Shown: piece after piece, positions 1 to 41,067 of the stretch
Numbering within the stretch: position 1 is the stretch's first letter
Layout: the number at the start of each line of letters is the position of its first letter
Source: Pseudomonadota bacterium
GTDB taxonomy: Bacteria; Desulfobacterota; Desulfobacteria; Desulfobacterales; Desulfolunaceae
Direction: 5' to 3'
NCBI GenBank assembly: GCA_018818835.1
Contig: JAHIRD010000023.1
Coordinates: 1-41,067 of the forward strand
DNA: 41,067 nucleotides
Made by a program: the position numbers and the translations under genes
Notes under the pieces: model-generated
The model's input: the letters and a program-made list of their open reading frames with translations, nothing else
Told to the model about the DNA's origin: nothing
Databases searched by the model: none

Positions 1-140
1 AGTCCCATATGCGGCGTTATAGTGTTTGGCCGGACGTTCGACATACGACCAAGTATGCCTTCACGCCCGGCCAAACACTATGCCTTGCCTATGGACCTTT
101 TTCCATAGCCATCTATCTGTCCACTTTTTACGAGCTCATC
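1..140 (+). repeat. MITE-like short repeat, copy 1 (5' end cut by window)
   Basis: The first 31 bases are identical to 31588-31618 and the right part (from about 91) matches the right part of that copy, ending in the same terminal motif (ACTTTTTACGAGCTCATC). Compared with the 93-bp copy, about 59 bp are inserted centrally. The insert completes a perfect 15-bp inverted repeat (ATAGTGTTTGGCCGG at 19-33 against 67-81), so this copy carries a nested hairpin. The left terminal repeat lies outside the window. Non-coding; probably a non-autonomous mobile or structural repeat. Confidence 0.7.
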
Positions 141-350
141 AAAAATGGAAGCGGTTAACTCCTATAATTTTACAAAACCATTTAAAATTCAAGCATAAAA
201 TATTCGAATGCCCGTATAAGGAACACCGTTTTTTCAACATTCATGCCCGGTCCGTTTGTTTGAAATTGCAGTGAGCGGCCGGGTTATGATAAGGTGTTTT
301 TTTTATGCTTTCAAGGCGGGTTGAACGATCAACCCATGGGGAGAGAACAG

Positions 351-1181
351 GTGGATCTCGACGAAACACAAATTCCAGGGGGTGTTTACCTCTGCCAGAT
401 CAGTGACAGTATTTCTTGCGGTGCCTGCTGTGGGCTGTATAATGTCGCTGATCCATCCCATGAGAACCTCTCGGCTCTGCTTGAAAACAGAACCGATTTG
501 TTCGACCAAACACCCAGAGACTTTGATTCCCTTTCAGCGTTTGCCCTTACCATCGAAAACCAGGAAAACCAGGAGAGGCCTTATCCGGAATTCCACCACT
601 GCCCCTATCTGGGCCTGGTGGGCAATAACAGGAACAGGCCCGGTTGCCTTTTGCATCCCCTGGGGAAAAATAATAAAAACACGGATCACAGAGGCTTGAG
701 CCACTGGGGCGGGTTTGCCTGCGCCAGCTATTTCTGCCCCACCTGCCATGAGCTGCCTGCCCGGTACAAAAAAATCCTCAGGGCCTGTGTGGATAACTGG
801 TACATATTCGGCCTTGCCCTTACTGAAAACCGATGCCTTGGGACTTATTTCGGCATGATTGAAAAACTCCTGGGCCATGAACTGGTCTTCGAAGAGGTAC
901 AGAACAACACCGTTTTCCAGGAATCCGTGAATCGCTTTCTGAACCTGAAAACCACATGGCCATACAGAAAAAAGCCGTTTAATCGGATGGGTAACTATTT
1001 TTTTAAAGACGATCTTTATCCACGAGAAACCATTGATTACGAACAACTTGGTTGTACCATTCCCCCATGTGATCCTATTTTGCAATCCCTGGGAACATGG
1101 TGCCGGGATATGACAGAACTTAACCATGCGATCCAAAACATTGACGACATGATTCATGACGCAGCCAATACCTTAGATTAA
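351..1181 (+). CDS. Cysteine-rich protein with CxxCC metal-chelating motif
   Basis: Soluble protein of about 276 residues, no signal peptide. Near the N-terminus it has SCGACC (Cys 23, 26, 27 from this start), as in YkgJ-type putative Zn/Fe-chelating proteins; further Cys/His-rich pieces follow (HHCPYLG, GCLLHP, FACASYFCPTCHEL), enough for a metal or Fe-S site. The C-terminal half has no motif I recognise. The GTG at 351 is preferred because GGGGAG lies 7 bases upstream; a GTG at 294 and an ATG at 336 are in frame but lack a well-spaced ribosome site. The gene sits between two inverted copies of the short repeat (1-140 and 1211-1303). The substrate is unknown and metal binding is inferred from cysteine spacing alone. 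Confidence 0.7.
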   Translation: MDLDETQIPGGVYLCQISDSISCGACCGLYNVADPSHENLSALLENRTDLFDQTPRDFDSLSAFALTIENQENQERPYPEFHHCPYLGLVGNNRNRPGCLLHPLGKNNKNTDHRGLSHWGGFACASYFCPTCHELPARYKKILRACVDNWYIFGLALTENRCLGTYFGMIEKLLGHELVFEEVQNNTVFQESVNRFLNLKTTWPYRKKPFNRMGNYFFKDDLYPRETIDYEQLGCTIPPCDPILQSLGTWCRDMTELNHAIQNIDDMIHDAANTLD

Positions 1182-1210
1182 AACACGGAGCATTTGCCTA
1201 CTCAAACATT

Positions 1211-1303
1211 GATGAGCTCGTAAAAAGTCGGCAGATGGCTATGGGAAAGGGTCCGTAGTCCAAACACTATAACGCTGCATATAGGCCTTTTGACGACGCC
1301 ATC
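1211..1303 (-). repeat. MITE-like short repeat, copy 2 (inverted)
   Basis: Full-length 93-bp copy, reverse complement of the copy at 31573-31665; about 79 of 93 positions agree by hand alignment. The ends are imperfect terminal inverted repeats (GATGAGCTCGTAAAAAGTC at the left; the right end reads back as GATGGCGTCGTCAAAAGGC). No clear target-site duplication is visible. It lies between the CxxCC gene and yajD. Confidence 0.75.
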
Positions 1304-1329
1304 AAACACTAAGCAAAGGAAATAACCTT

Positions 1330-1713
1330 ATGTCATCCAATAAAAAACCACCCCAACCCGGCAAGCTGCAGCAGTTGCTTGCAGAATCCCGAGAAAAAGA
1401 AAAAACTTACAGGGAGCGGGCCCTTAAGATATACCCCTGGATCTGCGCCAAATGCGCCCGTGAATTTGACGGGAAAAGACTGAAGGAACTCACGGTTCAC
1501 CACAAAGACCACAACCACGACAACAACCCGCCCGACGGCTCCAATTGGGAACTTCTCTGCCTGTATTGCCATGACAATGAACATTCCCGTGATCAGGTCG
1601 CCGAATGGTACGACGGATCATCTTCCGAGGCCCCAGGCAAAGATACCTCCTTTGACAACAAACCCTTTGCGGCTCTGGAAGCCTTGTTGAAAAAAGGTGA
1701 GAAAAAGGATTAA
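1330..1713 (+). CDS. yajD: HNH nuclease family protein YajD
   Basis: 127-aa cytoplasmic protein resembling E. coli YajD along its core, including the SNWELLCLYCHDNEHS stretch. Two CxxC pairs (Cys 39/42 and 77/80) would bind the structural zinc of a treble-clef HNH fold. The catalytic set appears intact: His 57/58 in TVHHKDH, Asn 72, His 81 and His 85. HNH proteins are metal-dependent DNA nucleases, but the cellular role of YajD is not established. AAAGGA precedes the ATG at a suitable distance. It stands alone, with the 93-bp repeat just upstream. Confidence 0.88.
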   Translation: MSSNKKPPQPGKLQQLLAESREKEKTYRERALKIYPWICAKCAREFDGKRLKELTVHHKDHNHDNNPPDGSNWELLCLYCHDNEHSRDQVAEWYDGSSSEAPGKDTSFDNKPFAALEALLKKGEKKD

Positions 1714-2108
1714 GAGAACAACGCGGCAAGGCCACAACCAAAAAGCAGGGAGAAGGGCTAATGGCATAGAATATAAGTTTTATTTCTTTGTGATCTTTGT
1801 GGCTTTGTGAGAAGAAATTTATGAGTATCGACCTATATCCGGGCACGGAGCACTGTGCCCCTTCATTGAACGATTTGGATAACCTACATCCAATAGCATT
1901 CCAACGAAATCTGACAAAACCAATTCATCTAAATAATTTAACATTATTGGGATTGCCAATTTCTAATTGAGTGTGCTATCGTATTACACTTTATATCTTC
2001 ATTTAAACCTATCATAGGTATCATCAACAGATTCAAGAAAAAGATATTTGTGCCTGCCCGAACAGAGGGAAACACACACCGTCACTTTTTATTGAAAGGA
2101 GATGCCTT
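1714..2108. other. Intergenic region, no gene seen
   Basis: About 395 bases, A+T-rich towards the 3' end. Around 1780-1810 there is a low-complexity run of TTTGTG-type words (TTTCTTTGTGATCTTTGTGG), reminiscent of degraded dispersed repeats. No convincing reading frame or RNA gene. The promoter of the M28-like peptidase gene probably lies in 1900-2090. AAAGGAG at 2096-2102 is the ribosome site for the ATG at 2109. Confidence 0.4.
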
Positions 2109-3491
2109 ATGAACAGATTCATTTTCCCCAAATTTTTTATTGTCGTGGCTCTGGTATTTTCTCTTTTGGCCTGCGACAGCGATGACAAGGATGTTTTTTC
2201 CCAGGATGAAATCGTATCCTTTATTGAGGATCTGGTTTCATTTGGATACCGGCGCCCAGGCACCGAAGCCGAGTTGAAGGCTGAACAGTACATCATGGAC
2301 AAATTCGCAGGATTCGGTCTTTCCGATATCCAGCAGGAATCTTTTGAGATCGTCGTATGGGACGCACAAACGTACAGTCTTTCGATCAATGAGCAATCCA
2401 TCCCCTGCTTTTACATGCCCTACTCTGCCTTCACACCACCTGACGGCATTTCAGCTGAGCTGGTCTACCTTGGAGAAGGCAGCGAGGAAGATTATCTTAC
2501 TGCCGATGTTGCCGGAAAAATCGTTGTGGTGGATATGCGATTCGGATCATTTGATTTATTCGGGATTCCCATCATAGAAGCCGCCAGCTGGTACTTTACC
2601 AACTGGGAGGCCTACAACCTGGCTATGTTTAACCAAGCCGCGGGATTTGTGGGTATTCTCGCGGATTATTTTGATCGGAATACCTATTACGGTCCGGTTG
2701 ACAATCCGTCCAAGCCTCTGTTTGAAAGAACCATTCCAGGGCTCTGGCTTTCCCGGAGTGACGGTGAGCAATTGTTGCAGATCATGGCAGACCAGGAAAG
2801 TCCCCAGGCCGACCTCTTTTTAACCGGTTCCATGGAGCCAGGAGAAACAGCCAATATCATCGGTTTTATCCCCGGAAAAAAAGAAGAAATTATCATGGTT
2901 CATTCCCACCATGACTCAGTATTTGAGGGGGCGGTGGAAGATGGCTCAGGCACAGCGGAAGTCCTGGCCCTGGCCAAATATTTTGGCAGGGACAATGCTC
3001 CCAAGCTGAACCGGACCCTGATGTTTCTCTCATCCACCGGCCATTTTTACAATTACATGGGTCACCAGGTCTTTCTGGAAAAACATATGGAGGATCTTTT
3101 GCCCCGGGTAGTGGCCGATGTCTGCGTGGAGCATATCGGCCTTGAAGTGGAAGAAGTGGACGGGCGGATTGTGAAAACCGGCCGGAACAACCTGACAGGT
3201 GTCCTTGCCACCAACACGTATCTGTCACTGATCTCGACAAATGCCGTCCTTGCAAACGGGCTCAAGCGGACCCTGGTGATTCCCTGGGGCGACGATGAAA
3301 TGGAGTCGGACGCCCTTTACTACCATGAAATCGACATCCCCATTGTCAGCCTGATCAGTGCCCCATTGTACCTTTACGACATCATCGACACCATGGATCT
3401 GGTGGCAAAGGACCAGCTGGTTCCCGTGGCCTGTGCCCTGGCCGACATCATCACCACCATCGACAAAACACCCACATCCTGGCTAAAATGA
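2109..3491 (+). CDS. M28-family-like peptidase lipoprotein with PA-type insert
   Basis: 460 residues with a lipoprotein signal ending in SLLAC (Cys 22). Asp at +2 would favour inner-membrane retention by the E. coli Lol rule. Residues about 110-240 resemble a PA (protease-associated) insert (AGKIVVVD). The M28 metallopeptidase core follows: HHDS (His 267, Asp 269) and the bridging Asp of EDGSG (Asp 278), with a late DALYYHEIDIP segment that can supply the last metal ligand. The usual tandem Glu (EE) after the next strand is absent; the matching place reads SSTGHFYNYMG, so the catalytic base or a metal ligand is altered. It may be a divergent peptidase, possibly inactive. Monocistronic, ending at a strong hairpin. 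Confidence 0.75.
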   Translation: MNRFIFPKFFIVVALVFSLLACDSDDKDVFSQDEIVSFIEDLVSFGYRRPGTEAELKAEQYIMDKFAGFGLSDIQQESFEIVVWDAQTYSLSINEQSIPCFYMPYSAFTPPDGISAELVYLGEGSEEDYLTADVAGKIVVVDMRFGSFDLFGIPIIEAASWYFTNWEAYNLAMFNQAAGFVGILADYFDRNTYYGPVDNPSKPLFERTIPGLWLSRSDGEQLLQIMADQESPQADLFLTGSMEPGETANIIGFIPGKKEEIIMVHSHHDSVFEGAVEDGSGTAEVLALAKYFGRDNAPKLNRTLMFLSSTGHFYNYMGHQVFLEKHMEDLLPRVVADVCVEHIGLEVEEVDGRIVKTGRNNLTGVLATNTYLSLISTNAVLANGLKRTLVIPWGDDEMESDALYYHEIDIPIVSLISAPLYLYDIIDTMDLVAKDQLVPVACALADIITTIDKTPTSWLK

Positions 3492-3517
3492 AATCCTGAT
3501 CATAAGTGAACCATACA

Positions 3518-3544
3518 ATATCCCCGCAGACCCTGCGGGGATAT
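3518..3544. terminator. Bidirectional hairpin terminator
   Basis: Perfect 12-bp stem (ATATCCCCGCAG, loop ACC, CTGCGGGGATAT) between convergent genes. There is no long T-run on either side, so termination is inferred from stem strength and position. Confidence 0.6.
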
Positions 3545-3553
3545 TCCCCCTTG

Positions 3554-4732
3554 CTAACCCCAGCTTCCGTACAGATCATTCACACGGCTGAAAGGAACGA
3601 TGGATACATCCGAACGGTTTTGCTGCTCATCCCCACCATAAACCAGACCGCTTCCCTTGGGCATGCGGTTTTCATACAACCCTTTAAAATGATTCAATCC
3701 CTTGAAATAATCCCGTGTCAGGGTCATACCCGACTTGATTTCTATGGGAAAAAGATCGGATGCATAGGAAAAAACCAGATCCACCTCATTGCCCTTGCTG
3801 TCTCTGTAAAAATAGATATTGCTTCGTTTGCCACGGTTAAATCTAAATTTAAAGGCTTCGGCAATGACCATGTTTTCGAACAGATGGCCCCTTAAGGGAT
3901 CTCTTGAAATCTGGGTTTTACTTTCAATTCCAAGCAGAAATGACGCCAGTCCCACATCAAAAAAATAAAGTTTCGGCGACTTGACCAGACGTTTTGAGAT
4001 ATTTCCATGATACGGTTGCAAAAGAAAAATAATATAACTCGCTTCCAAAACAGAAAGCCAGTTTGAAGCCGTTGTATGGGAAATCCCTGTATCATTGGCC
4101 AAAGAACTGACATTGAGCAGTTGGCCGATGCGACCGGCGCACAAGGTAATGAAGCGCTGAAAAAGGTTCAAATCCTTGATGGTGATAAGCTGCCGCAAAT
4201 CCCTTTCAACATAGGTTTCATAGTAGTCACCCAGGGCCTGTGTGGGATCAAGCCCCTTATCCCAGATCCGTGGATAGAATCCATAATAGAGGAAGTCATC
4301 CACATCCTTTTGAGAATATCCGGATTGAATTTCATCCAACGAAAAGGGGAGCAATTTGACCAAGGCCGTGCGGCCGGCAAGAGACTGATTAATGGCAGTT
4401 CCCATTTCGAATTGCTGGCTTCCGGTCAATATAAATTGACCCTCTCGTTGATCTTCATCAATCATGGGTTGGAGATAGGATGTCAGATCAGGAGCTCTTT
4501 GTATTTCATCGATAACAGCCCCATGGGGAAATTGAGCAAGAAAACCCCTGGGATCATCAATGGCAAATTGACGGGTATCCGGTGACTCCAGATTCACATA
4601 GGGTTTGTTTGGAAAAACCGTTTTACAGAGTGTTGTCTTGCCGCTCTGACGCGGACCCGTGATGGTGACAACCGGATATTGGGTCGCCAGAGACCGGACG
4701 ATGGGTTCAATTGTACGTCTGATAAGTTTCAT
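3554..4732 (-). CDS. AAA-type ATPase with DUF4143-like C-terminal domain
   Basis: About 392 residues. An N-terminal P-loop (ITGPRQSGKTTL) and Walker B (AVIDEIQRAPDL) are followed by sensor-1-like FILTGSQQF, as in the AAA_14/DUF4143 family. The C-terminal half has a winged-helix-like stretch and ends in a nuclease-like segment (NEVDLVF then PIEIKSG, the D...ExK pattern of PD-(D/E)XK folds). Such proteins are abundant in anaerobes and archaea, often as mobile or orphan genes; their substrate is poorly defined. MKLIRRTIEPIV at 4732 is preferred over an in-frame Met 12 codons upstream because family proteins start near this motif; neither has a strong ribosome site. Stand-alone. Confidence 0.85.
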   Translation of the reverse strand: MKLIRRTIEPIVRSLATQYPVVTITGPRQSGKTTLCKTVFPNKPYVNLESPDTRQFAIDDPRGFLAQFPHGAVIDEIQRAPDLTSYLQPMIDEDQREGQFILTGSQQFEMGTAINQSLAGRTALVKLLPFSLDEIQSGYSQKDVDDFLYYGFYPRIWDKGLDPTQALGDYYETYVERDLRQLITIKDLNLFQRFITLCAGRIGQLLNVSSLANDTGISHTTASNWLSVLEASYIIFLLQPYHGNISKRLVKSPKLYFFDVGLASFLLGIESKTQISRDPLRGHLFENMVIAEAFKFRFNRGKRSNIYFYRDSKGNEVDLVFSYASDLFPIEIKSGMTLTRDYFKGLNHFKGLYENRMPKGSGLVYGGDEQQNRSDVSIVPFSRVNDLYGSWG

Positions 4733-4831
4733 AAAACTAAAAATACATTCAATTGGTGTAATTTGCAACTTAAACTTTCAAATTGCACAATATCCCCTCT
4801 CTCATTTACATGGTGCAGAAATTGAACGCTC

Positions 4832-5482
4832 CTAGCCCAGCTTAGGCTTCATAAGGTTTGCAAGTTCAACGGCCCTGTCGACTATGACCTGGGCCGAATG
4901 GAGCCCGGCCTTGTCCAGCTTTATCCCTGACTTTTGATCGGGTTTTGCGGTTCGCTGTCCAGCGGCGCCTGACATGGCCGAGGCCCCCATGGGGCTGATG
5001 CATTTCCGTGCGCTGACCGGAATCATCTCCAATGTCATGAAGGCGTAGATATGTGACAAATGGGTGGTTTCAAGACCGCCATGACGTGCCCAGGCCACGG
5101 CTGCGCTCACGCCCAGTTTATTTTTAAGTCTGCCCCCGGCTACATTTCCGAACACAAAAACCCTGAGCCTGTCGATGAACGACGCCAAAAGTGAACTGGT
5201 CCGCATAAAATGGACCGGACTGGCCAGAATCAGAATATCGGCTTTTTCGACCATTTCAAACACCAACTGGGCATCATCATCATGGGTACAATACTTATTT
5301 TTCTTTTGTTTTGAAATACAGAAATTGCAATGCACACAATCAGAAATCTCCAATTCAGAAAGGTACACGGCCTGGGCTTTGGCATCGTAATTTTTAGAAT
5401 AGGTGAGCATGTAATCAAGAAAACTGTCCGTATTCCCATTTCGAACCGGGCTTCCCGAAATACCGACGATGTTTAGATCCAT
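4832..5482 (-). CDS. Flavodoxin-like NADPH-dependent FMN reductase, iron-sulfur flavoprotein type
   Basis: 216 residues, cytoplasmic. The N-terminal SGSPVRNGNTD loop is the FMN-phosphate site of the flavodoxin-like fold. A compact Cys motif follows (Cys 49, 52, 55 and 65; CX2CX2CX9C), close to the [4Fe-4S] motif of archaeal and clostridial iron-sulfur flavoproteins. ASPVHFMRTSS is the second flavin-contact loop. It likely moves electrons between a ferredoxin-type donor and an acceptor; the acceptor cannot be told from sequence. The spacing before the last Cys is longer than classical, so cluster binding is inferred. Divergent from the YceI gene. Confidence 0.8.
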   Translation of the reverse strand: MDLNIVGISGSPVRNGNTDSFLDYMLTYSKNYDAKAQAVYLSELEISDCVHCNFCISKQKKNKYCTHDDDAQLVFEMVEKADILILASPVHFMRTSSLLASFIDRLRVFVFGNVAGGRLKNKLGVSAAVAWARHGGLETTHLSHIYAFMTLEMIPVSARKCISPMGASAMSGAAGQRTAKPDQKSGIKLDKAGLHSAQVIVDRAVELANLMKPKLG

Positions 5483-5589
5483 GACTTGACTCCTTTATTA
5501 AAGACAGGTTGGCCAGGCAGGAGGACCGGATAAAACCGCCTGGTGAAAATTGTGATTTTCAAATGAAGAAAAATTGGTTATGATATCTA

Positions 5590-5604
5590 CTCATATTTTA
5601 TGAG
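5590..5604. promoter_or_regulatory. Short palindrome in divergent intergenic region
   Basis: CTCATA-TTT-TATGAG, a perfect 6-bp inverted repeat in the 221-bp gap between the divergent flavoprotein and YceI genes. A dimeric-repressor operator is possible; sequences this short also occur by chance. Confidence 0.25.
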
Positions 5605-5703
5605 CACCCACAACGTCATGATATATCGCCTTAAAACCGTCACATGCACGATTCCAGACCGCATGATCATGGAAACACAACAGATTAAACAAGGAGAGGA
5701 CTT

Positions 5704-6324
5704 ATGTTTCAGAGATTCATATGTGCAGCTTGTCTTACTTTACTTGTATTCGCAGGAACTGTAAATGCAAAAACAGCGAGTTACGATTTTTCGGATCCCA
5801 AAGGGGTCAATGCCATATCCATTGTTCTTGATGGAGCGTTTGAGCCCAATGTCGGATTTGCAAGCCCCACCCAGGGAACCGTCACCATTGATACGGATAC
5901 GTCAAAAATAGTATCCGGCAAAATTTCCGTCCCCACAAACGGTGTCACCATGACCAACAGCACCATGACCAAGGTTCTGCAGTCATCCAAATGGCTGGAT
6001 GCCGAGAAAAACCCCATGATCACATTCGAATTTTTGCAAACCGTGTCCATGGGTACCATGACCCCGACAAAATACCAGGTGATTGTGGAAGGAAACCTTT
6101 CAATCGCCGGTGTGACAAAAAAAGTGTCTGCCCCCATATCCCTGACCTTTTTCCCTGGACAGCTCAAAGACAGAAACCCCAATGATAATGGGGATCTTGT
6201 TGTGTTGAGGTCCAATCTCCAGATCAGCCGGAAGGATTTCAACCTCAATCCGGGAACGCCGGAAACGCTGGTCAGTGACACCATTTCACTGGTCATTAAT
6301 CTGGCCGGAGCCCATCGACCTTAA
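5704..6324 (+). CDS. YceI family periplasmic protein
   Basis: 206 residues with a Sec signal peptide (cleavage near TVNA-KTAS). The rest fits the YceI lipocalin-like beta-barrel that binds isoprenoid or lipid ligands: an early SYDFSDPKG strand, an internal KWLDAEKNPMITFEF strand, GNLSIAGVTKKVSAPISL, and a C-terminal DTISLVINLAG strand. GGAGAGGA precedes the ATG. It is followed after 17 bases by a second gene with a YceI-like domain, so the two are probably co-transcribed. The ligand (quinone or polyisoprenoid) is not determinable here. Confidence 0.85.
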   Translation: MFQRFICAACLTLLVFAGTVNAKTASYDFSDPKGVNAISIVLDGAFEPNVGFASPTQGTVTIDTDTSKIVSGKISVPTNGVTMTNSTMTKVLQSSKWLDAEKNPMITFEFLQTVSMGTMTPTKYQVIVEGNLSIAGVTKKVSAPISLTFFPGQLKDRNPNDNGDLVVLRSNLQISRKDFNLNPGTPETLVSDTISLVINLAGAHRP

Positions 6325-6341
6325 AGGGAGAAACCTTGGGA

Positions 6342-7802
6342 ATGCTTCACCTGACACACATAAAACGCGCCGTGTTTATTTTCTTATGCCTGTTTTCTTT
6401 GTCCTTGGGCCTGCCAGCCCAGGGACAAAGCAACATAGAAGAACGGCTGATTGTGTTCATGAACTCGGGAAACTCAGAGGTCAACCGTCATTTCCGTCAA
6501 TCTGTTCTTCCGGAAATCCGAACCATGGCAAAGGCCATGCACCTGACCGTGAGTGAAGAAAACCTTGACCGTGGCGCCCCCGAAGAGGTTGGCATCACGC
6601 CCCTTATTATATACCAGAACCATTTGGGGCTGTCTGTGTACCAGGGTCGAAGCAACACCATGAATCGCATAAAAAATTTTATCAGGACCTCACGCCGTAT
6701 CCCCCAGGGGAAAGAGCCCCAAGCCTTATCCCGCACTCCGATCTGGCGTCATGGAAGGGGTGCGGTATGGTCTCCTTTAAAAATATCCGATCTGGGTGGG
6801 ACCCAACCTGTGGCATATACACCTGACGCCTTTCAACAGGAAAGTATCACCGCCATCTGCAAGGGATTTTCATCCTTTCACATGGAAGAAAAAGCCTTGA
6901 TGAAACGCAGTGACCGGGGTTTTTACATGGATTTTTATCCCTGGCGCGGCCAGGACGGAACCCTTTTTATTTCCCTGGCCCTTTATTCACAGTTTCATTG
7001 CAAAAAGCCTGTTTTTGAACTCCGAAAAAACGTGATTCAAGGCCCCTATGATAAAAGGGCGGATTTGTTCAAAGAGGCAGGACGGCTCATGGAAGACCAG
7101 GCAAAGCTTCACATTGCAGATGCCCTGGGCGGTGACGGGTTTGATTTTGTGGACACTAAAACGCCCCTTGTTTCCTTTGAATCCCTGGGCTATGCCCTGC
7201 CCCTGACTCCTGCTGCAAAAGCAAGCAATAATACCACTGACATTGTGCTTTCAAAATCCTGGCGTCTTGTTCCAAAGCATGGGGACGATGAGCCCGTGAT
7301 CCAGTTCCGATTCCCACCACCACTTGACAATTACAGCGGTGAATTCAAACAGGCGGAAGGATCGGTCCTTTTCCCTGAAAATCTATCATTTTCCGGCATG
7401 ACAGGGTCTGTTGCCGCCCATAGCAGTTCCGTTACCATGGGTGAAGAGGATCTGGACAAAACCATCAAGGATGATCTCTTTCTTGACCAGACCCATTTCC
7501 CTGTTTCGGATTTTCATCTGATCCAGGCCCGGTCCGATGACACAAGCCTCCGGTTTGGACGTCTGTCTCTGGTCAATATTGACGGAACCTTTCAACTGAA
7601 AGGCAAAACTATCCCCCTTTCCCTCCCCTTGGAAATGGAAGTTGTTCTCGACGAAAATGACCGCCCCCTAATCCTTGTCCGGGGCTCTTTTCCCATTGAT
7701 CTCAAAACCTTCAACATCGAAGGCGCCACCGGACCTGAGCCCCAGAGAAACACCCTCTTGATCGACCTCAATCTTACCCTGGAACCGGCCCCTGTGGAAT
7801 AA
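6342..7802 (+). CDS. Thioredoxin-like/YceI-like fusion protein, exported
   Basis: 486 residues with a signal peptide ending near PAQGQ. Residues about 30-118 look like a thioredoxin fold (RLIVFMN strand, long helix, then VGITPLIIY with the cis-Pro), but the CxxC site is missing (NSGNSEV instead), so no disulfide chemistry is expected. A middle region (about 120-290) is unassigned. The C-terminal about 190 residues resemble YceI (SFSGMTGSVAAHSSSV, then FQLKGKTIPLSLPLEM, SFPIDLKTFNIEG and a terminal LLIDLNLTL strand). The ATG at 6342 and an in-frame TTG at 6336 share one AAAGGGAG ribosome site. It follows a stand-alone YceI gene, suggesting related ligands. Domain calls are by eye. Confidence 0.65.
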   Translation: MLHLTHIKRAVFIFLCLFSLSLGLPAQGQSNIEERLIVFMNSGNSEVNRHFRQSVLPEIRTMAKAMHLTVSEENLDRGAPEEVGITPLIIYQNHLGLSVYQGRSNTMNRIKNFIRTSRRIPQGKEPQALSRTPIWRHGRGAVWSPLKISDLGGTQPVAYTPDAFQQESITAICKGFSSFHMEEKALMKRSDRGFYMDFYPWRGQDGTLFISLALYSQFHCKKPVFELRKNVIQGPYDKRADLFKEAGRLMEDQAKLHIADALGGDGFDFVDTKTPLVSFESLGYALPLTPAAKASNNTTDIVLSKSWRLVPKHGDDEPVIQFRFPPPLDNYSGEFKQAEGSVLFPENLSFSGMTGSVAAHSSSVTMGEEDLDKTIKDDLFLDQTHFPVSDFHLIQARSDDTSLRFGRLSLVNIDGTFQLKGKTIPLSLPLEMEVVLDENDRPLILVRGSFPIDLKTFNIEGATGPEPQRNTLLIDLNLTLEPAPVE

Positions 7803-7809
7803 TCGTATA

Positions 7810-7938
7810 GGACATTGGAACGCTGTCTGCGGGACATGTCCGTGTTTGTTTGTGACTGTCCGTGTTTGTCCAGGTTTTTTCTTTCGTGGACGAACACGGA
7901 CGACCACGGACTGACACGGACTTTGGAACACTGTCTGC
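7810..7938. repeat. Long imperfect hairpin framed by 21-bp direct repeats
   Basis: GGACATTGGAACGCTGTCTGC at 7810-7830 recurs at 7918-7938 with two changes. Between them, 7838-7921 is a long imperfect inverted repeat built of GTCCGTG/CACGGAC words (about 37 bp per arm, loop near TTTTTTCTTTC). This class of CACGGAC-rich palindrome is typical of dispersed intergenic repeats. It may also act as a transcription barrier downstream of the YceI pair. Confidence 0.6.
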
Positions 7939-8192
7939 CGCGCTGTGATCTTGGTGCTCAGCGACCAACGGGACCGGGTGGTTGATAAAAAACCATGTTC
8001 CGCACAAGGACATATTCCCATTGACACGCCATTCGGGCTTTGTTATAGCTTCGTTACTTGGTGATCAACTTTCCGGCATTCGTTATTCCCGAATCAAGGT
8101 ACATGTACACTCGCATAATTGTTGTATTATGCTGTATTCATAGGACAACAGCATTGACAAAATAACCATTTATTTTTTAAGGAGACCAAGCC
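7939..8192. other. Intergenic region upstream of the orphan gene
   Basis: No gene seen. It should hold the promoter of the 735-aa orphan gene. A TTGACA at 8154 is too close to the start codon to be a normal -35 box. AAGGAG at 8179-8184 gives a good ribosome site for the ATG at 8193. Confidence 0.35.
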
Positions 8193-10400
8193 ATGACTAT
8201 TGCTATGCAAGGTTCCTGGACCGTTTCAGTTTTAAGCAAAAATGCGTCCTGGGCTCAACGTTTTGTAATCAATGGATCAACCAATGGTGTGGATGGTGAA
8301 TATTACGACACAAGCCCCCCCGTGTTTGTCACCGGCAACCAATGGGGGATCACCCTGCAACACAATCCAAGCGGTCCGGTCAGCTGGATCCAGAGCCGGA
8401 CACGCATGGTCCGATTCAGGATTTCCGGAGGACAATTTCTGTTTGATATTGAAGGGAATGATACAGGCGGCGACGAAGACTTTGACGATCTCATTCTCAC
8501 CTGTTCCATGACCCAGGCACAAAGCGAATATGTGGTTTACGGCACAGTGAAAAGTTACAGCGGAGTCTGTTCGTTCAACCCATGTTTCCCTTCGAGCTAT
8601 CATGTTATTGATAAGCCCTATCAGTTAAAAGAACTTCTAAAAGACAAGAAGGTCAGAAAAATTCTGGAAAAAATCTATCCGGAACGGATCAAGGAATTTG
8701 AAAAGGTCAAGCCCTTTCCCCAGCCGGATCCGCCGCCTTTCCGACCCATGATGATCCCCAGCGGCTTGAGTGACAGACCCGGATACATGGTTCAACCCCC
8801 AGCAACCACCGCCACCGAAAACATCCGGGCCACCACAACCCTGAAAAAAGCTGTGAAAAAAGGCTCGGCGGACACGGATGCGGGTGGTGTCGAAAAAGCC
8901 GTTTACACCCTTGCGTCTGAACATGCCGCCAGCAGCAGCCTCCTGACCCATGACGACCTGATGATTCTGGGTAAAATCAAGGATGCATTCCGGGTCAAAC
9001 CCTGTGAGGTGGAACCGGTGACCCAGACCATTTTACGCTTTCTGGAATATGACCGCACTGCTGCAGAAAAACTGGGCGACCCTTACACCGGTGAAGGTAA
9101 TAGGTTTGCTCTGGGAGTTAGCGCCACAGACGAATTCGGGACGTATCTTTACCGTTTTTCCCAGACCTATGACCAGCTGGCTGAAGAGGCAGGCGATATG
9201 ACCACGGGAGAAGATGCCGCAATGGAAATGCGACCCGATGTGATCATCCAGCTCCTGGAAACCCTGCCGTCCGGGGTCATGTATGAAACGGCCCCCTATT
9301 ACAATATCCCCAACATAAAATGCATCAATCTCTGTATTCCTTCAGAGGAACTGGTCGTTCCCCTGACATCCTGCCAGGGCGGCCGGGCCATCCAGGCCCT
9401 GGGCAACCTGTCCATCATCACCACCGGCACCACCCTCCACACTGACGGGACCGTTTCCAATAGTAACGAGACTGGCCCCATCGTCGATCATGCGGCCTGG
9501 TACGAGACCTTGGACCTGCATGCCTGTTTTCTGGATACCAACCCCAGGGTTAAATATTACACCCTGAGATCCAGGACACACAGCAGTGACGGCTGGACAG
9601 GCTGGACTTACGTGACCGAAGAATACAAACACTCCAAACAGCAAGGCGACGGATCCTGGAAAAATGAACGTGTTGGGCCGGACGATATCAGCCTGAAGGT
9701 TAACGGACCGACCCAGCCCCCGGTCCTTGTGAGTGCATATCTCAACATTGAGGACCAGAACCTGAACCAGGAATGGCAGAACTGGAAACGCGACCGCAAG
9801 CTTCAAATCAACACGAAATTATACCAGGCAGACTCCGGGCTTGTGGAATACAAAATACAAGGCTACGACGCAGCAGGTGAAAAGGTGACGGCAGCCGTGG
9901 ATACCATCCGTCTTTTCGTCGACAACACCTGGACCAAAGGGGATGTGGATTATGTCAAAATGGGTGCAGAAGATCCCGGTGAATGTGCGTTGTTTGTCCT
10001 TCCCACACCGGGCCAACCCCTGACGGTCCGCTACCGGGTCACTGACCCGGAAGGTTTCATGGCCAATTACGCCCTGACCGTTTACCGGGGTTCCAACACC
10101 TTGGTTCCCACGAAAAATCCGATCACAAACCTCCCTGTAAACGTTTCATATCAGTCGGCATTCCCCTACCGATTCAGGGGAACCCTGGATGAAACCGTAG
10201 ACACCACAGGTTACGTGGAAATTTCCCTGATTCCATCGGGCACTGACAATTCCTGGCTTGCAAACGGGGTTGATTTTTGCGCTTTTTCCTTTGAACTCAC
10301 GGCCCTTGACAGAAAAACCAACGGGACGAGCAAGCCCAGTACCCACATGCTGTGGCGCGAACTGGTCGGGATTACTTACGAATGGCCTGAAACTCCCTGA
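8193..10400 (+). CDS. Large protein of unknown function (735 aa)
   Basis: Not recognised. There is no signal peptide, membrane segment or catalytic motif. The first ~110 residues form a beta-rich unit that opens GSWTVSVLSKNASWAQRF and ends in an acidic GGDEDFDDLIL loop, resembling Ca-binding or carbohydrate-binding beta-sandwich ends. Residues about 145-180 are charged and helical, and about 180-235 are Pro/Thr/Lys-rich linker. A conserved-looking central block has scattered Cys (for example IKCINLCIPSEE). The C-terminal ~270 residues are again beta-rich with repeated Trp/Tyr/Asp (WTGWTYV, TVRYRVTDPEGF), like tandem immunoglobulin-type modules. Monocistronic, closed by a hairpin. It could be a structural or surface protein exported without a classical signal, but nothing proves this. 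Confidence 0.8.
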   Translation: MTIAMQGSWTVSVLSKNASWAQRFVINGSTNGVDGEYYDTSPPVFVTGNQWGITLQHNPSGPVSWIQSRTRMVRFRISGGQFLFDIEGNDTGGDEDFDDLILTCSMTQAQSEYVVYGTVKSYSGVCSFNPCFPSSYHVIDKPYQLKELLKDKKVRKILEKIYPERIKEFEKVKPFPQPDPPPFRPMMIPSGLSDRPGYMVQPPATTATENIRATTTLKKAVKKGSADTDAGGVEKAVYTLASEHAASSSLLTHDDLMILGKIKDAFRVKPCEVEPVTQTILRFLEYDRTAAEKLGDPYTGEGNRFALGVSATDEFGTYLYRFSQTYDQLAEEAGDMTTGEDAAMEMRPDVIIQLLETLPSGVMYETAPYYNIPNIKCINLCIPSEELVVPLTSCQGGRAIQALGNLSIITTGTTLHTDGTVSNSNETGPIVDHAAWYETLDLHACFLDTNPRVKYYTLRSRTHSSDGWTGWTYVTEEYKHSKQQGDGSWKNERVGPDDISLKVNGPTQPPVLVSAYLNIEDQNLNQEWQNWKRDRKLQINTKLYQADSGLVEYKIQGYDAAGEKVTAAVDTIRLFVDNTWTKGDVDYVKMGAEDPGECALFVLPTPGQPLTVRYRVTDPEGFMANYALTVYRGSNTLVPTKNPITNLPVNVSYQSAFPYRFRGTLDETVDTTGYVEISLIPSGTDNSWLANGVDFCAFSFELTALDRKTNGTSKPSTHMLWRELVGITYEWPETP

Positions 10401-10446
10401 CGTTCAAAGGGACGACCCTATCTCCATTATTAAAACATAAACACGG

Positions 10447-10483
10447 ATGCCCGGGTGAGTTTTTAAAACCACCCGGGCATTTG
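10447..10483 (+). terminator. Rho-independent-like terminator
   Basis: ATGCCCGGGTG (10447-10457) pairs perfectly with CACCCGGGCAT (10470-10480) across a 12-base loop and is followed by TTTG. It lies 47 bases after the stop of the orphan gene and faces the convergent HD-GYP gene, so it may serve both strands. Confidence 0.65.
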
Positions 10484-10496
10484 CTTCATGAATGAG

Positions 10497-10513
10497 ATTT
10501 TTACGAAGCCATC
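10497..10513. repeat. Solo end of the MITE-like repeat
   Basis: TTTTTACGAAGCCATCAAAC (about 10497-10516) matches the terminus and flank of copy 2 (ending 1303) at 18 of 20 positions. No body of the element is present, so this is a relic or chance similarity. Confidence 0.35.
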
Positions 10514-10541
10514 AAACCTAAATGGTCTAAATCTATAACCA

Positions 10542-12248
10542 TCAATGTTCACACCCCATATCCTGATTAATCTTCTCGCGCAATATCCGAAACGTGTTAC
10601 ATTTTGCCATGAAGGCGTCCACCACGTCAGGATCAAAATGCCTGCCTTTTTCAAGAATCAGAATTCGTGCAGCTTCCTCATGGGAATAAGCCAGTTTGTA
10701 TTCCCGTTTGGATGTCAGGGCATCATAAACGTCAGCCAAAGAGACAATCCGGGTCGAAAGTGGGATTTCCTCTCCTTTAAGCCCTTTAGGATATCCTGTT
10801 CCATCCCATTTTTCATGATGATGGTAGGCGATTTCTTTTCCTATGGTCAGAAATGATTTCCCGTGGACTGTGGCTTCCACGGACTTGAGTGCATCACCGC
10901 CAAAGGTGGTATGACACTTGATGATTTCAAATTCCTCGGGGAGAAGTTTGCCTGGCTTCAGTAATATGGCATCGGGGATTCCCACCTTGCCAATATCATG
11001 GAGAATGGAGGACTGGTAAATGGCTTCAATGTACTCGTCAGTAATGTAGCCTCGGTATTTGGGATCTTTGGATAGTTCATCCGCAATGATTTTTGAGTAC
11101 TCACGAATGCGTTCAAGATGTGCTCCGGTGCTGTGATCCCTGTATTCCGCAAGTTTGGCCAATCCCAGGATGGTTGATGCACGGGCATGCTGAATGTCCA
11201 GATAGGATTCTATCAGTTGGTTTTCAAGGCGTTTTCGCTCCGTGATATCCCGGACCACCATCTGGAATCCCACATGTCTGCCCTGTTTTGTGATCTGGGT
11301 GGCATTGCATTCCACATTAAACACTTCACCCATGACATTCACCAGCCGGAATTGAAAATCCTTGATACTTTCGATTCCCGGCAGTTTTTCAAGGAGGCTC
11401 TCACGGACTTTGTCGTAATCCATGGGATGGACATAGTCAATAAGACTCATGCCACCGGCCTGGCTTTCAGCAAAACCGACCAGGGAGTAAAACCGGGGAT
11501 TGGCCATAATAACCCGGCCGTTTTTGTTCACCAGAATCACCATGTCCACAATATGCTCATACAACTCACGGTATCGAAGTTCTGATTCTTCCAGTTTCTT
11601 TGCCCGTTTATCCACTTCCTCTTCCAGGTTGTGGGCATAATATTCCAGTTTAAGCCTGAGATCAAACGTATGGATCCGCAGACGTGTATCATTCCAGCAT
11701 TGAACAACGGTAATGAGCATAAAGGAAATGAAAAAGAAATTATTTGTGTAAAACACATTCAGGTCATTTCCATAGGGATGGGTGAACAAAACCACCGGGA
11801 CGACGTAAATCAGATAAACAAGTGTGGCCAAACCGATGGATTGCTGTGTGTTAAGGGGAATGATCATGGAACAGGCGATCAGTACCAGGATCAAACCCGG
11901 ATAATAAAATGACCCGTACCCGCCCATTTCAACAACCATCAAGGAGATCAAACAACTGGCAGGAAGATAAGTAATCACGGCAAGAATGAACGGATGGTCT
12001 TTACAATAACGGGCCTGATGAAAAACAATCATCACCCCATATAGTAAGGCACAGATCAACCGGTAGACCAGAAAGGGAAGAAAACGCTCGGGAACAGCCA
12101 CCAGATCCAGCAGCGAAAAAAATGGGATAAGGGTGATTCCAAGCAGGATCACAACCAGAACACGCTGATGCATTAATGCTTTTGTTTCTTCTTCAAATCG
12201 CTTCCCGCACTCATCCGGGATAGTCTGTGCTAACCATTTGAACAACAC
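10542..12248 (-). CDS. Membrane PAS/HD-GYP signalling protein
   Basis: 568 residues. Five or six membrane segments occupy about residues 28-185, followed by a coiled linker (195-225), a PAS domain (about 226-340, with VVRDITERKR at its end) and an HD-GYP domain (about 350-565). HD (His 417, Asp 418 in ILHDIGKVGIP) and GYP (485-487 in HHEKWDGTGYPKGL) are intact, so c-di-GMP (or cGAMP) phosphodiesterase activity is likely. The start is GTG, with GGAGG 6 bases upstream lying just before the stop of the preceding gene; the 12-base gap implies one operon with the cNMP-binding methyltransferase. The membrane domain looks like a MASE-type sensor; its signal is unknown. Confidence 0.9.
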   Translation of the reverse strand: MLFKWLAQTIPDECGKRFEEETKALMHQRVLVVILLGITLIPFFSLLDLVAVPERFLPFLVYRLICALLYGVMIVFHQARYCKDHPFILAVITYLPASCLISLMVVEMGGYGSFYYPGLILVLIACSMIIPLNTQQSIGLATLVYLIYVVPVVLFTHPYGNDLNVFYTNNFFFISFMLITVVQCWNDTRLRIHTFDLRLKLEYYAHNLEEEVDKRAKKLEESELRYRELYEHIVDMVILVNKNGRVIMANPRFYSLVGFAESQAGGMSLIDYVHPMDYDKVRESLLEKLPGIESIKDFQFRLVNVMGEVFNVECNATQITKQGRHVGFQMVVRDITERKRLENQLIESYLDIQHARASTILGLAKLAEYRDHSTGAHLERIREYSKIIADELSKDPKYRGYITDEYIEAIYQSSILHDIGKVGIPDAILLKPGKLLPEEFEIIKCHTTFGGDALKSVEATVHGKSFLTIGKEIAYHHHEKWDGTGYPKGLKGEEIPLSTRIVSLADVYDALTSKREYKLAYSHEEAARILILEKGRHFDPDVVDAFMAKCNTFRILREKINQDMGCEH

Positions 12249-12260
12249 TTAAAGCCTCCT

Positions 12261-13814
12261 TCAGGATGGTTTTGTCGCCACAGAAAACAGGTTAATTCCC
12301 TGGGCCTCGCTGATCACCCTGACATGGCCCCTGAACGGAGAATCATCATGGAGATGAATCAGGTCTGTTTCGGACCGATGGATTAATTTCCAGTCCAACA
12401 TATGATCCATAAACATCCGGATGGGATTTTTCGGAGAAAAATTCCCCAACATCAATACGCCACCAGGCGCCAACTGGTCGTGGCATCGTGCAACCATGGC
12501 TTTGAAAAGCCTGTCATCAAGATAATCCATCAGACCGGATGAATAAATAATGTCCTGGGGGCCAAAATCATGTTCCACACGCCCCATACACCACTTGACA
12601 AGATTCTCCTGCATCAGGGATATGGTGGCCTTGTGTTCAAACGACGATAAAACAGTATGAGCATATTTCAGGGCATCCGGGTCAATATCCACACAGATGG
12701 CCCTGATGGCCTCACTGTGATCACATCGTCCAATAAAATCGGCCAACTCCCTGCAGGGACCACAGGCAAGATTCATGATGGAGACGGTTTTACCGCTTGT
12801 AATTTTATCGTGACAGATGGTTTCAATCTCCCGAGCCAGCAGATCGCGGCGTTTTCTAACAGCCTGCGCCGCCGGGGAATTGAGACACCAGGCATCCATA
12901 AGGGTGCCGATTTTTCCATCGCCCTGGGGGGTGTCTTGATAAAGCATTTCAATGGTCATGAAGTCCCCGGCATACCCTTTGGGCTTGAAGTAGGACCTTT
13001 CTGCAAAGCGACTGCGCATCACATAGGGGAAGGCTTCTTTGAACAGGTACTGCCATAAAGAGGCTTTGGCATCATCATCAAGAAGAAGGAATTGGAATCC
13101 CTCCATCATGGAATTGAATTCATTGAACATATCTTCCCCTTGCCTTTTCAGGTCATGGGAAATGACTGGGGCCGGATCTTTCTGAAGGAGACAGGAAAAG
13201 TCAAATACGCGGGACTTGAAAAAGGTATCAATCTGGCCTTGAGCCATGATTCCCATGGGGGTTTTTAAAAAATCGTAACGGATCCCGGGTTCAGGCGTCT
13301 GGGTTCGTTGCCCTGTTGAAAGAGACGCCGCATACGCTGTGAGAGGCTCCCGTTCATCCAGGATTCTGCGAAATTTCTGGGAAATGGAAAATGAAACCAC
13401 CATCATCAATTGACCAAAAAGAGAGGTTTTGTTTATCTGGAGGCGATTCAATGCATCACTATCAAAAACATGAATGACAGCATCTTCAACTGCCCGGATA
13501 TCTCTTATCCGATAGGATCTGTCAAAAAATCCACTTTCACCGAAAAAGTGACCGGCACCGATGAGGGCAACCACAATCCGAGTCTCTCCCAAGGGATATG
13601 ACACTTCCACAGCCCCTTGACTCAGATAATAAAAACTGGCCGACTCCATTCCCCCGATAATGACCTCCATATTTTTCCGGCATTGCATGGTTTTTGCGTA
13701 AGGTAAAACCCTATCCATCAAACGGCTTCGGGTTTTATGGGCGATGATGTCGGAAACGTCCATGGGTAGATTTTCCAGCTCCTGGCTCTCCAACGTGTGA
13801 TCATTCTGTTTCAT
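12261..13814 (-). CDS. cNMP-binding domain fused to class I SAM methyltransferase
   Basis: About 517 residues. An N-terminal cyclic-nucleotide-binding beta-roll (about 30-135, with the GHFFGESGFF phosphate-cassette region) is followed by a helical linker (about 140-330) and a Rossmann methyltransferase: SAM motif I NLACGPCREL (about 350-360 region), acidic VDIDPDAL, and IIYSSGLMDYLDD. This combination implies a methyltransferase controlled by cAMP/cGMP or a similar ligand; the methyl acceptor is unknown. The phosphate cassette deviates (RSYRIRDIRA), so ligand type is uncertain. The ATG at 13814 is preferred over one four codons upstream because GGAGG lies exactly 5 bases before it. First gene of an operon with the HD-GYP protein. 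Confidence 0.85.
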   Translation of the reverse strand: MKQNDHTLESQELENLPMDVSDIIAHKTRSRLMDRVLPYAKTMQCRKNMEVIIGGMESASFYYLSQGAVEVSYPLGETRIVVALIGAGHFFGESGFFDRSYRIRDIRAVEDAVIHVFDSDALNRLQINKTSLFGQLMMVVSFSISQKFRRILDEREPLTAYAASLSTGQRTQTPEPGIRYDFLKTPMGIMAQGQIDTFFKSRVFDFSCLLQKDPAPVISHDLKRQGEDMFNEFNSMMEGFQFLLLDDDAKASLWQYLFKEAFPYVMRSRFAERSYFKPKGYAGDFMTIEMLYQDTPQGDGKIGTLMDAWCLNSPAAQAVRKRRDLLAREIETICHDKITSGKTVSIMNLACGPCRELADFIGRCDHSEAIRAICVDIDPDALKYAHTVLSSFEHKATISLMQENLVKWCMGRVEHDFGPQDIIYSSGLMDYLDDRLFKAMVARCHDQLAPGGVLMLGNFSPKNPIRMFMDHMLDWKLIHRSETDLIHLHDDSPFRGHVRVISEAQGINLFSVATKPS

Positions 13815-14210
13815 TGTATCCTCCATGGATGGGGTTAATCATGGGTCATATACAATCACAGGAAACGGAAAAAACTCCAAAACATCACGTCAATTTGACT
13901 TATTAAGATAAAAAGGCAATCGTTTCAGGAATTTATTTATTCCCTGTACCTAACCGTTTTCAGGTGATGGTTTTGAAGAAATCGTCAGCTTCAATGGACA
14001 GGACGCATGCCTTTGTAAAAGAGGGAGAGGACTGATTGACAAGGCAGACGATATGCATGCAATCATTTGTCTTATCAAAGAATAGAGGATAGAGAGAGGG
14101 AAGTCAACAGGATAAACAGATCATTTTAACTCCAATCGTCCCAAGATGAATAGTGTTCACTTTCAGAACACGAAGAGCAAGAAATAAGGAACGATAAGTT
14201 GGCCGTTCCT
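13815..14210. other. Intergenic region upstream of the signalling operon
   Basis: About 396 bases without a convincing gene or stable hairpin. It should contain the minus-strand promoter of the methyltransferase/HD-GYP operon and the 3' end of the radC transcript. Confidence 0.35.
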
Positions 14211-14873
14211 TCATTCTATAAGGCCCTCTTCCTGAAAACTAAAATAACCTTTTTTTGTCACAATAAGATGATCCAGTATCTTTATGCCAAGGAGCCTGCC
14301 TGACGCGACAAGTTGTCTCTGCAATTCAAGGTCATCGTTGCTTGGCCTCAATTCACCCGACGGGTGATTATGGGCAAGAATAACCGATGCAGCCCTGTCC
14401 ACGATCACATCGGCAAAGACTTCCCGTGGATGGACCAGGGTTCTATCCAGAAGCCCGACAGTCACAATGCGTTTCTCAATGACTTCATTGGCCCCGTTCA
14501 ATGAAATGCAGACAAAATATTCCTGATGTTTATTCATGATATCTGAAAGAAGGGGCAAGGCATCCAGAGGCTTGGATATCTTGACAGATTCTACGGAAAT
14601 ATATCGCCTGGCCAGTTCAAATCCCGCCAGAATCTGCGACGCTTTAGCAAGGCCTATCCCTTCGATGGCCGAGAGCAATCCAAGACTGACAGCACCATGG
14701 TTTCGGGATATCAACCGGGACACTTTTGAGGCCAATGACATCACGTCCCTATCTTTATTGCCGCTGCCCAGAATCACCGCCACAAGCTCCGTATCAGACA
14801 AGGCCTGGGCACCCTTTTCCCTGAGTTTTTCTCTGGGGCGCCCGAATTTTGGGAGATCTTTAACTTTTTTCAT
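14211..14873 (-). CDS. radC: RadC family JAB/MPN-domain protein
   Basis: 220 residues, the normal RadC length. The N-terminal ERPREKL-like opening (GRPREKLREKGAQALSD) and a helix-hairpin-helix piece (IEGIGLAKASQI) precede the JAMM metalloprotein core. Its signature HNHPSGELRPSNDD is complete (His 168, His 170, Asp 181). RadC proteins were once linked to recombinational repair, but that role is not established; many copies travel with mobile elements. Here it stands alone between long intergenic regions. The Met at 14873 aligns with typical family starts. Confidence 0.92.
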   Translation of the reverse strand: MKKVKDLPKFGRPREKLREKGAQALSDTELVAVILGSGNKDRDVMSLASKVSRLISRNHGAVSLGLLSAIEGIGLAKASQILAGFELARRYISVESVKISKPLDALPLLSDIMNKHQEYFVCISLNGANEVIEKRIVTVGLLDRTLVHPREVFADVIVDRAASVILAHNHPSGELRPSNDDLELQRQLVASGRLLGIKILDHLIVTKKGYFSFQEEGLIE

Positions 14874-15572
14874 GGTTTATCGCCATTCATCATCTGTTTA
14901 TCGCCAAGGATTCATTAATCTTAAATATGACTTAAATGTAACAAAGAAAATAACATATTTTTTTATATATATTGTTTACCATATGATCAAGTTTTATTTA
15001 AAAACTTACATAATTATCCACCTGCTCACGGTGGTCACTGAAGAACACGAAGACGGGAAACCAAACATACCCTTGACACAGAGGGACGGTAACTGGTAAA
15101 ATTAGATTTCAATGATGAGGTGCATCCCCTCACAACACCTTTCTCAATCTCTTGTTAACTCCATTGGTGATGCGTTATTTCGGTGACCGAGATTAACGTG
15201 GCAACTTCGGATGGCACCCTAAACAAACGATAGATACAAAACCTATACTTATCCCGGTGAAACAACACCTTTGTTTTACGGCCTTGGGCGTTCGAAGGAA
15301 TGATTGTTTTAACGGGTGCCCACCAAAAAACGGTGGATTGAAATTTTAACACGAGCATGGATGAACTGTAAAACACCCCTGATGGGTGGACACCAGCGAA
15401 TGACTCATCTCATCTGATATCTGACTTCCTCCCCTATCCTGTCATTCCAAAAGAGCGGTTTCATACTCAAAGGGATTCAACATTATTTATGGTCGGGCAT
15501 GTACTTGAATCGAAAAGGCATTATCGGTCATGGTTTAAATTCTTATTCACATCAACAAGCAGGAGAAAAACA
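14874..15572. other. Long intergenic region with a possible promoter
   Basis: About 700 bases, A+T-rich at 14930-15020. No coding sequence is convincing; a 73-codon minus-strand frame at 15155-15376 lacks a ribosome site and resembles nothing known. A weak hairpin (CCACC/GGTGG) sits near 15330. The lipoprotein ribosome site AGGAG lies at 15561-15565. Confidence 0.35.
15073..15102 (+). promoter_or_regulatory. Candidate sigma-70-type promoter
   Basis: Perfect TTGACA (15073-15078), an 18-base spacer, then TAAAAT (15097-15102). It points to the OmpA-type lipoprotein gene about 470 bases downstream, a long leader, so it may drive something else or nothing. Confidence 0.3.
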
Positions 15573-17024
15573 ATGAAACCAAAAAAACACCTTATTTTTA
15601 TGGGAATGATTGTCATTATTTTGTCTGCATGCGGATTACAAAAAACAAGCACTGTTGAATCAGGCAACCCGGGAAAGATGGTCAGCCAGTTAGAAAAAGA
15701 TCTTGACACGGCACGAGCAAACCAGTTGAACGTCCTGGCCCCGGAATGGTATGATAAGGCTCAAACATATTACTCCAAAGCCAAAGCCTCCCTGGACAAG
15801 GGGGAAAAGATGTCCGACATTGGTGAATATGTTTCGGAAGCCAACATCAGCCTGGGAAAGGCAGAAGAAATCGCAAAGGTTTCCAGGACGATACTCGGCA
15901 AGGTCAGCGAAGCGCGGCAAAAAGCGCTCAATGTGGGTGCTGAAAAACTGGGTGAACCCTTTATGGATGTTGAAAACAAATATCTGAAACTCAGTAAGGC
16001 CATCGAGAACGATAACATAAGCTATGCCCAGGAAAACAGCACAAAGGTTCAAGCCGCATTCAGGAATGTTGAAATCATGGCCATTAAAGCCAATGCATTG
16101 GGTGATGTCCGCAAGATGCTTGCAGAGGCCGAACAGGACAAAATGTATAAGATTGCTCCCCAGGCCTATGGTGCTGCTGAACAATCATTAAGTGAAGCGG
16201 ACGACTTTATTGCCCAAAATCCCTATGACAATGATATGATCAAGCAGAAAACAGCTGCGGCCGAATTCCAGGCACGTCGGATGATGGCCGTCACTGAAAG
16301 CAGCAAAAAATTCAAGGAAATGGAACCTGAAGAATCCGCGATCTATCTTGAAAGTCTGCTGGGAAGCTTAAGCCAAACCATCGGCACCGGCGATATCCGG
16401 GATAAACGTGTGGAAGAGCAATTTGATCAATTGATCGCAGGGTCAGAGAAGAAAAACCAGACCACGGCATCGCTGAAATCGGATAACACCCGATATCTGG
16501 CCCAGATCGGGGATCTTGAAAATCGTCTTGATGGCCTGAAGGGTTTCTCGAGTCAGCAGGAAGAAGCAAAAAACAGACTGTCAGCTGAACGGGAATTCAG
16601 CGAGTTGTTCAATAAAGTCCAAAGGTCCTTTGATCCGGACGAGGCGGAAGTATACAAACAAGGCGGCCAGATGGTTATCCGTTTACGTGGAATCAATTTC
16701 CCCGTGGGCCAGTCAACACTGAAACCGGAGAACTATATCCTGCTCAGCAAAGTCCAGCAGGCCATCCAGACCTTTGGTGAGCCCTCCGTTACCATCGAAG
16801 GTCATACAGACAGCACAGGCTCTAAACAAACAAACCAGTCCCTTTCCCAGATGCGGGCAATGGCCGTCAAAACCTATCTGGTGGCCAACAAAACCCTGCC
16901 CTCAGACCGTATCCAGGCAAAAGGATATGGTCCGGACAGGCCACTGGCCCCGGACACAACACCCGAAGGAAGGGCTGCAAACAGGCGGATCGACGTGTTG
17001 ATCAACCCGGCCAAAACTCACTGA
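15573..17024 (+). CDS. OmpA-family outer-membrane lipoprotein
   Basis: About 483 residues. A lipoprotein signal ends in IILSAC with Gly at +2 (outer-membrane sorting). Residues about 25-250 are Ala/Glu/Lys-rich helical hairpins of the DUF4398 type (WYDKAQTYYSKAKASLDKGE). A short coiled coil follows near 300-340. The C-terminal OmpA peptidoglycan-binding domain has FPVGQSTLKPENY, TIEGHTDSTG, MRAMAVKTYL and EGRAANRRIDVLI. It probably anchors the outer membrane to the wall. The ATG at 15573 follows AGGAG by 7 bases; an in-frame ATG 28 codons upstream would bury the signal peptide. Monocistronic. Confidence 0.9.
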   Translation: MKPKKHLIFMGMIVIILSACGLQKTSTVESGNPGKMVSQLEKDLDTARANQLNVLAPEWYDKAQTYYSKAKASLDKGEKMSDIGEYVSEANISLGKAEEIAKVSRTILGKVSEARQKALNVGAEKLGEPFMDVENKYLKLSKAIENDNISYAQENSTKVQAAFRNVEIMAIKANALGDVRKMLAEAEQDKMYKIAPQAYGAAEQSLSEADDFIAQNPYDNDMIKQKTAAAEFQARRMMAVTESSKKFKEMEPEESAIYLESLLGSLSQTIGTGDIRDKRVEEQFDQLIAGSEKKNQTTASLKSDNTRYLAQIGDLENRLDGLKGFSSQQEEAKNRLSAEREFSELFNKVQRSFDPDEAEVYKQGGQMVIRLRGINFPVGQSTLKPENYILLSKVQQAIQTFGEPSVTIEGHTDSTGSKQTNQSLSQMRAMAVKTYLVANKTLPSDRIQAKGYGPDRPLAPDTTPEGRAANRRIDVLINPAKTH

Positions 17025-17043
17025 TCGAACGGATTTACCCCAT

Positions 17044-17073
17044 CTCGTTCCCAGGCGCCAGCCTGGGAACGAG
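17044..17073. repeat. CTCGTTCCCAGG palindromic repeat
   Basis: Perfect 13-bp inverted repeat (CTCGTTCCCAGGC, loop GCCA, then its complement) 20 bases after the lipoprotein stop. The CTCGTTCCCA...TGGGAACGAG palindrome is a widespread dispersed element in proteobacteria. It may terminate or stabilise this transcript. The remainder up to 17327 shows no gene. Confidence 0.6.
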
Positions 17074-17327
17074 TCATCCAATGAGGATTTTTTATCCAAT
17101 TGATCCGCCTGATTCATTTGCTGTATACCCGGACATATAAAGTCGTTTCATCTTGGGGCATTGATCAAGCAATCGATTGGTGAGATTCCGTCCATCCCTC
17201 GCATCACAACGTCTGTTGTTAGACCTTGTTTTTCATTATACCAAAAAATAATGTCTGTTCATTCTCAGGTTTTCCATTTATTATATCTCATTTTTTATAA
17301 AACCATCTGATAAACCAGAGATAACCC

Positions 17328-18647
17328 ATGTCACGAATACAAATTCAAGATATCGACCAGCGAAGCCGATCACGGAGCTACAGATGGCTGATCTTTTTGA
17401 TTCTTTCAGGTTGCTACATTCTGGTCAATTTTCACCGGCTTTGTCCGGCTGTTCTTGCGATAGATCTCATGAAGGATCTTGAGGCAAGCGGCACTCTGAC
17501 CGGTTTTTTAAGTTCTGCCTATTTTTACTCCTATGCCATCATGCAGCTCCCTGCAGGCCTTCTTGCCGATTCCTGGGGACCGAGAAAAACCATCACACTT
17601 TTTTTTATCATTGCAAGTTTAGGCTCTTTAATTCTGGGGATGTCCTCTTCCGTGGCCCTTGCCATTACCGGCAGGGCTCTCGTTGGGCTGGGCGTGGCCA
17701 TGGTATTCGTACCCACCATGAAAATCCTGACCAAATGGTTTCACGTCAAAGAATTTGCCTTCATGGTCAGCCTATTCATTGCCATGGGCGGTGTGGGAAC
17801 GCTAACGGCCGCCACTCCGCTTGTATGGCTAAACGCCCTTATCGGATGGCGTAACGCCTTTCTGGTGGTCGGGGCGATGACCTTTGCCCTTGCCCTCTGT
17901 GTGTGGTTCTGTGTGCGAAACAGTCCGGCGGACTTTGGCTGGCCCGCCCCATACAAAACCATGCCCGAAGAAGTCTCCCCAGACAGAACTCTCCTGAAAA
18001 ACGCGAAAATCGTTCTTTCCACCCTCCACTTCTGGCCCCTGGCCCTGTGGTTTTTTTGCAATGTCGGTATTTTTTTTGCCATTGGGGGTCTCTGGGGAGG
18101 GCCTTATCTGGAGCATGTCTACCATCTGGGAAAATCCGAAACAGGCCAGATCCTGTCCACCATGGCCATGGGGCTTGTGATAGGAAGCCCCTTATTCAGC
18201 ATTCTGTCCGATCGGGTATTCCATAGACGAAAAGCCGTCATGGTTATTTCAAGTGCCTTGGTCATTGTTATTATGGGGATTTTTTCCGTATTTACAGACG
18301 GCCTGCCCTTGCCGATCCTCTATCTTCTTTTTTTTCTTTTCAGTGTCTTTTCAAACTCTGTGGTCTCCATCGGATTCACCCTCAACAAAGAACTGTTCCC
18401 GGTCTCCATATCCGGCACAGCAACGGGCCTTATCAATCTTTTTCCCTTTGCGGGCGGGGCTTTTTTCCAACCTCTTGTGGGGCATATTCTTGAGTCATAC
18501 GGCAGGACAGACGGTATGTTTACCCTGGCAGGCTACAAAGCTGTTTTTCATCTTCTTTTGGCTGCATCCGGAATCGCCTTTACGGCCTCACTCTTCCTGA
18601 AAGAAACCATGTCTGGGAAACTGAACAAAGCGGCGTATCCTCAGTGA
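17328..18647 (+). CDS. MFS transporter
   Basis: 439 residues with about 12 predicted membrane helices. After helix 2 comes the MFS motif-A loop in the form GLLADSWGPRKTIT (family G-x-L-aD-r-x-G-r-[KR]). Helices 1-2 (GCYILVNFHRLCPAVLAIDL) resemble the anion-cation/nitrate-nitrite-type and hexuronate-type transporters. The inter-domain loop is charged (about 205-225). The substrate is not deducible; an organic anion is plausible. No strong ribosome site is seen. The gene stands alone and ends 35 bases before a convergent small gene. Confidence 0.87.
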   Translation: MSRIQIQDIDQRSRSRSYRWLIFLILSGCYILVNFHRLCPAVLAIDLMKDLEASGTLTGFLSSAYFYSYAIMQLPAGLLADSWGPRKTITLFFIIASLGSLILGMSSSVALAITGRALVGLGVAMVFVPTMKILTKWFHVKEFAFMVSLFIAMGGVGTLTAATPLVWLNALIGWRNAFLVVGAMTFALALCVWFCVRNSPADFGWPAPYKTMPEEVSPDRTLLKNAKIVLSTLHFWPLALWFFCNVGIFFAIGGLWGGPYLEHVYHLGKSETGQILSTMAMGLVIGSPLFSILSDRVFHRRKAVMVISSALVIVIMGIFSVFTDGLPLPILYLLFFLFSVFSNSVVSIGFTLNKELFPVSISGTATGLINLFPFAGGAFFQPLVGHILESYGRTDGMFTLAGYKAVFHLLLAASGIAFTASLFLKETMSGKLNKAAYPQ

Positions 18648-18682
18648 AGTTTAATGAAAAATCACCGAATTCGAACACCGGG

Positions 18683-19051
18683 TCAAGGGATTTCAAGCCA
18701 TTTAATGGCTTCATCCCTGTTCGTGAAAACCTTTCTGTTTTCAGAGTTTCCAGCCATCTTTTTTAGCTCCAACACCGTCTCCACTTGATGACTTGATATA
18801 TGATCACCTACCAATACAGCCGTTTTCCGTTCCAATGGATATTCTCCGATTTTTTGTGATCCCATAAAAGAATAAGTAAATCGATGTTTATTATTAACAA
18901 GAAGAACATAGGGCTCTGTTCTCAAATTATTCCAAAAAGCACTGGCTTCTTCAGCACATATTTCATCAATGACAGCGCCGTCATTTATCGTTACCTCAAA
19001 CATTGTGTCTGACAACTGCTCAATTTCACAAAATGACAATGTATACTTCAT
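18683..19051 (-). CDS. Small STAS/SpoIIAA-like protein, unknown function
   Basis: 122 residues, no signal peptide. The pattern of an N-terminal beta-hairpin (FEVTINDGAVID), helix, a central strand YVLLVNNKHRFTYSF, then GEYPLERKTAVLV and a C-terminal NRDEAIKWLEI helix fits small STAS/SpoIIAA-like proteins that are common in Bacteroidetes and Desulfobacterota. The equivalent of the phosphorylated Ser of anti-sigma antagonists cannot be placed with confidence. Function unknown; assignment tentative. It lies 124 bases downstream of the MscS-type gene on the same strand and could be its distal neighbour. Confidence 0.6.
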   Translation of the reverse strand: MKYTLSFCEIEQLSDTMFEVTINDGAVIDEICAEEASAFWNNLRTEPYVLLVNNKHRFTYSFMGSQKIGEYPLERKTAVLVGDHISSHQVETVLELKKMAGNSENRKVFTNRDEAIKWLEIP

Positions 19052-19175
19052 GGTGATCTATAACCTTAGAATTAAGTTAGAATAAAAAACTGTTCTTGTA
19101 TTTGACAAAAAAAGGGATAAAAATCAAATAAAATACCTTTTGATACTCAAAGGGCAACCGAACGGGACGGGCCCG

Positions 19176-19898
19176 TCACATATGCCCCCGGACATAAGCT
19201 TCCAGGTCAGGGGCGCATGCCTGATCAAGCAGGTAGGCGTCCACATCCACCGAATACTGGTCGCCCTGGTGTTCGGCAAGCCGGATTTGGGGTTTATGTA
19301 CAATGGAACTCCAGGGAGCACACAAGACAATGGTCTGAATTTTTTTCTGAACTTCCGGAAAGGATTCCTGGGAAGTCAGGGTCAACCTGAAGGTGGCAGA
19401 GGCTGATTTCCCGGGGAATTTTTCCATCACGCTTTCTTTGACCAGGGCACTGTAGGGGATTTCAACGTGACTGCCTCCTGGGGTTTCAATGGTCAGGGAC
19501 CGATATCCCAGATAGGTCAGGCGACCATGAACATTTCTGAAGCTGACCTTGTCATTGAGCCTGTATCTGTCTTCGGCTTTAAAAACAACACCGGCAATCC
19601 AGTCCCTGACCACAAAACTGCCGGTCCAGGCCAACAACCCCACCATCAGAACCAACAGAACCATGGTCCCTGCGATGCCCGTTTGAAAAATCAGTTTGGC
19701 ACCCCACATCAAAAACACGATCCATACGGAAAATTCAACAATGGGAAAAACTCGGTTGATCATAGGGTTCACCTGTTCCCGGGCAACAAGGACATGGAGT
19801 CCTTTTTGGATGAGACGCAATCCGATGAACAGCCCCATACCGGCAGCCAGGATTTCGATCACCGTCAGTTCCGAAATATCATGAAACAGTTCAATCAT
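19176..19898 (-). CDS. MscS-family small mechanosensitive-type channel
   Basis: 240 residues, inner membrane. Three hydrophobic segments (about 10-30, 48-72 and 76-107) precede an MscS beta-domain (VVFKAEDRYRLNDKVSF...LGYRSLTIETPGGSHVEIPYSAL) and a short alpha/beta C-terminal domain. The pore helix lacks the Gly/Ala packing of E. coli MscS TM3, so gating may differ. Its ATG overlaps the stop of the upstream permease-ATPase gene by four bases (ATGA), which implies translational coupling. The pairing suggests joint control of ion or osmolyte flux. It could serve as a regulated channel rather than an emergency valve. Confidence 0.82.
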   Translation of the reverse strand: MIELFHDISELTVIEILAAGMGLFIGLRLIQKGLHVLVAREQVNPMINRVFPIVEFSVWIVFLMWGAKLIFQTGIAGTMVLLVLMVGLLAWTGSFVVRDWIAGVVFKAEDRYRLNDKVSFRNVHGRLTYLGYRSLTIETPGGSHVEIPYSALVKESVMEKFPGKSASATFRLTLTSQESFPEVQKKIQTIVLCAPWSSIVHKPQIRLAEHQGDQYSVDVDAYLLDQACAPDLEAYVRGHM

Positions 19899-22800
19899 AG
19901 TATTTTCCTTGCACGAAGTTGATCAATCAAAAAGGACTCTGCATAGGGGTTAATTGACCAGCGGTTGTCACCGTGGGCCTCAAGGATGCCTGCCCGTTGA
20001 AGCACATCAATGATGCGCCTGCAAGGGGGCTCCTCCCACCCCATCAGCCTCATCAGACGCGGTCGATTTAAGGTTTTATGCAGGACAAACTGGAGAATCA
20101 CGACCATCCAGTCCATGGGCAGATGGGATAGTTTCGTCAGATCGGGCAAAAACGACGTTGCCATCTGGACCGTATCTCCCTGGACTTGATCAATATGACT
20201 GATCCAGGCATGGAGCGCCACCCCCGGATTCCCCTTGGAATAATCGTAAAACCTTCGAAACATCCGTGCCAGATTCAGTTCCGAAATCGTCTCTTCGGTG
20301 TGATGTCCATAGGTGAAAATCAAGCCGGTGGCCTTATGCCGCATCAGAATCATGGTTTTTAATTCTTCCGGGGTCATGGGTCTGCACTCAATCACATCCA
20401 ATAAATAATCATCAATTTTCTGAAGATTCCGGATCAGGGCCAAGGCATGGGTATTCATGTTAAAAATAAAAAAACACTGGTGGCCGAATTCCCGGATCAT
20501 CCATTCCAGATGGTTCATAATCGCGCTGCCCTGGGGATGGCGCTCCCACCAGAGTTCCAGATTATGAAAAACAATCACACTCTGTGAGGGGATCTGCAGA
20601 AACAGATAACGGATGTCCCCCCTGACCTGAAGGGCGGTTTCCATGCTCTGATGAAAGGTATCCAGACTGCATGATCCATCCGCCGGGGGAAAGATTTGAA
20701 ACACAGACTGGGAGTCGAAAAACTGCTGGGCAATAAAATGGGACAGTGTTCTTTTTCCGGAAAAACGCTCACCCGTCACCATCAAGGCACCGCTCACGCC
20801 TGCCTTGAAACGATCCACAGCAATTTGGGCACGGGCAAGTTCATCTTGCCGTCCCACCCAGAAGTCTTTACTGGGGGGTTGTTCACTCAAAAAAAGCTGC
20901 TTGTAATGAAAGGGCAGATCTTCAAGGACACGCTTTTTGGGCGACACGGTTTCCAGCCATGCCAGGATGTCCTTGACACAGGGTTCCTTATGAGAAGTTG
21001 TCTCCGGCCCATGGGTTGCTGTGATCATCTGTTTCTGTTTGTAAACCCATTTGATAAGAATCGACTGGGCCCAGGTTTCAACGCGACGTCCTTTTTTTCC
21101 AAAAATGGAAATGACTTTTTTACTTTCCTGATACCGGATGTATCGCCTGAGTTCACCGGAAGATTGAATGATCAGATAGGGATTGATTTTTTCGGTAAAA
21201 AGCTTCAAGCCCTTATCAATAATATCCATGAGTTCCTGTTGAAGGTCTGTCACCGATTCTTTTTCCGTTTCTATCCGGCCCACGGTTTGATTGACAATGG
21301 ACTGGCCCCCGTTATCCCCTTGAATTTCACCTGAAAACTCGGGTGAGGACAGATTAAACGAAAGAAACCTCACGGCCTCCTTGACCCGGGAGACAATGGA
21401 TTCGATCTCAGCCTGAATTCCTGTAAAATGCTGACGTAAGGGATCCAAGAGTTCTGCGTATACAAAATATTCCAGAAGTTCCCGTAAATCCACGGACATC
21501 CCTTCCATTTCCGTAAAATGCCCATCCTGCATTTGCTGGAGGGACAGTTCCGTTATGGCCTGGGCACTTTCGGGAATGGCCTCGAATGCGGGTTGAATCT
21601 CATCAGCGATAAACTTGACGGCATGCTCCGGTATCAGATTTGGCTTGACCTCAAATTGAAGTTTGATTTTTCTTTCCGTCTCTTCATCTGAGGGGCTTAA
21701 ACCCTCCTTGGCATCATCGATCAGGCGTTCAATCTTGTCATGCAATCCGTTTTCCAGACTCAAAAACCAGTCTTGCTTGATTCTCTGCAAAATAATGGAC
21801 AACCTTCGCTGAAAGGCCATCAAAGAAAGATCCATCAATATGACGTCAACAAAAAGAGCCTGATTGTTCAACCACACCCGGGGGAAATCATTGATACTTA
21901 ATTTTGCCTGTTTACCCATGGGCATGTGTTTGACATGCTGCCTCAGAAAAAACGCGGCATCGATTGATCCGGCATCCTGTGACACCTGATTGGCAAACTG
22001 TCGCTCATCCTGCAGCAGGTTCTGGATAAATTCGAAGAATATATTATCATTGAACGTCTGGATGCGATCAATGGCCGCTTGAGTATCCTGTTTCATTTCA
22101 GAAACATTTTCGGGTGTAAGCTGCCCGTCCAGAAAACGGTTCTCGGCCCAATCCATACGATCCTTTATGGATTTGAGAGCCCCCTGAATGTCCTGGCCCC
22201 AGACATGGTGATGGAGCGCCATCTGTTGAAACTGCGTGTTCCATTTTTCCCAGACAAGATGATCCCATGAGGCCTGGACCAGCTGCCTGAAATGAACTGA
22301 TACCGAAGGATTTTTTTTCTTTCCCCAGCGGTGTTCCAGTCGTTTGAACCATTTAAAGCATTTCAATGCCAACCGATCACCTGGGTGGGCTTGGATGTTT
22401 TCCGGGGAATGCAGGACAATAACCGACTCGGGCAGATTTTTCCAATGGTCGTCCAGACGTGATGTGATGCTCTGAACAGCTTCTTCCAGCATATCTTTCT
22501 GATGGCCCATGGCTGATTGTCTGAATTCGGAAATCACACGGATAAACTGAAAAAACAAATCGCCCTGCATTTTAGCAATGCTGCGTCTTGCCTTGAGTGA
22601 CCCACTTTCAATCACCAGGCCGTCAATCCGGTCACACACATTTGCCGCCAGATCCCCAAGGGATTTCAAAAGGGTCCGATTCCGCTCATGGACTGCTGAA
22701 AAATATCGTTCCATGGACTGAAAAATCAGGGTAATGACAAACTGATCCAGATTCGTCACAAGGGATTTCAAATGGTCATCGTCCGTTAAGGATATGGCGG

Positions 22801-25045
22801 GCAGATCAAAGTTCTGATTCCCAAGGTTTGAAAGGCCATCATCCCCGAGAAGGGCCATATCCTTTTTTGATTCATATTCTATGCCCGTGACCACATTATC
22901 GAAAAATGAAGAGGCTTGAACCAAAAGTGTTGTCCCTAAACGAGAAAGGATGCGATTGGTATTTTCAACGGCAGCCGATGCATTTTGATGTAACATGTCA
23001 GGCAGCCCAAGGATGGTCAGATCCGATGCCGCCGATTCCACGGAAATAATGTCCTCAAAAGGACGTTGCTCTGCTGCATTATTGATCACCTTGATATCCC
23101 CATCAAGCCGGGCGTCCTGAAGAGTACGGGTCATGTTTTTATAGATGGTCTCAATCCGTGAACTCTCATGGGTTACAATCAAAAACCGGGGCCTGGCATC
23201 CCGCCAGGGAAGGCTTGCAAGAATAAACTTGACCATGGCCAGGGTAAAGTTCCCGTTTCTCCCGGCGCCCCGCCACCAGATATCAATCGTATTACAGCCG
23301 CCAAAGCCTTTCTGGTCATGATAATTCATCAGCATCAGGTTGTAGTCCAGCTCCTTTAAATTTTTCAGAAGCTGGAGGAATTGTTCAGGGTCTTTTGTCT
23401 TTTTTCTCCAGCCCATCAAAACGGCATTGGGCTCAATCCCTGAAAATCCATAGGTCCGGGCAATGGTGTTGATCCCCTCATAAACATCCCGGCATTCCTG
23501 CCGCCTGATAAACACCCCTTCAAAGGCCTCATCATCGGAAATGACAGTCTGGCTTGATTTGGGAAACAGCACCTTGGCTGAAGGAGTCTCGATCAAATCG
23601 AAATTGGACACCATGCCAAGCTGTCCTGCGGTCCAGCGTCCGAATTCGATCAGATGAGGCCTTGCCACGGTCCCACCGCTGAACAGCAGGATGTTGGGTT
23701 TCCAGTTACGCTGGTGGCGGCCGCTCTGGGACAATTTGAACAGCCCCATGCGAACAATGGACAACCAGACACTTTCCCAGGCATCCCCTGATTTCAGGGT
23801 CAATTCCCTGCTTTTCAAGAAGAACAAAAGGCCGCCCAGGATAAGAATACCGCCGATCATGGCCAGAAGGTCCAGCTGGATCATCACGATCAGACAGGTG
23901 AGGAACCCAAGAATGCTGACCCATTTCGGGACTTTAAACGAGGGCCTGAAATCGGAACTTGCCCAGCGTTCCACGGCACAGGACAGATTCAAAAAACCAT
24001 AGGTGGTGATAAAAAAAGTGGAGACAATCCGGGCGATAATGTCCAGTTCACCGATGAGAATCCCGGCTTCCGCTATCATGAAGGTGATCAGAATCGCGTT
24101 CCTGGGTTCGTTTTGCTTACCATGCCCTTTGGCGAAAAACCGGGGTGTGATATTATCCACCGCCGTGGCCTGGAGAATCCTGGGTGCCCCAAGAATGCTC
24201 CCGATGGCCGATGAAATCGTGGCTGCCCAGATTCCTGCGATCACCAGCTGAGGAACCAGGGAAATTTCAAGCAGCACATTGGGATTGGTGATCAGGGTAT
24301 TCGCATCAACCCGGTACAACAAGAAAACGGGAAGACTCATGTAAACCCCAAGACCCACAAGAATGGATGCAATGGTTCCTATGGGAATGGACCGTTTGGC
24401 ATCTTTGAGGTCCCCGGACATGGAAACCCCGGCCTCAAACCCGGTGACCGCCGGGAAAAAGATCCCGAACAGCACCATCATGGAAGGGGCTGTGGCCTGG
24501 GGCAAAAGGGTTATCTTGTCAGGGACATATGCGGAATGACCGAACAGGACTGAGACCAGGGACAGGGCAATGGCGCCCAGAATAAAAAACTGGAGTCTCA
24601 TGGCCAGGGAGGTGCTGATAAAGGTGAGAATCGTCACCAGCAAAAGTACGATGGACCCGGTCAACCGAATGGCATTGATGGAACTTTCTATGCCCCAGTA
24701 TGCGTTGAAACTTTCGGAAAAACCGATGATATACAAACTGACGCTGAACGACAACCCGAAAAAAAGGGCAATACCCAGGGTCCCGCCAATGGGCAGGCCC
24801 AGACTCCGGGAGATGATGTAGTAACTCCCGCCCCCCTCCACCTTCTTGTCCGTGGCAATGGAGGAAACACTCAGACCCGTACAAATGGATACAATGTGGG
24901 CCACAAGAACGATCCCAAGGACCATATAAAGCCCTGACTGGCCGACGATCCATGGTAGCCTCATGTACATGATCACGCCGAGGATGGTCAGGATGGATGG
25001 GGTAAACACCCCTGAAAACGCTCCGTATTTTTTTGCCTGGGCCAT
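19895..25045 (-). CDS. Cation-chloride-cotransporter-like permease fused to helical region and P-loop ATPase
   Basis: 1716 residues, very long for the family. Residues about 8-410 are an APC-superfamily permease with ~12 helices; the opening (FTPSILTILGVIMYMRLPWIVGQSG) and VTGFEAGVSMSGDLKDAKRSIP are hallmarks of SLC12 (Na-K-Cl/K-Cl cotransporter-like) proteins. Residues 450-720 match the SLC12 C-terminal cytosolic domain (NILLFSGGTVARP, FGGCNTIDIWW). About 760-1330 is a long helical, partly coiled-coil region. About 1395-1620 is a STAND/AAA-like ATPase: Walker A GERFSGKRT (1425-1433) and Walker B VIVFHNLELWW (about 1490-1500). A winged-helix-like tail ends the protein. No stop or frameshift interrupts it. 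GGAG precedes the ATG. It is coupled to an MscS channel gene by an ATGA overlap. ATP-dependent gating of ion cotransport is inferred. Confidence 0.88.
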   Translation of the reverse strand: MAQAKKYGAFSGVFTPSILTILGVIMYMRLPWIVGQSGLYMVLGIVLVAHIVSICTGLSVSSIATDKKVEGGGSYYIISRSLGLPIGGTLGIALFFGLSFSVSLYIIGFSESFNAYWGIESSINAIRLTGSIVLLLVTILTFISTSLAMRLQFFILGAIALSLVSVLFGHSAYVPDKITLLPQATAPSMMVLFGIFFPAVTGFEAGVSMSGDLKDAKRSIPIGTIASILVGLGVYMSLPVFLLYRVDANTLITNPNVLLEISLVPQLVIAGIWAATISSAIGSILGAPRILQATAVDNITPRFFAKGHGKQNEPRNAILITFMIAEAGILIGELDIIARIVSTFFITTYGFLNLSCAVERWASSDFRPSFKVPKWVSILGFLTCLIVMIQLDLLAMIGGILILGGLLFFLKSRELTLKSGDAWESVWLSIVRMGLFKLSQSGRHQRNWKPNILLFSGGTVARPHLIEFGRWTAGQLGMVSNFDLIETPSAKVLFPKSSQTVISDDEAFEGVFIRRQECRDVYEGINTIARTYGFSGIEPNAVLMGWRKKTKDPEQFLQLLKNLKELDYNLMLMNYHDQKGFGGCNTIDIWWRGAGRNGNFTLAMVKFILASLPWRDARPRFLIVTHESSRIETIYKNMTRTLQDARLDGDIKVINNAAEQRPFEDIISVESAASDLTILGLPDMLHQNASAAVENTNRILSRLGTTLLVQASSFFDNVVTGIEYESKKDMALLGDDGLSNLGNQNFDLPAISLTDDDHLKSLVTNLDQFVITLIFQSMERYFSAVHERNRTLLKSLGDLAANVCDRIDGLVIESGSLKARRSIAKMQGDLFFQFIRVISEFRQSAMGHQKDMLEEAVQSITSRLDDHWKNLPESVIVLHSPENIQAHPGDRLALKCFKWFKRLEHRWGKKKNPSVSVHFRQLVQASWDHLVWEKWNTQFQQMALHHHVWGQDIQGALKSIKDRMDWAENRFLDGQLTPENVSEMKQDTQAAIDRIQTFNDNIFFEFIQNLLQDERQFANQVSQDAGSIDAAFFLRQHVKHMPMGKQAKLSINDFPRVWLNNQALFVDVILMDLSLMAFQRRLSIILQRIKQDWFLSLENGLHDKIERLIDDAKEGLSPSDEETERKIKLQFEVKPNLIPEHAVKFIADEIQPAFEAIPESAQAITELSLQQMQDGHFTEMEGMSVDLRELLEYFVYAELLDPLRQHFTGIQAEIESIVSRVKEAVRFLSFNLSSPEFSGEIQGDNGGQSIVNQTVGRIETEKESVTDLQQELMDIIDKGLKLFTEKINPYLIIQSSGELRRYIRYQESKKVISIFGKKGRRVETWAQSILIKWVYKQKQMITATHGPETTSHKEPCVKDILAWLETVSPKKRVLEDLPFHYKQLFLSEQPPSKDFWVGRQDELARAQIAVDRFKAGVSGALMVTGERFSGKRTLSHFIAQQFFDSQSVFQIFPPADGSCSLDTFHQSMETALQVRGDIRYLFLQIPSQSVIVFHNLELWWERHPQGSAIMNHLEWMIREFGHQCFFIFNMNTHALALIRNLQKIDDYLLDVIECRPMTPEELKTMILMRHKATGLIFTYGHHTEETISELNLARMFRRFYDYSKGNPGVALHAWISHIDQVQGDTVQMATSFLPDLTKLSHLPMDWMVVILQFVLHKTLNRPRLMRLMGWEEPPCRRIIDVLQRAGILEAHGDNRWSINPYAESFLIDQLRARKIL

Positions 25046-25221
25046 AACGATGGTTACTCCGGATTAAATGTCATTTATATGAATAGCTCACATGGATTAC
25101 ATCGGAGCATTCTCCTCCACATGATGAGGAAAAGACATGATTTTTTATGAAAGGGTTTTAAAAGCACCCCTTATGACTTTTATTAGCTTTTGAGAATATG
25201 ACATGACCTTCATGCCTGTCA

Positions 25222-25244
25222 AGGAATTCGTGATAGGAATTCCT
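25222..25244. promoter_or_regulatory. Inverted repeat, possible operator
   Basis: AGGAATTC (25222-25229) and GAATTCCT (25237-25244), 7 bases apart. The size and spacing suit a dimeric regulator, perhaps the adjacent Fis-type activator. Untested inference. Confidence 0.3.
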
Positions 25245-25390
25245 GGCGTTAAACATACAGCATAAATAAATCGTGTCCCTTTGATACGGTTCCAGTCCAT
25301 TGAATTTATTCTTGTATCATTTAGCCATACATGATAGAGATCAGATAAATATCTCTCTCATTGGAAATCAATTCTTCAGATTGAAAAAAC

Positions 25391-25406
25391 TTGCGCGCGG
25401 TTTGCT
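25391..25406 (+). promoter_or_regulatory. Candidate sigma-54 (-24/-12) promoter
   Basis: TTGCGCG-CGGT-TTGCT has the exact spacing of the consensus TGGCACG-N4-TTGCW and a perfect -12 element. The -24 element has TG where GG is nearly invariant, so it may be weak or spurious. It points to the sigma-54 activator gene at 25568, suggesting possible autoregulation. Confidence 0.3.
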
Positions 25407-25567
25407 CAGGGTAGACTGCCATGTTTTCGTCGAATCCACACATGTATGCCCGACCTTATACAACTTAGATTTTTAACATTATGTGATTATTTGACCTGAT
25501 AACACCATCAGTGTCCTGACACGGATCACTAACCTGGTAATCATAAACCAAGCCGGATACGTTCCCG

Positions 25568-27799
25568 ATGATCCGATTAGGGCTTCCGTCAAGGCTGAGT
25601 ATGCGATTGAAAACGTTTCACACCAGACTCCTGTGTACCTTCTTCTTATTGATCGGGGGGAGTGGTCTTCTCATCGTCCTGACCGGCACGGTCTGTTGCA
25701 GGCATAGCGTGCACAAATCCGCCCTGGCCCAGGGGACACGGCTTGCCCAATCCGTCTCCCACGCTGTGAATGAGCCCCCCCTGCCCGACACCATGTTAAA
25801 TCTGGATCAATTATTAAAGGGTCGCCTTGCCGAAAACCCGCAAATTGCCTATCTGTTCATCACAGATCATGGAAAGGTCATGGCCCATACCTTTGCAGGG
25901 GGGCTGCCCCCCGGCATCCTCCATGCCAATGGCCACACGGACAAGTCGGGCGCCGCCTTGGTTCATATAGACTCAGGAGACGGCCAACGCTATGTAGACA
26001 TGGCCTTGCCCATGTTTGACAACCACAAAGGCCTATTGAGAATCGGATTTTATGAAGCATCCCTGATGCCGACCATTCAGGCCTTATGGATACAGTCCGG
26101 TGTGACAAGTCTTCTTGTTCTTTCACTGACTCTGCTCCTTGGTTTTTTTATCATCCGGCGATTCACTCGGCCCTTGAGACGTCTTTCCATGGCAGCCCAT
26201 ACCCTTGACAACAAGAACCTGAACTTCCTTCCGCAGCCAAGCAATCAACGTGAAATAAACATCTTATCGTCATCGTTCACCAACATGGTCGAACAGGTCA
26301 GGTCATATTCAACTGGCCTTGAATCGCGGACCCTTGAACTGGATCGCGCCTACCGTCTGATCTTCCATTCCTTTGACATGATCCGGACCATGGGCAACCA
26401 TTCTACCCTGCACAATGTCTGCACCTGCCTGATGGACAAACTTAAGGATATCATGGAATGCAGCCATCTGACCATGGTTACGTCCAGCCGGGATCAGCTT
26501 TTTTATTATCTTTATTCATGTGGTCAATTGACCATTATGCCCGACGAACAGTACCAATCCGTATCAAAATTATTGAATCATCTTAACGAATTTACCTTTA
26601 TCAAAAAAAATTCCCTCCATGCTCCGATGTTTGAGGGTCATTTCCCGTCCTCGTCCCGGATCGGTATTTTCCCCATCCATTTTGAGAATCAAAAACTCGG
26701 TGCCTTATTTGTTGGATGCCAACGGGAATGCAGGTGTCCGACCAGGGAACTTGAGTTAATATACCATGCCCTCCAGGAATGCGCAGGGGCCTTAAGCCGG
26801 GCTGCCAGTCATACGGAAATGATTCAGAGCACCCATGGCCAGATCAACCAGCCCGTACAATTCTGTGGCATCGTAGGGAAAGACCGGCATATGCAGGACT
26901 TATTCACACTGATCAAAGACATTGCCCCAACCGACGCGGCCGTGCTCATTCAAGGGGAAAGCGGCACAGGTAAAGAGCTTGTGGCCAGGGCCATCCATGA
27001 CCAAAGCCCCCGGAAAGACATGCCTTTTATTGTTATCAACTGTTCGGCCTATCCCTCATCCCTCCTGGAAAGTGAGCTGTTCGGCCATGAAAAAGGAGCG
27101 TTCACAGGAGCGATCCGACAAAAATCCGGGAGATTTGAGCAGGCTGACGGAGGGACAGTTTTTATGGATGAAATCGGCGAAATCGCACCCTCTGCCCAGA
27201 TAAAACTGCTGCGTGTGCTCCAAACCCATACCTTCGAGCGCATAGGAGGCGAACAATCCCTGCATGTGCGTGTGCGCATCATCGCTGCGACAAATAAAGA
27301 CCTGATCGAAGAGGTTCAAAACGGACGATTTCGTGAGGACCTCTACTATCGACTGAACGTCATCCCCATTCACCTTCCCCCCTTGCGAAAAAGGAACAAT
27401 GACATCCCCCTTCTGGCCCGTCATTTTCTCAAGCAATTCAACCAGGAACAAGGAAAATCAGTGAAAGATTTCAAAACCGAGGCCATGCGCAGGCTCCTGG
27501 ACTATCCCTGGCCCGGCAATGTCCGGGAACTGGAAAACACCATAGAGCATGCCCTGGTACTCACCCGAAGCGATTATATCGAAGTGTCGTCTTTGCCGTT
27601 GACACTGCGATCCCAGGAAAACACACATCCAACACATCACCAAAACACCATGGTTGAAAACGAAAAAAAACTATTCCATGACATTCTGGAAGAAACAGGC
27701 TGGAATAAAAAACGTGCGGCAAAACGTTTGGGAATCAGTCGCTCAACCCTTTATAATAAAATCAAGAAATATAACCTCCTCCAGCCCACCCTCCATTAA
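25568..27799 (+). CDS. Membrane-anchored sigma-54-dependent Fis-family activator
   Basis: 743 residues. A transmembrane segment (about 20-42), a periplasmic sensor region (45-170), a second helix (about 175-197), a HAMP-like stretch (198-250) and a GAF-like domain (about 265-410) precede the sigma-54 AAA+ domain (about 432-665): Walker A GESGTGKE (463-470), the sigma-54 contact loop GAFTGA (510-515) and Walker B VFMDEIGE (531-538). A Fis-type HTH (KKRAAKRLGISRSTLYNKIKKY) closes the protein. Fusing a membrane sensor directly to the activator is less common than a kinase/regulator pair. Met 1 has no good ribosome site; Met 12 (25601) is an alternative. Divergent from the permease-ATPase gene, a plausible target. 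Confidence 0.92.
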   Translation: MIRLGLPSRLSMRLKTFHTRLLCTFFLLIGGSGLLIVLTGTVCCRHSVHKSALAQGTRLAQSVSHAVNEPPLPDTMLNLDQLLKGRLAENPQIAYLFITDHGKVMAHTFAGGLPPGILHANGHTDKSGAALVHIDSGDGQRYVDMALPMFDNHKGLLRIGFYEASLMPTIQALWIQSGVTSLLVLSLTLLLGFFIIRRFTRPLRRLSMAAHTLDNKNLNFLPQPSNQREINILSSSFTNMVEQVRSYSTGLESRTLELDRAYRLIFHSFDMIRTMGNHSTLHNVCTCLMDKLKDIMECSHLTMVTSSRDQLFYYLYSCGQLTIMPDEQYQSVSKLLNHLNEFTFIKKNSLHAPMFEGHFPSSSRIGIFPIHFENQKLGALFVGCQRECRCPTRELELIYHALQECAGALSRAASHTEMIQSTHGQINQPVQFCGIVGKDRHMQDLFTLIKDIAPTDAAVLIQGESGTGKELVARAIHDQSPRKDMPFIVINCSAYPSSLLESELFGHEKGAFTGAIRQKSGRFEQADGGTVFMDEIGEIAPSAQIKLLRVLQTHTFERIGGEQSLHVRVRIIAATNKDLIEEVQNGRFREDLYYRLNVIPIHLPPLRKRNNDIPLLARHFLKQFNQEQGKSVKDFKTEAMRRLLDYPWPGNVRELENTIEHALVLTRSDYIEVSSLPLTLRSQENTHPTHHQNTMVENEKKLFHDILEETGWNKKRAAKRLGISRSTLYNKIKKYNLLQPTLH

Positions 27800-27962
27800 A
27801 TGTTTCCAGGTTTCTGTTTGTAGCGCCAACCTCACCCATGGCATGAACTCCCACATCACACGTTAGCCCTGGGCATCGGTCATAGAATCCATGCTCACAA
27901 AGCAACGGATGAGAAGTGTCCTTGAAGATGCGTCCGCATTAAAACAAACGAGGTGATACATT

Positions 27963-28281
27963 GACGAAATCCAGATCGCCTTTACCATCTGGGAACTCCT
28001 CAGCCAACTCGACGCGCTCATCAGAGACCGCTACTTCGAGGATTTTACCGAAATCATCTACAATCTTGAAAAGGACGTGATCACTCAATTGGATTATGAT
28101 AATAATTTAGAAAATCACATAAACGCTCTTCCTATAATGCCTAAAATGCATTATGGTATTGACAATAAAACAATTTTTTCAGGTAGGTACGACCATGTTA
28201 TCAACTGTGCAAATGAATATCACTCAGGAGTTGGCTTTGCGTCTCCAGCCGCTTCAAGGCCAGATCCAGCAAATTCTTGAA
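27963..28281 (+). pseudogene. Remnant of a gene 3' end
   Basis: An open frame reads DEIQIAFTIWELLSQLDALI then RDRYFEDFTEIIYNLEKDVI, with protein-like helical composition, but it has no start codon: in-frame TGA lies just upstream of 27960. The meaningful part ends near 28110; later codons look random and run over the start of the next gene. I do not recognise the family with confidence. It marks a decayed locus at the edge of the accessory stretch. Confidence 0.4.
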
Positions 28282-28554
28282 TTGGGCCTTCGAGAACTCA
28301 ATGCCCAAAAACAGCCCGGATTTGAAGGGGCATCAAATGTATTAGAGTTTCTGGCCGGTCTTCCCACACCGGAAGAAATATTAAATCTCCGGCCATCAGA
28401 AAAAATGCGGGTAAGAATCAATGAACTTTTGGATAAAAACCGGTCTCATGGGTTAACCACTGATGAACAGGCTGAATGGGAGCAATACCAGTACATTGAA
28501 CATCTTGTCCGGACTGCAAAAGCTAAAGCTCACCTAAAAATGAAAGAATCGTAA
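28195..28554 (+). CDS. Small conserved protein paired with HNH gene
   Basis: 119 residues, cytoplasmic, mostly helical and charged. The C-terminal block (LRPSEKMRVRINELLDKNRS, then TDEQAEWEQYQYIEHLVRTAKAKA) resembles small proteins that in cyanobacteria and other bacteria precede an HNH gene. The N-terminus (ITQELALRLQPLQGQIQQIL) could be an amphipathic helix. The ATG at 28195 follows AGGTAGG; an upstream in-frame ATG at 28153 lacks one. The stop is 7 bases before the HNH gene, so the two are co-transcribed. An antitoxin or nuclease-partner role is possible but unproven. Confidence 0.75.
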   Translation: MLSTVQMNITQELALRLQPLQGQIQQILELGLRELNAQKQPGFEGASNVLEFLAGLPTPEEILNLRPSEKMRVRINELLDKNRSHGLTTDEQAEWEQYQYIEHLVRTAKAKAHLKMKES

Positions 28555-28561
28555 CCGATCG

Positions 28562-28984
28562 ATGAGCATCTATATTCCTGCCGATCTGAAACGAATCGTC
28601 CATGAACGTGCCGAAGCTTGCTGCGAATACTGCCTGATTCCCGAGTCAGTAACGTTGGCGGTTCATGAATTTGATCACATCATAGCCCAAAAGCATCAAG
28701 GTCAAACAGACGCGGACAACCTTGCACTTTCCTGTACACTTTGCAATAAACACAAAGGAAGCGATATCGCTTCCATAGCCCCTGATACTGGTGAGGTCAT
28801 CGCCCTTTTTCATCCTCGAAAAAATCGCTGGTCTGATCATTTTAAAATCGAAAACGGTTACATACACCCGCTTACGCAAACCGGAGAAGTCACAGCACGA
28901 TTGCTGCAATTCAACACCATGAATCGTGTCCGTGAACGAATCCTTCTTATAGAAGCCGACTTGATCCGTTTGCAAAACACCTAA
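28562..28984 (+). CDS. HNH endonuclease
   Basis: 140 residues. Zinc-knuckle cysteines (Cys 21/24 and 58/61) flank a complete HNH set: His 39 in EFDHIIAQKHQG, Asn 53 in DNLALSC and His 64 in CNKHKG. This is a McrA-like treble-clef nuclease that would cut DNA with a divalent metal. The C-terminal ~70 residues (DGEVIALFHPRKNRW-like block through RVRERILLIEADLI) are typical of this HNH subgroup. Tightly coupled to the 119-aa gene upstream. It sits in an accessory stretch with an Rhs relic, so a defence, toxin or homing role is possible. Confidence 0.85.
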   Translation: MSIYIPADLKRIVHERAEACCEYCLIPESVTLAVHEFDHIIAQKHQGQTDADNLALSCTLCNKHKGSDIASIAPDTGEVIALFHPRKNRWSDHFKIENGYIHPLTQTGEVTARLLQFNTMNRVRERILLIEADLIRLQNT

Positions 28985-29032
28985 GACAAGAGATCGTCTT
29001 TGTCCTCGGTTCCAGCCCGGCTAAGGCCAGTT

Positions 29033-29405
29033 TTAGGGGCAGAGCCGGTCTGATTTATTAGATCCCCCGCCGGTCACGGTCTGGGTTTGTTTCCTCCCCA
29101 GGGCATCGTAGGTGTAGGTGGTGATGATATTTTCATTTAAATGTTCACGGGTAACCGTGGACAGGCGTTTAAGGGCGTCGTAGTCGTAATGGGTGGTCAT
29201 GCCGGTGGCGTCCACCTCAAATTCCTTGTTGCAGCATGTCCAGTGGCTTTCCGTTTTTGTGCCGTCTAATTCCGGGGATTGTCACTAATTAAGTAAGCTG
29301 TCCCCTGAATTCGGCGGGCGATTACGTCGTAGGCGTAATCGTATTCAAAGCTGATGTCCGGGCCAATTCCTTTGATGATGTGGCCTTCCGGAGCAAAACG
29401 TGCGT
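29033..29405 (-). pseudogene. Rhs/YD-repeat protein relic
   Basis: Two fragments read on the minus strand. The 5' one (about 29405-29312) encodes RFAPEGHIIKGIGPDISFEY then DYAYDVIARR. The 3' one (about 29284-29033) encodes GTKTESHWTCCNKEFEVDA, TGMTTHYDYDALKRL and TTYTYDALGRKQTQTV, all classic YD-repeat wording. They are in different frames and separated by a palindromic element (29268-29311). There is no start, no complete repeat array and no toxin tip, so this is a remnant of a much longer Rhs gene. Confidence 0.75.
29268..29311. repeat. REP-like palindromic element inside the Rhs relic
   Basis: 44 bp with imperfect inverted ends: AATTCCGGGGATTGTCAC on the left and, read back from the right, AATTCAGGGGACAGCTT; the centre is TAATTAAGTAA. 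AATTCCGGGGACA-type palindromes are common in this bacterial group and often accompany REP-associated transposases. Its position breaks the relic's reading frame. Confidence 0.5.
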
Positions 29406-29411
29406 CCGGTT

Positions 29412-29904
29412 ATCGTTTACACGCTGGATAGGTGTCCAATTTCTACACAACAATATCTATCCGTTATTATTAAGTTTAATTCCACACACCATCATTTGTG
29501 TCCAAAATCAGTACACGGCTTAAAGGTCTTAAACACCCCTAAAATCTGTCAACCTCAAGCCCTCATCACCCAATCAAAATTCAATAAACGTACAAACATA
29601 CAGAATTATTACAGCCTATTAAACATTTGCGTACTTGACTATATAACACACACATCAAAACCCTTATGAATCCTGGCATACAGTCTGCAAGTAAATTGTC
29701 GGGTTTATTGCTCATTTTCGTTTTGATTTTGCATGTCTGTTGGCATGCCGTTCTGAAAAGAGAGAATTTCCCCAAATCACATAATTCGTATCACCGACAA
29801 AACGAAAAGCAACGCCCACACGACGTTCCGGACACGCTCCATTCTTTTCGAAGGCTTTGCCCAGTATCACGACATGATAAATAAAAGGCAGAAGGCCGAA
29901 TCAG
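29412..29904. other. A+T-rich intergenic region before the cytochrome locus
   Basis: About 490 bases. A 72-codon frame at 29666-29884 has one hydrophobic stretch (LSGLLLIFVLILHVCWHAVL), but no ribosome site or recognisable family. No RNA gene seen. It is the likely site of a promoter for the receiver-like gene and perhaps the cytochrome cluster. Confidence 0.35.
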
Positions 29905-30258
29905 GTGAAAAAAGAAATCGTCATGCTGGATGGGAGCCAGATTAAAGAAAATGACGTGTGTAAATTACTGGCCGGTCATCCCTATCATATCAAACACGTG
30001 AAGACCCTTGCGGCGTGTGAAAATTATATTCAACACCACAGGTGCTCTGCATTAATTCTGGACCTGGACACTGTTGCCATAGACAACCGTACCATTGGGC
30101 GTCTAAAAAAAAAGCATCCGGGGATAAATATCATCGCAAAATCGCAACGCACCTTTCATCCTGAATTTGAAGAATCTTTACGACATTATTTTTTCGCCTG
30201 TCTGGCCAAGCCTCTGGATAGTGATGAACTGAATTACTGGCTCAAATTACTTCCATAG
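29905..30258 (+). CDS. Stand-alone receiver-like domain protein, partly degenerate
   Basis: 117 residues, about one response-regulator receiver domain and nothing else. ALILDLD contains the candidate phosphoacceptor (Asp 53) and CLAKPLD the conserved Lys (102). The N-terminal acidic pair is reduced to one Asp (MLDGS), and the Thr/Ser position is unclear, so phosphorylation is doubtful. GTG start with AGAAGG about 9 bases upstream. It lies 77 bases before the octaheme gene on the same strand. It could tune the cytochrome operon or be a leftover single-domain regulator. Confidence 0.65.
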   Translation: MKKEIVMLDGSQIKENDVCKLLAGHPYHIKHVKTLAACENYIQHHRCSALILDLDTVAIDNRTIGRLKKKHPGINIIAKSQRTFHPEFEESLRHYFFACLAKPLDSDELNYWLKLLP

Positions 30259-30335
30259 GCCAATGGCTGACCGTGACAGAGCATACCCATCCATTAACGG
30301 ACACTGTGGACGAATCAGAATCTTAAGGAGGCCTC

Positions 30336-31571
30336 ATGACGTATCTGGTCCAAGGTTTGATGACTGTATTTTTTACCATGGCTCTGGCTTTGCCCTTCAT
30401 GGGTTGCAGCCCCGAAAAACCGGTAGACATGAAACGGATCCTGGCCCAGGAAAAATCATATGTGGGGTCCGACACCTGCAAGATGTGCCATCTGGAACAC
30501 TACGATTCCTGGAAGGAAACCATGCACAGCCGGATGACCCAGGATGCCCAGAAAAACCAGGATGCCATCATCGCCCCCATTGATGAAAAAGAAATCCGGA
30601 AAGACCTTGCCAAACGCAGCGGAGAGCTCAAGGTGCCTGCCGAATCCATTTACATACCCAAAGTCGAAGACATCAAAATCGTCATCGGATCTGAATGGAA
30701 ACAGCGCTATGTTGTTCAAAAAGATGGCGATTACTTTGTCGCACCCATTGAGTACCACTCGGACAAACACCAATGGCTGAATTATTATGAAGAAGACTGG
30801 GACAAACGATCCTGGCTGCTGTTGTGCGCCGGCTGCCATGCCACGGGTGTGGATATTGAAAAGAAAACATACACCGAGTTGGGCGTTGCCTGCGAAGCCT
30901 GCCATGGCAAAGGGTCATATCATGCCGCCCTTCCCAAAACAGCTGTTTTCGAAAAACGACAGACCATTGTCAATCCCGCAAAATTGACCACAGGTGTCGC
31001 CACCCAGATCTGCGGATCCTGCCACACCAAAGGTCAGGCCACCCATAATAAAGACGCTGGCTGGGCCGTGGGCTATCAACCGGGAAAAGCCTTGCAACCC
31101 TATTTCCGGTCCAAAGACTATGAAGGCGATAACGTCAAACAATACTATGCTGAGGATTTTTCCAAGGGACATCATCAGCAGTTCTCAGATTGGCAGCAGT
31201 CCCAGCATTTCAAAGAAGGGGTCAGTTGTACCTCCTGCCATTATGTCCACCAGCTTGGCATTGCCCAGGCCGGCTCCCAGACCCTCAAACCTGGATCACA
31301 ACAGTGTTTTGAGTGTCATCAGATCCTGAACAAAACAACCGGGCATGCCATCCACTCTTTTGCCAATTGCATCGGCTGCCACATGCCAAAAATTGCGGTC
31401 AGCGATGAATCGGGTTTCAACCACAGCCATGTTTTTATGGCCCTGACGCCCAAGGATACCATTGAAAATCCTGATGTTCCAAACTCATGCCAGGCCTGTC
31501 ACAAGCATAAAAATGATGTGCTGCTTGATTTACAGAACAAGGCTTTCCCCGGATCCATGGATGACTGGTGA
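30336..31571 (+). CDS. Octaheme c-type cytochrome, probable lipoprotein
   Basis: 411 residues. The signal peptide ends in a lipobox-like PFMGC with Ser at +2, which suggests outer-membrane attachment, though the lipobox is weak. Eight CXXCH motifs (near residues 48, 165, 188, 228, 299, 324, 346 and 385) make it an octaheme protein of the cytochrome c554/multiheme-nitrite-reductase-like superfamily. A long non-heme insert separates hemes 1 and 2. No active-site lysine-type heme motif is seen, so electron transfer is likelier than catalysis. AAGGAGG precedes the ATG. First gene of the cytochrome cluster, followed after one base by a repeat copy. Confidence 0.9.
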   Translation: MTYLVQGLMTVFFTMALALPFMGCSPEKPVDMKRILAQEKSYVGSDTCKMCHLEHYDSWKETMHSRMTQDAQKNQDAIIAPIDEKEIRKDLAKRSGELKVPAESIYIPKVEDIKIVIGSEWKQRYVVQKDGDYFVAPIEYHSDKHQWLNYYEEDWDKRSWLLLCAGCHATGVDIEKKTYTELGVACEACHGKGSYHAALPKTAVFEKRQTIVNPAKLTTGVATQICGSCHTKGQATHNKDAGWAVGYQPGKALQPYFRSKDYEGDNVKQYYAEDFSKGHHQQFSDWQQSQHFKEGVSCTSCHYVHQLGIAQAGSQTLKPGSQQCFECHQILNKTTGHAIHSFANCIGCHMPKIAVSDESGFNHSHVFMALTPKDTIENPDVPNSCQACHKHKNDVLLDLQNKAFPGSMDDW

Positions 31572-31572
31572 T

Positions 31573-31665
31573 GATGGCGTCGTAAAAAGTCCCATATGCG
31601 GCGTTATAGTGTTTGGCCCATGGACCTTTTTCCATAGCCATCCGTCGACTTTTTGCGAATTCATC
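31573..31665 (+). repeat. MITE-like short repeat, copy 3 (intact), inside the cytochrome cluster
   Basis: 93 bp from GATGGCGTCGTAAAAAGTC to GACTTTTTGCGAATTCATC. The ends pair as terminal inverted repeats (15 of 19 positions). It begins one base after the octaheme stop and ends 6 bases before the ribosome site (GAAGGA, 31672-31677) of the triheme gene. It is nearly identical in length and body to 1211-1303 (inverted there). It could form a stem-loop in the mRNA that alters expression between the two genes. Confidence 0.8.
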
Positions 31666-31685
31666 TTGAATGAAGGATTGTTTGA

Positions 31686-32387
31686 ATGCAGAGAATCGGG
31701 TTTAACATACATGATATTGCCTGGATCACATGGATAACCACGGCCCTTTTATTTGTCGGTCTGCCCCTGGCACAGGCACAGGAGGAAGTGGCCTCATCAC
31801 TCAGGCGATACAAAAACCGTGATGCCAGCACCGGATATTATGAGCAGTATGAGGCTTCCCCAACCTCTGATCCCTCCATTGTAAGCGTGCCCGGTGTGGG
31901 ACGGGGTGTCTTTTCCTACAGTCCTTCCGCAGCAAAGGCCCGTATCCGAAGACGGTTGACCGATTCCCACATGGGGATCAAATTTTATGAGTCTCTGCGG
32001 TGCGTTAACTGCCATAGTGAACAAGCCAAAAGTTATCATGTGGCCAGGGCGAATTTAAGCTGCAGGCAATGCCATGGCGTTGAACCCATTGCCAGCATTG
32101 ACCATTTTTATTCGCCCATGAATCCCATCAGACGCCATGCCTATGTATGCGCCAAGTGCCATGAAGGGGCCAGCGTTTCCTTTGGCAGCTATATGGTCCA
32201 TGAGCCCCCGGCCGGGTCAGAGGCCGCCAAAACCCAATTTCCCCTTCTGTACTATACCTACTGGTTTATGGTTTTCCTACTGGTGGGGACATTGTCCTTT
32301 TTCATCCCCCACAGTTTCATGGTGGGGGTCAGAGAGCTGGTCATCCGTATAAAAGAGGAGACGCACCATGGCGACGGATCGCATTAA
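31686..32387 (+). CDS. Membrane-anchored triheme c-type cytochrome
   Basis: 233 residues. A signal sequence ends near LAQAQ. Three CXXCH motifs (CVNCH, CRQCH, CAKCH, about residues 106-160) are followed by a C-terminal transmembrane helix (about 193-215), so the heme domain faces the periplasm and is anchored from the C-terminus. The region 40-95 is low in motifs. Its 3' end overlaps the cytochrome b gene by 20 bases, implying coupled synthesis and one complex. Likely role: take electrons from the b subunit and pass them to periplasmic carriers. Confidence 0.87.
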   Translation: MQRIGFNIHDIAWITWITTALLFVGLPLAQAQEEVASSLRRYKNRDASTGYYEQYEASPTSDPSIVSVPGVGRGVFSYSPSAAKARIRRRLTDSHMGIKFYESLRCVNCHSEQAKSYHVARANLSCRQCHGVEPIASIDHFYSPMNPIRRHAYVCAKCHEGASVSFGSYMVHEPPAGSEAAKTQFPLLYYTYWFMVFLLVGTLSFFIPHSFMVGVRELVIRIKEETHHGDGSH

Positions 32388-33195
32388 ACGTTTCAGCGTC
32401 ATCGACAGGTTATTTCACCTGTCCCTCATGCTGACTTTCATCATCCAGGCAGCCACGGGTTTTGCCCGGGTGTACCAGGCCACGGCCTGGGGAAAAAGCC
32501 TGAGCCATGCCCTGGGGGGCTACGATACCTGCATGACCATCCACAAAACAGTGGGTCTGGTGATGATCGCAGGGTTTATGCTCCACACCCTCATCCTCAT
32601 CTTTCGGATAGACTGGAAAAATCCTGTGAAGAGCCTGCTGGGACCGGATTCCCTGGTACCAAATATCCAGGACCTCAAACATCTGAAAGAGCGCATCCTC
32701 TGGTCGGTGGGTCTGGGCAAAGCACCCAGCTTTGACCGCTGGGCCTATTTTGAAAAATTTGATTACTGGGCCGTTTACTGGGGAATACCCCTTCTGGCCA
32801 TCACGGGCCTTATGGCCATGTACCCGCTTACAACATGCAGGATCCTACCGGGTTGGGCCCTGAATATCTCCGCCCTGCTCCACCGGGCCGAAGCCATTCT
32901 GGCCGTGACCTATGTGTTCATTGTCCATTTTTTTGTGGGCCACTTGAGGCCCATGAGTTTCCCCATGAATGAGGCCATGTTCGCCGGCAGCGTGCCCATG
33001 GAGGAACTTCTGGAAGAAAAGCCGGTGTGGCTCAAGCGCCTCAAACATGAAGGAAAACACGAAGGGATGAAAGCCGGCACACCATTGCTCTGGTTCAGGG
33101 TCATCTATCTGATTTTCGGCTTCACGGCTCTGTCCACGGGGATTTACATCCTGATCAACGGCATCATTTACAGTCGCAGTATCAACCTGCATTAA
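32368..33195 (+). CDS. Cytochrome b subunit (quinone-linked, FdnI/b561-like)
   Basis: 275 residues with 4-5 membrane helices. Candidate heme ligands are His 17 (LFHLS), His 59 (TIHK), His 73 (MLHTL), His 172 (LLHRAE), His 187 and His 192 (VHFFVGH). The pattern matches the cytochrome b subunits of formate dehydrogenase, thiosulfate reductase and related complexes, which exchange electrons with menaquinone. A final helix is near 245-268. Overlap with the triheme gene suggests a b/c membrane complex that oxidises menaquinol. No catalytic molybdoprotein gene is adjacent. Confidence 0.87.
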   Translation: MATDRIKRFSVIDRLFHLSLMLTFIIQAATGFARVYQATAWGKSLSHALGGYDTCMTIHKTVGLVMIAGFMLHTLILIFRIDWKNPVKSLLGPDSLVPNIQDLKHLKERILWSVGLGKAPSFDRWAYFEKFDYWAVYWGIPLLAITGLMAMYPLTTCRILPGWALNISALLHRAEAILAVTYVFIVHFFVGHLRPMSFPMNEAMFAGSVPMEELLEEKPVWLKRLKHEGKHEGMKAGTPLLWFRVIYLIFGFTALSTGIYILINGIIYSRSINLH

Positions 33196-33214
33196 GAGCC
33201 AAGGAAAAAGGTCC

Positions 33215-33634
33215 ATGAAACACTCAGACATAAACACCTCCGGATCACGGGTTGATCTTTACACCATGAGAGCACTGGATGTGATTCTGATCGTTGTGAT
33301 TGTTCTGGGCTCCGCCGGATGGCTCATCGCATCAAGTCTGGACCACCGGGAAAGGCCGTTTGATTCCAAAGAGGTCCTCATCTACCAGGATGGTGTCCTG
33401 ACCGATCGCCTGGACGTTGACATCAATCGTGCGTTGCCCCTGCTGGAGGGCAAAATGATCCTGGAAATCCGGGATAAGAAAATACGGATCAAACATTCAA
33501 ACTGCCCCCGTCAATTCTGTGTACACCAGGGGTGGATAAACTTTGACGGAGAATCCATCATCTGTGTTCCTTATAAAACCCTGATCGAAGTTCAATCGGC
33601 CTCACGGCCGGTAGTGGATGCGGTCATTTATTAG
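33215..33634 (+). CDS. NusG domain II-containing membrane-anchored protein
   Basis: 139 residues. One N-terminal transmembrane helix (about 20-42, LDVILIVVIVLGSAGWLI) is followed by a small beta domain that contains SNCPRQFCVHQGWI and ESIICVPYKTLIEV, the hallmark of NusG-domain-II (DUF1312-type) exported proteins. These Cys may bind metal or form a disulfide. Family members commonly neighbour Gx transporters, ApbE and FMN-binding proteins in flavin-linked electron-transfer loci. It has no relation to transcription despite the domain name. Confidence 0.8.
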   Translation: MKHSDINTSGSRVDLYTMRALDVILIVVIVLGSAGWLIASSLDHRERPFDSKEVLIYQDGVLTDRLDVDINRALPLLEGKMILEIRDKKIRIKHSNCPRQFCVHQGWINFDGESIICVPYKTLIEVQSASRPVVDAVIY

Positions 33635-33662
33635 AATACGTGCTCCAAGGATATTTAAAACC

Positions 33663-34934
33663 ATGACCATGGAAACAAAGACAAACGCTGTCCAACCGGA
33701 CCACAAGATCTGTAAGATCGCCCTTTTGGTCGCCCTGGCCTGTGTGCTTCAGATTTCCGAATCCCTGATTCCCCACCCCATACCCGGCCTGCGCCTGGGC
33801 CTTGCAAACATCCTGACCCTGACCGCTCTCATTGATCTGGGCTTTAGCTATGCCCTGGAAGTGGCCATTCTCAGAACGGTTTTAAGTTCCTTGATCATGG
33901 GAACCTTCATGTCCCCCACATTTATCATGAGTTTGGGCGGTGCTGTGGTCAGCACCCTGGTCATGGGATTGTTTTACTGGCTGTCCGGGCTGGGTTCATA
34001 CCTTCGCATGAGCATCATCGGCCTCAGCATCATCGGTGCCTTTGTTCACAACTTTGTTCAGCTGTATCTGGCCTACCTGCTTCTGGTCAAACATGCGGGG
34101 ATTTTCTTTTTTTTCCCATGGCTGAGCCTGGGTGCCGTGGCAACAGGATGGGTTGTGGGCGTGGTCACCGGGGGGGTGTGTCGACGTCTTCAGGATAATG
34201 AAAAAGGAATGGGGGCACATCAGCCCCAGCCTATGCAAAAGGCCTTTCAACTTCGTCATTACACCCCTGGGGATTCATGGCTCCACAGACTTGGGGCCGA
34301 GATCAAACTGATCAGTCTTTTTATTATGGCTGTATCACTTTTGTTTATAACCCAGGCAGACGTTTACGGCATTTTTTTTATATTCATTTGCCTATTGCTT
34401 CCCTTATCAAAAACGCCTTTGAAATTTCTTCTTTCCTCGGCCAAAAAATACCGTGTCCTGATTGTGATGTCTGTCCTGTTGCCGCTTTTTTTCAATTCAG
34501 GAACCCACATTCTCTTCAGCCTGGGTATGATCAAAATAACCCGGGAAGGTATTCAGACTGGAGCCCTTTACGGGGCGAGGATTCTGCTGCTGGTCCTTTT
34601 AAGCGCCTTTCTTATCCGAACCACATCGCCTGAAAAACTGGTCAAAGGCATGGGGCACCTGTTATGGCCTCTGAAATTATTCGGAATTTCAGCCCATCGA
34701 ACCGCCATGATTCTGTCCTTATCCTGGACAGCGGTGCCCCGTCTCTGGGATGCCGCACGGGATACGGCAGCTTCAACCAATTTTAAAAAAATAACGACCT
34801 TGAAAGGTCTTTTGCCCTTGTTGAGCAATTTTATCGCCACCTTGTATTTAACAACGGAGCCATCGCACGGTCTCTGGGATCAGACACCTTGGGCTGAAAC
34901 CCGTGATCCGGAGCAGCCATGCGTTTCATCATGA
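33663..34934 (+). CDS. Fused Gx transporter (heptaprenyl-diphosphate-synthase-I-like) and EcfT-like protein
   Basis: About 423 residues. The N-terminal half (about 15-180) is the six-helix Gx/Hpre_diP_synt_I family (SLIPHPIPGLRLGLANILTL), an S-component-like membrane protein. The C-terminal half (about 215-400) resembles EcfT/CbiQ (GDSWLHRLGAEIKLI; SFLIRTTSPEKLVKG-like segment). An S/T fusion would form the membrane part of an ECF transporter, but no EcfA ATPase is in this window. The EcfT coupling helix lacks a clear Ala-Arg-Gly motif. The start at 33663 (AAGGAT upstream) avoids overlapping the NusG gene. Substrate (flavin or quinone precursor) is inferred from context. Confidence 0.75.
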   Translation: MTMETKTNAVQPDHKICKIALLVALACVLQISESLIPHPIPGLRLGLANILTLTALIDLGFSYALEVAILRTVLSSLIMGTFMSPTFIMSLGGAVVSTLVMGLFYWLSGLGSYLRMSIIGLSIIGAFVHNFVQLYLAYLLLVKHAGIFFFFPWLSLGAVATGWVVGVVTGGVCRRLQDNEKGMGAHQPQPMQKAFQLRHYTPGDSWLHRLGAEIKLISLFIMAVSLLFITQADVYGIFFIFICLLLPLSKTPLKFLLSSAKKYRVLIVMSVLLPLFFNSGTHILFSLGMIKITREGIQTGALYGARILLLVLLSAFLIRTTSPEKLVKGMGHLLWPLKLFGISAHRTAMILSLSWTAVPRLWDAARDTAASTNFKKITTLKGLLPLLSNFIATLYLTTEPSHGLWDQTPWAETRDPEQPCVSS

Positions 34935-34939
34935 CTCCG

Positions 34940-34960
34940 CCGACTTTTTACGAGTTCATT
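34940..34960. repeat. Solo end of the MITE-like repeat
   Basis: CGACTTTTTACGAGTTCATT closely matches the right terminal repeat of the 93-bp element (CGACTTTTTGCGAATTCATC). It lies just after the EcfT stop, in the 111-bp gap before the porin gene. The left end and body are absent: a relic. Confidence 0.5.
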
Positions 34961-35045
34961 GTGATTCACGAGTCGTTAAACCTGTATGACCGGTTGAATG
35001 ACTCTGCGCTTAGGTTGACAACCTTAAGAAAAGGGGAGAAAGGAG

Positions 35046-36317
35046 ATGAAATTGAAAACTGCATTGATAGCAACCGTTGCGTTTATGTTTTTAAGTGGCG
35101 TAATGGCCGGCGCCGATCAATTATCCGATCTAAAAACCCAGGTGGAGTCCCTGGAACAGAAAGTCGAAGGATTGGAGTCAAAACAGAAGGAACAGGACCT
35201 GACCCTTGAGAAAGTTCCGGAAATCGTCGAATCTGTTGAAGGACTTCGGAGCCAGCCGTCTGCCCGGGAGGTTGTCTCCCAGGCCATGGGAAACCAGGCC
35301 ACCATTGGAGGGCATTTTAAATTCTATCTGGCTGACCAGGCCAGGGGGGATGTGAATGACCAGAGCCAGCACAATTCCTTTAGCATGGGCATCAGTGAAC
35401 TCTGGTTGTATGTGAACAAAAGCGTTACCGATTGGCTTCAGATCACCGTGGCCCCTGAAATCGCTGTAATGGCCGAAGCCACACCGTCTTTGGGAGGTGA
35501 AATCACCCGTTCCAATTCGTCCAGTATGGATGTGGATCTGGATGAAGCCTTTATGACGGTTCGGCTTCCAGGCATGTTCGAACTCAAAGTCGGTGCGTTT
35601 TACCCTCTTTTCTGTGAAGAGTACGCCACCAAATCATGGTGGCATGAGCAGTATCACAACAACAATGGTCTTGTGACCCTACAGGCCATGCAGTCCACGG
35701 GACTTGAGCTTTATCGGAATTTTGATTTCGAGAACTTCTCCCTTCCTATGTCTTTTTCCCTGGTTAACGGTGAATCCAGGGGCCTTGACCAGGATAGCCG
35801 GTTTACGGATAACAACAGCGCAAAAACAGCCATGCTCCATCTGGCACCTGAATTTTTTGTGGCTGAAGGCCGTCTTAGGATGTTGGGTTCCGCCGGTTAT
35901 GGCCGCTGGGACAATGAGGGAGACTATGATGCTTACCAGTGGGCAGCAGGATTCGAGTATACCCGGTCCAGCCTCAGCCTGAGCAGTGAATACCTGCTGC
36001 GCTGGCGAGAAGCCCTGCCCCTCACCGGGGGTGGGACCGAAGATGGCGAGGACAAAGGATGGTATGCCAAGGTCAAGTATTCATACAACACCAAGGTACG
36101 ATTCGTTCTCAAATACAGCGACGTGGACCTCTGGGCCACATCCACCAGTGCATTGCTAACGGACAATTACAAGACCGTTTCCCTTGCAGGAGGCTGGTGG
36201 GTCACCGACAGTTCCACCATCATTCCCCAGATTGAGTATGTGGATGCCGAACGCAGCAACAGCCAGATCACTCTTAAATACACCCGTTATACCCTGGGGT
36301 GGCGAACCACGTTTTAG
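35046..36317 (+). CDS. Outer-membrane porin
   Basis: 423 residues. A Sec signal peptide ends near VMAGA, followed by a short coiled coil (about 24-60: LKTQVESLEQKVEGLESKQK) that may trimerise or tether it to the wall. From about 85 onwards the pattern is alternating polar/aromatic beta strands ending in terminal Phe (GWRTTF), as in outer-membrane beta-barrels. It resembles phosphate-selective-type porins. Within a cytochrome cluster it may be the barrel of a porin-cytochrome conduit, although such barrels are usually larger (MtrB-like) and no CXXC motif is present. AAAGGAG precedes the ATG. Confidence 0.82.
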   Translation: MKLKTALIATVAFMFLSGVMAGADQLSDLKTQVESLEQKVEGLESKQKEQDLTLEKVPEIVESVEGLRSQPSAREVVSQAMGNQATIGGHFKFYLADQARGDVNDQSQHNSFSMGISELWLYVNKSVTDWLQITVAPEIAVMAEATPSLGGEITRSNSSSMDVDLDEAFMTVRLPGMFELKVGAFYPLFCEEYATKSWWHEQYHNNNGLVTLQAMQSTGLELYRNFDFENFSLPMSFSLVNGESRGLDQDSRFTDNNSAKTAMLHLAPEFFVAEGRLRMLGSAGYGRWDNEGDYDAYQWAAGFEYTRSSLSLSSEYLLRWREALPLTGGGTEDGEDKGWYAKVKYSYNTKVRFVLKYSDVDLWATSTSALLTDNYKTVSLAGGWWVTDSSTIIPQIEYVDAERSNSQITLKYTRYTLGWRTTF

Positions 36318-36393
36318 TGGCGAGGAGGTCTGGGCATGATGAGTCGTCAACCCTCACTTTTAGCAAAGCTCAACGTTAACATGGGAGATTCAC

Positions 36394-37434
36394 GTGATTA
36401 AAAAAGGTCTTCGTAAAACCATGATCCTGACCATAGCGGGTGTTCTTATTCTGTTTACGGCGGCCCTGGCTGTCCGGACATACAATATGCACCGGTTTCA
36501 TGTGGAAAAACAGACACGGTTCATGATGGATACCTTCGTGACCATCTATGCGGTGGGACCTGCCAAGGTGGGTGCCAGTGCCATGAAGGCCGCCTTTGAA
36601 CGCATGCAGGAGGTTGACTCAAAATTCAACCACCTGGACCCCAACGGGCCCATTTATGCATTCAATCATGACGGCACATCCATCACAGACCCCGAGATTG
36701 TATTTGTTGCCGAAAAAGCCTTGGAAATCGCACACATGACAGACGGAGCCTTCGACATCACCATTGAGCCCCTGATTGAATTATGGGGATTTTACGACGA
36801 CAAACCGGCCCTGCCGGATGATTCGGCCATCAAGGCCTGCCTTGCAAAGACAGGATTCAAGCATCTTAGGATTATAGATGGGATGCTGGTCAAGGACGAT
36901 CCATCCATCCGCATTGACCTGGGCGGTATTGCCAAAGGATATTCAGTCAACCAGGCCAAAAACGCATTAGCGGAAAATGGCATTTCCTCTGCCTTGATTG
37001 ATGCCGGGGGTGATGTCTTTGCTCTGGGCCGACGGGGAAAGGATCTCTGGAAAATCGGTATCAGGAGCCCCAGGGGGAGTGACATTCTGGGATTTCTGGA
37101 TGTGGAAGATCTGGCGGTCATGGGATCGGGTGATTATGAACGTTTTTTCATGCACGATGGCAAACGGTATCACCATATTTTCGATCCCAGAACAGGTTAC
37201 CCTGTGCCTGGGGTCAGCGGGACCACGCTGCTTTATGGGGACCCCATGCTGGCCGATGCCTGGAACACAGCCATATTTGTCCTGGGCCCTGAAAAAGGCC
37301 CTGTGATCGTTGAAAAGATACCTGGCATGGAAGCGGTGATGATCACAGACACGGGCAAGGTCATGTACACGTCCGGTCTGGCAGATGCCTTAAAAATAAA
37401 CAATCAAACCAACATATCAATCGCAAGGAGATAA
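36394..37434 (+). CDS. apbE: FAD:protein FMN transferase ApbE
   Basis: 346 residues. An N-terminal hydrophobic segment (about 9-27) serves as signal/anchor, so the enzyme acts in the periplasm. ApbE motifs are present: TFVTIYAVG, DSKFNHL, DLGGIAKGYSVNQA, DAGGDVFALG and the late HIFDPRTGYPV. It attaches FMN from FAD to Thr/Ser in partner proteins, with Mg2+. GTG start after GGGAG. The next gene, 3 bases downstream, encodes a protein with the flavinylation motif and is the obvious target. Confidence 0.95.
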   Translation: MIKKGLRKTMILTIAGVLILFTAALAVRTYNMHRFHVEKQTRFMMDTFVTIYAVGPAKVGASAMKAAFERMQEVDSKFNHLDPNGPIYAFNHDGTSITDPEIVFVAEKALEIAHMTDGAFDITIEPLIELWGFYDDKPALPDDSAIKACLAKTGFKHLRIIDGMLVKDDPSIRIDLGGIAKGYSVNQAKNALAENGISSALIDAGGDVFALGRRGKDLWKIGIRSPRGSDILGFLDVEDLAVMGSGDYERFFMHDGKRYHHIFDPRTGYPVPGVSGTTLLYGDPMLADAWNTAIFVLGPEKGPVIVEKIPGMEAVMITDTGKVMYTSGLADALKINNQTNISIARR

Positions 37435-37437
37435 TAC

Positions 37438-38031
37438 ATGTTAAGAAGATGGAGTCTTTTTGGGTATAGCCTGATTGCGCTTGCCTTCTGCCTGCCAACG
37501 GTATGCCATGCATTTATCGTTCTGACCGAAGAACAAGCATTGAAGGAAGTTTTCTTTTCCGGTGCCGAAATCGAGACCGAAACAAAAACCTTGGCTGGAG
37601 ATACGCTAAAAAAGATTAAGGAGAGCCTGGGGGGCAATCTCATTTACCACCAGGAAGGATCCGAGTCTGCGGATGTTCAAAGTAATCAAAATGTCAAATT
37701 GTTCTTTGCAAAAAAGGACGGCGAACGAAAAGGGGTGGCCATTATTGATGAACAGCCCGGCAAATGGGGCCCTGTTGTCTTTATCATTGCCATGGACATC
37801 AAAGGAACCGTCAAAGCGGTCCGCGTCATGAGTTACCAGGAAATCAGAGGCCGCCCCATTGCCAGGCTTGCCTTCATGAACCAGTACAAGGGGAAATCGG
37901 TGAATTCAACATTAACCGTGGGAAGAGATATCGTCGGAATCAGCGGCGCCACCATATCATCGCGCTCTGCAACCTTTGCCGTTAAAAAAGCTCTGGTCCT
38001 TTACGATGAGCTTTATCTTAAAAAACCTTGA
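37438..38031 (+). CDS. FMN-binding (flavinylated) periplasmic protein
   Basis: 197 residues with a signal peptide (cleavage near VCHA). The C-terminal FMN-binding domain (about 85-190) contains DIVGISGATIS: the SGAT motif, as in RnfG/NqrC, in which Thr 172 is the expected FMN-linked residue. Helix-rich N-terminal region has no cysteine in the mature part. The gap to apbE is 3 bases, so enzyme and substrate are co-expressed. It probably shuttles electrons across the periplasm between cytochromes. Confidence 0.92.
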   Translation: MLRRWSLFGYSLIALAFCLPTVCHAFIVLTEEQALKEVFFSGAEIETETKTLAGDTLKKIKESLGGNLIYHQEGSESADVQSNQNVKLFFAKKDGERKGVAIIDEQPGKWGPVVFIIAMDIKGTVKAVRVMSYQEIRGRPIARLAFMNQYKGKSVNSTLTVGRDIVGISGATISSRSATFAVKKALVLYDELYLKKP

Positions 38032-38131
38032 GGATTGTCGTGCATCACGGCCCTGTCCAGTGTGAGATTAATGCAATTAAAAAGGAGGGTGAAACATGTT
38101 CGGCATTCATCATTCCAAATGGGAGGTAGTC

Positions 38132-40402
38132 ATGTCCAGCCAGCAAGATAGATTTAAAGCTGTGGGGATTGCCCTGGTCTTCGCCCTTGCCTTGTTTGGC
38201 TGTTCCGGCTCAAACTCGGCCCTTGACGAAGAAACCATATTAACAGCTCAATCCTTTGATGAAAATTGTGCCTTGTGCCACCGCTCCGGAAGCATTGCTG
38301 ACGTTGCGGAAATACACGGTACGGAAAGCAGCAGCAGTGTAAACGCTAAAATCACAGGTGTTGCCGTCAACGACGGCACTGGAAAAGTCACCATCAGCTT
38401 CAAGGTGTTTGACAGTGAAAACAGCCTCATACCCATTACCGGTGTTGCCAAAGCAGATATCCGCTTCACCATTGCCCAGCTGGTAGCCGATGGCGACGGC
38501 GTGTATAACTGGCAGAGTTATATCAACACCACGGAGGTCAAGGATGCCGGTGAACCTGGCAATGCGTCCGACGGCACAGCCACACCGGACGGCTCCTCCA
38601 AAATACAGGCGACCTCCGAACGGGCCAATGCCGGCTCAGGGGTGTTTACGGATCTTCTTAACGGCACCTACACCTATGTGATGGCCTTGACCATCAACAC
38701 GGTCACAACACCCCTGGCCGTGACATACGACAACACCCTGACCCATCGGGTGGCCATGCAGCTGAGCGGAAATGAGTCCAATGCCTTCTACGATTTTGTG
38801 CCCGACGGCGTTACAGACCTCCGGACCCATGATATCGCAGACAACGCATCCTGCAATGAATGCCATATCAAGCTGGGCCTCCACGGGGGAGACAGAATCC
38901 AGATCGAACTATGTGCCACATGCCACAACCCGGGCACCTATGATGCCAACAGCGGAAACGTGGTGGATCTCAAAGTCATGATCCACAAGATCCATGCCGG
39001 AGAAGAACTGCCCGAAGTCCAGGCTGACGGCGAGTACGCCATCTGGGGATATGGAAACAGCAAGCACGACTATTCAACGGTGGTGTTTCCCCAGGATCTG
39101 CGCAACTGCACCACATGCCACGATGGTGCCGATGCGGCAACCCTCGATGGGGACAACTGGAAAGACGTACCGTCCACAGACGCATGCACCGCCTGCCATG
39201 CTGACCCCGAGGCTGACGACTATGTGGGGTTCCCCAACCTGACAGCCGTCCAGATCGCAGCGGCTCACGCCATTCCGTCAAAAACCGCGGCCGGAACCTT
39301 TGAATACACCATCACCTCTGTCACGAACACGGCCCCGGGCCAGTATCCGTCCGTCACCTTTAAAGTGACCGATCCCACCAACGCAGATGCTGCCTATGAT
39401 ATCCTGACCGATGCGCCGTTCACTGCCAGTGGGGGGGCCAGCAGCCTGAACATCCTGATCGGCTGGGAAACCGCTGACTACTCCAACACGGGCAGCGGAA
39501 GGACACCGGCCCAGCCCCTATCCATCAGCGCACTTTCAAGCAGCAATTCCACTGATAACGGAGACGGAACATTCACGGTCACATCCACCGTTGCCATTCC
39601 AAGCACGGCCGTTGGAAGTGGTGTAGTGGCCATGGAAGGCCATCCGGCCGGTGATTTTGACGGAGACACGACCTATTCGGACCGTGTCCCGGTAACCGGT
39701 GTGACAGAGGCCTTTGCCATCACCGACAGCAGTGCCGTGTCCAGACGCGAAGTAGTGGATATCGACAATTGCAATAAATGCCATAATGTCCTGAGTCTCC
39801 ATGGAAGCAACCGTACGGGTGAGCCCCAGCTTTGTGTCATCTGCCACAATGCCGATGCCACGGACATAGGACGACGGCCCACCGGCACAACGGCAGTGGA
39901 CGGGAAAGTGGAAGAAGCCATTGATTTCAAAACCATGATCCACAGCATCCATGCCGGGAAAGCCGATGAACACGGGTTCCGTGAAAACGGCATCGTTGTC
40001 TACGGGTACAACAGCAGTGTCAACGACTTCAGCCATGTCCGCCTGCCCAACGGCGAGGAAAATCTAATGAACTGCGCAGGCTGCCACAGCGGCACGACCT
40101 ATATGCCGCCCCTTGATGACACTGTCCTGCCCACAACGATCCTGACAAATACGGATCTTGAAAGCCCTGATGACGACACAAACATCACCCCCACCACAGC
40201 TGTGTGCTCATCATGTCACGACTCGGTATACTCAAAAACCCATATGGCTGAAGAAGGAGGCCTGTTTAATTTTGTCCCCTTCATTGAAGAAGCAGCCAGC
40301 TCGGCAAATGGGGAAATCACCCTGTGCGCCCCCGGCCCTGTAGCCTCCCAACCGGGAGGTCACAGCAGCCGAAACGACTGTTGCAGTTGCCATAGTATTT
40401 AG
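38132..40402 (+). CDS. OmcA/MtrC-family decaheme c-type cytochrome, surface lipoprotein
   Basis: About 756 residues. A lipoprotein signal ends in ALFGC with Ser at +2. Ten CXXCH motifs lie near residues 45, 240, 260, 325, 351, 546, 567, 647, 691 and 749; the last is CCSCH, three residues before the end. Hemes 2-5 and 6-10 form clusters separated by beta-rich domains (about 60-235 and 375-540), which matches the alternating beta-barrel/pentaheme layout of MtrC and OmcA. The likely role is electron export to minerals, electrodes or partner cells. Two starts have good ribosome sites: 38096 (GGAGGG) and 38132 (GGGAGG); the latter gives a more typical signal peptide. Last gene before the terminator. 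Confidence 0.92.
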   Translation: MSSQQDRFKAVGIALVFALALFGCSGSNSALDEETILTAQSFDENCALCHRSGSIADVAEIHGTESSSSVNAKITGVAVNDGTGKVTISFKVFDSENSLIPITGVAKADIRFTIAQLVADGDGVYNWQSYINTTEVKDAGEPGNASDGTATPDGSSKIQATSERANAGSGVFTDLLNGTYTYVMALTINTVTTPLAVTYDNTLTHRVAMQLSGNESNAFYDFVPDGVTDLRTHDIADNASCNECHIKLGLHGGDRIQIELCATCHNPGTYDANSGNVVDLKVMIHKIHAGEELPEVQADGEYAIWGYGNSKHDYSTVVFPQDLRNCTTCHDGADAATLDGDNWKDVPSTDACTACHADPEADDYVGFPNLTAVQIAAAHAIPSKTAAGTFEYTITSVTNTAPGQYPSVTFKVTDPTNADAAYDILTDAPFTASGGASSLNILIGWETADYSNTGSGRTPAQPLSISALSSSNSTDNGDGTFTVTSTVAIPSTAVGSGVVAMEGHPAGDFDGDTTYSDRVPVTGVTEAFAITDSSAVSRREVVDIDNCNKCHNVLSLHGSNRTGEPQLCVICHNADATDIGRRPTGTTAVDGKVEEAIDFKTMIHSIHAGKADEHGFRENGIVVYGYNSSVNDFSHVRLPNGEENLMNCAGCHSGTTYMPPLDDTVLPTTILTNTDLESPDDDTNITPTTAVCSSCHDSVYSKTHMAEEGGLFNFVPFIEEAASSANGEITLCAPGPVASQPGGHSSRNDCCSCHSI

Positions 40403-40432
40403 ACAAGGATATACCCTAAACTCTGTTTCATG

Positions 40433-40465
40433 GAGCGCCCTTTGGTTAAAGGGCGCTCTTTTTTT
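40433..40465 (+). terminator. Rho-independent terminator of the cytochrome cluster
   Basis: GAGCGCCCTTT pairs perfectly with AAAGGGCGCTC across a GGTT loop and is followed by seven T. It lies 30 bases after the decaheme stop. Confidence 0.9.
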
Positions 40466-40658
40466 GGGGGAATGGCACAAGGAGGTGCTTTCTGATTATT
40501 TGATTATTAGCGACTGAGGCCCTGCCTGGGCTTGCCAAACATAGCTTCACCATGGTACATTTGGCCTGCTTATTGATTGTCTTAAACAGAGCCCGACCAG
40601 GAAATTCAGCAGATGCAGAAAACACTGTGTTTTTTAATGATTAAATCCATCAATCCAC

Positions 40659-41003
40659 ATGGTATCCATGATGATAAATAAACAACAAGACACAACCTCC
40701 ATGGCAATCAGTGAGGCACAACTGGTTTTAGCGGAAAAAAGAACCTCTTTGGCTGTATTGAGAACGGGAATTGCGGTATTGGCCTTGCCTCTGACCGTTG
40801 TGAGTTTTCTGATAGTCACATCGAAATATTATGATGCCATTCATGTCCTTCATTTTCTTATCCCCTTAAGCATAATCAATATTTCTTTAATTATTTTAGG
40901 GCTCTATCTTATTATTCGCTCCGTATACCGTTTGCGGCATTATGATAAGCTCATGCATGAAATCAAACAAAACCATAGTGTCATCAGTAAATTTATTGCT
41001 TAG
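40659..41003 (+). CDS. DUF202-family small membrane protein
   Basis: 114 residues. After a short polar N-terminus comes AEKRTSLAVLRTGIAVLALPL, the family signature (acidic/basic helix start with Arg-Thr), then hydrophobic segments about 42-58 and 66-92 and a charged tail. The function of the family is unknown. Three nearby Met codons (40659, 40668, 40671) are possible starts; none has a strong ribosome site. It lies beyond the cytochrome-cluster terminator, so it is a separate unit. The last 64 bases of the window show no gene. Confidence 0.7.
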   Translation: MVSMMINKQQDTTSMAISEAQLVLAEKRTSLAVLRTGIAVLALPLTVVSFLIVTSKYYDAIHVLHFLIPLSIINISLIILGLYLIIRSVYRLRHYDKLMHEIKQNHSVISKFIA

Positions 41004-41067
41004 TACCCATCCATAAATTGCATGGTGTGCCCCTCGGTGTTCTTGAATTTTCGAAAAGTCCTGTGGC

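Follow-up and report, generated by a model that had tools for sequence, protein, structure and literature searches.

The way in which bacteria adjust salt transport to turgor is, to our knowledge, understood only in part, and in animals the cation-chloride cotransporters (CCC, or SLC12, proteins) are under the control of separate kinases. The locus analysed here, which lies in a stretch of 41,067 nucleotides from a member of the Desulfobacterales (the window), raises the question of what such a transporter would do when an ATPase-like domain is built into its own chain and a gene for an MscS-like protein overlaps its end. An earlier note, made from the letters alone, had proposed an ATP-sensing volume or ion-balance system with import and release arms. 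No description of a system joining a CCC or a CPA (Na+/H+-exchanger-type) transporter to an AAA+ domain and MscS was found in the open-access PMC literature, judged at the level of titles and abstracts.

The fusion and its linkage to MscS

The features of the locus are collected in Table 1. As the earlier note had described, the fusion is encoded by a single uninterrupted frame, and the MscS-like gene begins within its stop codon; the identical four-base overlap is found in 33 of the 69 MscS-linked relatives of the fusion. A sigma-54 promoter for this operon, considered on account of a divergent regulator, was rejected, as the -24/-12 pattern matches the window 24 times where 25 matches are expected.

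Table 1. Features of the fusion gene and its MscS-like neighbour, in window coordinates
Feature	Coordinates	Strand	Basis or remark
Single uninterrupted ORF, 1716 aa	19895..25045	(-)	fusion protein of the window
CCC/SLC12-like transmembrane domain, residues 1-~420	23786..25045	(-)	PF00324 at residues 13-413, E 7e-42; KCC/NKCC structure alignments
CCC cytosolic C-terminal domain, residues ~421-690	22976..23785	(-)	TIGR00930 to 666; KCC4 alignment to ~656; PF03522
Long-helix region, residues ~757-1340	21026..22777	(-)	helices as long as 74 residues in the AlphaFold model, pLDDT >80 for the most part
AAA+ (Orc/Cdc6-like) domain, residues 1372-1716	19898..20932	(-)	Foldseek, VIA, profile search
Degenerate Walker A GERFSGKRT, residues 1425-1433	20747..20773	(-)	GK retained; R in place of S/T
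Degenerate Walker B VIVFHNLELWWER, residues 1490-1502	20540..20578	(-)	H and N at the two positions that are usually acidic
C-terminal winged-helix-like part, residues ~1636-1712	19910..20140	(-)	helix/strand order in model
MscS-like gene, ORF of 240 aa	19176..19898	(-)	PF00924, E 2.5e-9; predicted model; Foldseek
Pore helix TM3 in the MscS-like protein, residues 79-103, MVLLVLMVGLLAWTGSFVVRDWIAG	19590..19664	(-)	G+A 0.18; no pore motif
Stop/start overlap ATGA	19895-19898	(-)	sequence; MscS-like start codon on the stop of the fusion ORF

Two findings would have told against this architecture, namely homologues that are always split or unlinked, and a sequencing join of two genes, and neither was encountered. 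The same arrangement of CCC, helical and AAA+ parts occurs in a complete Desulfoluna chromosome (NZ_AP024488.1, locus L094) and in many other species of many phyla; Desulfoluna limicola and Plesiocystis pacifica are among the species that have the pair with MscS. Out of 174 relatives, 80 loci from named genomes were kept for the linkage counts, and in 60 of these a single frame, beginning at its own start, holds the whole CCC and the AAA+ part; a contig end cuts three of the 60 at the 3' side. The complete chromosome and these 60 loci rule out a sequencing join or split genes. In four of the 80 (L092, L126, L148 and L164) the frame is broken inside the CCC part, with the remainder just upstream, and one further locus (L154) has separate CCC, ATPase and MscS genes. 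The fused CCCs form one clade with an SH-aLRT support of 100, within which the sole clear natural split is nested, and the clades of the CCC tree largely track phyla.

Among the 76 loci that could be judged for it, 69 have an MscS gene no more than 500 bases downstream, and seven have none adjoining either the fusion or its ATPase part. Of all neighbouring genes, MscS alone recurs strongly, at 59 loci where the runner-up reaches 9; no third gene at the fusion loci is conserved to a comparable degree. These comparisons support a linkage between MscS and the CCC-AAA+ fusion far beyond chance, and with it the proposal of an SLC12-type transporter with a built-in domain of ATPase fold. One may still suppose that these are independent osmotic-stress genes, merely co-expressed from one operon and having no contact beyond their shared regulation. 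MscS and ion transporters both take part in osmotic balance in haloarchaea, according to parts of PMC4230888, and a stand-alone CCC from the window's order (L006) adjoins MscS. However, immediate adjacency in many phyla, often with the stop/start overlap, speaks against simple co-expression, as does the persistence of the AAA+ gene beside MscS even where no transporter is fused to it, so that this explanation appears highly improbable.

The transporter part

The cation-chloride-cotransporter-like permease with its cytosolic domain, which the earlier note had recognized, is borne out by family models and by structure. In addition to PF00324, the K-Cl cotransporter model TIGR00930 matches residues 2-666 (E 7e-113; 379 bits, under its curated cutoff of 953), and the KCC4 structure 7d99 matches the permease with an E of 2e-75. 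This is a family-level similarity to solved CCCs, which identifies an APC-fold permease. The C-terminal domain is recognized through the KCC4 alignment, which reaches residue ~656, the SLC12 C-terminal model PF03522 matching residues 585-660 below its cutoff (E 3e-4).

The name of TIGR00930 would suggest a K-Cl transporter, but this identity is ruled out by the Na+-site residues on TM8. A275, S278 and S279 of the window protein align with A610, S613 and S614 of the Na+ site of NKCC1, and Y105, on TM3, aligns with the K+-site Tyr of KCCs, the sites being named after parts of PMC7035313. All 63 fused CCC rows, two of which are identical, have these Na+- and K+-site residues. From them the window transporter is predicted to be a cotransporter of the Na-K-Cl type. 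The stand-alone CCCs have the Na+-site Ser pair in 17 of 17 cases and the Ala in 16 of 17, so these residues are no marker of the fusion.

The protein thus shares the APC-type transmembrane domain, the CCC C-terminal domain and the NKCC-type ion-site residues with KCC, NKCC, NCC and the archaeal MaCCC, the last reportedly described by Warmuth in 2009. Unlike them, it carries a further ~1000 residues, made up of the helical region and the AAA+ domain, and is linked to an MscS gene; complete stand-alone CCCs from the window's order are mostly 730-880 aa long. The fused CCCs also differ from NKCC1 at the positions of N298, which is Thr, and W300, which is Leu.

The AAA+ domain and its wider family

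The ~600 residues of helical sequence reported in the earlier note appear as long helices in the predicted model, and a profile alignment with soluble, MscS-linked relatives spans this region together with the ATPase part. The structure-search matches for the fusion model were taken up by the AAA+ part, which combines an AAA+ core with a C-terminal winged helix. It resembles the ORC2 protein of A. pernix (1w5t; Foldseek E 1.2e-7; VIA Z 15.8 over 322 residues, rmsd 5.3), and the match extends to model residue 1026, which corresponds to residue 1715 of the protein. Pfam AAA_16 matches the window protein weakly (E 0.015); the Pfam AAA models stay below cutoff in the window and lie above it in relatives L034 and L198. 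A profile of the AAA+ alignment, searched against the PDB, mainly finds generic P-loop proteins; its matches include human ORC4 (E 5e-4).

The earlier note had read this part as an ATPase with Walker A and B motifs. The P-loop ATPase fold stands, by profile and by structure, but both motifs are degenerate in the window protein, with GERFSGKR in place of GxxxxGK[ST] and VIVFHN in place of hhhhDE. Since they are not intact, we class the region as an AAA+-fold domain whose ATPase activity is putative. The Walker A position that is R in the window is T in 47 of the 80 relatives, S in 32 and N in one, and a GKR-type Walker A is found in 8 of the 15 CPA-fused relatives. The Walker B core of the window reads VIVFHNLEL, and an ELWWER stretch is conserved among relatives. 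Among the 80 relatives, the first acidic position is N in 35, H in 23, D in 16 and E in 6, and the second is D in 73, N in 6 and E in one. The nearest relatives of the window share its degenerate site, with H-N replacing the acidic pair. A degenerate site in relatives had been named as a ground for abandoning the proposal, and this ground holds in part: the window and the relatives closest to it have such a site, and the first Walker B acid is N or H in 58 of 80. Since Walker A is retained in the majority of CCC-fused AAA+ domains, and 73 of the 80 relatives have the Walker B Asp, hydrolysis is possible in those. The site types would predict hydrolysis increasing from the window (GKR/HN) through the Bacteroidales (GK[ST]/ND) to the transporter-free proteins (GK[ST]/DD). 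With such a site, "ATP-sensing" may amount to nucleotide binding with scant hydrolysis, and in the window protein perhaps to neither. The fold of residues 1372-1716 is that of Orc1/Cdc6, TnsC and related winged-helix AAA+ proteins, from which this type differs in sitting on a transporter chain and in the frequent loss of that first acid.

The structure searches also place the domain near NSF D2, ClpB and RuvB, which, together with the near-constant MscS linkage, would suit a chaperone-like factor that assembles or remodels the MscS ring or the transporter oligomer without regulating flux. Such a role is improbable in our view, since the decay of hydrolysis motifs in the transporter-fused branches would be unexpected in a motor and each transporter chain has one AAA+ domain.

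The AAA+ family is broader than the fusion. Its members are soluble, stand alone, have few TM helices, or are fused to a CCC or a CPA transporter, and nearly always lie beside MscS; in the window's order, the same AAA+ gene with no CCC in view adjoins MscS in 8 of 8 cases. The CCC-fused and the soluble MscS-linked proteins are homologous over the helical and ATPase parts. None of 22 loci of the few-TM form gave a CCC or CPA match with longer flanks, although the 5' side remains truncated in three of them (L256, L258 and L259), as it is in L070 and L090, and L261 is a 314-aa frame without TM helices. In the CPA-fused relatives PF00999, the model of the CPA-family Na+/H+ exchangers, matches the N-terminal part; these relatives are fused to the same helical and AAA+ part and are MscS-linked, the window itself having a CCC and not a CPA transporter. 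Across the compared proteins the general unit is the AAA+/MscS pair, with the CCC as just one of its transporter partners, an aspect that the earlier note had missed.

A P-loop protein paired with a membrane effector is a common layout in defence, and an NLR-like immune system, in which an AAA+/STAND-like domain would sense a phage signal and open an MscS-type effector, has to be weighed. Several AAA+ relatives resemble nSTAND or NACHT profiles, mostly weakly, two of them above the curated cutoff (nSTAND1 in L231, NACHT in L244), and relative L035 lies near genes that look Cas-like when read by eye. However, PADLOC gives no match for the window protein up to an E of 1, the best of three relatives reaching 2.7e-4; CCC and CPA fusions with conserved ion sites are implausible as effectors, and the tree clades go largely by phylum. 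The window AAA+ domain also has no match in 72,556 plasmid and 50,697 phage records, which further speaks against a plasmid or phage origin. Immunity is the least probable of the explanations considered.

The MscS-like partner and a possible control of salt transport

The model of the MscS-like protein (pLDDT 86) has three long N-terminal helices, a beta domain and an alpha/beta domain, and Foldseek relates it to MscK and MscS at about 1e-11. PF00924 is present in 14 of the 14 rows of set A2, window included. For the larger comparisons, set A5 comprised 66 of 71 downstream parts plus six rows from the window's order (L093, L094, L099 and L114 were left out as copies of included rows, and L169 for its unread bases), and set A6 comprised 62 of 69 MscS rows plus six (without L093, L094, L099, L114, L146, L155 and L162); over-long automatic MscS starts were trimmed to the last 252 residues.

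Gly and Ala have a role in the pore of E. coli MscS. A canonical pore was taken here as a Gly/Ala-rich TM3 with the motif G[FLWIV][AGST].[QKR][DE], a definition of our own made after viewing these rows, and the window protein lacks it, with a Gly plus Ala fraction of 0.18 at residues 79-95. It is thus a member of the MscS superfamily by fold, and its channel function is putative. In the recount the motif is present in 36 of 36 MscS rows of transporter-free AAA+ proteins versus 3 of 90 of transporter-fused ones. A first count had given 31 of 31 versus 1 of 83, without 4 of the 14 CPA-linked and four few-TM MscS rows, which the recount adds along with L090, L146, L155 and L162. Among the CCC-linked rows, a few of which are 5'-cut or split, it occurs in 1 of 75 (L202), where the match lies before the pore helix; two CPA-linked rows (L239 and L242) keep it. 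On the row set before the recount, Gly and Ala make up on average 0.175 of the TM3 block in CCC-linked MscS, compared with 0.47 in 2vv5, the row of E. coli MscS. Three of the CCC-linked rows, which come from another phylum, have 0.35-0.41. A W and a D are common in TM3 of the CCC-linked proteins. Compared with E. coli MscS, MscK, YnaI and YbiO, these members are therefore alike in their three N-terminal helices, beta domain and alpha/beta domain, and differ in a TM3 low in Gly and Ala, in the almost constant absence of the pore motif and in being co-encoded with an AAA+ partner. As the rows are related by descent and the fused AAA+ rows fall mostly on one side of the tree, the pore change may represent just one or two events.

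These results bear directly on the model of import and release arms, in which the CCC would import salt, MscS would serve as a genuine valve for release, and ATP sensing by the AAA+ domain would set the balance between the two. The conserved adjacent pair with its overlap, the NKCC-type ion residues, the complete MscS fold and the retention of Walker A in most CCC-type relatives agree with it. The release arm is nevertheless doubtful, since TM3 lacks the Gly/Ala-rich signature seen in the MscS of transporter-free partners and the single CCC-linked motif falls outside the pore helix, and the window site has neither the Walker A Ser/Thr nor either Walker B acid. We regard two balanced arms as possible but rather unlikely.

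The comparisons show that the fusion and its linkage to MscS are conserved, that the fused domain has an AAA+ fold, that the ion-site residues are kept while the hydrolysis motifs have decayed, and that the pore motif is missing from nearly all transporter-fused systems. Rather than import and release arms, we favour an MscS-like partner that senses tension and acts on the transporter by way of an AAA+ latch with poor hydrolysis. Tentatively, and at somewhat less than even odds, the locus would encode a two-gene membrane system in which a CCC, a helical stalk of ~600 residues and an AAA+ domain work with an MscS-like tension sensor that switches salt transport. The AAA+ domain would dock onto the MscS-like ring. 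In transporter-free systems it would control an MscS pore, and in transporter-fused ones the ring would chiefly sense membrane tension, and hence turgor. The AAA+ and helical part may then act as a latch that binds nucleotide, hydrolyses little or none of it, and relays the state of the ring to the transporter, so that cell volume would switch salt transport on or off. Different ion transporters (CCCs and CPA-type Na+/H+ exchangers) would have been plugged onto one AAA+ family, with MscS as the near-constant partner.

With the same reserve, this may be an undescribed family of controllers pairing an Orc/Cdc6-like AAA+ protein with an MscS ring, whose ancestor would have gated a pore and whose poreless subunit, after fusion to a CCC or CPA transporter, would have become the tension sensor of turgor-controlled salt transport. 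A transporter-AAA+ fusion beside an MscS relative may thus couple salt transport to membrane tension in an undescribed way. In nature, versions free of a transporter exist alongside CCC-fused and CPA-fused ones, so that the logic of the system can be dissected by comparison and by domain swaps in laboratory strains. If this is true, a transporter with an AAA+ switch built into its chain, encoded together with an MscS-type protein, would constitute a self-contained volume controller, and MscS-superfamily proteins would acquire a partner protein in the cytosol and perhaps a poreless role as sensors.

The fusion, its MscS-like partner and their surroundings

The earlier note had described a cation-chloride cotransporter (CCC, SLC12)-like permease joined to an ATPase in one 1716-residue frame, with an MscS gene starting in its stop codon, and both points can be read directly in the sequence (ATGA). 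The permease is likewise borne out by domain search, since Pfam, NCBIfam and PDB searches assign residues 1-~660 to the CCC family; the product of the second gene contains an MscS beta domain, and only the AAA+ part is weakly matched in Pfam (AAA_16, E 0.015).

Genes of the system and of its surroundings in the window
Feature	Position	Strand	Remarks
CCC-helical-AAA+ fusion ORF	19895..25045	-	1716 codons, unbroken
MscS-like ORF	19176..19898	-	240 aa; start inside stop of fusion ORF
Membrane-type sigma-54 activator gene	25568-27799	+	single chain with sCache_3, HAMP, AAA+ and Fis-type HTH; divergent
Multihaem cytochrome genes	30336-31571 and 38096-40402	+	OmcA/MtrC-type domains in one
Cyclic-nucleotide-binding and methyltransferase gene	12261-13826	-	both domains in one protein
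PAS+HD protein gene	10542-12248		adjoins cyclic-nucleotide-binding/methyltransferase gene
735-aa ORF	8193-10400	+	no Pfam match at E 1e-5

Residues A275, S278 and S279 of the fusion align ungapped with A610, S613 and S614 of NKCC1, named as its putative Na+ site in PMC7035313, whereas KCC4 has S, G and A at these positions. The K+-position Tyr, Pro, Thr and TM10 Tyr are kept in 63/63 fused rows. From such residues we infer Na+/K+/Cl- cotransport by the fusion, with transport probably directed inward. Elsewhere in the window, the multihaem cytochrome genes suggest extracellular electron transfer; no excess of -24/-12 promoters was found in the window as a whole.

Conservation and spread of the AAA+/MscS pairing

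Named GTDB contigs were scanned with the helix+AAA+ part of fused proteins (query A4), which yielded 174 relatives. The 80 best of these were retained, a sample biased toward fusion because the query patterns were taken from fused proteins. The entire CCC, helical part and AAA+ domain occupy a single frame with its own start in 60 of the 80 loci, although L136, L141 and L166 among these are truncated at the 3' end. The frame is interrupted within the CCC part in four (L092, L126, L148, L164); seven are 5'-cut by a contig end with the CCC still visible, and another five, likewise 5'-cut, show no CCC. At three loci from Flavobacteriales (L147, L159 and L169, of which L147 is 5'-cut) the ATPase part, as a CCC-type helical+AAA+ protein, stands with no CCC or MscS visible. 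Window-order genomes G004, G020, G078, G253 and G371 recur among the 80 (L094, L114, L099, L093, L092). A sequencing join of two genes is ruled out by these 60 loci together with the intact fusions of G004 (66% identity, same family as the window), G020 (39%, another family), both with MscS next, and the complete Desulfoluna limicola chromosome, itself among the 80 (L094).

In 69/80 loci, or 69 of the 76 judgeable ones (L136, L141, L159 and L166 end too early), an MscS gene follows on the same strand, no more than 500 bases downstream, with a gap of -3 (ATGA-type overlap) in 33 of the 69; it is the only comparably recurrent neighbour (a BLAST cluster in 59 loci vs 9 for the next). CCC, ATPase and MscS are separate genes at L154, and no MscS follows at L111, L134, L147, L149, L156, L164 and L169.

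The pairing extends beyond CCC fusions. An AAA+ domain probe of 291 genomes of the order gave 14 matches far above background (>90 bits vs <33), all 14 adjoined by a PF00924 (MscS family) gene. Six are CCC fusions; the others are two soluble ~1020-aa helical+AAA+ proteins (contig C256 of the window's own genome; G020), a 5'-cut relative (L070), a coiled-coil/TM protein (L035), two proteins with 5-6 TM (L072, L074) and two 398-aa AAA+ domains alone (L071, L073). The L035 pair (3-3963) has Cas5- and Cas3-like genes, recognised by eye, a few kb upstream. The locus on C256 (L036, 173..4247, -) is a second AAA+/MscS system in the window's genome, in which a 340-aa MscS overlaps the 1021-aa soluble protein and no transporter occurs. 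Profiles of the CCC-fused and the two soluble proteins share an alignment of 895 columns that takes in the helical part (prob 99.9), with an E that covers the whole alignment and may be dominated by the AAA+ part. MscS also lies beside two further matches from class and phylum searches (G371, L091/L092; G672, L090).

A PF00999-type (Na+/H+ exchanger family, CPA) N-terminal part is found on 15 AAA+ proteins of Myxococcota and the phylum of G776, Pfam-confirmed in eight (L198, L199, L200, L231, L232, L234, L239, L241) and otherwise recognised by custom profile. MscS adjoins 14 of the 15, with none seen for L236 and weak matches (40-75 bits) at L199, L200, L239, L241, L242 and L243. An extra N-terminal extension of 400-500 residues is carried by L200 (CPA from ~564 of 1922) and L239 (~450 of 1902), and a separate second CPA-like gene (24-47 bits to the custom profile) lies directly upstream of the fusion at L233 (137-1654), L234 (271-1638) and L235 (1-942). 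In L244 the AAA+ domain is preceded by an 11-TM part that matches no Pfam family, and a weak MscS match (35 bits) lies beside the fusion. Among the matches listed from the phylum of Plesiocystis, MscS is next to the AAA+ ORF in 29/29 loci with flanks and in 9/10 additional loci, four others of that fetch duplicating four of the 29; it also accompanies 8/9 extra copies in named genomes (L192-L200; not L193). No CCC or CPA match was found in 22 few-TM loci with longer flanks. MscS genes also stand beside two of 20 CCC-without-AAA+ loci scanned over short flanks (L006, 1-1431; L017, 2086-2934), a hint that CCC and MscS may have been linked before the fusion arose, or independently of it.

With the best few candidates per genome scored, the AAA+ family is sparse in the window's class (13/389 genomes, E 1e-12) and in the phylum sample (2/395, the window's own included), and common in the phylum of Plesiocystis (49/140). 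A midpoint-rooted tree of 81 CCC rows groups all fused CCCs, from Thermodesulfobacteriota, Bacteroidota, Ignavibacteriota, Calditrichota, Fidelibacterota, Myxococcota, Gemmatimonadota, Latescibacterota, Rhodothermota and Chlorobiota, with the one split form in a single clade (SH-aLRT 100), which suggests one old CCC-AAA+ fusion with later fission; the clade is separate from 17 stand-alone CCCs, all of the window's order. The AAA+ domain tree, unrooted and with moderate supports, separates two groups: one (47 rows, SH-aLRT 92) takes in most CCC- and CPA-fused proteins, the other the few-TM, soluble and ATPase-only rows; since CPA fusion L231 and L193 fall on the transporter-free side, transporter fusion may have been gained at least twice.

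Active site and pore signature

Residues 690-1716, modelled from a 72-row alignment (mean pLDDT 83), are predicted to form a region of long helices plus a compact domain at the C-terminus, which matches Orc2/Cdc6, TnsC, NSF D2 and RuvB; the highest VIA Z (15.8, 322 residues) spans the winged helix, and with the next rows at 14.9 and 14.8 the domain is classed from the model as Orc/Cdc6-like and no finer. The Walker A and B motifs seen in this ATPase by the earlier note are not intact: in the window protein R follows the Walker A GK, and Walker B reads H and N at positions 1 and 2. Among 80 relatives, Walker A has GK in 79 and GR in one, followed by T (47), S (32) or N (1); Walker B has N 35, H 23, D 16 and E 6 at position 1, and D 73, N 6 and E 1 at position 2. 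Across 85 AAA+ rows compared, all 29 few-TM proteins have D/E at Walker B position 1, and 22 of them a strict GxxxxGK[ST], so not all are canonical. Most CCC fusions keep Walker A; in CPA fusions its Lys is followed by R in 8/15 and by S/T in only 4/15. Transporter-fused proteins thus tend toward decayed hydrolysis motifs, by differing routes.

The predicted MscS-like protein has the entire MscS fold (Foldseek to MscK and MscS about 1e-11). Its pore signature splits with the transporter: mean Gly/Ala fraction (G+A) of the TM3 block is 0.175 in CCC-linked rows (n=68) and 0.218 in CPA-linked rows (10 of 14 used), against 0.47 in the E. coli MscS row and 0.412 (n=8), 0.378 (n=21) and 0.382 (n=2) in transporter-free sets; four CCC-linked rows from another phylum have 0.18-0.41. 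With a motif picked after viewing these rows, and with descent shared, the Mann-Whitney test on G+A (p 8e-13, 83 vs 31 rows) overstates their independence. That motif, G[FLWIV][AGST].[QKR][DE], was first counted in 31/31 transporter-free vs 1/83 transporter-linked rows and, with omitted rows included, in 36/36 vs 3/90: CCC-linked 1/75 (L202, matching before TM3), CPA-linked 2/14 (L239, L242) and 0/1 of unknown type. The recount left the odds of the readings below unchanged.

A tension-sensing ring as a possible partner of transporters

The level demonstrated is that of architecture and conservation, and the mechanism we infer is as follows. The AAA+ domain and an MscS-like ring would form one complex, with the helical stalk linking the AAA+ domain to the membrane. 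Without a transporter, the MscS pore would be the effector; with one, the transporter would take this role and the ring would be retained for its tension-sensing fold. We hold this reading, the ring as tension sensor for the fused transporter, tentatively, at somewhat less than even odds. The import and release arms proposed in the earlier note, with the permease and the MscS pore both acting on ion balance, are an unlikely alternative, and an assembly factor, mere co-expression, defence and unforeseen options share what is left. Under the complex with a tension-sensing ring, nucleotide state could bias a latch in most relatives, and in the window protein the latch is perhaps nucleotide-independent.

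No description of the AAA+/MscS/transporter combination, its breadth or its pore-signature split was found in the open-access literature, which is weak evidence since most subscription papers lie outside it. The parts belong to known families; what we regard as new is the system as a whole.
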